From Polytrichum commune (Eukaryota > Streptophyta > Polytrichopsida > Polytrichales > Polytrichaceae), in contig OX485805.1 in the NCBI GenBank assembly GCA_950295325.1, positions 434,501-498,500 on the forward strand: a stretch of 64,000 nucleotides of DNA, in the 5' to 3' direction. Shown piece by piece: positions 1 through 64,000 of this stretch. Numbering within the stretch: position 1 is the first letter of the stretch; the number at the start of each line of letters is the position of its first letter. The notes below the pieces were generated by a model, which saw nothing but the letters and a program-made list of their open reading frames with translations, was not told where the DNA came from and did no database searches. A program made the translations under genes and the position numbers.

Positions 1-3000
1 AATTATCGATTCACGGACTCTACCATGTCGAAACACACCGAAAGTCACGGACCCACCTGCTTTGCAACGGTGGATATTGATGCAATTTAGAGAGGAACTG
101 GTCCTCTGCATTATTGTAAATTGTGCAGACTCGGCTCTTGTCGGGGGCGGCTACAGTCACCGAGGGGGCAGCTCATGGTCCGATCGTTTTGCTCCACACA
201 GCTTGAATCTTGGGTCTCAATCTTAAAGCCCTTGTGCTATGCCATACTCTTTCTGAGCTTCCAAGGTCATCGTATGCCGGGAGTGCCAAGAACGTTAGCC
301 CGGAGCATTGTAAACCTCCTGCGCAATAATTCTCCTCAAAATCTTCAACTTCGCTTCCTTTACCAGGCCACTACTATGGTTGTGGATGCCGAACTGGTGC
401 CGAATTGGTGGATCTAAACGAGTGCTCCCTCTGGAGCAGACTGTGGAACGGTATAACTCAGTTTCTGTGATTGAAATTTGTTCGTAGACTTTCCAATCTT
501 GTTTCAGATCTCCATCAACATTCCAGTAGCCCAAATGGTCGAAAACGTTATTCATACTGGGTCTCTGTAGTCTTGTTCATTTCAGATCAAATCAAAAGCA
601 GGGATTGACTGGCAGCCAATTTCTGCAGGACAACAGGGCGGCGAGTAATTGCGTTGAGGGGATTGCACAAGGCTTGTGGCATCTCTTCTATTCTTCCATG
701 GCGGCATCATTGATTCCAGTTACAGTCCATTCAGGAGAGTTCACAGCATGCACAAGTGCGTAATCTGTACTAAGTTAAGGAGGAAGCAGCAGCCACTTGG
801 AGTGTTGAAACGCATGCCGACAGGTTAGAAATCTCAAACGCGCGAGTTGCTGCCACTGTCTGCTGCTTTCGTATGGTTTCGTATTGTGATAAATTGTTTT
901 TGTGTTCAATATATATATGAAAGTAGTAGCTAGAGTGTGATGTGTAGTACATGTCATGAGCTTTGCATTTCCTGCTCACTATCCTTGGCTTATATCCATT
1001 GGTGCGTCTGTCCGAAAAGGGCCTGCAAGCCGTTACATTCACTTCCTTTTATCCCCTTTTTATCCACCAAACCTGTCACGGTTACAGTATATATGAGGTA
1101 TTCAATGTCGGGAGTCTGCTTATAATTTAGTGGTTAGTAGTGGAGTGCTTGCTGGACCTGCTGGTTTAGGGTAGCCATTTATGATCTATTATCTCCATAA
1201 CAAGTACTTTTTCTACAAAATATTATGCAAAGATTGATGCTAAGACAGCCAGCATTGAAATGAAATTAGAATTTGAAGTCCAGAAAGCCAAAAGGCTCAT
1301 GGGACTAGGAGTACATCAAGATGGTGTCAAAAAGGCTAATTCCCTAGAGTAAGGTAGTGGAGTGGCCTTAATAAGATATAAGCTAATATGAACTTGATAG
1401 TCCAATTGGAAAAAAAAGACTTGAGACTTCCTAAGAGTACATTCTAAAATAGGGGAGGACTTATGTCTAATGGAGTTGTACAAAGGACATTTCAACACAA
1501 AATGTGCCTCATTGGATGTTAGATGGATCTTTATGTGGTCAAGTCTTTCTATTGAGAGAGAAGAGTTGATATAAGGTCATGTTAACAATCCAGGCTAAGT
1601 AGGTAAATTGCTAGGAATCCTTCTGTACTAGGTACACAATACAAACACCTTCACAACTACTGCAATGATAGTTTGGCAACAACTAGACAAATTTTAGTGC
1701 AATGTGTGGAGATGGAATTTTGATGTTACTTATTGATATGGATGTATGAGTTGGGACTTTTAGTGTATTTCTTCTATATCCTTTTGCATATTGGACCTTT
1801 GCATCTTCATCTTGATGCTTAATCTCATGCAGATGACCATCTCCTAGAACTTGGTCTCTTAAGTCATGCCCCAATAAAGCTAAAGGCCTGGCACATGCAC
1901 TTAGATTAGTCAGATGGGGTTGCTGCCACTTGGGTGGCCATGTTGCTACAATCGAGGACATATTCTTCGTGTCTAGATTCAATGTCGGGCCCACCTTGGT
2001 GGCAGCTGAAACCCAAGTTGTACTTTTCTTGCCGCATGGAGGGTGCAGCTGCGACAAATGCAACATGCGTGGTAGTTACAATTGTGGCATGCCCAAAGCG
2101 GCAATGCCGAAGGCTCATGTGCCATGGCCTTAAGTCATAGCATCCACTTTGGTGGTTAGCCCTTAGCCCTTAGCTCTTAAGATTGAGTTCCATGGGAGGA
2201 GCTGGCAAGCATTATGCACAAGCTCTTGAGATGTTTTTAGGAGAAGAGGTGAACCTTTGTAATTCGTGCACTTTTTCATCATTTTCTTCATTAAGACGGT
2301 AGGGTCCATCACCTTTTCATCATATATGTAAATTATCCTCCAATCAAGACTTTGCATTTCATGTGAGTAACTTTGACCACATCGGTGGTGTGGTCAAAGG
2401 ACCTCACATTGTGGAAACTCTCTATTTAGAGGGCATGGGAGGAGGAGCACATAAATGTTTTGAGGTTTTAAGCCTACATTGAGCCTTAATAAGCATGTCC
2501 TCGTTCATTAAAGCAAAGGAGTACGTTGCACCATGATGTCAAGTTAGCTCCAACGAACTTGACCATTATGTGCATAAGGGTCCAACCGCACCACCTAGTT
2601 AAGAGAAATAGCTATGTATTATGAGTTAGTGACAATTAGCTAACTAAAATCAAGGACTCACTACCAAGTTGGGAAAATTAGCTAACAAATGAGCTAGTGA
2701 GAATAAACTAACTCATATGGTAGCTAATTAACCGCACGCCTACACATCTTGTTTACCACTAACCAAGGTTGACCCATTTACAAGGTCAACTTGCACAAGT
2801 TATAAACATGACACTAATTGTGATACATTATAATTCGTACCACACACCATTTTTATTTTTATTATGATTAATATAATAAGAAATGATATTCTAATCTAAT
2901 TTTGAACATTGAAAACAATATTTTAGCAATAAAACATTTTATTGTTTAAATAGTATGCTAATCTAGGATGATGTTATAAATAGTGTGATCTACCTCATAG

Positions 3001-6000
3001 TGAATTGGAGAAGAGATGGAAAATATGAGAGGTTGGCATTCAAGAAAAACCATGAACTAATCATTTCTAAAAGTTAGTTAGCATAAGGGATATGAATAAT
3101 TTAAATTTTCTACACAAAATGCCAGTCCCAAAGGTTAGCTAGATTCTACTTTGGTAACTTTCATTTATACCTCAAATCTGATTAGGTGATATGCTTGTAA
3201 GAAAAATTAGCTCTCCTATAGGTTAGCTACCTCATATGTTAGTCAATTCTCTAGACAATGTGCGCACATTATAACTAATTTGAGTGGTTCCTTACTCTAA
3301 CCAAAGCCTTAACCAAGAAATGCGGCTTGACCCTAACTTATGTTCTTTAGATCGTCCCAAAACATATAAGTAAAGGCACGTGGACTATGCCCTTATGGTC
3401 TTATCCCACAAATTTGGGAAGGATCTCTATGGCGACCATGTTTCTACTTTATAACAAACGGAAAGCATTTTGTTTTCTAGAATTCATGATTACCAAATCC
3501 TTGATATGGCCCTTACGTGCTCACACACTTATGTTAGGGTAACACATGTCAATATTGCATTTGAAGACTAGAAGAAGTAAAAATGGACCCACACCATATG
3601 TAAATGAGGGGTTGTATAGCAATCTAATTTCCTTGCCTTGGAATATTGTAGTAAGGGCCTTAGAGTGTCACTTTAGAGTTTTTTGAGTTTCAAATTGTTG
3701 GAAGTGTCGAAATAATTGCCATAAAATATCGTAGATTAGCGAACACAAGTTGGATTGAAGGATTTGAAATTCAGTACAAATAAAGTTTCTGTGACTCTAA
3801 GGCAAAATCAAAATGGTTATTTTTGAATTAAGCCTTTGAATTCTAAGTAGGAAGGGTCTATTCATGTATGCACGCTCCCTTGTACTTCAACCGCTCATGT
3901 AGTTTCAAGTAGCTAGGTCGGGAAAAATGAACCATCTGCCTTATTCATAGAGGATTATAAATACAAGCTTTCCATTCCTTTCAAATATATTGGCCCTTGG
4001 GCCCTAGGTTACTGGCTATCTCAAAACTTACAATGATCCTTGTAAAGTGTAAGCAACTTTGTTGCATGAATGTCAAACATGTATAAACAAGAGTTATAGA
4101 GTTTGAAGTAAATAAATAGAAATAAAAAATAAAAATAACATCAATGTTTTTTGTTTTTTTTTTAACATTGACATGAATGGGAGCTCATTTTTTCCTTAAA
4201 CCTTGATCATGTTTTACCAAATTTTAGGTAGGGTTATTTCCTTCTTTTTGGAAGGTGGGTTCCTTGGTTTAAATTGTAATGGAACATTGATGTTTCAAGT
4301 TACCTTCACCATGTCCATGTGTTTCAGTTTAAAAGAGAAATATTGAAAATACAAAAAAGATCATAATCATATTGTTTTAGATTGTATTTTGGGGTTTAAT
4401 GCACATACATAGTGTATCTAACTAAAGATGAACATTTTTCAAAATTTGGACTTCTTGGCTAGCTCAATTTCATGAGCAGGTCCGTGATACATTTTCAATA
4501 TATCTAGAGTACACGAGAAGAATGTAAATCCTTAGTAAGTATATGAATGTTGTAATGTTGAAATATATTGAGAGAGAATTGAATCCTATTTTTTGATGCA
4601 TCTATGGAATCAATTGATGAATTAACGAACTAGAATCAACACATTTATTTTAATATCATCATAGATGTCTATACTATTACATATATATATCATAGTCTCC
4701 TATCAACATGTTATGACTAGGGACTAAGTCTTGGTCAAGTTCTACATGCATCTAGCATTACTAACATGTGTAAACCAACATAAATGCACATTTTGAGATT
4801 AAGAATCTTGATACTATATAAATTACATTTGAATGTAATGTACACTCCAATTGCCTTAGGCTATCAACTGTTATATTTTTTGTTTACATGATCATCACTA
4901 TATATGATAATCACATATTCAACTTTCGTTGGTAAGTGAGGTTGGTTTGTACTATGTATTTAATAAACTTTTGTAGTCATAATGGTGTGTTATATTTTTG
5001 AGTGATAATGTTGTTCATTGATAGGGATCCAGGCCTTCACATTTCCCCTTCAGCTTTGTGTTTTTATGAATGTGACTCATTTCTAGACAACAAAAATTGA
5101 ATACTTATCTTGAGGAGGGAAAAAGAATACACTTTGTAGACAATGTTCACTATGAAATAATTTTTTTTAAAGATTAACAAATGTAGTAAAACTTTTGTGC
5201 AATATTCTTTTGACACTTTGAAATGAATAACTTATAACCCAACTTCAGATATGGCAATCATTCTTGACTAAAGAACCACTCCAATGAGGGAGAGACCAAA
5301 ATTGGAATCTTGGGCGCTTAGGGAAATTAATAATCCAAATCTGATGTTTTATGAGATTTTAATTTCATGCTTTTGAACACCGATAGACTTTAGATTCAAA
5401 AATCAAATCCGTTCCTTATTCCAAGATCAATTTCAGTGTTGTTGACAAACTTGGATGCTTAGTGCTATCGAAGTGTGATTTTGAGTGTTCATAATTGTGT
5501 TAACCTTCTTAGGTGATTTGTATTCTAGAAGAATGTGCTTCTCAAACAAGCTATCATGTTAGGTTTTGCAACTTTGTAGTTCTCACACTCACGTGCACGC
5601 TCTATCACACACACACACATGTTTAACAACTACAAAAAGTTTAATTCAACTCCAACAATATGGAGAAATTTGCATTGAAATGTGAAGCTCATGGGCTCAT
5701 AACATTATTCAGTTGCTATTAGCCATTACATTCTAATAATATTTAGTGACAACGTTTCACCCGAGTTCACTTGGTTGAATCTTAGATAGCAATGATGGTA
5801 AGAGAATGAACATGGTATAGTTCCCGAATATAATTTGACTTATTCCTGGCCTCTCCCACCCTACATGTTTAGTTAGATATAATGTTATGCTTGTTGAAGG
5901 TGATTTGAGAAAGGGTTACTACATGAAAATATTATGTAGTGTAAGGCAAGATATTGACATCTATCTTTCTCATTAGTGCATCTAATGTGAAGTTGTTGAT

Positions 6001-6950
6001 ATAGTGGTTTCATAATGATGAAAAACCTCAGCTTGTTTCTTGGAGCAATACATTGCTGATTACAAATTCTTTAGTTTAGGATATAATGGAGGATTTGTAT
6101 GGTTTTCTGGAATTTGAGATGTGAATTATATCTTTCATAGTCATATTCTCCATTCATATGAAGCTTTGAATTCATTTCCTTCCACATTTTGGTTTCAACA
6201 TTTAAAAGACATAATGTTTTGATTTGTCCAAGTTTTTGATGGGGTCAAGAGCTATACAAAGAGTCATAAACACAATCTACATCTCTATTGACATCTTGAG
6301 GGGTCACTAAATCTCTTCTTTATATGTGTTTCTTTGATAGTTAATAATATTATATCATTTTTTTTGGTCTATTTCTATTTCTAATCTACGATATCTACTT
6401 CCATTCGTTTGATATACCTAGATCATATTTGAGTCGACAGACTATAAATTTAAATTAAATGATGTGCCTATTATGAGGGTTCACTCTTCATACCATATAG
6501 AAATTATCATGAGTTTTAAAGGGGCATTATTTGAGACATTAAAAGAGCATGTTTTTTTAGCGGACCATTCGTATGTATACCTTGTATTTCTTTTAAAAAA
6601 AATCTCGTATATGGGGGGCTTTGATTTATAGTCACCTATGCATGTCATTTAGAGTTCCACTTAGAATTGTTGCCCTAGCACGCGCGAGTGTGTGACTTGA
6701 GCAAGTTTTTTTTGGACCATGTTTACATAATTTACTATCCAGAGTAAGCATTTGATTTTTGGTTTACATATGCAACCTTGTTCTTGAACAATCATATCAA
6801 TTGATTTTCAATAAAGAAGTCATATAATTAAATTTTATTGACTAATTTATCTAGTGATGTGTCTTTGAGTGTGTTTCCTTAGGATCACGTTCAAGCGATT
6901 CTTGAAGACCAAAGAACTGTGCTATTGCAAGGTCCAAAAAAACATCATTT
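1..6950. other. AT-rich region without a recognisable gene
   Basis: I find no gene I can support here. Short open frames on both strands are under 130 codons and show no domain motifs. The first 1.1 kb is less AT-rich and a minus-strand frame at 295-555 (86 residues) could be a terminal exon or UTR of a gene that lies to the left, but I do not recognise it. From about 2.4 kb to 6.9 kb the sequence is strongly AT-rich with stops in all frames, as expected of intergenic DNA or decayed transposons. A short CA run lies near 5,610. Confidence 0.5.
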
Positions 6951-6983
6951 GTTGTAGTGTGCTTGATAGGAGAATTCAAATTC

Positions 6984-9900
6984 ATGATGGCTTCCACTCT
7001 AGATATTGCACTTCAAATAGAAGAGATATCTGAAAAGGAGTTGAGAGAATTTGCGAACAACATGCAAATCTACGACTTTGATAGATTTAAAGCTTGGGCT
7101 TCCAAATTTCACCCCAAGAAAATAAGAAAGTATCTCACCTCTAGTGCATCTGGGTCGACTCTTCATCAAGCTGCCAAACATGGTGCACACGATGTGGTTG
7201 AGTTACTCTTGCAATTAGGAGAGGTGGATGTCAATAGCCTCGACGACCAAAAAAAGACAGCCCTCCACCATGCAGCCCGGGAAGGTCAGGTAGATATAGT
7301 GAAAGTATTGACAAAGAATGGGAATGCACAAATAAATGCAAACCAACGTGACTCAGAGGGCAACACTCCACTTCATTATGCTGCTAAGAAGGGTTATGAG
7401 TTCATTGTGGAAATGCTCTTGGGACTATCAAAAGTGGGTGTGAACGTAGCAAATGAGAAGCAACAAACGGCAATCCATCTTGCTGCGAAGAAAGGCCATG
7501 AAAAAATAGTGGATGTTCTGTTGGGGACACCGGGTATTGATCCATCTTTGGGGGATATTATTGGAAATACTCCACTCCATGGAGCTGCAATTAAGGGCCA
7601 CCATGTTATTGTTGGTAAGCTTTTAAGAATTCCAAAGGTGCTCGTGAACTGCACTAATAGTCAAAAGCAAACGGCTCTCCATTGCGCCACATCCGAAGGT
7701 CATAGAAATGTTGTTGACATCCTATTGAAAGAACGGGATGTAGATCCAAGTGCACGTGACCATTTAGCCAACACTCCCCTCCATGAAGCGGCAAAGTGTG
7801 GTCATCATGCTATTGTTCAACAATTGTTGAATTTGCCAAAGGTGGATGTGAATGCGATCAATAAAATGGGGCAAACTGCTCTTCATGTCAATTTGGCATG
7901 GGCATGCGACGAGAATGTAGTGGAGACCCTCTTGAAGGCACCAAAAGTTAATGCTTGCATACAAGATGATGGCGGACACACCCCACTACACCTTGCTTCG
8001 TGGTATAACAAAGATTCCATTGTTGTGAAGCTTTTAAATGTACAGGGAGTGGATATCAATGTTAGAAACAGACACCAACAAGGTACGGCTCTCCAAATTG
8101 CTGCATATTTTGGTCATCAACGTGTGGTGGACATTCTACTGGGAGTACAAGGTGTGAATGTATGGATTCAAGATTATAATGGTGACTGTGCTCTTCATGA
8201 TGCTGCAAGAGAAGGGCATGAGGGTGTTGTTGAGAAGATTATAGCTACACCCAATGTGAATGTGAATATCACCAATGTTGATAAGCAAACTCCCCTATAT
8301 GTTGGTTCCAAGGGTGGTCATACAAAAGTAGTAGACATGCTCCTCAGTGTAAATGGCGTGAATCCATGTATGAAGGATTCTCATGGGAATTCCCCACTCC
8401 ATGAAGCTGCAAGAAGTGGTCACAAAGATGTTGTTACAAAGATCTTGACATCACATTTACCAGGGGTGGATGTAAATGATACCAATAATTACAAAGAGAC
8501 TGCACTTCATTTCTCTGTTCGAGAAGGTCACGAGGATGTAGTCAACATACTCCTAGCACAACATGCAATAAATGCAACAATAAAAGATTGTTATGGCGAG
8601 TTTCCATTACATCATGCTGCTAGGAAAGGTCATGAAGGTATTTTTCAGAGCATCTTGGGAGCATCAGGAGTGGATGTGAATGGGATCAATCAACGTCGTG
8701 ACACCGCTCTTCATGTTGCTGCAAAGGAAGGTCATGCAGGTGTTGTGGATATCCTTTTGGAGGAACCTCAATTGAATGCAAGTATCCAAGACCGTGATGG
8801 AAATTTAGCACTTCACATTGCTGCAAGAAATGGCGAGGAAACAATTGTGAACAAATTGTTAGCAATCAAGGGGGTTGATGTCAATGCAAGGGGTGAGAAT
8901 GGAGCCACCGCACTCCTCATTGCTGCAATGGAGGGTCATGCAAAAGTGGTTGATGAGCTCTTGAAGGCACCAGATGTAGATGTGACCATCGCGGATTCAA
9001 AAGATATGAATTCACCACTTCTCATTGCTTCTGAAAGAGGTCATGTTGAAGTTGTAAAGAATATTCTTCATAATGAGGTTGATGTGAATGATACTTCTCG
9101 CCGTGATGGAATGACCGCCCTTTTTCTTGCTTCATTTTATGGACATGTGGAGATCGTTGACATGCTTTTGAAGGTGCCAAATGTAGATCTAGACAGAAGA
9201 GATTTTTATTTAAATCGACATCCACTTCATGTTGCAGCTGAACGTGGCCATGGAGCTGTTGTAGAAAAACTTTTGGTGGCACAAGAAAGGGATGTGAATG
9301 TCTCAACTAGAGATGGGAATACTGCACTTCATTTAGCAGCAAAGAATGGAAGAGAAAAAGTTGTACAAATTCTCTTAAAGACGCCTGGCATAAACATCAA
9401 TAAGAAAAACAAAAAAGGCGAGACGGCTTTGTTTAGTGCCGCAAGAGGTGATAACAAGTTTGCATTGAAGGAGATTTATAAAGCAAGCAAGGTGAATGTG
9501 GGAAGTGCAGAAGATAAAGCCAAAAAAAAAATGGATGTCAATGAAGGGAACCATAAAGGCAAGAGCATAATCCACTTGGCTGCAATTGAAGGCTCTTTGA
9601 ATGTGATTGATTTTTTACTGGACGTGTTCAAAGACGATGCAGGGAGCGTGGATGTGAATAAAAAAATATCTCAAGAAAGCGCATTTGTGAATGATAGCAA
9701 TACGAAGGAGAAGTGTAAAGACCTTACTGCCCTTGACATAGCTATCACAAAAGGTCACTACATAATTATTGAAAAACTCACAAAATTCAACACTATCAGT
9801 TTTACTGTTGAAGATGGAGACGGGAACACCCGTTTGCAACAAATTTTCGATGAAGGGAAGCGAGAGATATTCAAAATATTGCGGAGGACACCTGAGGTGA

Positions 9901-10568
9901 AGGATTATATTGACGCACTTTACAAAGACCGTCAAGCTAGTGTCGATGCAGCAAATGCAATCCTAGTGGGAGCGGCCCTCATTGCAAGCATCACTTTTGC
10001 ATCATGGTTGCAACCTCCATTGGGATACATAACTTACTATCATGAACAATTTGTGGACACCTTGCCAGCTCCACCAACTTCATATCCTCAATATGTAGCT
10101 TTTGATCATCATCCAATCTTACGATTGTTTTGGGCATTCAACAGTTTGTCTTTCTTTTGCGCGACTGCAACAGTCATCTCCGGTGCTCGAAGTGTTCTTC
10201 CAGCTCGAAAAGTTTTCATCAAGCAAGAAGTGGTCAAACTTCGAAAAAACCTTTTAGTTACATCAATTTTGTTGGGTTTCTCCATGTTATTTGTTCTGCT
10301 AGCATTTGCAATGGCCGGAATAGTTGTGCTCCCACCGGTGCCAAAATATAGGGCAAACATTTTCTCAACCATTGGCCTAGGCGGAAGTTTGTGTGTAGTT
10401 TTCTTGTTCTTGTTGGCTCATAACATCTATGAGCTACTACATGATATCATGAATCCTAGTATACATGATGCTAGTAGGAATAAAAGGCATGACCTCAAAT
10501 CAAAGAAGTGGTATTCATTGTCTAGAGGAACAGAATACAATGATCCATCTATCAAAGTTGAGGAATAA
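6984..10568 (+). CDS. Ankyrin-repeat protein with C-terminal PGG-type membrane domain (ACD6/ITN1-like)
   Basis: A single intronless frame of about 1,194 residues. The frame is open from a GTG at 6957, but I take the ATG at 6984 as the start because it is the first ATG and the next codon is a second ATG. From about residue 55 to 945 there are some 26 ankyrin repeats with the typical TPLHxAAxxGH...VVxxLL pattern, most in pairs that alternate TPLH and TALH. From about residue 980 comes a PGG-type domain: a DAANAILVGAALIASITFA segment, a PPLGY in place of the family's PGG signature, then three more hydrophobic segments (near 10,120, 10,250 and 10,370), so about four membrane spans. Known members of the plant family (ACD6, ITN1) act in membranes in defence or salt signalling. 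That role is inferred here. The repeat number is well above that of ACD6 (about nine). The frame shows no break, so it looks functional. Confidence 0.9.
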   Translation: MMASTLDIALQIEEISEKELREFANNMQIYDFDRFKAWASKFHPKKIRKYLTSSASGSTLHQAAKHGAHDVVELLLQLGEVDVNSLDDQKKTALHHAAREGQVDIVKVLTKNGNAQINANQRDSEGNTPLHYAAKKGYEFIVEMLLGLSKVGVNVANEKQQTAIHLAAKKGHEKIVDVLLGTPGIDPSLGDIIGNTPLHGAAIKGHHVIVGKLLRIPKVLVNCTNSQKQTALHCATSEGHRNVVDILLKERDVDPSARDHLANTPLHEAAKCGHHAIVQQLLNLPKVDVNAINKMGQTALHVNLAWACDENVVETLLKAPKVNACIQDDGGHTPLHLASWYNKDSIVVKLLNVQGVDINVRNRHQQGTALQIAAYFGHQRVVDILLGVQGVNVWIQDYNGDCALHDAAREGHEGVVEKIIATPNVNVNITNVDKQTPLYVGSKGGHTKVVDMLLSVNGVNPCMKDSHGNSPLHEAARSGHKDVVTKILTSHLPGVDVNDTNNYKETALHFSVREGHEDVVNILLAQHAINATIKDCYGEFPLHHAARKGHEGIFQSILGASGVDVNGINQRRDTALHVAAKEGHAGVVDILLEEPQLNASIQDRDGNLALHIAARNGEETIVNKLLAIKGVDVNARGENGATALLIAAMEGHAKVVDELLKAPDVDVTIADSKDMNSPLLIASERGHVEVVKNILHNEVDVNDTSRRDGMTALFLASFYGHVEIVDMLLKVPNVDLDRRDFYLNRHPLHVAAERGHGAVVEKLLVAQERDVNVSTRDGNTALHLAAKNGREKVVQILLKTPGININKKNKKGETALFSAARGDNKFALKEIYKASKVNVGSAEDKAKKKMDVNEGNHKGKSIIHLAAIEGSLNVIDFLLDVFKDDAGSVDVNKKISQESAFVNDSNTKEKCKDLTALDIAITKGHYIIIEKLTKFNTISFTVEDGDGNTRLQQIFDEGKREIFKILRRTPEVKDYIDALYKDRQASVDAANAILVGAALIASITFASWLQPPLGYITYYHEQFVDTLPAPPTSYPQYVAFDHHPILRLFWAFNSLSFFCATATVISGARSVLPARKVFIKQEVVKLRKNLLVTSILLGFSMLFVLLAFAMAGIVVLPPVPKYRANIFSTIGLGGSLCVVFLFLLAHNIYELLHDIMNPSIHDASRNKRHDLKSKKWYSLSRGTEYNDPSIKVEE

Positions 10569-12600
10569 AAACAATCATGATATGTTCCAAAGGTCAAAAC
10601 TATATCTCATTACAACTAGTGCTTGTTGTAGAATTTATTAGCCATTGATTGTTCTAGCTCTTCTTATGGCTACTTTATGCCTACATAAACTGCATAATGT
10701 TATATTGAATTTGAAGCAAAACTTGCTAATGTCTTTAGACCTTCTACCAACTATTAGATTTTGAGAAATGTAAGAATTGATAGAGTGTACTTCTCAAATT
10801 AAACTTTCATCTTACCTATCATTTTTATTTGTGGGCTGACCTTGTTTAGCTTGTGGTTGCGCATTATTGATGCCAAGGCTGGGACGTATGCCATTTCTTT
10901 CAATAAGTGTGGGGAATGTTCATTGTAAATACTTACACTTTGGGGATGAATGTGACATGAAAGTCAATGCAATTTTTTCTTTTGAACAAGTGATGTGTAT
11001 ACCACATGAAATGATATGGCCTTCAAACAAGCATTGTCAATCACTAGAAGAGAACTTGTCCATTGTAACTAATGACAAGAGGAAAACATAAATATATTGT
11101 TCTGGTTGTCAACCAGTGGTTTATAATTATTATTCTTAAAAAATTACAACAAAAGATCTTCAATAGAAAACCAATTTCTTATTTTTAGCATTTTCTCCCC
11201 ATGAGTTGCAATGGATAAGTTGCAAATAATGACTATAATGGTCAAGTCTTCTAATGAATGGTAAGATTTATTTGTTACAAACTCGTTGCACTTATTATAG
11301 ACACTTTAAGAAATTTTCATATTTAAAAAGGTCCATTTCAGTGTAATTATATATTTGAATTAGCCTTTTGAATGGGTTTGGAGCCGTGAAACTCAAATTT
11401 TCTTGATGTATATCTCAAATTTTTACACGTATTATAAGCCATAACTCTAAGTACAATATGTTGTGGCATATGGAACTATTCATTTGTGCTATACATCTAT
11501 GTCATGCATATTGTATAAATACACATCGTTACATATAACACATCATGTGAAAATCATAACCAAAAAAACATACAACAAAACAATAACAAGTTGTTACTAA
11601 CACACTCTCAATAAAAAGAGTAATGATTCTAAGATAAGATAATGAAAGAGGCATGACCTCTCTTAACATTCATACACAACTCTATACTCATTCATATTAG
11701 GTGAGCTATTTTTCACTCTACACGGGGAAAATTCAAGAGTGTAGAAGGAAATGAAAGAGGACTTTACTCAATAGCAATCCGTCATGTTTGAAGGGGAAAC
11801 TCAAGTATGTGAGCGGAGAGCGGAGATTGGAGAGCGGAAAATTTAGATTTTGTTGGGTAATTTTAGGAGAAGCAGTGCCTATTTCCGTGGAATTAGAGAT
11901 AGTTTGAATTCTATATTTGGAAAGGTACCCCCATTCCCGTGGACATAATAACCCATAATTGTTTGAGAAACCAACGGATCCTATAGGCGTGGAAGATTGC
12001 ATTTGTTATCAAACATCTTATAGTATATGTTTTCAAATGTATCATATTAAATTAAGGCTGACGTCACCAAATTGAAATCAAAATACCATACACAAAATAT
12101 TTTATTGGTCAACAAAATGTAGCCAACCTCAAGACTTACAAAAATGGGTAGTTAGTTAAAATAGCTATATACTCTAGTTTAGGGCCATCTACACCCTATC
12201 TGCCGGGCATGTCCAATATGGGTAAAATGATCCAAAGAACATGCCATAAAACTCCGTCGCACCATAACAGCCTTCCAATTCAGTCCTTAGCTTAGCCAAA
12301 GACCTCAAAGAGAAATCCCCCAAGTCCAACCTTAGAATCCTCTTGGAAATTTTTGAGGTGACGTGCCGGCTCTTTGAGAACAACATGAAGTTCAATTTAA
12401 AAAGTTTGACGAGGTTATGTTCACGTGCCAAACAAAACTTCCAATTGCTATATAGCAATTGGGATTGGAAGACGGCCAATGTGATTAGTGTGCACAACCA
12501 TAAAATAAACCATCCACACTAATAGAAAGTATGGTCCCCCTATAACTAAGATCTCACACTAAGAGCCAAGAGCTAGATTGTTTTGTGACTAGAAGTTCAG
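10569..12600. other. Intergenic, AT-rich
   Basis: 3' flank of the ankyrin gene followed by AT-rich sequence. Open frames of 74-102 codons are present on both strands but none shows recognisable motifs or convincing splice signals. I see nothing more in it. Confidence 0.5.
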
Positions 12601-12649
12601 AGATCCGAACGATGAAGAAAAAATAAAGAATGCAATGCGGGTTGACATA

Positions 12650-14035
12650 TGAATATGAAATAATGGAGAGAAAGAATGAAACTTGCGCCGGATATCAAAA
12701 ATAAAACCAACACACAACTTTTATTAAAGCCGGATAACAACAACAAACAGAGTTATAATCTCCAAAACCAAAATGATAAACTAAGGGCTTGGAGAACATT
12801 CCCTATCACTCTCCTCACCCTCATTTGCTTCTAACAAGAAAAGATTTCGTGTTCCACGCGAGAAATGATGAATGCGAGGAGGAGATGGGGACTCCGTGTC
12901 GCAACCCTTGCTAGCCCCCCTTGACAATCTTGCCAATTTTCATTTCTACCAAAGGTTACGAGCGCTAACCATTCGCATTCCGCCATGCTAATGGATAGCT
13001 CCTCTTACCCCGGACCAATAGTTCATAGGAGGGAACCAACCCTCCTACTTTGCTTTCGGGACTCACCCCTTAATCGCTAACCAACCCCTTTAATCGGTAA
13101 CCAATCCTTAGATGTGGACTTCCATCCATGGAAGTCCAATCTTATGTTGATCATCGCGTTGCCGGAGCAACACTACAACAACCCGAACCATACTAGGCAA
13201 CTATGGCCTCACATTAGGCCAATGCCAATGGAGGCCGTGCCGTTCAGCCTCGGGTGGGTGAGGCCACACCACCTCACCCATATAAGCCTCTAGGACTCTA
13301 CGCGGGGCCCCTACCCCACCATCAACCAACCTCTTGTCTCCCTACCAAGAGTTGGGGCCAAGTGGACAATTTCCTTTAGCTGCTGGGCCTAGAACCCCCC
13401 AGCAGCTTCAGACCATCATAACTTCCTTGTATGATGTCTGATCATAACAACCAACCACTCCATCCTCATCTACGCTTCACGTAGATGCCGATGGACTCCT
13501 CACTTGCTCCATTCGAGCAAGTCTTGGGGAAGTTATGCCTGTTTGAACCTTGGCAGTCCCGGGAATCCCTCCCAGGCACTGCTGTACCAGGGCGCTGTCC
13601 CGGGACAGCGCCCCACTCAAATGGCCATAACTCCTAGCTCACACCTCCGATTGAGGTGTTCTTGAGCATTCTAGAATCACCACGCCATGAGCTACGCATA
13701 GCTCATGGCCTTACCCTTGTGCCTCCTAGTCTTCGTGGGTGGGAGGCGTTCCCAACGCCCGGGGCCCTCACCCACACTAGGATCACTTGGGCCCTCTCAC
13801 CAACGGCGCCACAAGTCCCGGGTGTCACTCCGGGGTCCCCCTTGTGCCCATGGTGTTTCGGGCACTCCTCATGGAGAGGTGCGCGACACTCCGCCTTCGC
13901 AAAACAATCCGCCATTGCACTAGCATACGGGGGAAGCTCAAACGGCTTCGGAGGACTTGAAAACATGTCTCGACGAATGACTGCGACCTCCGCTGGCTCT
14001 CTAAACACCCAAGCAAAAGGATTAGAAACATGATG
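12650..14035. repeat. GC-richer dispersed repeat, possibly an LTR remnant
   Basis: The composition changes from AT-rich to GC-rich near 12.85 kb. The part 13,395-13,600 (cagcttcagacc... to ...gcagtcccggga) is clearly related to two units at about 19,103-19,290 and 19,592-19,785 inside the satellite region. It contains a short perfect palindrome cgctgtcccgggacagcg near 13,592. A TTTATTAAA near 12,720 would be a polyadenylation-like signal if the element reads on the minus strand. No coding capacity is convincing. I infer a fragment of an LTR or other dispersed repeat. Confidence 0.4.
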
Positions 14036-14093
14036 ACACTAGAAAATGAGAATCTGAAATCAAGGCAAACATGGCAAAATATAGAAAGCAAAC

Positions 14094-15856
14094 TTATGCA
14101 CAAAGGAATCCGAATGCCCTCTTGGTCATCTTTTGAGGAGGATCAAAGATAGATGTAGACGGTGCGGCAACTGAGCGAGATATACGCGCAGGCTGGGGAT
14201 CGCGCATGGGGAGTAGGAGTGAATTGAAAATGACGGGGTCACTCTCAAGGGCCACAATATGCCGCTCAAGGGAGCGACATGCTGTAATCGAACCACCTAA
14301 AGCAAAGAGAGGCAAAATGTTAGTATGGAAACTAGTCAAGGAAAAATAATGAAAAATTCAAAGTAAGGATGAAGTTGAAAAAGAAGGCGTACCTACACCA
14401 CACTGCCAGTCCATAATAACATCATTCTTGTCGGTGAGAGTAGCGAGAAGGATAGAAAAAAAAACAGGATGCTTCTCACGGGCACCTCGCCAAGGTACCC
14501 CATCACTGCGCATCGTCTGGCTCTTCTCATCGGTGAAGGTATTCAACCATCCATCTCGTTGGAGGTTGTAACCATACTCTTGTATGGCCTCCTCCCGCAC
14601 TCTAAGAACGGAGTTAACACGAACAAGAACTTTGATGTTGAACTTCCGAGTCTGCAATAATGAAAATGAAATTGAATTGAAATGAAATGAAATTGAAATG
14701 ATAAGCAATACGGAAAGGGAAGAGAGGGAGACTTGCTTACCACTCCAGAGGGAACAACGGGAGATTGGAGGTCCAAATCATTCATTCCAAACCAATCTTC
14801 CGCGACGTAGAAGTCATAAGTGTGTGCCCAATCGAAAATACTCCTAGAAACATTGACACTCGCACAATGGGCAAGAACAAGGACACCATGATCATAGAGG
14901 TTAGATTTCGCAAATGCAAAAAGACACTCATAGTATGATTCATGGAGCTTGTTCCAAGCAGGAACATCGGTGGAGATGTTCGACACCGGCAAATTCTCGG
15001 GAATGTCGGCGAAGAGCAAATCGAGGCCCTTGTGAGTTGTAGTCGAGGTGTTCACACGGGAACGACCTACCCCAAACTGCAATTGAAACTTCATGAGAAA
15101 ACAAGAAAGAGATAAATAAACAAAGCAAAGGAAAAAAATTGAGAATTGACGAAGGCAAGTATACAAACCTTGGCAATGAACTCTTGGATGCGGGTATATG
15201 CGGGGAGGGGACCTCCGGCAACCTCGGAATCCAGCATTAGTTGAACCATGTCCACATTTTCGATGAGGATAAGCGTGTTAAGGGCATCCGAAGAGGTGGC
15301 ACTGGTATCCAAGAGAGCGGCCTTCCTCTTGTGAGGCAAAGAGAGGAGAGAAGTGCCACTGTGAGATGGAGTGGCAAGAGATTGTGGATGAAATGCAGAT
15401 GGAGTAACAGAGGGGGCAAGAGAGGGAGCAACGGAGGGAGCGATAGATGGACTGTGTGGAAGGGTGGGTGGCTCAACCGGGGTCTTAGAAGCAGACCGAG
15501 TGAGAACTTGGGAAGATGCTTGGATGGCGGTCTTCTTTGCTCTGCTCTTTCTCCTTGGTGCCTTAGGAGGAGGAGGGGAAAGCTCAACGATGTCAGGCTC
15601 CTCCAAGATAACAATGTTATTATCCAGAGCACTACCCACAAGGCTAGCAAACAAAGCCTTCTCTTCCCCGGGGATAAATCCTGCAGCACAATCCAAGTAC
15701 CATCCACCACCCTGCAAGTGCAATTCGGAAAACTTGTTTGTTTGCGCGGTCGTGTACACGCAGAGGCTAGAAAAAATATTCACCCAGTCCGAGAGGTAGT
15801 CCGGCAAGGAAGACGAGGCCAATGCATTCTTCACAACCAATTCTCTCATGATATAC
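14094..15856 (-). CDS. 3' exons of split gene: Ser/Pro-rich linker and beta-class amino-methyltransferase-like domain
   Basis: Four exons read on the minus strand: 15,856-15,169, 15,076-14,741, 14,651-14,393 and 14,296-14,094 (TAA stop at 14,094-14,096). All three junctions are GT-AG and keep phase. The first exon holds a short folded part (DYLSDWVNIFSSLC), an acidic/basic stretch with KAPRRKSRAKK and a long Ser/Pro-rich linker. The next exon has LLFADIPENLPV, in the place of the DPPY motif IV of N4/N6 amino-methyltransferases. The last two exons join to VIMDWQCGVGGS followed by ACRSLERHIVALESD, which matches the SAM-binding motif I (DxFxGxG) and the acidic end of the next strand. Motif IV before motif I is the beta-class order. 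DIPE instead of DPPY means activity is uncertain. It may methylate nucleic acid or be a non-catalytic derivative. The family name is inferred from motifs only. Confidence 0.6.
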
Positions 15857-15947
15857 CTACATGACAAAACAAGAATATAAGAAAACCAAGAAAACGAGCA
15901 AGAAATGACATTAAGGAGAGGTGCAAAGTGGAGGATAGATGTATTAC

Positions 15948-17964
15948 CGATAGGCCACACGCTTGATAGCGAGAGCCCCCTCCTCGAACTCCAAGACATT
16001 ATCACCTTTGGCAAAGGCGATGTCAGGCTTATCGCCGAGATAAGGCTTGAAGGCCTTATCCCAAAGGACAATCCGCCAATGATCAACGTACTCACGAGGA
16101 CGCAAGATAGTTTCTGATGCGTCCCAATCAATGTTGACGGAGAGGCTCTCCTCTAAGGTCTCAATTTCAACCGCGACTTCCTTCTCCAACTGCAGAGAGA
16201 GAGATGATTAGATATGAGATAAATGGAATAGAGGAAAATGAAAATGAAGAAGGCCGAGGAGTGGATTTACCTGAGCCCAGAAGGACGCCTTGTGTAGCCA
16301 GTCGTCCAAAGCCCTCTCCCTCATAGGCTTGTCGACGGGGAACTTGTTATCTAACCTTTCACGAAGGGGGGCGTTCCACCAGTGAAGCCACTTAGCTTTG
16401 AACGAAGTTTCGACCGGGCATGTGACAATTTTTTGCAATTTTTCAATTGTCATGTCCGTCGAAGAGAACTCATTAAAATGGCGGTCAATCTGTACACAAA
16501 ATAAAAATGATTTGAGTTCAAAAGAGTAATAGAGTTGAAGAGTGATTTGGATGAATTGCGTTCAAGAGTGATTTGAGTTCAAAAGAGTACCTCATGAAAG
16601 AAATCCTCTCCATTGTCAGGGTGTGCAACGGATATGTACTTCTCAAAAGAACGGGCCCGAATACTTTTGATTGTCCTCTCCTGGGCCTTGGTCATAACAT
16701 TCCAAATCTCAGTGGCCGACCTCTCCGCAACGGGTGTGGTCTCACGGTAATGCCTCACTGCAAGGTCTGCTTGAGCCGAAATGTCTCTATGGAAGAAATG
16801 ACCTTGTGAGTTCATATAATCGGCATGGAAATTATCTATGTTGGAAGCTCTAAATGATTAAATGCATAAAATCATACCTTGTAAAGAAACTTAACGAACA
16901 CATCCGCGGTCAAGGTGTACCAAGTTGGGCGACTCTCCTTTATCTTCTCGCATGCTTTGTAGTCAGATGGCGATATTAGATCCTTGAAGGTGGACAACTC
17001 TAACCTCCCAAAAGTGCGGATTCGAAGGAGCTTGGCCGGAATGTTTGCCTTGACATAATCATGCTCGGTTGACTTGAGAGAAAATATGTGAGGAACGTGA
17101 AGTGAAAAGAATGGAAAATAATTGAAACAAAAATAAAAAATGAATGAAAAAAATGAATGAAAAAAATGAATGAGCTTACCAATTAATGTCGCTCATAGCA
17201 TTGAGGAATACACCGGTATATCCTCTAGGGTCAACAACAATGTAATCCACCGAGATATGCCAACTCTTGTCATCGGCGTGGTGGTTATTGATATGTCTCC
17301 ACCAAGCGGTGAGACGATGATTGCCTTCCCAGATGAAGAACATCTTCCCGGCGAAATGTGCAAGATCCGGATCATCCTTGAGCTTGGCGTCAAATTCTGC
17401 GGAGGCCTCTTGCCAGAGAGGGCTCCAAGAGGCCATAATGCCAGGGGGAATGGGGAGGTCCACGGGAACGTCGTTGAAAGAAGACACGTAAAGAACCCGA
17501 TCATCCTCTCGGTATCCCATTACAAATTCACATTCCAAGCGCTGCACCTCAACCTCACTGATAGGACGGACGAGAGGGAGGGCTCTCAAGCGGCACAAAG
17601 GAATGGATAAGTGGGACTTACAGGTTGGCTTAATCCGGAGGCGTTGGATAACACCAATGGAGTCCTCTTTTTGTGATTTCCGAAGCTCAAGCTCACACAC
17701 CACGGGATCCGTGTCGGCAACTGCTTGAACAGCATCTTCGCTCATTGCGAGAGCCTAACAAAAACACAAACAATAAAACCATGCTTAGAAAGCTAGAACT
17801 CAAAAAACTTGCTCAACAAATTACTCAACAATTATCCAACTCACCTCTACTTGTAATGGGCCCTGCGAATTGAGACTCTCAACCTGCACAGCTTCAACTT
17901 CAACTGCGGGGGCCGCAAGAACAACATCCTCTCCAGATTGCGCAACCTGTGAAGAGTCCATATC
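15948..17964 (-). CDS. Middle exons of the same split gene: ParB-like domain
   Basis: Exons on the minus strand: 17,964-17,845, 17,754-17,180, 17,072-16,878, about 16,786-16,591, 16,489-16,271 and 16,189-15,948. The first begins after a good pyrimidine tract and AG and contains an ATG at 17,961 that could start a shorter form. The second exon has IPLCRLRALPLVRP, an ISEVEVQRLECEF helix, a strand with VLYVSS, then FIWEGNHRLTAW and a following strand VDYIVVDP. This is the order of a ParB/Srx fold, in which (D/E)GxxRxxA forms the nucleotide-binding loop. In bacteria such a domain is often fused to a beta-class DNA methyltransferase, and the later exons here supply one. Junctions 1/2, 4/5, 5/6 and 6/next keep phase. 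Junctions 2/3 and 3/4 do not with the best GT-AG sites, so this copy may be damaged or spliced differently. Confidence 0.55.
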
Positions 17965-18133
17965 CTAAGAACATGGAGAAAATAAGAATTTCACAAAGAA
18001 AAGTCAATAACTTCGTAACTATAAAGAAACAAATCCTCACAAAAACAATACAAGGCCAAGAGCAAACTACAAATGGAAATGGCCGAATGCTAAGTCAAGT
18101 GGTCAACTCTAGCACTAACCTACCTACGAATGA

Positions 18134-19047
18134 GAGGCCTCGGATCCGAGGCCTCTTTTCCTACCTCCTCCTTATGCACTACCCAAAATAAAAAGGCCGA
18201 GAGAAATCTTATGTGAACATAGCAATTTGACTTTTCAAGCACATACATTGTCTCCAAAATGAGGCCTCGGATCCGAGGCCTCTTCACAAACCTCCTACTC
18301 ATGTAGTACCCAAAACAAGAAGGCCGAGAGCAATCTTACACGAATATAACATTTTGATTTTTCTAGCATAAAATTGACACAAACATGAGGCCTCGGATCC
18401 GAAGCCTCTTCCCAAAACACATACTTATTCACTACCCAAAACAAGAAGGCCGAGAGGATTCAAAAATGAACATAAGATTTTCATTTTTCAAGCACATACC
18501 TTGACACAAAAATGAGGCCTCGGATCCGAGGCCTCTTCACAAAGTACCTACTTATGCACTACCCAAAACAAGAGGGCCAAGAGCATTCAAAAATGAACAT
18601 AACATTTTAACTTTTCATGCACATACCTTGACACAAAAATGAGGCCTCGGATCCGAGGCCTCTTCCGAATGCCCCTCCTTATGAAATACATACTACAGAA
18701 AATGGCCGAGAGAATTCAAAAATGAACCTAACATTTTCATTTTTCAAGCACAAACCTTGACACAAAAATGAGGCCTCGGATCCGAGGCCTCTTCACAAAG
18801 TACCTACTTATGCACTACCCAAAACAAGAGGGCCAAGAGCATTCAAAAATGAACATAAATTTTTAATTTTTCATGCACATACCTTGACACAAAAATGAGG
18901 CCTCGGATCCGAGGCCTCTTCCGAATGCCCCTCCTTATGAAATACATACTACACAAAATGGCCGAGAGAATTCAAAAATGAACCTAACATTTTGATTTTT
19001 CAAGCACAAACCTTGACACAAAAAAGAGGCCTCGGATCCGAGGCCTC
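18134..19047. repeat. Left-edge satellite subarray, 127-bp period
   Basis: Eight copies of the 22-bp palindrome (GAGGCCTCGGA followed by its reverse complement) start at 18,134, 18,261, 18,387, 18,514, 18,641, 18,770, 18,897 and 19,026, so spacing is 126-129 bp. One copy near 18,387 has a single change in the right arm. The spacer has 'acccaaaacaagaaggccgag' type sequence and differs from the core array. A C15 run follows at 19,088-19,102. Confidence 0.9.
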
Positions 19048-19102
19048 TTCCCAAAGCTCCTACTTATGCACTTAACAAAACACATTTCCCCCCCCCCCCC
19101 CC

Positions 19103-19785
19103 GCAGCTTCAGACCTCCATATCTTCCACGTGTGGTCTCCGAAACTAACAATCAACCACTCTATCGTCATCTACGTGAAATGTAGATGCCGATGGACACC
19201 TCACTTGCCCTATTTGGGCAAAAATCAAGGAAGTTATGCCTGTTTAAACATTCGCAGTCCCGGGAGCCACTCCCAGGGGACTGCTGATCGAGGGCACTAA
19301 AAGGAGGCCTCGGATCCGAGGCCTCATTTTCAAACTAGTGTACATACTCAAAAACAAGCAAAGTGCCTCATTCATACAAGCTATACGTTGAATCAAAAAA
19401 CCTCAAGTGGCCTCGGCTGAGAGGCCTCGGATCTGAGGGCTCACACACAAAGTAATTTACGTACTCCAAACCAACCATAGTGCCTCATCCGTACACTAGT
19501 TTTGGAACACATAAAAGAGGCCTCGGATCCGAGGCCTCTTCTCCTAGCTCCTACATATGCACTCAACAAAACACATTTCCCCCCCCCCCCGGCAGCTTCA
19601 GACCTCCATATCTTCCACATGTGGTCTCCGAATCTAACAATCAACCACTTTATCGTCATCTACGTGAAATGTAGATACCGATGGACACCTCACTTGCCCC
19701 ATTTGGGCAGACATCAAGGAAGTTCTGCCTGTTTAAACATTCGCAGTCCCGGGAGCCACTCCCTGCGGACTGCTGATCGAGGGCA
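19103..19785. repeat. Two copies of a ~190-bp dispersed unit at the satellite edge
   Basis: Units at about 19,103-19,290 and 19,592-19,785 are near identical and lie 492 bp apart, each starting after a C-run (19,088-19,102 and 19,579-19,590) and each ending at a palindrome-bearing satellite unit. They are related to 13,395-13,600. Satellite palindromes at about 19,305, 19,421 and 19,519 lie between the two, so the unit was amplified together with satellite DNA. Confidence 0.75.
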
Positions 19786-19791
19786 CTAAAA

Positions 19792-22700
19792 GGAGGCCTC
19801 GGATCCGAGGCCTCATTTCCAAACTACTTTACATACTCAAAAACAAGCAAAGTGCCTCACTCATACAAGCTATACGTTGAATCAAAAAACCTCAAGTGGC
19901 CTCGGCCGAGAGCCCTCGGATCCGAGGCCTTACACACAAACTAGTTTACATACTCAAAACCAACCCAAGTGCCTCATCTGTACACTTGTTTTGGAATACA
20001 TAAAAGAAGCCTCGGATCCGAGGCCTCATTCACAAACTAGTTTACACACTCAAAACAAACCAAACTGCCTCATCTGTACACTTGTTTTGGAACACATAAA
20101 AGAGGCCTCGGATCCGAGGCCTCATTCACAAACTAGTTTGCATACTCAAAACAAACCAAAGTGCCTCATCCGTACACTTGTTTTGGAACACATAAAAGAG
20201 GCCTCGGATCCGAGGCCTCATTCACAAACAAGTTTACATCCTCAAAAACAAGCAAAGTGCCTCATTCATACCAGTTATACTTTGAATCAAAAAACCTCAA
20301 TTGGCCTCGGCCGAGAGGCCTCGGATCCGAGGCCTTACACACAAACTAGTTTACATACTCAAAACCAACCAAACTGCCTCATCTGTACACCTGTTTTGGA
20401 ACACATAAAAGAGGCCTCGGATCCGAGGCCTCATTCACAAACTAGTTTACATACTCAAAACAAACCAAAGTGCCTCATCTGTACACTTGTTTTGGAACAC
20501 ATAAAAGAGGCCTCGGATCCGAGGCCTCATTCACAAACTAGTTTGCATACTCAAAACAAACCAAAGTGCCTCATCCGTACACTTGTTTTGGAACACATAA
20601 AAGAGGCCTCGGATCCGAGGCCTCATTCACAAACTAGTTTACATCCTCAAAAACAAGCAAAGTGCCTCATTCATACAAGTTATACTTTGAATCAAAAAAC
20701 CTCAAGTGGCCTCGGCCGAGAGGCCTCGGATCCGAGCCTTACACACAAACTAGTTAACATACTCAAAACCAACCAAAGTGCCTCTTCCGTACACTTGTTT
20801 TGGAACACATAAAAGAGGCCTCGGATCCGAGGCCCCATTCACAAACTAGTTTACATACTCAAAACAAACCAAAGTGCCTCATCCGTACACTTGTTTTGGA
20901 ACACATAAAAGAGGCCTCGGATCCGAGGCCTCATTCACAAACTAGTTTGCATACTCAAAACAAACCAAAGTGCCTTCCCCGTACACTTGTTTTGGAACAC
21001 ATAAAAGAGGCCTCGGATCCGATGCCTCATTCACAAACTAGTTTACATCCTCAAAAACAAGCAAAGTGCCTCATTCATACAAGTTATACCTTGAATCAAA
21101 AAACCTCAAGTGGCCTCGGCCGAGAGGCCTCGGATCCGAGGCCTTACACACAAACTAGTTTACATACTCAAAACCAACCAAAGTGCCTCTTCCGTACACT
21201 TGTTTTGGAACACATAAAAGAGGCCTCGGATCCGAGGCCTCATTCACAAACTAGTTTGCATACTCAAAACAAACCAAAGTGCCTCATCCGTACAATTGTT
21301 TTGGAACACATAAAAGAGGCCTCGGATCCGAGCCCTCATTCACAAACTAGTTTACATACTCAAAACAAACCAACGTGCCTCATCCGTACACTTGTTTTGG
21401 AACACAGAAAAGAGGCCTCGGATCCGAGGCCTCATTCACAAACTAGTTTGCATACTCAAAACAAACCAAAGTGCCTCATCCGTACACTTGTTTTGGAACA
21501 CATGAAAGAGGCCTCGGATCCGAGGCCTCATTCACAAACTAGTTTACATCCTCAAAAACAAGCAAAGTGCCTCATTCATACAAGTTATACTTTGAATCAA
21601 AAAACCTCAAGTGGCCTGGGCCGAGAGGCCTCGGATCGGAGGCCTTACACACAAACTAGTTTACATACTCAAAACCAACCAAAGTGCCTCATTTGTACAC
21701 TTGTTTTGGAACACATAAAAGAGGCCTCGGATCCGAGGCCTCATTCACAAACTAGTTTACATCCTCAAAAACAAGCAAAGTGCCTCATTCATACAAGTTA
21801 TACTTTGAATCAAAAAACCTCAAGTGGCCTCGACCGAGAGGCCTCGGATCCGAGGCCTTACACACAAACTAGTTTACATACTCAAAACCAACCAAAGTGC
21901 CTCTTCCGTACACTTGTTTTGGAACACATAAAAGAGGCCTCGGATCCGAGGCCTCATTCACAAACTAGTTTGCATACTCAAAACAAACCAAAGTGCCTCA
22001 TTCGTACACTGGTTTGGAACACATAAAAGAGGCCTCGGATCCGAGGCCTCATTCACAAACTAGTTTACATCCTCAAGAACAAGCAAAGTGCCTCATTCAT
22101 ACAAGTTATACTTTGAATCAACAAACCTCAAGTGGCCTGGGCCGAGAGGCCTCGGATCCGAGGCCTTACACACTAACTAGTTTACATACTCAAAACCAAC
22201 CAAAGTGCCTCTTCCGTAGACTTGTTTTGGAACACATAAAAGAGGCCTCGGATCTGAGGCCTCATTCACAAACTAGTTTACATACTCAAAACAAACCAAA
22301 GTGCCTCATCCGTACACTTGTTTTGGAACACATAAAAGAGGCCTCGGATCCGAGGCCTCATTCACAAACTAGTTTACATCCTCAAAAACAAGCAAAGTGC
22401 CTCATTCATACAAGTTATACTTTGAATCAAAAAACCTCAAGTGGCCTCGGCCGAGAGGCCTCGGATCCGAGGCCTTACACACAAACTAGTTTACATACTC
22501 AAAACCAACCAAAGTGCCTCTTCCATACACTTGTTTTGGAACACATAAAAGAGGCCTCGGATCCGAGGCCTCATTCACAAACTAGTTTGCATACTCAAAA
22601 CAAACCAAAGTGCCTCATCCGTACAATTGTTTTGGAACACATAAAAGAGGCCTCGGATCCGAGGCCTCATTCACAAACTAGTTTACATACTCAAAACAAA

Positions 22701-25700
22701 CCAACGTGCCTCATCCGTACACTTGTTTTGGAACACATAAAAGAGGCCTCGGATCCGAGGCCTCATTCACAAACTAGTTTACATCCTCAAAAACAAGCAA
22801 AGTGCCTCATTCATACAAGTTATACTTTGAATCAAAAAACCTCAAGTGGCCTCGGCCGAGAGGCCTCGGATCCGAGGCCTTACACACTAACTAGTTTACA
22901 TACTCAAAACCAACCAAAGTGCCTCTTCCGTAGACTTGTTTTGGAACACATAAAAGAGGCCTCGGATCTGAGGCCTCATTCACAAACTAGTTTACATACT
23001 CAAAACAAACCAAAGTGCCTCATCCGTACACTTGTTTTGGAACACATAAAAGAGGCCTCGGATCCGAGGCCTCATTCACAAACTAGTTTACATCCTCAAA
23101 AACAAGCAAAGTGCCTCATTCATACAAGTTATACTTTGAATCAAAAAACCTCAAGTGGCCTCGGCCGAGAGGCCTCGGATCCGAGGCCTTACACACAAAC
23201 TAGTTTACATACTCAAAACCAACCAAAGTGCCTCTTCCATACACTTGTTTTGGAACACATAAAAGAGGCCTCGGATCCGAGGCCTCATTCACAAACTAGT
23301 TTGCATACTCAAAACAAACCAAAGTGCCTCATCCGTACAATTGTTTTGGAACACATAAAAGAGGCCTCGGATCCGAGGCCTCATTCACAAACTAGTTTAC
23401 ATACTCAAAACAAACCAACGTGCCTCATCCGTACACTTGTTTTGGAACACATAAAAGAGGCCTCGGATCCGAGGCCTCATTCACAAACTAGTTTACATCC
23501 TCAAAAACAAGCAAAGTGCCTCATTCATACAAGTTATACTTTGAATCAAAAAACCTCAAGTGGCCTCGGCCGAGAGGCCTCGGATCCGAGGCCTTACACA
23601 CAAACTAGTTTACATACTCAAAACCAACCAAAGTGCCTCATCTGTACACTTGTTTTGGAACACATAAAAGAGGCCTCGGATCCGAGGCCTCATTCACAAA
23701 CTAGTTTACATCCTCAAAAACAAGCAAAGTGCCTCATTCATACAAGTTATACTTTGAATCAAAAAACCTCAAGTGGCCTCGACCGAGAGGCCTCGGATCC
23801 GAGGCCTTACACACAAACTAGTTTACATACTCAAAACCAACCAAAGTGCCTCTTCCGTACACTTGTTTTGGAACACATAAAAGAGGCCTCGGATCCGAGG
23901 CCTCATTCAGAAACTAGTTTGCATACTCAAAACAAACCAAAGTGCCTCATTCGTACACTTGTTTTGGAACACATAAAAGAGGCCTCGGATCCGAGGCCTC
24001 ATTCACAAACTAGTTTACATCCTCAAGAACAAGCAAAGTGCCTCATTCATACAAGTTATACTTTGAATCAAAAAACCTCAAGTGGCCTGGGCCGAGAGGC
24101 CTCGGATCCGAGGCCTTACACACTAACTAGTTTACATACTCAAAACCAACCAAAGTGCCTCTTCCGTACACTTGTTTTTGAACACATAAAAGAGGCCTCG
24201 GATCCGAGGCCTCATTCACAAACTAGTTTACATACTCAAAACAAACCAAAGTGCCTCATCCGTACACTTGTTTTGGAACACATAAAACAGGCCTCAGATC
24301 CCAGGCCTCATTCACAAACTAGTTTGCATACTCAAAACAAACCAAAGTGCCTCATCCGTACACTTGTTTTGGAACACATAAAAGAGGCCTCGGATCCGAG
24401 GCCTCAATCACAAACTAGTTTACATCCTCAAAAACAACCAAAGTGCCTCATTCATACAAGTTATACTTTGAATCAAAAAACCTCAAGTGGCCTCGCCCGA
24501 GAGGCCTCGGATCCGAGGCCTTACACACAAACCAGTTTACATCCTCAAAACCAACCAAAGTGCCTCATCCGTACACTTGTTTTGGAACACATAAAAGAGG
24601 CCTCGGATCCGAGGCCTCATTCACAAACTAGTTTACATCCTCAAAAACAAGCAAAGTGCCTACACTTGTTTTGGAATACATAAAAGATGCCTCGGATCCG
24701 AGGCCTCATTCACAAACTAGTTTACATACTCAAAACAAACCAAAGTGCCTCATCCGTACACTTGTTTTGGAACACATAAAAGAGGCCTCGGATCCGAGGC
24801 CTCATTCACAAACTAGTTTACATCCTCAAAAACAAGCAAAGTGCCTACACTTGTTTTGGAATACATAAAAGATGCCTCGGATCCGAGGCCTCATTCACAA
24901 ACTAGTTTACATACTCAAAACAAACCAAAGTGCCTCATCCGTACACTTGTTTTGGAACGCATAAAAGAGGCCTCGGATCCGAGGCCTCATTCACAAACTA
25001 GTTTGCATACTCAAAACAAACCAAAGTGCCTCATCCGTACACTTGTTTTGGAACACATAAAAGAGGCCTCGGATCCGATGCCTCATTCACAAACTAGTTT
25101 ACATCCTCAAAAACAAGCAAAGTACCTCATTCATACAAGTTATACTTTGAATCAAAAAACCTCAAGTGGCCTCGGCCGAAGGGCCTCGGATCCGAGGCCT
25201 TACACACAAACTAGTTTACATACTCAAAACCAACCAAAGTGCCTCTTCCGTACACTTGTTTTGGAACACATAAAAGAGGCCTCGGATCCGAGGCCTCATT
25301 CACAAACTAGTTTACATACTCAAAACAAACCAAAGTGCCTCATCCGTACACTTGTTTTGGAACACATAAAAGAGGCCTCGGATCCGAGGCCTCATTCACA
25401 AACTAGTTTGCATACTCAAAACAAACCAAAGTGCCTCATCCGTACACTTGTTTTGGAACACATAAAAGAGGCCTCGGATCCGAGGCCTCATTCACAAACT
25501 AGTTTACATCCTCAAAAACAAGCAAAGTGCCTACACTTGTTTTGTAATACATAAAAGATGGCTCGGATCCGAGGCCTCATTCACAAACTAGTTTACATAC
25601 TCAAAACAAACCAAAGTGCCTCATCCGTACACTTGTTTTGGAACGCATAAAAGAGGCCTCGGATCCGAGGCCTCATTCACAAACTAGTTTGCATACTCAA

Positions 25701-28700
25701 AACAAACCAAAGTGCCTCATCCGTACACTTGTTTTGGAACACATAAAAGAGGCCTCGGATCCGATGCCTCATTCACAAACTAGTTTACATCCTCAAAAAC
25801 AAGCAAAGTGCCTCATTCATACAAGTTATACTTTGAATCAAAAAACCTCAAGTGGCCTCGGGCGAAGGGCCTCGGATCCGAGGCCTTACACACAAACTAG
25901 TTTACATACTCAAAACCAACCAAAGTGCCTCTTCCGTACACTTGTTTTGGAACACATAAAAGAGGCCTCGGATCCGAGGCCTCATTCACAAACTAGTTTA
26001 CATACTCAAAACAAACCAAAGTGCCTCATCCGTACACTTGTTTTGGAACACATAAAAGAGGCCTCGGATCCGAGGCCTCATTCACAAACTAGTTTACATA
26101 CTCAAAACAAACCAAAGTGCCTCATCCGTACACTTGTTTTGGAACACATAAAAGAGGCCTCGGATCCGAGGCCTCATTCACAAACTAGTTTGCATACTCA
26201 AAACAAACCAAAGTGCCTCATCCGTACACTTGTTTTGGAACACATAAAAGAGGCCTCGGATCCGAGGCCTCATTCACAAACTAGTTTACATCCTCAAAAA
26301 CAAGCAAAGTGCCTACACTTGTTTTGTAATACATAAAAGATGGCTCGGATCCGAGGCCTCATTCACAAACTAGTTTACATACTCAAAACAAACCAAAGTG
26401 CCTCATCCGTACACTTGTTTTGGAACGCATAAAAGAGGCCTCGGATCCGAGGCCTCATTCACAAACTAGTTTGCATACTCAAAACAAACCAAAGTGCCTC
26501 ATCCGTACACTTGTTTTGGAACACATAAAAGAGGCCTCGGATCCGATGCCTCATTCACAAACTAGTTTACATCCTCAAAAACAAGCAAAGTGCCTCATTC
26601 ATACAAGTTATACTTTGAATCAAAAAACCTCAAGTGGCCTCGGGCGAAGGGCCTCGGATCCGAGGCCTTACACACAAACTAGTTTACATACTCAAAACCA
26701 ACCAAAGTGCCTCTTCCGTACACTTGTTTTGGAACACATAAAAGAGGCCTCGGATCCGAGGCCTCATTCACAAACTAGTTTACATACTCAAAACAAACCA
26801 AAGTGCCTCATCCGTACACTTGTTTTGGAACACATAAAAGAGGCCTCGGATCCGAGGCCTCATTCACAAACTAGTTTACATACTCAAAACAAACCAAAGT
26901 GCCTCATCCGTACACTTGTTTTGGAACACATAAAAGAGGCCTCGGATCCGAGGCCGCATTCACAACCTAGTTTACATCGTCAAAAACAAGCAAAGTGCCT
27001 CATTCATACAAGTTATACTTTGAATCAAAAAACCTCAAGGGGCCTCGGCCGAGAGGCCTCGGATCCGAGCCCTTACACACAAACTAGTTTACATACTCAA
27101 AACCAACCAAAGTGCCTCTTCCGTACACTTGTTTTGGAACACATAAAAGAGGCCTCGGATCTGAGGCCTCATTCACAAACTAGTTTACATACTCAAAACA
27201 AACCAAAGTGCCTCATCCGTACACTTGTTTTGGAACACATAAAAGAGGCCTCGGATCCGAGGCCTCATTCACAAACTAGTTTACATCCTCAAAAACAAGC
27301 AAAGTGCCTCATTCATACAAGTTATACTTTGAATCAAAAAACCTCAAGTGGCCTCGGCCGAGAGGCCTCGGATCCGAGGCCTTCCACACAAACTAGTTTA
27401 CATACTCAAAACCAACCAAAGTGCCTCTTCCGTACACTTGTTTTGGAACACATAAAAGAGGCCTCGGATCCGAGGCCTCATTCACAAACTAGTTTACATA
27501 CTCAAAACAAACCAAAGTGCCTCATCCGTACACTTGTTTTGGAACACATAAAAGAGGCCTCGGCTCCGAGGCCGCATTCACAAACTAGTTTACATCGTCA
27601 AAAACAAGCAAAGTGCCTCATTCATACAAGTTATACTTTGAATCAAAAAACCTCAAGGGGCCTCGGCCGAGAGGCCTCGGATCCGAGGCCTTACACACAA
27701 ACTAGTTTACATACTCAAAACAAACCAAAGTGCCTCTTCCGTACACTTGTTTTGGAACACATAAAAGAGGCCTCGGATCTGAGGCCTCATTCACAAACTA
27801 GTTTACATACTCAAAACAAACCAAAGTGCCTCATCCGTACACTTGTTTTGGAACACATAAAAGAGGCCTCGGATCCGAGGCCTCATTCACAAACTAGTTT
27901 ACATCCTCAAAAACAAGCAAAGTGCCTCATTCATACAAGTTATACTTTGAATCAAAAAACCTCAAGTGTCCTCGGCCGAGAGGCCTCGGATCCGAGGCCT
28001 TACACACTAACTAGTTTACATACTCAAAACCAACCAAAGTGCCTCTTCCGTACACTTGTTTTGGAACACATAAAAGAGGCCTCGGATCCGAGGCCTCATT
28101 CACAAACTAGTTTACATACTCAAAACAAACCAAAGTGCCTCATCCGTACACTTGTTTTGGAACACATAAAAGAGGCCTCGGATCCGAGGCCGCATTCACA
28201 AACTACTTTACATCGTCAAAAACAAGCAAAGTGCCTCATTCATACAAGTTATACTTTGAATCAAAAAACCTCAAGTGGCCTCGGCCGAGAGGCCTCGGAT
28301 CCGAGGCCTTTCACACAAACTAGTTTACATACTCAAAACCAACCAAAGCGCCTCTTCCGTACACTTGTTTTGGAACACATAAAAGAGGGCTCGGATCCGA
28401 GGCCTCATTCACAAACTAGTTTACATACTCAAAACAAACCAAAGTGCCTCATCCGTACACTTGTTTTGGAACACATAAAAGAGGCCTCGGATCCGAGGCC
28501 TCATTCACAAACTAGTTTACATCCTCAAAAACAAGCAAAGTGCCTCATTCATACAAGTTATACTTTGAATCAAAAAACCTCAAGTGGCCTCGGCCGAGAG
28601 GCCTCGGATCCGAGGCCTTGCACACAAACTAGTTTACATACTCAAAACCAACCAAAGTGCCTCTTCCGTACACTTGTTTTGGAACACATAAAAGAGGCCT

Positions 28701-31700
28701 CGGATCCGAGGCCTCATTCACAAACTAGTTTACATACTCAAAACAAACCAAAGTGCCTCATCCGTACACTTGTTTTGGAACACATAAAAGAGGCCTCGGA
28801 TCCGAGGCCTCATTCACAAACTAGTTTGCATACTCAAAACAAACCAAAGTGCCTCATCCGTACACTTGTTTTGGAACACACAAAAGAGGCCTCGGATCCG
28901 AGGCCTCATTCACAAACTAGTTTACATCCTCAAAAACAAGCAAAGTGCCTACACTTGTTTTGGAATACATAAAAGATACCTCGGATCCGAGGCCTCATTC
29001 ACAAACTAGTTCACATACTCAAAACAAACCAAAGTGCCTCATCCGTACACTTGTTTTGGAACACATAAAAGAGGCCTCGGATCCGAGGCCTCATTCACAA
29101 ACTAGTTTGCATACTCAAAACAAACCAAAGTGCCTCATCCGTACACTTGTTTTGGAACACATAAAAGAGGCCTCGGATCCGAGGCCTCATTCACAAACTA
29201 GTTTACATCCTCAAAAACAAGCAAAGTGCCTACATTTGTTTTGGAATACATAAAAGATACCTCGGATCCGAGGCCTCATTCACAAACTAGTTCACATACT
29301 CAAAACAAACCAAAGTGCCTCATCCGTACACTTGTTTTGGAACACATAAAAGAGGCCTCGGATCCGAGGCCTCATTCACAAACTAGTTTGCATACTCAAA
29401 ACAAACCAAAGTGCCTCATCCGTACACTTGTTTTGGAACACATAAAAGAGGCCTCGGATCCGAGGCCTCATTCACAAACTAGTTTACATCCTCAAAAACA
29501 AGCAAAGTGCCTACATTTGTTTTGGAATACATAAAAGATATCTCGGATCCGAGGCCTCATTCACAAACTAGTTCACATACTCAAAACAAACCAAAGTGCC
29601 TCATCCGTACACTTGTTTTGGAACACATAAAAGAGGCCTCGGATCCGAGGCCTCATTCACAAACTAGTTTGCATACTCAAAACAAACCAAAGTGCCTCAT
29701 CCGTACACTTGTTTTGGAACACATAAAAGAGGCCTCGGATCCGAGGCCTCATTCACAAACTAGTTTACATCCTCAAAAACAAGCAAAGTGCCTACACTTG
29801 TTTTGGAATACATAAAAGATGCCTCGGATCCGAGGCCTCATTCACAAACTAGTTTACATACTCAAAATAAACCAAAGTGCCTCATCCGTACACTTGTTTT
29901 GGAACGCATAAAAGAGGCCTCGGATCCGAGGCCTCATTCACAAACTAGTTTACATACTCAAAACAAACCAAAGTGCCTCATCCGTACACTTGTTTTGGAA
30001 CACATAAAAGAGGCCTCGGATCCGATGCCTCATTCACAAACTAGTTTACATCCTCAAAAACAAGCAAAGTACCTCATTCATACAAGTTATACTTTGAATC
30101 AAAAAACCTCAAGTGGCCTCGGCCGAAGGGCCTCGGATCCGAGGCCTTACACACAAACTAGTTTACATACTCAAAACCAACCAAAGTGCCTCTTCCGTAC
30201 ACTTGTTTTGGAACACATAAAAGAGGCCTCGGATCCGAGGCCTCATTCACAAACTAGTTTACATACTCAAAACAAACCAAAGTGCCTCATCCGTACACTT
30301 GTTTTGGAACACATAAAAGAGGCCTCGGATCCGAGGCCTCATTCACAAACTAGTTTGCATACTCAAAACAAACCAAAGTGCCTCATCCGTACACTTGTTT
30401 TGGAACACATAAAAGAGGCCTCGGATCCGAGGCCTCATTCACAAACTAGTTTACATCCTCAAAAACAAGCAAAGTGCCTACACTTGTTTTGTAATACATA
30501 AAAGATGGCTCGGATCCGAGGCCTCATTCACAAACTAGTTTACATACTCAAAACAAACCAAAGTGCCTCATCCGTACACTTGTTTTGGAACGCATAAAAG
30601 AGGCCTCGGATCCGAGGCCTCATTCACAAACTAGTTTGCATACTCAAAACAAACCAAAGTGCCTCATCCGTACACTTGTTTTGGAACACATAAAAGAGGC
30701 CTCGGATCCGATGCCTCATTCACAAACTAGTTTACATCCTCAAAAACAAGCAAAGTGCCTCATTCATACAAGTTATACTTTGAATCAAAAAACCTCAAGT
30801 GGCCTCGGGCGAAGGGCCTCGGATCCGAGGCCTTACACACAAACTAGTTTACATACTCAAAACCAACCAAAGTGCCTCTTCCGTACACTTGTTTTGGAAC
30901 ACATAAAAGAGGCCTCGGATCCGAGGCCTCATTCACAAACTAGTTTACATACTCAAAACAAACCAAAGTGCCTCATCCGTACACTTGTTTTGGAACACAT
31001 AAAAGAGGCCTCGGATCCGAGGCCTCATTCACAAACTAGTTTACATACTCAAAACAAACCAAAGTGCCTCATCCGTACACTTGTTTTGGAACACATAAAA
31101 GAGGCCTCGGATCCGAGGCCGCATTCACAAACTAGTTTACATCGTCAAAAACAAGCAAAGTGCCTCATTCATACAAGTTATACTTTGAATCAAAAAACCT
31201 CAAGGGGCCTCGGCCGAGAGGCCTCGGATCCGAGCCCTTACACACAAACTAGTTTACATACTCAAAACCAACCAAAGTGCCTCTTCCGTACACTTGTTTT
31301 GGAACACATAAAAGAGGCCTCGGATCTGAGGCCTCATTCACAAACTAGTTTACATACTCAAAACAAACCAAAGTGCCTCATCCGTACACTTGTTTTGGAA
31401 CACATAAAAGAGGCCTCGGATCCGAGGCCTCATTCACAAACTAGTTTACATCCTCAAAAACAAGCAAAGTGCCTCATTCATACAAGTTATACTTTGAATC
31501 AAAAAACCTCAAGTGGCCTCGGCCGAGAGGCCTCGGATCCGAGGCCTTCCACACAAACTAGTTTACATACTCAAAACCAACCAAAGTGCCTCTTCCGTAC
31601 ACTTGTTTTGGAACACATAAAAGAGGCCTCGGATCCGAGGCCTCATTCACAAACTAGTTTACATACTCAAAACAAACCAAAGTGCCTCATCCGTACACTT

Positions 31701-34700
31701 GTTTTGGAACACATAAAAGAGGCCTCGGCTCCGAGGCCGCATTCACAAACTAGTTTACATCGTCAAAAACAAGCAAAGTGCCTCATTCATACAAGTTATA
31801 CTTTGAATCAAAAAACCTCAAGGGGCCTCGGCCGAGAGGCCTCGGATCCGAGGCCTTACACACAAACTAGTTTACATACTCAAAACAAACCAAAGTGCCT
31901 CTTCCGTACACTTGTTTTGGAACACATAAAAGAGGCCTCGGATCTGAGGCCTCATTCACAAACTAGTTTACATACTCAAAACAAACCAAAGTGCCTCATC
32001 CGTACACTTGTTTTGGAACACATAAAAGAGGCCTCGGATCCGAGGCCTCATTCACAAACTAGTTTACATCCTCAAAAACAAGCAAAGTGCCTCATTCATA
32101 CAAGTTATACTTTGAATCAAAAAACCTCAAGTGTCCTCGGCCGAGAGGCCTCGGATCCGAGGCCTTACACACTAACTAGTTTACATACTCAAAACCAACC
32201 AAAGTGCCTCTTCCGTACACTTGTTTTGGAACACATAAAAGAGGCCTCGGATCCGAGGCCTCATTCACAAACTAGTTTACATACTCAAAACAAACCAAAG
32301 TGCCTCATCCGTACACTTGTTTTGGAACACATAAAAGAGGCCTCGGATCCGAGGCCGCATTCACAAACTACTTTACATCGTCAAAAACAAGCAAAGTGCC
32401 TCATTCATACAAGTTATACTTTGAATCAAAAAACCTCAAGTGGCCTCGGCCGAGAGGCCTCGGATCCGAGGCCTTTCACACAAACTAGTTTACATACTCA
32501 AAACCAACCAAAGCGCCTCTTCCGTACACTTGTTTTGGAACACATAAAAGAGGCCTCGGATCCGAGGCCTCATTCACAAACTAGTTTACATACTCAAAAC
32601 AAACCAAAGTGCCTCATCCGTACACTTGTTTTGGAACACATAAAAGAGGCCTCGGATCCGAGGCCTCATTCACAAACTAGTTTACATCCTCAAAAACAAG
32701 CAAAGTGCCTCATTCATACAAGTTATACTTTGAATCAAAAAACCTCAAGTGGCCTCGGCCGAGAGGCCTCGGATCCGAGGCCTTGCACACAAACTAGTTT
32801 ACATACTCAAAACCAACCAAAGTGCCTCTTCCGTACACTTGTTTTGGAACACATAAAAGAGGCCTCGGATCCGAGGCCTCATTCACAAACTAGTTTACAT
32901 ACTCAAAACAAACCAAAGTGCCTCATCCGTACACTTGTTTTGGAACACATAAAAGAGGCCTCGGATCCGAGGCCTCATTCACAAACTAGTTTACATCCTC
33001 AAAAACAAGCAAAGTGCCTCATTCATACAAGTTATACTTTGAATCAAAAAACCTCAAGTGGCCTCGGCCGAGAGGCCTCGGATCCGAGGCCTTGCACACA
33101 AACTAGTTTACATACTCAAAACCAACCAAAGTGCCTCTTCCGTACACTTGTTTTGGAACACATAAAAGAGGCCTCGGATCCGAGGCCTCATTCACAAACT
33201 AGTTTACATACTCAAAACAAACCAAAGTGCCTCATCCGTACACTTGTTTTGGAACACATAAAAGAGGCCTCGGATCCGAGGCCGCATTCACAAACTACTT
33301 TACATCGTCAAAAACAAGCAAAGTGCCTCATTCATACAAGTTATACTTTGAATCAAAAAACCTCAAGTGGCCTCGGCCGAGAGGCCTCGGATCCGAGGCC
33401 TTTCACACAAACTAGTTTACATACTCAAAACCAACCAAAGCGCCTCTTCCGTACACTTGTTTTGGAACACATAAAAGAGGCCTCGGATCCGAGGCCTCAT
33501 TCACAAACTAGTTTACATACTCAAAACAAACCAAAGTGCCTCATCCGTACACTTGTTTTGGAACACATAAAAGAGGCCTCGGATCCGAGGCCTCATTCAC
33601 AAACTAGTTTACATCCTCAAAAACAAGCAAAGTGCCTCATTCATACAAGTTATACTTTGAATCAAAAAACCTCAAGTGGCCTCGGCCGAGAGGCCTCGGA
33701 TCCGAGGCCTTGCACACAAACTAGTTTACATACTCAAAACCAACCAAAGTGCCTCTTCCGTACACTTGTTTTGGAACACATAAAAGAGGCCTCGGATCCG
33801 AGGCCTCATTCACAAACTAGTTTACATACTCAAAACAAACCAAAGTGCCTCATCCGTACACTTGTTTTGGAACACATAAAAGAGGCCTCGGATCCGAGGC
33901 CTCATTCACAAACTAGTTTACATCCTCAAAAACAAGCAAAGTGCCTCATTCATACAAGTTATACTTTGAATCAAAAAACCTCAAGTGGCCTCGGCCGAGA
34001 GGCCTCGGATCCGAGGCCTTGCACACAAACTAGTTTACATACTCAAAACCAACCAAAGTGCCTCTTCCGTACACTTGTTTTGGAACACATAAAAGAGGCC
34101 TCGGATCCGAGGCCTCATTCACAAACTAGTTTACATACTCAAAACAAACCAAAGTGCCTCATCCGTATACTTGTTTTGGAACACATAAAAGAGGCCTTGG
34201 ATCCGAGGCCTCATTCACAAACTAGTTTGCATACTCAAAACAAACCAAAGTGCCTCATCCGTACACTTGTTTTGGAACACATAAAAGAGGCCTCGGATCC
34301 GAGGCCTCATTCACAAACTAGTTTGCATACTCAAAACAAACCAAAGTGCCTCATCCGTACACTTGTTTTGGAACACATAAAAGAGGCCTCGGATCCGAGG
34401 CCTCATTCACAAACAAGTTTACATCCTCAAAAACAAGCAAAGTGCCTCATACATACAAGTTATACTTTGAATCAAAAAACCTCAAGTGGCCTCGGCCGAG
34501 AGGGCTCGGATCCGAGGCCTTTCACACAAACTAGTTTACATACTCAAAACCAACCAAGGTGCCTCTTCCGTACACTTGTTTTGGAACACATAAAAGAGGC
34601 CTCGGATCCGAGGCCTCATTCACAAACTAATTTACATACTCAAAACAAACCAAAGTGCCTCATCCGTACACATGTTTTGGAACACATAAAAGAGGCCTCG

Positions 34701-34895
34701 GATCCGAGGCCTCATTCACAAACTAGTTTACATCCTCAAAAACAAGCAAAGTGCCTCATTCATACAAGTTATACTTTGAATCAAAAAACCTCAAGTTGCC
34801 TCGGCCGAGAGGCCTCGGATCCGAGGCCTCACACACAAACTAGTTTACATACTCAGAACCAACCAAAGTGCCTCATAAAGACATGCCTAACCAAG
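19792..34895. repeat. Core satellite array, 96- and 117-bp units on a 22-bp palindrome
   Basis: About 15 kb of tandem units, roughly 145 by length. Each carries GAGGCCTCGGA plus its reverse complement, giving one 22-bp perfect palindrome with a central GGATCC. Type A is 96 bp (for example palindrome starts 20,102 and 20,198). Type B is 117 bp (20,198 to 20,315) and has a second short palindrome CTCGGCCGAG beside the main one. A rarer 89-bp junction unit occurs at 24.66, 24.84, 28.95, 29.23, 29.51 and 29.79 kb. Because 96 and 117 are multiples of three and one plus-strand frame lacks stops, long open frames arise (for example 30,585-34,991). I do not regard these as genes. Higher-order repeats are described in the findings. 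Confidence 0.97.
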
Positions 34896-35049
34896 TTACT
34901 TGTTTCATGGCCCACGGGCGTTCGCCCATGGGGCACAAGGCAGAGAGCAAGGAATCAGAAATGGAAGAAAGGTGACATTCCATTAGTTTGAGAAGTCAAG
35001 AACCTCACCTCTCTCAAAACCCTACCTCTCACATACTCAAACTTACACA

Positions 35050-36035
35050 AATATGAGGCCTCGGATCCGAGGCCTCTTCCCGTACCTCCTTCTTATGCAC
35101 TACACAAAACAAGACAAGACCGAGAGCAATTGATGTGCACATAACATTTTGATTTTTCAAGCACAAACCTACCCACAAATAAAAGGCCTCAGATCCGAGG
35201 CCTCTTCCTATGGCTCCCAGTTATGCACTACACAATAGAAGAAACGGCCGAGAGCAAGGAATCAAGAAAGCAAGAAAGTCGACATTCCATTAGGTTGAGA
35301 AATCAAGAACCTCGCCTCTCTCAAAACCCTACCTCTCACATACTCAAACTTACACAGATATGAGGCCTCGGATCCGAGGCCTCTTGCCCTAGCTCGTTCT
35401 TGTGCACTACACAAAACGAGCCAAGGCCGAGAGCAATTGATGTGCACATAACATTTTGATTTCTCAAGCACAAACCTACCCACAAATAAGAGGCCTCTTC
35501 CTATGGCTCCCACTTATGCACTACACAATAGAAGAAATGGCCGAGAGCAAGGAATCAAGAAAGCAAGAAAGTTGACCTTCCATTAGTTTGAGAAATCAAG
35601 AACCTCACCTCTCTCAAAACCCTACCTCTCACATACTCAAACTTACACAAATAAGAGGCCTCGGATCCGAGGCCTCTTCCCCTAGCTCCTTCTTATGCAC
35701 TACACAAAACAAGACAAGGCCGAGAGCAATTGATGTGCACATAACATTTTGATTTTTCAAGCACAAACCTACCCACAAATAAGAGGCCTTGGATCCGAGG
35801 CCTCTTCCTATGGCTCCCACTTATGCACTACACAATAGAAGAAATGGCCGAGAGCAAGGAATCAAGAAAGCAAGAAAGTCGACATTCCATTAGTTTGAGA
35901 AATCAAGAACCTCGCCTCTCTCAAAACCCTACCTTTCACATACTCAAACTTACACAAATATGAGGTCTCGGATCCGAGGCCTCTTCCCCTAGCTCGTTCT
36001 TGTGCACTACACAAAACGAGACAAGGCCGAGATCA
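35050..36035. repeat. Right-edge satellite subarray with ~305-bp higher-order unit
   Basis: The palindrome recurs near 35,054, 35,183, 35,361, 35,657, 35,786 and 35,965, alternating between two spacer types. A longer unit that includes 'gagaaatcaagaacctc' and 'ctctcaaaaccctacctctc' repeats about every 305 bp. One copy near 35,490 has lost its left arm and central part. Spacer text resembles the left-edge subarray (18.1-19.0 kb) more than the core, as expected if the core expanded inside an older array. Confidence 0.85.
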
Positions 36036-36221
36036 ACATGATGTGCACATAACCTTTTGATTTTTCAAGCACAAACATACCTTTCCTGACATGTTCCTAA
36101 ACCCAAATCAAGACAAGGCCGAAAGCAAGTCAAGCTGATATTTCAAATACTATGAGAAATCAAGGTGATAGAAAGCAAAAACGTTGGCGAACATAGCTTG
36201 GCCGAGATCCCGACACCTTAC

Positions 36222-37170
36222 CAGAATTTGGAGTATGCCCTCCACTGAAGCCCCTATATTGGCGCCACTATCTTCCGAGGTCCCGTCCTCTGTCGGCGAT
36301 ATTGGAGTGCTTCTCGAATCTCCGAGGTTTACTTGCGCCATTCCTCTCCCGCGGCCACGCCCTCGCCTTGATGTTTGTTGTGTTCCGCCCGCCTTGCTTC
36401 GCATAAATCTTGAAGCAGGGGTCACAACATCCACACTTAGGGTTTCTACGCATGGGTCTCCTCCTTCAGCTCTTTCGCGGCCTCCCAACAAATTTGATTT
36501 CAGATCTTCCTTTGCCGTTTTCCTCTTGGACGCCTTCATTTTTTCTCTTGCTTGAATCGTTGGTTGTCCCGACATCGGTTCTCGCTCTTCTAACGCCTTC
36601 TCAATTTGTTGTGCTACCTCCTTGTTGTCTTCTTCGTAGATATTTCCACTATCTCCACTCCCCCCCTCTTCCTATATTTAAGATAAAACAATGTTTATAA
36701 CAATGATGACAAACCATAATATCTAAAAGAAAAGTTGTTTCACAGTTGAATATGTTCTACCATTTTCATTATGTGCTCAAACAACTGAATATATGGAGAA
36801 CCCGAAGAATACGTACGACACTTGTAGAGTTTGTCTCTTCGCGTGAGTCCTCTTGGATGCTGTCGTTTCCCAACTCCTCCACTTCTGCCATTGGTTGCGC
36901 TTTACTTCCGTCCGCCTCTTCTACAATCGGTGATAAATGAAAAGGCCGAATCCCACAGTCTAGCCTCCACGAAGGTTTCCGCAGGTCCTTTATGCTTTGG
37001 CTCAAATCCTTGGGCGTCCCACGGCCCTCGATTGGCGCTTTCCTTGCCTGTGACTTTTGTGTCCTCACTGTCTTTCTCTTCTTATCAGTGTAATGTGTAG
37101 ACGATCGCCTCCTCTTCTTTTTCTTAGATGGTTCCGTTGTCAGAGGTTGTGAATTGCCTATTTCCTTCAT
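36222..37170 (-). CDS. 5' exons of split gene: basic, probably nuclear N-terminal region
   Basis: Two exons on the minus strand: 37,170-36,817 (118 codons) and 36,671-36,222 (150 codons), joined by an intron with donor GTACGT and acceptor ATATAG that keeps phase 0. The ATG at 37,170 is the first in the frame. The first exon has a KKKKRRR cluster and further Lys/Arg patches, typical of nuclear localisation. The second has KASKRKTAKEDLK, an RRGRGRGRG patch and acidic/Ser-rich ends. No enzyme domain is visible. The second exon ends at a strong GTAAGG donor in phase 0, matching the acceptor at 17,965, which is why I place these exons upstream of the ParB-like exons. They could instead belong to a separate short gene. 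Confidence 0.5.
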
Positions 37171-37609
37171 GTGTTCAACCCTCCCGCAATTCAGACCTAT
37201 TCGCTCTATTTCCTTTCCACAACCTCACCACATCAAACTCACACATTGGAAAGAAAGTGAGCAATCGCATTCTTCTCAGTATATAATTGCAATACCTCCC
37301 GATGGGAGGCGCGCTTTACTATCTGACAACCATCTTTGTAATTAGGGGTATCTTTTTTTAGGATGCCTGACAGTTTTGTCTCCTTCCTGATATTCATGCG
37401 TATTTGTTTATAACTTCATCGTCATCACCATTCTCCTTCTCTATGCATCTTTGCATCTTTGTTCCTTCACGTTTGCTTTCTCTGCCTTCATGGCTTCCAC
37501 CTCAATTCTTCCTCCCGTCTCTGAGATGGCCGAACTTCGTTCACATGGCATTGGGGTCCCTATTATATTCCCCATTGGTGCACAAGGTATTGTTGTTGTC
37601 TCGGAGCTT

Positions 37610-37990
37610 CATCTGGGATTCGGCTGGGCCTAAGGCCAACCAGCTTAGCTGCTGGACTAAGGTGAGGATTTAACTGCTGGAGGGATTCGGCTGGACCTAA
37701 GGCCAACCAGCTTAGCTGCTGGACTAAGGTGAGGAGCGACTGCTGGAGGGATTCGGCTGGGCCTAAGGCCAACCAGCTTAGCTGTTGGACTAAGGTGAGG
37801 AGCGACTGCTGGAGGGATTCGGCTGGGCCTAAGGCCAACCAGCTTAGCTGCTGGACTAAGGTGAGGATTTAACTGCTGGAGGGATTCGGCTGGGCCTAAG
37901 GCCTCACCCGCTTAGCTGCTGGACTAAGGTGAGGAGCGACTGCTAGAGGGATTCGGCTGGGGCCTAAGGCCTAAGAAGCTTGGCTGCGGG
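37610..37990. repeat. 66-67-bp tandem repeat, about 5.5 copies
   Basis: The word ggattcggctgg starts at 37,616, 37,683, 37,749, 37,815, 37,882 and 37,949. Each unit includes 'cctaaggcc', 'cagcttagctgctgg' and 'actaaggtgagga'. Copies differ by a few bases and by the spacer 'atttaactgctgg' or 'gcgactgctgg'. It lies just left of the LTR element and may be part of its flank. Confidence 0.9.
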
Positions 37991-38496
37991 AAGATAATTT
38001 GGCTTGGGCCTAAGTATTTCATTAGCTCTAATTAGTCAAACTACTAGGGGGGTTGTAGTTAGGATAATCCTTTTAGGATTGATAGACCATGATAGATTAT
38101 TGCATGCCATCTTGGCTTTAGGTAGAGTTGGATTTACTAGGAAAGTAGAAGTGTGTGGGACTTTCAAATGTGTGGATGGTTACCCATTGAAGCAAGTGTT
38201 TTTAAACACTCGTACCTTTGGTTGGAATATAATACGTGCACAATCAATGGGAACTGTGGAGGATCCTAGCAAGGACAAGATAAAGGAAGTAAAAATCAAG
38301 AAGTCTAGAGGGATCTCTTTAAGGGCATGCGTGGCCAAGGCCGCGGGTTGGACCCTTGGAAAATCGAATTCCACTACGAGCAACGATGCTCACAATAATA
38401 AAGCAAAGGAGTTAAGATGAAGTTAGTGCCTTGAACATGAGAGCCATATAGCAATTCATGTTATGGTATTAGGAATTGAATGTGATTCTCAAAGCC

Positions 38497-41400
38497 ATCA
38501 CCCGGACTAGGACGCCTAAGGGTGGTGGATTTGGCCTCACATGGGTTAAGTAAGGGAAGGGGCCTCGGGGTTTAAGTGTTTGAATTGGAACCTATCGTGT
38601 TGGTTTAGGGGGTGAGGGTTTAGTGGATAGGATAAGGTCCTATTATGTAGGAGAGGGGTAAGGGGTTAAGCTCTCTCGGGTTTGGTGTGTGGCTCTCTCT
38701 CTCTTTGAGGTTGAGCTCGGAGCTGCTGGTTTGATTGAGCTCGAAGCTGCTAGCTCGGGAGTTGCTGGTTCGATTGAGCTCGGAGCTGCTGGGAGGCTGC
38801 TGGTTGAGGCTTGAACTCCAAATGCTGGACCGGTTATGGGAAGGGTCTAGGAGTATTAATGTGGGAGTCCAAAAATCCACGGAAATCCGGATTGACTTCC
38901 TAACCGGATTAATATCCGGATAATACCCTAGTATTGGCCTTACAGTAGGGTTTCCTAGGATAGTTTAGTTGTTATAGGAAATAAGGTTCCAGGCATCCGC
39001 CTTACGCGTTAAAATGGTTAAAACGGATAATTTGGCCGGACCGGAACTTAATCCAGGGAGACCGTTTTTAAACGGTCCGGACTGAAACGGTCCGGTTCGG
39101 AGCATCCGGTCTGGAAAACGGTTACACCGGACCCGAAACGGTTACGGAGGAAGCCATTACGGACCCAGAACCGTTAGAGGGAGAGGGAGAGAGAAAGTAC
39201 TTAAAGGGAATTCTCTCCTTCTCTGAGCCATTTGCGCAAGCGGCATTGTCGAGAGGACGAGTGGTGAGCTATTTTTCGAGTCACCAGCAACTGGGTTGCT
39301 GGGATTCCTTAGTGATTAGCGGGTAGAGCTCCGGGAGGAAGAAGCCGGGGATTGTTAGAGGATTAAGGGTGCGAAGCAAAATGCCGGAAACACGGGAGGG
39401 AGATGAGAGGGAGCAGGTTCCAATTCCCGTGAAACCGGTATCGCCTGCCACTCTGAAAAGGGATTCGGAGCTGAAGGAGCTCATCGAGGACCTTAACCGG
39501 ATGGGTTGCGAGGGGTTACTCGCCAAACCTTGGAATCCTAGGGCGGAGGCCACATTGCGGGAGTTTCTGTTTGAGAGGGGAAATCAGTGGATCCGGACAA
39601 TGAGGCAGGAGCCGGAGAAGTGGACGCTGGAAATATGGGCTGGAGTCTACGGGTTTCCGAAGGGAAAGGGCGAGGGCTAGGCTAGCCGCAGGGATAGTTA
39701 CTACGTAGGAAAGTTCAGGACGGACCTGGATCCTAAGGACGGATTCCATCCCGGAAATTGCCGAAACCCTAGGGAGAGGAGGGTTATAGAGTTTATTCTC
39801 CCCATCCTTAGTCCGGAAAAGCCCAAGCAGCTTAGCATTACCATGGCCAACACCCTGTTTGGGGCCATATCCGGAACCCGGCCTGTAAATTGGGGTAGGT
39901 TAATTCAGGAATATGTAGAAAAATCCATCCCCCACATTGGCCGGAAACCCTCTTTTCTTTCCCCTTACATCCTCCACCTCTACCAACATTATGGCTGCAT
40001 CAACAAAGAAGAAGAGGACATGCTGACGATAGCAGAGGACAAGGTGGTGTACAAGATCACTCCGGAAGTCGAAGTTCCGGAAACCGGAACTGAGGATTCC
40101 AGCGACACGGTTGTTCCGGAACCACCTCCGGTTTCGTCCCCTGCGAGGGTCTGGAAACCCACCTCACCCCCATGCCGACAAGAAGCAGGGCCCAGCCGAG
40201 AAGTCCCCTGGAAGGACATCGATCTCTCCACTTTTGAGCTTCCGGAAGCCCCCTTCAAGCGCTTCCGGGACGAGTTGACGGAAATCCAGAACCAGTATTT
40301 CCGGATGGAGCACATCACTCGCGGGGTGAACAAGGCCTTAGGAAATTGTGGACCCGGAAATATCCTCCGGGAATTGGCCAAGCGGACGGACCGGAAACAC
40401 GTGGAGGCCCTGGAGACAGAGAAGGTGCAGCTAGCGGCACAAGTGGCCGCTATGACCCGGGAGCTCGCCCAGAAGAGCGAGGAGATCCGGAAGTTCCAGG
40501 CGGAACATGCCGTGGTTCTGAGCCGGGTCCGGGAGTTAGTGGGCCATCCGGGAGAAATCGTCAACAAGGCACACCTCTACGACCAGCTGATGGAGTCAGC
40601 GGATCCGTCTTCCGCCCGGCAAACGCTCCCTATCCTGGTAAAGTACTCTCGCACCATGAAGGACTTGCTCAAGGAGATTCAGAAGTTGCTGCCGGGTGGT
40701 ACCCCCAGGCGGATGCTCTATCCGGGTCCACCCGGATCTCCGACGGGTACTTTGTACGAAGTTATTGGGGAGGTGGAACTGGTTCCGGCCTCACAGGCAG
40801 GTGCAGGGCCCCGTTAGCCAGCCGGGACTTCCCATCCACCGGAATCCGGAAGAGTTCCGGAACGGGCCCGCTCATCCTTGGTTCGCCCGAACGCCGGAGA
40901 GGACCAGAACTCCGGAAAGGAGGAGGACACCGGATCGGGCTAAGACTCCGGATAGGGGTAAGGCACTGGTGGCGTAGGTGTCACCCGTTCCTACTCTTGA
41001 CTGCATGATAGTGGAGCTGTGGGCTCCTCCACCCTCACATGCGATGTCCGCTAGGGACCCCCGGACGGCTTCCGTCTCTTGTGGCCGGAACAGGGAACGG
41101 CCCGCTGGGAGTGACCCTTCACCTAGCCAGAGCTCTCGGAAGGAGAAGAAGGTTTCCGGAACGGCGCGATCCGGATCGGGTGACGGATCAGGGGAGGATC
41201 CGGACGTGGCGGGAGATTCCGAGGAGGAGATCGCTCCCTCCCCAAACATGAGGAGGGTATTTACAAGACTTCAGGAGCGACGACTTCTGACCCCCGGAGG
41301 AGGCTCTTCTGCCATCAGCGGGCCCGCAAGTGAATCCAAGGACGGAACAGCGCCGAAAAAGCATCGCACCACTTAGCTTAGATTTAGGTAGATTAGATGT

Positions 41401-42836
41401 AGGTAGCTCAGAGTTAGGTAGGCAGAGGTTAGGAATCCCTTTTTGGGCTTTGGCAGAACTGGGGATTCAAATTTTTGTCAGCGTGAAAAGCGGATCGAGA
41501 TCCGGAAATTCCGTGAAGGACGCGTTTCCGGATTTCTCGCTGCTTGGGGTTTCTGGGCGGCCGCCTGGGCCGCCACCAGTAGTTAGGGATTATGGCCTCT
41601 ACTGAAGGCGGAATAAGGAGCTGGAGAAGGGTTCCCTTCTTCATTGTTGTTTTGCTACTCCACACTCAATAAAACTCTAGGATTCTCCATCCCTTCTGAT
41701 TTGTTTTGTGCACGGACGGATTGGGTGAATGTTGCGGTTCTAGAGGGATTGGATGAATAGGGAGTACGGATAGGACAAGGGAGAAGAAACCCAGATCAGA
41801 TCCGACTACGGCACCATAGCTCCTTTTTTAGTGTAGTGGGAAGGAACCTCATTGTTCCGGATGCCTGGATAACATCCATGTGAGATAGCCGTCGTTAGGA
41901 CTGGGTAATGTCCGGAAGGGATCCGGGCTTACGCCGTCCAACCTTCTGAAGAGGTCTCACAGTCTCTGGGCGGGGTGGTCCGGAAAGTGGTACGGGTCAC
42001 CCAATTATCCCGGATTAATAGAACTACGGATACCTCTTAACCTTCATGTCGTTGTAGTTCCGGGACACCATCCGGACTCGCTGTGTGACTTGCTAGGAAA
42101 GATTAGGCCGATCCAGACTAGTTGTGAGCGAGATCCGGATTCTGGACATACGGGACGGCTTCACCGGATGAACCAAATCACCATTGGAAGTAGGATATAG
42201 GTGAATAAGGTATTGAGTAAAGAATTATATACGGATAAGATTTAAGTAGAGTGGTTCAATCCGGAAGGCAAGTCCCGGATCAAGGACTTCCAAAAGACTA
42301 TCCGGATCATGAAAGCCGATCCGGCCGGTGGTCGAATTTCAAGCAGGAAAAGAGGTTTCCTGACATCCTACACTTCACAAAATCCCTGGACGATACTCGG
42401 ATCATCCGGACAAACCGGATTAGGCATTGAAGAACGCCTATCCGGAACTTTTGGTGTTCGTGTGCTCCCACAATTAAGGTCACCTTATATGGTGGCTAGC
42501 TAATTAGAAAAAGGGGGGATGATTAAACTAGGGACTTAATTCATTAGTGAATTAAGGGGGGGGGGGCTAAAGTGCAAGAGGGTGGCATAAGGGAATAAGC
42601 TTTTGGTAAGGATTTGAGTGTTGGGTTGTGAATTAGTGTAGGAAGAAGGGAATAAATAGAGAAGAGCATTTTTTAATGCTTGTACTCGTATTATGGAATA
42701 AATTGGTGTGCAAGAGTTGATGGGAAATGTAATGGATTTTTACGAAGTTGGGAAGAGGGAGTTATGTGAACATGAATGTGATCCCCATGCCCTCACCCGG
42801 ACTAGGACGCATAAGGGTGGGTGGTTTGGCCTCACA
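38497..42836 (+). mobile_element. CCGGA-rich non-autonomous LTR element (LARD/TR-GAG-like)
   Basis: Both ends carry a related block: cacccggactaggacgc followed by taagggtgg and ending ggcctcaca, at 38,497-38,541 and 42,792-42,836. I take these as the 3' ends of the two LTRs, whose outer limits I cannot fix. TGGGTTAAGTAAGG follows the left block at once and could be a primer-binding site. Purine tracts near 42,509 and 42,551 are candidates for the polypurine tract. Between about 38.9 and 42.5 kb the word CCGGA or TCCGG is extremely frequent, unlike the surroundings. The only gene is a decayed gag-like frame, and no RT or integrase is seen. Element limits are therefore approximate. Confidence 0.5.
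39381..41376 (+). pseudogene. Decayed gag-like protein of the CCGGA-rich element
   Basis: One frame begins at the ATG 39,381 (residues MPETREGD), runs to a TAG at 39,678-39,680 and continues in the same frame without another stop to 40,817. The coherent continuation (RTPERTRTPERRRTPDR repeats) is in another frame, so a frameshift lies near 40,810. A second TAG lies near 40,975 and the frame ends at 41,376 with PKKHRTT. The middle part (residues from 39,843) has a compact folded segment with YILHLYQHYGC, then Pro/Glu-rich sequence and a coiled coil (40,380-40,560). The tail is charged and Ser-rich. The layout fits a retrotransposon gag without zinc knuckles. I know no exact family. Two stops and one frameshift mean it is not expressed as a full protein. 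Confidence 0.5.
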
Positions 42837-43589
42837 ATCATCATGTCATGCCTTGGGTCAATTTTCCGTGGTAAACTAGGGGTGATTGCCAATGGGGTTT
42901 GGAATATTGCACCAATGTAATAAGGGGATAACAGAGGCCATGAGGCCGTAGAAACATAAATACACAAAGTAGGGGGAAAGTCGAGCCCACCAACAAGGGT
43001 CACAGTGGCAAGCGTGACTCAAAGGCGCAATGGGGCAACTCAATGGAGAGAGATTGTAAGCCGGAAAAATTCATTAAGAATGTCCTATATCTACAAGATC
43101 GTGTTGCATTGTTGTGTTTCATTGAGAGAAAACATTGTCACCCCCTAGGATTTTGAGTTCATGGGGACATGAAGTTGGGTCAGAGAGCAACCTTCAGTGC
43201 ACATATGTCCCTCAGTATAAGAAAGTGACTGAAGGCTCAAATTGATTTGGGTTTTACAGTCTCCAAATCATGTCTAAGCACCGCCATCACATACAAGCTA
43301 TGATGGAAGGAAAATAGGAGCTAGGAAGGGACCTCCTTCTGAGTGACCAAGATGTCCGCTACTTGCTCAACAAAAAGGAAAAAAAGACACACCAAATGCA
43401 CAAACTAGATGCCATGAGCGTTCGTATGTGGACAGAGCAAAACATTGCATGGGTATTACAATGAGATTGTTAGACTAAACGAAGTTGCATTAATGGGGAC
43501 AACATTGGGGACCCAATGTCATTCAAGTTTTTTTCTATTTATATATATATCATGTTTTTTAATCCTCATATTTGTGTGTTATTCATAGG

Positions 43590-44915
43590 ATATGACAATA
43601 GAAGGATGTGCGGAAATGCCAATATGCAACCTTGCAGAGACTGTACACAACAAATGGCTCCAACAGTCCGGCAATAAGATGACTTGTTTACATGAAGTTA
43701 CAGTGGACGACATGATCCGTGCCTTCATGCAAATTGCAAATTACCGAGCATGGTTGAAGGGGAGGTCTAATGGTAAAGGTCGTGATTTGGCGTCCTTGAA
43801 ATTCAAAGCGGTTGCCATGTGTGAAGATCCAAAAATGTTGGCTAATGCCATGAAGTCTTACCCAGAGGCAGAAGATATCAACACCAGAGATTGTGCATTG
43901 GAAGGGTCCAAGTTCTTTGGTTCCACCAAGCGCAAACTCAACCTACCACCAGGTGTTGATTATGATTCTCATTGACAGAAAAAAAATAGATTATTCCATT
44001 CCTTGCCCCAACACCCAGGCAACCCATTAACGCATAGTGAAATTGTTGAAACATGCAATTCATGGTGTGGTTGATACTACATCCGTGTTAAAGACTCATC
44101 GTCTTACTTCCAAGTGGCACATTGCAAGATTGCCACCCAACTTAGCCAAACAATGTTGGGCACTGCAAGTCATTACAAGGACTATGTGCAATGCCAAAGT
44201 CAAGACTGACAAACATGGCAAACATGCTCCAACATATAAAGGGCTTAGAGAGGAATTTTGCTCTTCCAACAATGTGGAGTATGAATTTTGGTTTTGCCTT
44301 GAAGACATCAAACATTGTGTGAGTGATAATATGAAGCAATATATGTTGGATTGCCCTATAGTACTCAATACGTGGCCAATGAAGATAGGTACCAATCTAT
44401 CGAGAGAGGAGGTTTTGGCGCTTGAAGACACTGGATTTCAACTACAGAAAAAGGAGGCATTGTCCCCTCGTCATAGGCTTTCAACAATCGCAACCATCCC
44501 CATCCCTCGTTCGCATTTTTGTATGCCACCAAACCCGGACGCCCACCCTACATTCATATTTGGGAAGATAGTGTGTCGCAATCCAACAACACTATCGACG
44601 GATCACAAAAACAAATGAGAGAGTGCTGAACTCATGAACGGTTACTATGTGGTCAAGGTCATTACCATTCCATACCCGGGCTTTGGAGTGATAATCAACA
44701 TTATTTCCAAAGAGGATATCATATACCGTGTTACAATTGGTGACATCCCGCATTGCACATGTTTGGATTTCACAAAAATGTCTTCTCATACATTGGGAAA
44801 TAAATGAGTGTATTGTAAACATCTTTATTATGTGTTTAGATGTTTGTGCAAGGTAGATCACGAAAGTGACAAGTTTATTCATGCAACTACACATACCTAC
44901 AACAACGTCATGTGA
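43590..44915 (+). pseudogene. Decayed SWIM zinc-finger protein, possibly transposase-derived
   Basis: A likely exon starts after TTCATAG at 43,589 and encodes 127 residues (CNLAETVHNKWLQQ, RAFMQIANYRAWLKG) to a stop at 43,975. The coherent continuation is in another frame from about 44,037 and runs 193 residues to a TGA at 44,616-44,618. After that, the same frame continues through PHCTCLDF, a further stop near 44,805, and YCKHLYYVF, which together give the CxC...CxH pattern of a SWIM zinc finger. Such fingers close the transposases of MULE-type elements and also some plant regulators. At least one frameshift and two stops show decay. No catalytic transposase motif is visible upstream, where only broken coding-like text is found. 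Confidence 0.55.
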
Positions 44916-47900
44916 CTACTTGAACTTGCTAGTGTTGTAGAGTGTGAGTAGTATTGCAAGTGTTCTACTAAGCCACATGTATAAGAATGTCAAAAATGAC
45001 ATGTATTGGTTTGGATTGTTATAACAAAAATCAGCAATGGACCAAAAGTATTCCAAATGATCCATGATAATACACCTCCTTCATTCTTGCCTCATTTAAA
45101 ATGTTTCCAATATACAATTAATGTAGTACTAGATTTAATTTATGAACCCTAATCCCGTGCACCTTTATTAATTTTGGATTCATTACTCATGTGTTACCGC
45201 TCACTGCTCATGTCTTACTACTCACCGTTCACTACTCATTGCTCATTGCTCATAAGATAGCTTCCATCGCCACCTCCTTGCCAATTTGCATTGGTTGAGA
45301 GGGATTCAGGTATGTCTCACTGTAGAAATTAAAGGTAGGAGTTGTCCACCCTAGCCAAGACGTCCCAAATCTCACTCCAAATACAGGCTCGGGGGGTTCA
45401 CTGGCGAACATCGTAGAACAACGTGCGATAAAAAATAGGGTCTAATATATTCATTGTAGATAAATTTTATAAAAAATGTACATGTAAAATAGGAGATTTT
45501 AAAATAGTGAAACATGTTTACATGTAAAATACCATCACATATAATATTTCAGGCTTTTTACATGTAAAATACCATCACCTTATAATCTTTTCTGCAAGGT
45601 AAATAACCCCCCCAATAAATAGGTCCCGAACACACGTGTATGCAAAATATAAAAGGGAGTGAACCCCCTGAGAATACAGGCAAAGGTGGAATGAGCTTAC
45701 TGAGGATGAAAGATTTCTTTGAGTATGGTGGTAAATGTCAGTGATCATGTTAAGGAAATGCTACACAAAGGGCTTTTGTTTTGAATTTTTGGTGTGCAAT
45801 CTAGTCAGTGTTCCTCACAACACCATTGTAACATTGAAACCATCAACCTGACCATTTTTTATATTTTTCCTTGGATGTAAATAGAGTTATCCATGAAGTC
45901 TCTCAAGGAGGGACCAAACCATGGATTTGATCCTATTTTGAAATGCTTTACTATCTCCAACATGCATCTAACATCTTAGAATAAATACCATTTTCAATTC
46001 ATGGATGGCAAATGGGAAACTCAATCCTGATGGGTTTCAAATTTGAGACATGTTTTCCTATCTATATGTGATTCACCAAAATTGTATGTTGTGTTTTGCC
46101 AACCATGGTTCAACATTCAAGCTTTGGCATGGTTTAATGCATATGTTTATGATTGTCCTACAATTTTGGCATTTCAAAAGTACAATCAAGCGTTTGGCTT
46201 TGAAATTTCATAGTTCTAAGGCGCCATTTCTTGCACATTTCAAGGCTAGATAATCAAAATTTGGCATGTGACAAATCATTCTCAAGGTTTGACCATGGCT
46301 AATACACACTTCGAAGTGCATACGAATACTTTAGGGGAGTTGGAAATACACACAAGGGCACTAAACAAAAGTTGTAGCATTCACACTCAAGGACTTTTGG
46401 GCCATCTGATACACGATGTCACCTAGGCTTGAAGCTCTTCCAACCTAACAATCCCTCTCTCTTGGTTGACAACATCTAGTTGGCACACCACTATTGATTC
46501 AAAATTTGAAACCAATGTTTTGATACCCATTAGATAGTGGCTTTCACATAGGAGATAATTTGCCTAAGATGCGACCTATCCTACATATTTTTAGGCACCA
46601 ATCCCAGATATTTTCCACATTGAACCCATAGAAAGGGCAATGCAATCCTCTATACCCTTTGTACTTGAAAAAGAGGTGCATTCTCAACACCAATATCAAT
46701 TTGGGGGGGGGGGGGGGGGGGGATGTTGCCTTGGAGTTCTCAATCAAATGTAGACATCATTTAAAATTTGTGCCTTGAGATTTGTGATGTGACAGGTACA
46801 TGTCAACGTCCCTTAAATCACAACTATATGCAAACAATTAATTTCTAGACTAACACACATATTGGAGTTCCATTATCACATAAAGATTTGAATACAAATG
46901 TAACACATAAAAATGCATTGGAAGTGCGCAATGCAACACTAAAAATTAATCTAATGTGCACTTTAACACTAAGTATAAACTTTCAATATGCAATGTAGCA
47001 CTGCAACACAAAGCATAGAATCAAGGTGCTACCCAAAAAATCTAATTTCAATGTTTCACACATAATCAAAATGCAATATGATAGGAGAACATAACTACAA
47101 TGCGACAACATGTATGAAATTTATATACTACACAAAAAGAAAGCTTTAGTTTAACACCAAGAATAAACTTGCAATATTACATCAAACTAAGCTTTTTGAG
47201 CTACCCTAAAAATCTAGTTCTAGTGTGGTACGCAAAAACTTCAATGCATTATAATTACAAGGATTAGATTGCATTACTATAGAAAAAATTACATTTTGGC
47301 ATGACAACATGTACATCATTTATGTGTAGGAAAAATAAGTTACAATGTAACACTAAGAATGAACTTCCTATGTTACATTCAACACTATATCTTTGTGCAA
47401 CCTTGAAAATGCAATGGCAGTGTTTCACGTAGAACTCAAATGCATTGTGATTACACAAGTGGAGTTGCAATTCCGATATTGCACACATAATTCAAATGCT
47501 ATATGATTCCAATAATCAAAATACATTACTATAGAAATAACTAGAGTGCGCTATGACATTAAGTATTAAAATCTAAGTGTTGCACACAAAGTGTAGTATG
47601 GATGTGCCACTAAGAGTGAAAGAAACACCAAGAAATTAAGGTCGAAACTTACTATCATGTTTCCAAGGCATGGCAAACAACTTCTTAATGAAATCATGAC
47701 CATGGATGATGTGCTAGAGTGGGTTCTAGTCCCACAACATTTCCTCCAACCTAGGAGCATTGCTCACATCCCGTGCTGCTATAGCCTTAGCAACCATGAT
47801 TTCCCTTCACCATTGGAGGTTTTCTTCATACACTGAATCTTATAGTTGGAAAACTTACATGCACTGCATGACCTTCAAGTATGAAAAGAATTGAAGGATG

Positions 47901-50900
47901 CCATCGAAAGGTGTGTGTTTGGGATACAACCTTGGTGAGCCTTTGGAATGTGTCCCCAATTAATGCAGTTGCAAATTGGAATTTGGACTTATGCTAAAAA
48001 TATCCAGTCAACGGAGGAGGAATTCAAAATGATGCAAGAGTGATTTGCAATGGGGACTCCTTTACAAAAAAATGATAATAAAAAAAAATCAAATCATGCA
48101 CATGGTTGTATCTAGAGGGTAAACTAAGAGTTCAGGAAACAAAACACTAAAACAAAATATTGATACTCAAGAATGCAACCTTCTTGTGATCCACCAATAA
48201 CTAGGTACCGGCATATGTTTAGCGAGCCATATGGGGGAAGAAATATACTCGAGAAAGTCGTGCCTTAAATTTTCCAAGACGTGGGTTTTCCACTCCCAAT
48301 CAACCAACCCCATGTCGTCGGTAAGAATATACCACAATTCCGGAGTTGTTTGGGCTTGGAGCTTTACATGCCTTTTGAGACTCTTGTGGAGGTCATCAAC
48401 ATGGCGCATTGATTCTTTTGTACAATAGAATGTTCCCTATCTTACGCATATTTCCTCCATGTAATTGACTAACCTAGGCACGCTGGATGATACACTAGTG
48501 GCAACCTACAACCTTGCCATGGGGATTTGTGAAATGAAACACTAGCAAACACTTCACAAACATCGACATCCACTTAAGGTGTGTTGCCTAATGCAGGGAG
48601 GTAGACATTGTTGACAAACACCTCCTTTGAAGCTACTAAATTTCTTAGGTAAAACACTAGAACCTCCTTATGAAACAATTCTTACAAGTTTGGAACCAAT
48701 TACTTTGACCTTCTTCTTGGGAAAAAGGTCATGAAGAATTTGTTGCACTAACCATTATTTTAGTTTACGAGATTTTAGAGCAACAATGGTGTTACATGCT
48801 TGTGGGGGAGGGGGGTTGGTTGGAAGGGTGTAGTGTTTTACCTACACGGACATGCACTACTTCAATATTCCATGTGGTTGGTGGGCAACCACAATATTAT
48901 AAACGTGCACTTCAAGCAGCTCCATGCACACATCCATGATGCCAATAGAGCTTTTTGCATCAAAGTTGAGGTCGATAATGTCCCTTTACCTTCGCTTTGA
49001 ACTTGCGCCTTGCTCTTGCGCCTAGATTTCCTCATTGCTCATTTTTAGATTGTTCTCCTCGATGCCACATCCTCCAACACAACAATGTCGTCCTTGTGGA
49101 TAGCTCGATTTTTTTCCACTGACCGATCCCAAGATTGGATAGGGCTTCAGCTCAATCCTTTTTCCATCAGTGCCCTACGCAGCTAGGCATTGCCCTTCCC
49201 AATGATGGACATCAACACGGCATTAGTTGGTGACGTAGTTGTTGTAATATATGCAAGTGAAACACATCTCGTTTTGTTGGATCCTTAGTCTCCTGACACC
49301 CATTGGCCTCTAGAATATTTTCTTTATCCTCCTGCACATTCTCATAGGTTATGGGTATAATTTTGTGTCGATGCGAACCATCTCCAAGACCTCTTTGGAT
49401 TCCACCCATTGCGTGATGTGGCACTAACTTTGAGTGAGACATTGGAGACGGTGTGCTTCTGTAAAACCTAATTCTTTTTTGTGGTAAAGTAGCACCTAAC
49501 ATTGACGAGATCTTACCTCTTCCCAAAAATTGCTCTTTGCCATGCTTGTCTACGACCCTATACAATGAAAATTGCATTAAGGTCATGCCCAATGAGATTG
49601 CATAATAATGAAAGTAAAACAATAGGAGAGCCGTTGGATGAAACCAACAACCACAACATTGGACTCTACTTAGTCACACCATCTCACCAAGAGCACATCA
49701 CCAAACTTGAATATCTCAAAATAAATTGCCAAGCAACATGTTACAAGTTCTTCTTGCATGCACCAAAACGATCCATGAAATGATGTGCAAAGGTGGAAAT
49801 TACATCAAGAATTCAATATATGGTATTTCCACCAAGTCCCACACAAGGTATGCAATTTTTGACAATCATAAGAATAGATTGCTTAAATAGCACCAATGTC
49901 CCAATACAAGATGCAAAATTTAATGGTGTGGGTGCTCCTATTCAATGGAGAGCCAAATTTTGATATTTAGAATCCTAGATTCTAGTGTTACACCTCTCCT
50001 ACTCTCCTTAAAAAAATAGAACCAATTCCATAATTGGTGTAAGAACTTGTGTTTTTGGCACTAATACCTATTTTCACCTCACCAATCAACAATTTTGGAA
50101 GATCACAACAACACTTGGAGGTTTTAGGTATCCTAATCAATGCTAAAGTTGAACTACCCGTTCCATCTTAATTAAGAATTTGGAGATTATTCAACTTAAT
50201 CTTTGGTTGCCAACTTTCTTCACCAAAACAACAACCACTTTGCAATTGAACAATCCTTGGCCACTTCACTTGGACGCTAATGCAGTGGCCACTTCACTTC
50301 TCTTCTCAACATAGATTCATTGCAAGGAACTTGATTTTGGCATCCTAATCCATGATGACACATAAAAACATTGAAAATGGTTCTCTTTTGTAAAAAAAAA
50401 TAATTGTCATATTGCAAATTTGTGCGATGCACAACATAAACTGCCCATGCGGTTTTGCTACTTCTTGAGTAATTGCAAACTAATTGCTCAAGGATTATTA
50501 TTAAGCAACAATATTATGGATACATCACATCAAAACATTGACAATGGACATGGAAAGGAGCATACCCTATGTAACTAGATATAAAGAAGCCCCACACACT
50601 ATCATTTGTTGAGTTTTTGTGTGCAATTGCTCTTGGCAATGTTTGCACATTCAAAGAACAATAATAACTCCTCAATACAAATCAAGTAAAACACATCTTG
50701 GAAAACCCTTTGGCTTGGAGATCCCATCATGTAAAGAATGCCTGCATTTTCGTTGCTTGCGGAGCCACCACTTCACCCACTTTTAGGGATAGAAAAACAT
50801 TATCAACCAATTGCTTGAGGTTGAAAACTTTATTTTGAACCTTATTCTTCACTCGAGAATCTAAATATACGAGATGTTGTCCTTTAGTAAATTCAGGTCC

Positions 50901-51641
50901 ATGCACTGCGTATTGAATGGCTTCTTCAATCGACTTCTTCATGTGGTCGGCTGCTTGATTTGTCAATTAATACTTAAGAAGTTTTCATTTGATGTCGTCC
51001 ACATTGTTGCGCACAAGTCTATGATGGCGTTGTGGACCTTTTTGGTTATACCTTTGGTTGACCTTAAGGTCTCAAAAAGGTCGTCCTTCCCCGTACAAGT
51101 GGGCATGGACCATTGGACATACATGTGCACTACATTTTGAACATCTTATATATTCATAACCTTGATAGACAAAGGTTCATCCTTATGGACAATGTCCTAT
51201 TTCATATATATTGTGAAATTCAATTAGTTTTTTGAAGATGTTGGACACATTTACTTTTGTTTGCCATCATATACTTCATTTCTTCATGATGCATAATAGG
51301 TATTTGGTCACATCAAAAGCCATGTCCCACAAAATGATCTCCAAAGTCGTCGAACATTACTCTCTTTACATTAATGATGATGTACAAGCAATCATTGCAG
51401 AAATGGTGCAAGGTTGGATAAAAGAGGTCAACAATTCTTTTGGTAGAGCTAGTCACATGGAACGATTAGGAGAATCATATACACAATATACCGTTCTTTG
51501 TGAAATTAACTTATACAGTTCATGAAATTGATTTTGTGAAATTGTGAATATAGGTACCAAATCATGAAGTGGTTCAGAACATGTAGTGAATTTGGTTGAA
51601 AGTTCAAGTTAATTTGGTTGTCTATATAGTGAACTTGATCC
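44916..51641. other. AT-rich region with weak minus-strand exon-like traces
   Basis: No intact gene. Minus-strand open segments at about 50,966-50,727 (TNQAADHMKKSIEEAI), 49,622-49,212 and 48,409-48,167 (PELWYILTDDMGLVDWEWKTHVLENL) read like protein sequence and could be exons of a decayed or unrecognised gene, but I cannot join them. Simple sequence includes 'ctcattgctcat' repeats near 45,230 and a G20 run at 46,703-46,722. The rest is AT-rich intergenic DNA. Confidence 0.35.
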
Positions 51642-51645
51642 GCAA

Positions 51646-51978
51646 TGTCACGGTATGCGGCGTCGAAAGCCGCACCATATCCGTTGGGTTTCATCCATCT
51701 AGATTTGGATGGATGAATCTAGATGTGGAGAGGAAGGCTCCTAAGTGAGGAGCCTCCTCCTTGGCTTGGCATTCTTGCCAAGTCAAGTCTTGTGAGTTAG
51801 TGTGTGGAGAGAGCTTGTGTGAGGTGTAGATTGCATGATTTTGCAATAAATCTTGAGTTCTTCTTCCCCTACTTACACTCTTGGATTCTCCCTTGGTGGA
51901 GTGAGAGATAGCTTGATTAATTTGTGTACATTTGAAGAGATTTAGAGCTATTGTGAGTGTTCTACTCTCTTCCTTCTC
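51646..51978 (+). repeat. 5' LTR, R-U5-like part only
   Basis: Starts TGTCACGGTATGCGG and ends CTTCCTTCTC. It contains AATAAA at 51,845-51,850, a polyadenylation signal expected within R. It differs from the 3' copy at two positions in 333. Unlike the 3' copy it is not preceded by the 108-bp U3-like block. TGGCAAGAATGC at 51,982 is a weak candidate for the primer-binding site. I cannot assign its tRNA. Confidence 0.85.
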
Positions 51979-53482
51979 ACTTGGCAAGAATGCTTGATTC
52001 CTTCTCTTTTCTTCAAATCTTGAGCTACAACATTCAAGCAAGAGTGTGAGGACAAGTGGTGGCGGGATTGTGGAGTGGAGAACGACAAACATCGCGGATT
52101 AGCGGAGCAACAAGAAGAAAAATGTGTGCTTGTGGAGTTTACACATCATTGTGAATTGTGGTGAGAAATCTCTAAATACTACACGGAATTCTTGCCATGA
52201 GTTGCCCACAAGCATGAATTTGTGAAGTGAAAGTTGTGGGGACATTCTTGATCCTCAAAAAGGGATCAAGTTTTGAAAAATAAAAATAAAATAAAAACAA
52301 ATACTTGTTGTCGCTGCTGCTGCTGTCCCTGCTACTGCTGTTGTCCCTGGTATAGTTGCTGCTGGCAAACTTGCTGCCGTGCCCAGCGGCTGTCTGCGGC
52401 TCGCGGCGACTGTTTGCGGCTCGCGGCGGCTGGCTGCGGCTCGCGGCGGCAGTAGGCCAGAGCGGCAGACTACAGGCCAGGGCAAGCAGACAGCAAGCCA
52501 GACCATCCAGGCTGCAGGCTAGAAGAGGGAGCCCGAGGAATGATTCCGGAGATAGAGCCTCAGCGGCTGCCACATCCAAGGAAGGTAGCAGGCGCACACA
52601 TTACCCGATTCCGTTGCTAACGGAGGTAGATTTTTATTTTGTTTTATTTTGTTTTAATTAATTAATACATTAATGAATTAAAACCGGATTTTATTTATTT
52701 ATTTATTTAAATAATTAAAAAACCGGACTTTTTATTATTTATTTATTTATTTCATGTTACCTTTCAACTTCTCATCTTTCCTTCTCTCTCTAAGAAGTCA
52801 ATTTCTAGGGGATTAAGAAATATACTTGAGATTTCGTTTGGGGGTTGTGTTGCACGAAATTTCTGAGGAGGATGTCATTGGAGATTGGATGGCATATGGG
52901 ATTTCCGTTCGGCTTAGAATAAATTATTATTAGGGCCGAATTGTGTTTGTCAACACATATTCCCGACATTGTTGTGAAGAGGGATTTCTAGGTAGTAGTG
53001 GGGAGATGAGAGATGTGCATTGGTGCCAATTTCTTTTCTTAAGCAACAGGGGCTCTTCATTTTGACCACCAACTGCAGGCGGGTGCCAGTTGGTTGCGGT
53101 CGTTTTCAATTTTTGCTTGAATGTTGTTTTGGGGAAGAGGATCCAGTGCTGTACTTGCATTGTTTCTTGTATTTTGTTTTGGTACCTTCCCCTGTGGCGG
53201 ACTGTAGTGCTGGAGTGTTCTAGCACTGCCCCATTTTGTGTAATCCTAGATTGTGATAGGGTACTGTGGAGGTGAGGTCGGATTAATGACCGACGGGACC
53301 TTTGTTTGTGCACCAAGTGGGCGGTGCTTGTTTTCACTTGTGGTGAGGCTGGGTTAATGACCAGCAGACCATAAGTTTTGGTGGTGATTGCAGGTGCAGG
53401 TTGCCTTTGACCATTTTTCTCTTTGTAACTGGATACTAATTCATTTGGGTTGTTGATTCGGTGACCATCCCATTGTGGGTTT

Positions 53483-55607
53483 ATGGTTACAACTCGTACT
53501 CAACATTATCGTTTTCCGTCCCCAGGAGCATCGGAAGGTCATCCCTCGGACCTCTCGGACGTTGAACCAGTGGTAGCACCCAACGAGGCTTTTCAGCCTA
53601 CTTCGGCGTGGGGGACTATCACTCGGTCGCACGTCCTGTGGGTGGGAACCTTTGACGATATGGAGGAGGAGACTAGGGGAGGGATACGGGACCGGTTTTC
53701 CGGTCAAGCAGGGACCATTTCTCTGCAAGACTGGAAAATCCGGTTTCGTACGTGGATGCGAGAGAAACGCCAACGCAATACTAATTTTAACGATTGGTAT
53801 GCGTTCGAGCTTCTGCCTCAGCATTTGGAGCATGAAGCTCTCCAAACTTATGAGCAGTGGACGGACACTCATTGGATGGAGCTGCGCCAGGTGGAGCGGT
53901 ACTGGGAGACTCGGGTTGAGTTGGTATCCGCATTGAAGGAAGGCGCAGCTTCCAGTTTCATGGCCGTCCCTGAGGTTAAATCGGAGGTGCCGGATGGAGT
54001 ATTTGTGGTGGATGTGGAGGGAGTTTTTCCTATCAATCCCACGGCTCAGGGCCAAGCTCCCGCAGCGGCGAGTACCTCGAGCCCCATTCTTCCACTGTCA
54101 CGTTATGCCCAGGCTACCCAGGCGGCATTAGCTTCTTTAGGAGCTCCGCCGGGTTTTGATCCTCTACATGAATTCCAACTCCATTTGGAGAAGGAATATG
54201 GAGGCTTCCGCCGCGATCAAATGCAGCGTATACAGGACTTTCGACGGGAGAAAGATGACACACCTCGTACCATGTACACGAGGTTGGCGAGGTTTGCGAG
54301 GGAATCTGGAGGTGTTTTCGCCGAAAGCCAGTTGGTAAAGGTGTTTTTGTCCAAGATTGACAAACGCCTCCTTGACTTGGCGCTGCCCAAGATCATCATG
54401 GATTATGGTGGTCGGGCGACACTCGCAGAGGCATTCGCCATTGTGGAGCAGTGTGATCGTGCGTTGTGTCAACACGATGCCACTGATTTGGTGTCTCTGC
54501 TAGTAGATTCTAGCAAATCCCGAAGAGTTCCGGTTGCGGCTGCAGGATTGGCGGAGGCCGAGGTAGACAAGACCATGTATTGTTGGTCTTGTGGGCAGGC
54601 CGGCCATGCTAAGAAGGACTGCCCTTCGAAGCAAAGGCAAGCCCAGACCGTCACTACTCCGAAGCGGAAACCATTTGTTCCCGCTAAGGGCTCGGCGAAG
54701 GGGACGACAGGTAATCAGTTACCCAAGCAGTTGAAGTGTTCTCATTGCGGGCGGAACAATCACGCAGTAGAGAACTGCTTTGTTCTCCATCCTGAGAAAC
54801 GTCCTTCTTCCGACCGGGAGAAGACGTTGGAGGCGAAGATTGGAGCCATGGAGGAGAGGTTCAAAAGCTTGGCGTCATCCGGCCAAATCTTGGCCTCACC
54901 GTCTTCCTCCGGAGCTCAGGCTAGTTCTTCCACTCCGGATTACTATATGTTTGGAGCCTCGGGCGAGATGGTGAGTTCCGCGGCCGTGACACGTGCTCAA
55001 GCCGTGTCACAATCCATACCTTCGACCACAAATGAATATGTGGCAAGCTCGCGAGCTCGGGACAATGCGCCCGCGGACCAAATTGGTCAGGCACGACTAC
55101 CATTATCTTTTGGATTGGCCGATGCCGTCCAATCTGTCAGTGGTCGTCATCCGAACGATGAGGTTTCACATTCAACGACCAATGTGGCGCACACGTTGGC
55201 ATCCAAGGTGTTGCACACACCTTTGTTCACGGCCATGGAGTGGTCATCGCCAGAGTTCCAACCTGCTAAGATTTTTCACTTAGCAGGTAGGATTTTGGAA
55301 GGGAAGGCATCCTTACCTTCTCTGACCGTGGCTCAAGCCACTACGGACATTCCTGCTTCCGAAGATCCTGAGGATGTGGCCAAATGGCGAGCGAGACTTG
55401 CGGCAGAGACCAATGCGTCTTTTGACGCACACGCCTCAGATGACAAGGCACCGACCACGTCTTATGACTACCCAGTATCCGCGGGTGCAGCCTATCTGTC
55501 TGATGTCGCTGCTAGACCTGTCTGCGAACGCCGCGGCATTCGACCCGGCGTTGTGCGTATGGTGAATGATACCGGAATTTTGGTGGTCAGTCGTACTGGG
55601 AGCAACG
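53483..55607 (+). CDS. gag: Gag polyprotein with two CCHC zinc knuckles (interrupted at its 3' end)
   Basis: Capsid-like region followed by nucleocapsid. The ATG at 53,483 is the first in the frame. A retrotransposon gag domain covers roughly residues 50-300 (WKIRFRTWMREKRQ; later FRREKDDTPRTMYTRLARFA). Two CCHC knuckles follow: CWSCGQAGHAKKDC near residue 366 and CSHCGRNNHAVENC near 419. These bind the RNA genome. The remaining 250 residues are Ser/Ala-rich and may link to the protease. The native frame is broken at 55,608 by a nested element, which adds two codons and a stop at 55,610-55,612. Without it, gag would run straight on into protease, so the ancestral product was a gag-pro-methyltransferase polyprotein. 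Confidence 0.9.
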
Positions 55608-57324
55608 TGTGAGGCCAAACCCCCCACCCTTAAGCGTCCGTAGTCCGAGTAGTGGGTTTGGGCTCACATTCCTCCGCGGTATTGGATTTGGACTTGGATG
55701 AGTCCATAGTGCAAGGTTCACCCTTCAAGTGGTCTTGGATTTAACTAGCTCCTTCATAAACCCAGCTCCTTCATAAACCCAGCTTCTTAGCTTCTAACTA
55801 AACAAACCCAGCTCCTTCATAAACCCAGCTCCTTCATGAACCCAGCTCCTTAGCTTCTAACTAAACAAACTCAGGTCCTTCATAAACCCAGCTCTTTACT
55901 TTCTAACTAAACAAACCCAGCTCCTTCATAAACCCAGCTCTTTACTTTCTAACTAAACAAACCCAGCTCCTTCATAAACCCAGCTCCTTCATGAACCCAG
56001 CTCCTTAGCTTCTAACTAAACAAACCCAGGTCCTTCATAAACCCAGCTCTTTACTTTCTAACTAAACAAACCCAGCTCCTTCATAAACCCAGCTCCTTCA
56101 TGAACCCACAACTTTGTAGTTGTAATCCCCAACTACCTCACTAATTATTCAAGCCCTTAACTAATCTTCCTACCTAATTTCCCTAATTCTACTAACAACC
56201 CCTTTCTAATCACACAATTCTTCTCTAATCCTAAAATCCTAAAATCCTAGAGAGGAGAGGGGGAGAGAGAATTTCCTAACTTCACTAAGACTAACTAATT
56301 CACACAAGTATATTTTTGCACTCATCACAACATCAAGTGCTCAACTCTTAAACATGGAACTTGCAACCACGTGTATTCAAAACATGAACTTTAAGTACCA
56401 CAAATTGGAATCATGAATTAACTTTAAAATCCTTCACGTCAACACTAATTCTACCAAGAGGTCAAGCCCTCTTCAAGGCTAACAAGCCTTGGCTCTCAAA
56501 CTAAAAACTAAGCACACACATGTGCTCCAATATGGCTTCCCACACCCACACTTATAACTCGTGGGGTGCCTTGGAGCACAAAGGAAAGAGAGGATGAGTG
56601 AGGGAAGAATGAGGGATTATATAGTAAGCTTGAGGGGGTGAGCACCCTCAAGGCTCACGATAAGCCCTTGAGATTTCCTCCTACTTAGTAGGCGCCAATC
56701 CTATCTTCTAAGCCTTCCTCCCTCAAATGATCAACAAGGATCCTAATTCGAACATTTAACTAGCCTTGGCTTTCTACCTACCACACTTTACCAAACTTGG
56801 GATGCTTCAACCCAAACTTAGCCTCCTTCGCTTTCCGCCGCCATAACTTTCTCCCCTTACTTTCCCAAATCGTCGCTCACCACTTAATTCAAACCACGAT
56901 GCTTAACTCGTGATTTGATTGGTGCTTTGAGAATTTGCTTATCCTCCACCTTGCATTCTTCCTTGGGCCTTCCCCATTAAGTGGCCATGATGAGGTGGTC
57001 CACTTGTGCGCTCCATGTGATCCTCCATTCATCCCAATTCGAATGCACTTGCCTCTTGAGTCACTTTGGTTGTCTCCATCCATTTGTACTAGCCTACTCA
57101 CTAACTACTCAATCCAAGTTCTCCTTACCTATCCTCATTCACTCAAATCCTTCCGAAGGTAAAAACACAATAACAACTCACATCCTAGCCTCTTACAACA
57201 TGGTACTTCTAAGGCTAACATTTCACTCTTTTTATATTTTTGTGAAGTAACATGCTACTTCAAAGTGCATCAACTAACGTTTCAAGGGTCTAAGACTAAA
57301 TGTGGGCACCCTTTTGGGCTCACA
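55608..57324 (-). mobile_element. Nested solo-LTR-like element, 1,717 bp
   Basis: Begins TGTGAGGCC and ends GGGCTCACA, so it has TG...CA ends with a TGTGAG/CTCACA inverted repeat. It is flanked by a perfect 5-bp duplication CAACG (55,603-55,607 and 57,325-57,329). There is no internal coding region. On the minus strand a CTATATAATC box near 56,615 could be a TATA box, which supports LTR orientation on that strand. Its plus-strand left end resembles, in reverse complement, the LTR ends at 38.5 and 42.8 kb, so it may belong to a related LTR family. It contains the tandem repeat listed separately. I read it as one LTR left after recombination. Confidence 0.75.
55750..56110. repeat. Short tandem repeat inside the nested LTR
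   Basis: Many copies of 'aacccagctccttcat(a/g)' alternate with 'agcttctaactaaacaaac', giving a compound array of about 360 bp in which a larger unit of roughly 60-120 bp is repeated with small changes. Confidence 0.9.
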
Positions 57325-57329
57325 CAACG

Positions 57330-59290
57330 CTACTCGGGTTGCTCCCCGTTGTGTGATGATGGATTCAGGGGCACAGCCAGTTATGATCGGCAAGAGGCTT
57401 GCCCAAGAGTTGAGGTTGACGGCCGAGGATTTGGCTCCCTGTCCATTCACCATTGTCACATCCATTGGTCACGTGGAGCAAGCCATGGGTTATACTCGAG
57501 AGCCATTACAGCTTAGCTTCCGAGTGAAGCCTGGAGATTCACCCGCACCTCTTCTTCTTAGGTGTGCGGTGACGGATGCGACCAACTATGACATTTTAGT
57601 TGGTCAGCAAGCACTTTACCCTCTTGGTTTTGGTTTGGACAACTGGACTGAAGAGGCGTGGATCCGACCAGGTTGGTCGGCTGGGGATGGCCGCAGGGAA
57701 CTTATTCCCGTTGCTTTCGCGGCGGCCGCGACCATAGCACCATTATCTATGGTTTTTGGATGTGGTGCTATGGTGGACACATTGCCTTATGGTTCCGCAT
57801 TGTTGGAGGAGTCATTGGCATTCATGGGGAGTACAGACGATCAACGGGATATAACACCTAAGAATGCATTGGTGCGCCATCCCAAGGATTCCCTTCGTCC
57901 TTGGCGTGATTCCGCCGAGTTATTTCGGAGGTGCGAGGATATTGTTCACTCTCTCACTCCTAGAACACCGGTTATGCCGGGTGTCCTCTCGGCATTGGCA
58001 CATCCCATTTTATGGCAGCCGCCAGACGCGGGAATTACTTTGGTGGAACTGTTTGGGGGCATCGGCACAGGCTTAGCGGCCGTATTGGAGGCTGGCCTCA
58101 CGGTTAGACGGTATGTCTATGTGGACAACTCTCAAGTGTCCACCTGTGTGGCTCGTCACCATCTTCACCAATTGATGGTATTGTACCCCCAGCAGTTATC
58201 TCCAACTGCCATTCGTGGGTGTTTTTCACGTCTCCCTCGTGATGTGACACTCATCAGTGAGGCCGATTTACGACACTTAGGTCCGGTGGATATGGTGATT
58301 GCGGGATGGCCATGCCAGGGCCATTCACGTGCTGGAGCCGGCCGAGGTCTAGAGGATCCCAGGTCTAATTTATTTTGGGACCTCATCCGCCTCATGCAGT
58401 GGTGGTTTTCCCACCAACATACCCTGCCAGGGTATATCTTCGAGAATGTACCATTGTTGGGAGACTCTCGGGACAAGGTGTTGAAAGGCGATTATTATGT
58501 TCGTCAACACCTTGGAGATCCCATTTTTGTGGATGCCGCGAGCATTGGTTCTTATGCCCACCGGCCTCGGTGGATTTGGACCAACCTCGCACCGTCATCT
58601 ATTTTAGCTGCAGCATTTTCTGCAGTGTCTCCACATTTGGATCAAAAGGTGGATGACATCTTGGAGCCAAACCGGACTTCTTTGCCGGTTGTTCGAGATG
58701 ATTTACCCCCGTTGGCATTGGTCAACAAAATCGGGGCACCGCGGCGGGCATTTCCCACATTTATGACGTTTCCACAGTCATTCGCTTTTCGCGATAGGGG
58801 GCCGGGTATGGTGTGGGATGTTCACACCAAAACCCACACCGAACCATTGGCTGATGAACGGGAGCGTGCCATGGGATTCCGCACTGGCACCACCGCAGCT
58901 CCCGGCCTTTCTGAGGGCCAACGACGCTTCGTGTTGGGCCAAGCTATGGATCTTCATACCATGGTGTGGACTGTTGCTTTATGCCTTTCATTGCAAAGGC
59001 ATCGTGGTGACCAGTGGTTGTCTCTGGGGGCAGAGGACTCTGGTCAGGGGGCACAGCGGTCCACACCCATGGAGGAGGGAATTCACGCCATGGTTGGAGA
59101 AGTCGAACGAATTTTTCAATTCAAGCAGCATGTGATGGAGGAGCTTCGAGCTCAACATGTTTACACCGCTTCGGTTTCTTCGCCTCCGGTGGTGGCTTCA
59201 TCATCACATATTGGTGGTGATGAAGAACTGTCAGACTCTAGTGCTAGCACCGATACTGGGGGCATAGTTAATGCCCCCTCCTCTCATTAG
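57330..59290 (+). CDS. Aspartic protease fused to C5 cytosine DNA methyltransferase (gag-pol part)
   Basis: The frame is open from 57,302, but the first codons lie in the nested element, so the native part starts at 57,330 with no start codon of its own. The protease has the catalytic MDSGA (Asp codon 57,362-57,364) and a later NYDILVG strand. From about 58,030 a full C5 methyltransferase follows: motif I ELFGGIGTGL (58,046), motif IV GWPCQGHS with catalytic Cys codon 58,313-58,315, motif VI FENV (58,439), an AHRPRWIW segment at motif VIII, and C-terminal ERAMGF and RRFVLGQAMDLH at motifs IX-X. All catalytic residues I can check are present. It transfers methyl groups from SAM to cytosine C5. 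DNMT3/DRM-like kinship is likely but not tested. A Ser-rich tail leads to a UAG at 59,288. Confidence 0.92.
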
Positions 59291-59296
59291 CAATTA
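59288..59296 (+). promoter_or_regulatory. Probable stop-codon readthrough site, UAG-CAA-UUA
   Basis: The stop that ends the methyltransferase frame is TAG followed directly by CAA TTA, which fits the tobamovirus-type leaky context UAG-CAR-YYA exactly. The downstream RT frame is the same frame and stays open from the codon after the stop, so readthrough would yield the pol polyprotein at a low ratio to gag. Confidence 0.65.
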
Positions 59297-62200
59297 GAGT
59301 CCATGCCAGCACCAGGTGGCTCTCTTCTAGTGGAAAGGGAGACCACAGAGTTTGATGATTGGCCACTTGAATTAGGCCCTCGTCTCACTGGTGCTGAGGC
59401 ACGGAAGGTACGGGCATTTATTCGCTCGTACCGTAGATGTTTTGCTTTTAGCCTTCAAGATCTTGAAGGTTATAAAGGAAAACCCATCCACATTCAGTTG
59501 GAGGACGACCATCCCATTTTTCGGAGACCTTACAGGCTCAGTGTTTCCGAGCGGATTGGCGTTCAGGCTCGTTGCCGAGAGCTCTTGGCAGCAGGGCTAA
59601 TCGAACTTTCCAACGGGGAGTATGCTTGTGCTACGGTTATGCCATCGAAGAAGGATATCTTTGGCAATTGGACGGAGAAGCGGATGTGTGGGGATTACCG
59701 TCCAGTTAATCGGAAGACCAAGTCGGATCGGTATCCCATGCCGATCCCGGAGGAGTTGTTCGATGCCATCGGATTTTCTCGGGTCTTTAGCACATTGGAC
59801 TTGAGATCCGGATATCACCAACTTCCATTACTTACGGGAGATCGGGTGAAAACCGCATTTTGGGGAGTTGATCAAGATGGGAAAGATCAACTTTATCATT
59901 GGAAGTTTCTTCCATTTGGCCTAAAGAATGCACCAGCTGAGTTTCAACGGGTGATGGATCAGGTTCTCTCTGGCTTGCCCTTTGCTCGGTGTTACATAGA
60001 CGATGTGATCATCTTCAGCACAACACCACAGGAGCATGTGAGGCATTTGCAAGCCGTTTTTGAACGGTTGCAGCGGTGGGGACTGCGCTTGCACCACGGC
60101 AAGTGCAAGTTTTTCCATGACCGGTTGGCATATCTGGGGCATATGATTGTTCCAGGAGGTCTTGGGGTACAACAAGCTAAGGTGGACGCCTTGCAGAAGA
60201 TTCCGGCACCGGTTGATGTGCCGAGACTTCGTGCTTTCTTGGGCTTGGCGAATTACTATCGGCGATTCGTCAAGAACTTTAGCTTGATCGCCAAGCCTCT
60301 CACCATTCTTACGAGCAAGGACCAACCGTGGACTTGGGGTCGTGAGCAACAACAGGCGTTTGAGACATTGAAGCAGAAACTGGGTACGGCTCCAGTGCTT
60401 CGACGTCCAGATGTCTCCAAATCTTTCCAGTTGCATACAGATTGGAGTTCATTGGGTTTGGGAGCAGTTCTTACTCAGAAAGATGACGTTGGCCGGGAGT
60501 ATGTTGTTGCTTACGCGTCGCGAAGCAACAACACGGCGGAGGCCAATTATTCGTCCTATGAGGGAGAAGCATTGGCGGCGGTGTGGGCTATTGCCCATTT
60601 CCGGCCATATCTTTATGGTCAAAACTTTACTTTGGTGACTGACCATCAGCCGTTACGGTGGCTCATGGAGTCGGATAAGCTTACTGGCAAGCTTGCCAGG
60701 TGGGCTTTGTTGCTCCAGGAGTATGACTTTGAGGTGGTACACCGTGCTGGGATTACCAACATGGATGCAGATGGACTCTCACGCAATCCAAGTCCTTCGG
60801 ATGAGGACTTGACCGGGGCCAGGTGGCATGGAGATTGTGATCGAGAGGCGGTTCCAGGTTGGCACGCGGCTGCCTACCTCACTTTATTTTCTGGTGCATC
60901 TGTTGAGATTCCGATACAGGGCTCGGATGATGAGACTGATCGGCCTCAAGCTATTGCGGATATATGGGAGGATCTTCCCGTATTGCATAAGCTTCAACAT
61001 GGTACCTTTCCTTTGTCTATTTCGGCAATGGAAAAAGATAGGATTGGACATCGAATAACAAGGTTCCGTTGGGAGAACGGTTTGTTATTTCGATTGTGGC
61101 CGGATGGGACAAGGCGTATTGTTCCTAGGCCGGATCAGAGGGCCTCCTTGGTGCGACAAGTGCACGAGGAACTTGGCCATTTTGGCATACGCAGGACACA
61201 TTCGATGTTGCGTGGCCAATATTGGTGGACTGGCATGTATCAGCAGGTGGCTGCATATGTCGGGAGGTGTGAAGTTTGTGACCGGGTCAGGTCTAGCTTT
61301 AACACCTTATCACCTCAGTTACAGCCCTTACCTATCATGGGATTAGGCTACCGTTGGTCGCTGGACTTTGCAGGGCCGTTGGTGGTTACACCACGTGGAG
61401 CAAAGTACGTTTTGGTGATGGTCGAGCATTTTAGCAAGTGGATTGAGCTTGTTGCTCTACCCCAGAACTCTGCAGAGTTGGCCGCGGCCGCCTTTTTGGA
61501 TCGTGTGTTAGCACGTTTTGGAGCACCAGCTGAGGTGTTGACGGACCAAGGGAGGGAGTTCCTTGGTGCTTTTGAGGAGTTGTGCACTAAAGCTCTCATA
61601 GATCACCGCACCACCTCTCGGGATCATCCGGAGGCAGATGGCTTGGCTGAACGGGTTGTTCAGACAACCAAGCGTGGCTTGAGGAAGTATGGATTACTTC
61701 GGGGAAGCCACCGGGATTGGGACCTTATGTTGCCATGGATTGCTATGGGCTATCGATTTAGTAGGCAGGCCTCTTTGGCATCCTACAGCCCGTATCAATT
61801 ATTGTATGGACGTGAGCCTATACTCCCGAGTTCTATTCGGGAAAAACTAGCTCCTGTTGTGAACTTGGATGACCCAGACCTTTGGGCAGAGTGTTTGCAG
61901 GAGCGGGCTCAATTCTTCCAGAGGGCCATGCCTATGGCCATGGAGAATTTGTCCATTGCTCAGCACCGTGACACATTGCGTTATGCACGCATTCGTAGTG
62001 GTGCTTACCGGCCTCAGTTGCGGAGATTTCGGCAACGGGATTATGTTTATCTTCAACGTGAGGCGCCTACGACATTGGATGTCAGGGCGGGGCGCACTAT
62101 CCTTCGGGTGAAGGAGGTGTTGCCAAGTGGTTTGTTGTTGTTGGAAGGCAAGGATGGCAGGGAATGTCGCGAGCATTCCAAAAACTGTGCCCCATGTCAT

Positions 62201-62437
62201 CTACCTATTGAGGGTACAGTTCATCCTGAACTGGCCGTCGTACCAGAGGGTCTTCCATGTTTTGTGTGTGGAGACAAGAAGGGAGCAGCTACTATGCTCT
62301 TGTGTGATCAGTGTCAACGCGGTTGGCACATGGCATGCTTGCGGCCACCCTTGACTTCTCTACCATCTGGACAGTGGAGTTGTCCTCGCTGTCGAGGATC
62401 TTCGGTACTTGGTGCTTCCACCAATCGTACTCAATGA
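59291..62437 (+). CDS. pol: Pol: reverse transcriptase, RNase H, integrase and C-terminal PHD finger
   Basis: Same frame as the upstream methyltransferase; the first ATG is at 59,303 but synthesis by readthrough at 59,288 is more likely. RT: KKDIFGNWTEKRMCGDYRPVN, STLDLRSGYHQ, LPFGLKNAPAEFQRVMD and the YIDD active site near 59,994. RNase H of the Ty3 type: LHTDWSSLGLGAVL, EGEALAAVWAI and TDHQPLRWL. Integrase: HHCC zinc domain (HEELGHFG...CEVCDRVR) and a DDE core with SLDFAGPL, LTDQGREF and HPEADGLAERVVQ. After the integrase, at 62,258-62,395, is a PHD finger with C4HC3 spacing (CFVC, CDQC, WHMAC, CPRC) in place of the chromodomain usual in plant chromoviruses. No stops or frameshifts, so the enzyme part looks intact. 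Confidence 0.95.
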   Translation, partial: QLESMPAPGGSLLVERETTEFDDWPLELGPRLTGAEARKVRAFIRSYRRCFAFSLQDLEGYKGKPIHIQLEDDHPIFRRPYRLSVSERIGVQARCRELLAAGLIELSNGEYACATVMPSKKDIFGNWTEKRMCGDYRPVNRKTKSDRYPMPIPEELFDAIGFSRVFSTLDLRSGYHQLPLLTGDRVKTAFWGVDQDGKDQLYHWKFLPFGLKNAPAEFQRVMDQVLSGLPFARCYIDDVIIFSTTPQEHVRHLQAVFERLQRWGLRLHHGKCKFFHDRLAYLGHMIVPGGLGVQQAKVDALQKIPAPVDVPRLRAFLGLANYYRRFVKNFSLIAKPLTILTSKDQPWTWGREQQQAFETLKQKLGTAPVLRRPDVSKSFQLHTDWSSLGLGAVLTQKDDVGREYVVAYASRSNNTAEANYSSYEGEALAAVWAIAHFRPYLYGQNFTLVTDHQPLRWLMESDKLTGKLARWALLLQEYDFEVVHRAGITNMDADGLSRNPSPSDEDLTGARWHGDCDREAVPGWHAAAYLTLFSGASVEIPIQGSDDETDRPQAIADIWEDLPVLHKLQHGTFPLSISAMEKDRIGHRITRFRWENGLLFRLWPDGTRRIVPRPDQRASLVRQVHEELGHFGIRRTHSMLRGQYWWTGMYQQVAAYVGRCEVCDRVRSSFNTLSPQLQPLPIMGLGYRWSLDFAGPLVVTPRGAKYVLVMVEHFSKWIELVALPQNSAELAAAAFLDRVLARFGAPAEVLTDQGREFLGAFEELCTKALIDHRTTSRDHPEADGLAERVVQTTKRGLRKYGLLRGSHRDWDLMLPWIAMGYRFSRQASLASYSPYQLLYGREPILPSSIREKLAPVVNLDDPDLWAECLQERAQFFQRAMPMAMENLSIAQHRDTLRYARIRSGAYRPQLRRFRQRDYVYLQREAPTTLDVRAGRTILRVKEVLPSGLLLLEGKDGRECREHSKNCAPCHLPIEGTVHPELAVVPEGLPCFVCGDKKGAATMLLCDQCQRGWHMACLRPPLTSLPSGQWSCPRCRGSSVLGASTNRTQ

Positions 62438-62710
62438 TCCTGTGTGGTTTTCATCATCTTGTGCTTGTCCAAATGGAAAATGAAGAGTTATGGCTTAGAG
62501 ACGCAATCGACATGAGGCGGTGGATTTAATTCTTTGGGATCTGATGGCCAAACATCAGAGGCGATTAAGGATGGGGCTCACCTTGCACCCAGCCTACAGT
62601 TCCTTGGAATAACGTTTACCACACTAGTTAGTTGCGGAGCAATCTTTCATGATCCATGCCCTTTAGATTGGCATTGGTCCTAGCTGCTTGGCGGGACTCC
62701 ATAGTCAGCT

Positions 62711-62721
62711 GAGGGGGGGCA
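62711..62721 (+). other. Polypurine tract
   Basis: gaggggggg followed by CA lies immediately before TGTCGAGG at 62,722. This is the expected primer for plus-strand synthesis and marks the start of U3. Confidence 0.75.
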
Positions 62722-62829
62722 TGTCGAGGTGTGTTGTTTATGTGTGACTTTGCTATGTTTTAGTTTTGTTTGTTAGTGGTGGTTGGTACTCGAGCTGCAG
62801 TGACACACGATCGCTATTTACACGACAGC
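62722..62829 (+). repeat. 108-bp U3-like block, first copy
   Basis: Starts TGTCGAGGTGTG right after the polypurine tract and ends ACGACAGC. It is identical to 63,163-63,270. Within it TGTCG and CGACA form a short inverted repeat over 106 bp. It leads directly into the 333-bp R-U5-like copy, so U3 plus R-U5 would make a 441-bp LTR. Confidence 0.85.
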
Positions 62830-63162
62830 TGTCACGGTATGCGGCGTCGAAAACCGCACCATATCCGTTGGGTTTCATCCATCTAGATTTGGATGGATGA
62901 ATCTAGATGTGGAGAGGAAGGCTCCTAAGTGAGGAGCCTCCTCCTTGGCTTGGCATTCTTGCCAAGTCAAGTCTTGTGAGTTAGTGTGTGGAGAGAGCTT
63001 GTGTGAGGTGTAGATTGCATGATTTTGCAATAAATCTTGAATTCTTCTTCCCCTACTTACACTCTTGGATTCTCCCTTGGTGGAGTGAGAGATAGCTTGA
63101 TTAATTTGTGTACATTTGAAGAGATTTAGAGCTATTGTGAGTGTTCTACTCTCTTCCTTCTC
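62830..63162 (+). repeat. 3' LTR, R-U5-like part
   Basis: 333 bp that match the 5' copy except at two positions. It is followed not by flanking DNA but by a second copy of the 108-bp U3-like block. Confidence 0.9.
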
Positions 63163-63270
63163 TGTCGAGGTGTGTTGTTTATGTGTGACTTTGCTATGTT
63201 TTAGTTTTGTTTGTTAGTGGTGGTTGGTACTCGAGCTGCAGTGACACACGATCGCTATTTACACGACAGC
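63163..63270 (+). repeat. 108-bp U3-like block, second copy
   Basis: An exact copy of 62,722-62,829. It ends in CGACA followed by GCAA, the possible target duplication also seen at 51,642-51,645. The GC of that word is also the end of the repeated block, so the duplication could be chance or microhomology. Confidence 0.85.
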
Positions 63271-63625
63271 AATTCCAATGAAATTAACAGAACCTATTTC
63301 TAAATTGGTTTCTAAAATCATGAAATTGAGTTTGCACTTCTGTGAATTCATCTTACCAGAGGAGTAAGTCAATGAGCAGTAATGTTACGAAGACAGTTCA
63401 GCAGACACTTTCTTACCTGATTTAGTTGTGGGAACCAGGAGCAATGACAAACACTCTCGAATAAGTACCTACTTACCTCATGTTAGGTGTGTGTTTGCAA
63501 GTGAAGTGCGCCCCTTGAGAAGAGAAAAGATTGAAGATGCTTCAAGCAGGATCCGAGTGAAAATGATCTGCACTTGAATCTCGACATTCCTTACTGACTG
63601 ACTGAGTGGGAAGCTTGAACCAGCC

Positions 63626-63911
63626 ATGGCGGAGGAGAGACGTGCGGTGCCCCTGGGCAAGAGGCCGTTAGACTTGTTCCTGGCCTCGTTTCTGCTCATG
63701 AACATTCCCGTGGTGCTGTTGATCGAGTCGCAGGTGCTGTTGCCCGCCTCCTTCTTCCCACAACCCCTCCTGGACGCCGTGCAATGGTATGTGCACTTCT
63801 CAGGCGACTATTTGGTGGGCGACAAGCCCGCCTTCTTGCAAGGCCTGGTCTTCGCCGAAGTCTTGTTTCAGTTGCCATTGCTTATCGCCAACTCCTACGC
63901 CTTCATCGCTG
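63626..63911 (+). CDS. First exon of TMEM97/sigma-2-receptor-like EXPERA protein (partial)
   Basis: The ATG at 63,626 opens a 95-codon exon that ends at a donor G/GTATGT at 63,912. The protein has a first hydrophobic span (DLFLASFLLMNIPVVLLIES), VLLPASFFPQPLLDAVQWY, then FLQGLVFAEVLFQLPLLIANSYAFIAG. The order and the E.LFQLP motif match the first half of TMEM97 (sigma-2 receptor) and other EXPERA-domain proteins, four-span ER membrane proteins linked to sterol handling in animals; the plant role is less clear. The exon is GC-richer than its surroundings. The rest of the gene lies beyond the window. The intron starts with C13 and a (CT)n run. Confidence 0.8.
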
Positions 63912-63940
63912 GTATGTCATCCATCCATCCATCAATCAAT

Positions 63941-63942
63941 CC

Positions 63943-63993
<51 letters not shown>
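63941..63993. repeat. Poly-C and (CT)n microsatellite in intron
   Basis: A C13 run (63,941-63,953) passes into about 20 CT repeats, just inside the first intron of the TMEM97-like gene. Confidence 0.95.
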
Positions 63994-63996
<3 letters not shown>

Positions 63997-64000
63997 TTCT

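Follow-up and report, generated by a model that had tools for sequence, protein, structure and literature searches.

What could a complete-looking cytosine DNA methyltransferase do inside a retrotransposon, and does the element that carries it also express and preserve it? The question is raised by a stretch of DNA of 64,000 nucleotides (the window), in which a preliminary description had placed a C5 methyltransferase (DNMT) between the protease and the reverse transcriptase (RT) of a retrotransposon. Pfam, a PDB sequence set and the motifs all locate the domain there, so that the description of a DNMT-bearing retrotransposon is confirmed, and the interpretation given with it is partly supported. 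The anatomy reported here goes further, with a leaky stop codon, split repeats with 4-bp duplications, predicted self-priming, a PHD finger and a nested insertion that breaks the window copy.

Domain order of the element

The element (51646-63268) is a Ty3/Gypsy-type retrotransposon that codes for gag, protease, a DNMT3-type methyltransferase, RT, RNase H, integrase and a C-terminal PHD finger (Table 1). The gag open frame (53465-55612) lies upstream of the DNMT frame (57278-59290, +), in which the protease motif MMDSGAQ precedes the methyltransferase; the gag and protease Pfam matches are weak and fall under the cut-offs. The frame 59291-62437 carries RVT_1, RNase H, the integrase zinc finger, rve and the PHD finger, and the order RT-RNase H-integrase is that of Gypsy (Pfam). 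Gag, protease and DNMT are in one frame, closed by UAG-CAA-UUA, and RT-RNase H-integrase-PHD follow in the same frame. The proposal that the DNMT is in the frame of the polyprotein holds in so far as DNMT and RT share a frame, with TAG-CAATTA between them; however, the polyprotein is not one open frame, since the TAG (59288-59290) stands before RT and the nested insertion interrupts gag-protease.

The chromodomain of chromoviruses was not detected after the integrase at E <= 0.1 (Pfam), and a PHD finger is there instead. Similarly, Pfam gave no phage-integrase match in the window element, which has an rve integrase in place of the tyrosine recombinase of DIRS elements. Rfam (gathering threshold) and tRNA scans of the 64-kb window yielded 0 matches.

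Judged from its sequence, the window copy is unlikely to make its polyprotein, because the nested insertion splits gag from protease. The insert is missing from other copies, its site being unbroken in 27 of the 30 loci most like the window's (the other three being the window itself and two loci that differ upstream) and in L173, a distant relative described below. The insert contains a 17/46-bp minisatellite (55747-56108). Its opening 63 nt match two stretches of the opposite strand at 83-84%, namely 38478-38540 and 42774-42835, where related insertions may lie.

Elsewhere in the window, an ~18-kb tandem satellite (18134-36081; 96/309/405-bp units and others) has long stretches open in one frame, and a single-frame gene (6906-10568) codes for a protein with numerous ankyrin repeats and a PGG domain at its C-terminus; ankyrin-PGG genes are typical of plants. 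The protein-like frames 17176-17754 and 14543-16152 (-), with no Pfam match, are possibly parts of an unclassified mobile element. An exon-like frame at 63628-63912, also with no Pfam match, presumably resembles a TMEM97-type membrane protein.

Table 1. Features of the element, with window coordinates
Feature	Position	Strand	Evidence or remark
Target-site duplication GCAA, left	51642..51645		Same 4-bp rule in 10/10 further copies, flanks compared by eye
Repeat A1, 333 bp, begins TGTC	51646..51978	+	2 differences of 333 from A2
Stretch of A1 complementary to primer site (predicted self-priming)	51769..51783	+	15-nt perfect complement; 0/2000 shuffles reach 14
Predicted primer-binding site, directly after A1	51979..51993	+	Complement of 9-15 nt in 10 further copies
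Gag part of polyprotein, zinc knuckle 54578-54628	53483..55607	+	ORF; zf-CCHC E 0.0017, below Pfam cut-off
Nested insertion TGTGAG...CTCACA, 1717 bp	55608..57324		Splits gag from protease; 5-bp duplication CAACG 55603-55607 / 57325-57329
Aspartic protease region, DSG from 57362, approximate ends	57330..57808	+	Pfam below cut-off: E 0.029 (window), 5.6e-4 (relative L173)
DNMT3-type C5 methyltransferase, approximate ends	58010..59047	+	Pfam, PDB sequence set, motifs, Foldseek
DNMT motif I	58046-58066	+	
DNMT catalytic Cys	58313-58315	+	
DNMT motif VI, ENV	58442-58450	+	
DNMT motif VIII	58559-58573	+	
TAG CAA TTA, leaky-stop context UAG CAR YYA	59288..59296	+	Sequence; consensus from passages of PMC2754532, PMC11166343
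Predicted RNA stem-loop, 9 nt past stop codon, possible readthrough stimulator	59300..59405	+	z -2.8 (window), -4.2 (L173)
Reverse transcriptase and RNase H	59672..60724	+	Pfam RVT_1 8.6e-30, RT_RNaseH 2.6e-37
Integrase, zinc-binding domain and rve core	61130..61630	+	Pfam Integrase_H2C2 5e-17, rve 4.2e-14
PHD finger, C-terminus	62258..62392	+	Pfam PHD 1.4e-10; best PDB relatives include CHD4, PHF12, KMT2D
Polypurine tract GAGGGGGGG, adjoins B1	62711..62719	+	Sequence
Repeat B1 (106 bp, ends GACA) plus GC	62722..62829	+	0 differences from B2
Repeat A2	62830..63162	+	Sequence comparison with A1
Repeat B2, right end of element	63163..63268	+	Identical to B1
Target-site duplication GCAA, right	63269..63272		Sequence

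The methyltransferase domain

The DNMT matched Pfam DNA_methylase with 43.7 bits (E 3.2e-11; cut-off 22), and its best match in the PDB sequence set was DNMT3A (E 4.2e-10). It had been described as complete, and it does look so: ELFGGIG, GWPCQ, FENV and HRPRW, which we take to be motifs I, IV, VI and VIII, and a C-terminal GF...LGQA stretch occur in canonical order. In a profile comparison with solved C5 methyltransferases, E values of 2e-11 for DNMT3, 1e-6 for DRM, 1e-5 for M.HaeIII, 9e-5 for M.HhaI and 8e-4 for DNMT2 were obtained, which places the domain closest to DNMT3 among them. For DNMT1/MET1 and CMT the profile gave no PDB match up to E 10, an absence that alone is not proof. Motifs I to X are collinear with those of DNMT3A, the C-terminal piece being a weak match, and hence are not in the rearranged order of DRM.

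The domain was modelled with AlphaFold2 (pTM 0.81; pLDDT 78.7, falling below 50 in parts of the probable target-recognition region). A Foldseek search with this model returned DNMT3 entries for all of the best 50 of 204 matches at E <= 0.001, and the alignment to the DNMT3 fold spans model residues 1-334, catalytic core and C-terminal motif included. In structural alignment ranked by VIA-align Z, DNMT3 and M.HhaI tie. The usual Glu of motif II, which is nearly invariant in the alignment examined, is replaced by Asp in the window element and in L173, and this change could weaken SAM binding. Three scans of viral contigs yielded no close relative; a wide-alignment scan gave 23-31% identity in the best 80 of 372 matches, and a phage collection (255 records) gave only matches of <60% identity.

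Family copies and selection

A one-off capture had been held out as the reading to adopt if all other family copies lacked the domain. When the element's own genome (407.8 Mb, 64 contigs) was searched with the DNMT (612 candidates, 109 scored), at least 109 matches were found, the window's included, all on contigs C1-C7 and 69-100% identical, and one-off capture is rejected. Four of these seven contigs are 44.7-77.9 Mb long, and the positions of the matches put the remaining three at 36.8 Mb or above; a set of seven chromosomes would suit Polytrichaceae mosses, so that the genome may be that of a land plant. By hand count, ~41 of the 109 listed matches have no stop in the domain. Loss of catalytic residues in all expressed copies had been named as an argument against function; each motif string is kept in 27 or 28 of the best 30 loci, which were ranked by likeness to the window and lean towards young copies. 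Twenty of these loci have no stop in the DNMT domain, and 12 combine this with all five motif strings. We conclude that the window element belongs to a young Ty3/Gypsy-type family with many copies.

A scan of genome contigs with the DNMT gave one outstanding match among the best 80 of 115, with 62% over the whole domain. This match, contig CADCWO010000201.1 (L173, 9285 bp), comes from a MAG labelled Synechococcales in a public species set; most plausibly it is a eukaryotic contig that strayed into a cyanobacterial bin. The RT-integrase protein also matches five other contigs of that MAG, which is probably contaminated with eukaryotic DNA. The first and last 127 bp of L173 are identical, and gag-protease-DNMT runs across the origin, followed by TAG-CAATCA and then by RT-RNase H-integrase-PHD. 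Its amino acid identity to the window element is 51% for gag (C-terminal 503 aligned codons), 69% for protease, ~64% for DNMT, 90% for RT-RNase H, 91% for integrase and 83% for PHD.

Among 19 stop-free family copies, the dN/dS of the DNMT was 0.28 (141/171 pairs within the dS and dN limits) and that of the RT start 0.10 (14/21 pairs, from the 7/19 copies with a stop-free RT start); these pairwise values include post-insertion decay, and the twentieth stop-free DNMT, L203, was left out for a 1-nt shift. Between the window element and L173, synonymous change has reached or nearly reached saturation and exceeds non-synonymous change in 10/10 segments compared, with pN 0.245 and pS 0.709 for DNMT, and pN 0.065 and pS 0.699 for RT-RNase H. 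GWPCQ, FENV and HRPRW are preserved in the DNMT of L173. These results indicate that the DNMT is under purifying selection, and less constrained than RT and integrase. A passenger DNMT, captured from the host's DNMT3 and carried along without a function, would agree with its faster evolution relative to RT and with the many copies that have stops. Such a passenger would not be expected to show constraint both among family copies and across two distant elements, nor the same in-frame placement before a leaky stop in the window element and L173, and the dN/dS of 0.28 disfavours it; we regard it as most improbable.

The DNMT regions of the 30 loci L174-L203 were also compared with the window for C/T differences. 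At CG, a C of the window was T in the copies at 119/3074 positions, against 61/2910 for the reverse, and at CHH there was no difference (276/10759 against 279/10962). The slight CG-to-TG excess in the copies may stem from host methylation of older copies. The same excess bears on the proposal of an action in trans, in which the DNMT would target the host genome or other copies and would dampen transposition or alter the host methylome, with the element limiting its own damage. Both ideas are raised in the passages of PMC5890265 drawn on here, and the stop-free matches in the listed 109 and the several young copies are in line with them; nevertheless, the excess is slight, host methylation would yield the same, and trans action appears unlikely to us.

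The stop codon between DNMT and RT

According to passages of PMC2754532 and PMC11166343, UAG-CAR-YYA is the type I readthrough context of tobacco mosaic virus, and the stop of the window element lies in exactly this context. It occurs at 3/5961 stop triplets of the window (both strands, all frames), the DNMT stop included. TAG-CAATTA follows the DNMT in 30/30 of the best loci (the window's included), at the identical place in 29 and shifted by 1 base, and thereby out of frame, in one; in 3 of these 29 another in-frame stop lies ahead of it. L173 has TAG-CAATCA at the matching place, despite the state of its synonymous sites. If TAG-CAATTA works as in tobacco mosaic virus, the DNMT should therefore be made together with Gag-protease and at the level of Gag, and RT only via readthrough, with RT-integrase-PHD at a lower level.

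Could the in-frame TAG instead have arisen by degeneration, or be an ordinary stop after which the RT frame is initiated on its own? An ATG 5 codons past the stop of the window might provide such a start, but it is present in the window only among six aligned sequences, the other five (four copies and L173) having GTG or ATA, and the context is common to the 30/30 loci and L173. On these grounds a degenerate stop was rejected as the main reading of the TAG, and either alternative to readthrough is very unlikely. The stem-loop predicted past the stop codon is only suggestive as a readthrough stimulator: across six sequences, 1/37 of its pairs has a two-sided change, and 10/37 are broken in at least one sequence.

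Repeats, target duplications and priming

The order of the repeats is A-coding-B-A-B in 9/11 copies (the window's and 8/10 further ones) and A-coding-B in the remaining 2/10; the ten further copies were picked for high identity or long open frames, and lean towards young, intact ones. The two short copies (C5:8705482-8714707 and C6:21817207-21827898) are flanked by 4-bp duplications as well, and their form is due either to B1-B2 recombination or to another type of integration product. As A1 and A2 differ at only 2 of 333 positions, the window copy is young. Exact 4-bp target duplications lie outside the TGTC...GACA ends in 11/11 copies (the window's and ten others, compared by eye), and such ends between exact duplications, together with the rve domain, point to a DDE integrase. 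DIRS retrotransposons are not known to have target duplications, unlike the 11/11 copies here.

Two accounts of the A-coding-B-A-B order were considered. An aberrant or recombined LTR arrangement was rejected, since 8/10 further copies are alike and have exact 4-bp duplications. Random opening of a two-LTR circle at the B/A palindrome is disfavoured, because it predicts A-B-A-coding-B equally often, and this order was seen in 0/9 split-repeat copies. The B/A junction GACAGCTGTC is preserved in L173, with a G-run upstream of it similar to the polypurine tract.

The first 15 nt past A1 are the perfect complement of A1 positions 124-138, and this predicts self-priming of reverse transcription by the 5' region of the element RNA. 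Tf1 is also among the self-priming elements. In L173, an inverted-repeat scan without shuffle control gave a 13-nt primer-site complement with other letters. A polypurine tract beside B1 and a primer site after A1 imply an LTR of the order B A, but the integrated ends are A...B, and this counts against the explanation that we favour below. Split repeats in combination with an rve integrase, 4-bp duplications and self-priming make the family a good test of repeat regeneration.

A possible role of the methyltransferase

Our best explanation joins the family structure, read from the sequences, to a series of predicted steps. Most ribosomes would halt at the UAG, so that the DNMT would be produced at the level of Gag and packaged in the particle, and RT-IN-PHD would be produced through readthrough. 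The 5' end of the element RNA would fold onto the site after A1, leading to self-primed reverse transcription. Inside the particle or just after, the DNMT would act on the cDNA of the element itself and methylate its cytosines, most likely at CG; new copies would thereby arrive already methylated, and the PHD finger may help to choose the chromatin for integration. Taken as a whole, we consider this explanation evenly poised between right and wrong. The full claim of a large, recently active land-plant Gypsy family that makes a de novo CG DNMT at Gag stoichiometry via a tobamovirus-like leaky stop, packages it, premethylates its self-primed cDNA and has its integrase steered by the PHD finger is possible, yet doubtful.

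In yeast, according to passages of PMC5890265, two SymbioDIRS enzymes methylate CG, and the SymbioLINE and KnitGypsy enzymes gave no methylation, a result that its authors call inconclusive; for SymbioLINE they propose RNA methylation. The failure of the Klebsormidium Gypsy DNMT in yeast counts against the best explanation, as do the Asp of motif II, the faster change of the DNMT relative to RT-RNase H, and the state of the best 30 copies, of which 12 combine a stop-free domain with all five motif strings, 3 have an earlier in-frame stop and one has the TAG out of frame. The DNMT might then be retained not for DNA methylation but for a role without catalysis or one directed at RNA (for instance, binding of nucleic acid in the particle, or RNA methylation): its placement at the level of Gag suits a structural or RNA-binding part, and the Asp, the Klebsormidium result and the RNA methylation suggested for SymbioLINE are in keeping with it. 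However, GWPCQ, FENV and HRPRW are kept in the distant L173, and the match of the modelled fold covers the catalytic core and the C-terminal motif; we find such a role rather improbable. If the cDNA is indeed premethylated, methylation would be part of the transposon replication cycle and not only of host defence. The family lends itself to study of the role of retrotransposon-borne DNMTs: its copies are numerous and several are young, the DNMT is predicted to be expressed with Gag and RT through readthrough, and methylation is clearly predicted to take place inside the particle.

Comparison with known systems

In 2019, de Mendoza reportedly described arthropod retrotransposons with a captured methyl-CpG binding domain. 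Like the window element these carry a captured methylation-related domain, but theirs binds methylation and does not write it.

The UAG CAR YYA context is common to the window stop and the leaky stop of tobacco mosaic virus (passages of PMC2754532 and PMC11166343); the window stop differs in that it sits between the methyltransferase and the reverse transcriptase of a retrotransposon, and in that its readthrough is predicted from sequence. 'UAG CAA' is absent from the first 300,000 of the 475,107 characters of PMC5009743. In self-priming Ty3/Gypsy elements of the Tcn1 clade (passages of PMC6317226), the primer site pairs with the 5' region of the element itself and not with a tRNA, as is predicted here. 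The likeness lies in this priming feature, and the window element differs by its split repeats and its DNMT. With plant and animal DNMT3 (passages of PMC6453930; human DNMT3A/B in PDB) the window DNMT shares the linear motif order, an HR.R.W-type motif VIII and the fold; it differs by PCQ (PCN in DNMT3A), by Asp at motif II, by its polyprotein setting and in that Pfam found no ADD or PWWP domain in the window element.

The 2018 precedent of retrotransposon-borne DNMTs named in the preliminary description (de Mendoza et al.) was traced to PMC5890265, which in the passages drawn on here describes DNMTs carried by DIRS and LINE elements of Symbiodinium and by a Gypsy family of Klebsormidium, under purifying selection, with fewer copies in K. 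nitens than in Symbiodinium. Passages of PMC12344493, citing the 2018 paper, place DNMT3 in retrotransposons of streptophytes and dinoflagellates and name Copia and DIRS. DNA-methylase transposons have been stated to be absent from land plants such as tracheophytes (PMC6338049), and if the host is a moss their known range widens to land plants. No land-plant case of a DNMT-bearing retrotransposon appeared in the titles and abstract openings of the literature searched, and no DNMT-bearing element in the passages of PMC9033089 and PMC9246332.

The dinoflagellate elements SymbioDIRS-Dnmt3 and SymbioLINE-Dnmt also bear a DNMT, and SymbioDIRS has split repeats in the order A-coding-B-A-B, as here; they are tyrosine recombinase or LINE elements (passages of PMC5890265), whereas the window element has an rve integrase and 4-bp duplications. 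Closer is KnitGypsy-Dnmt3 of Klebsormidium nitens, which by the same passages shares with the window element the Gypsy domain composition, a Pol region whose DNMT3-type domain is un-rearranged and under purifying selection, and DIRS-like repeats, in the order A-coding-B-A-B (Fig. 4 and Fig. 1 legends). The window family accordingly has the Gypsy order, the intronless in-frame DNMT3-type domain with its motifs and the DIRS-like split repeats of that kind. Compared by description, it appears to differ by the leaky UAG before RT, on which those passages are silent, the terminal PHD finger ('PHD' occurs 0 times in the main text of PMC5890265), the 4-bp duplications, self-priming and at least 109 DNMT matches. 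DNMT-bearing retrotransposons were thus already known, and the window family is notable among them for its leaky stop, PHD finger, predicted self-priming and integrase-type duplications.
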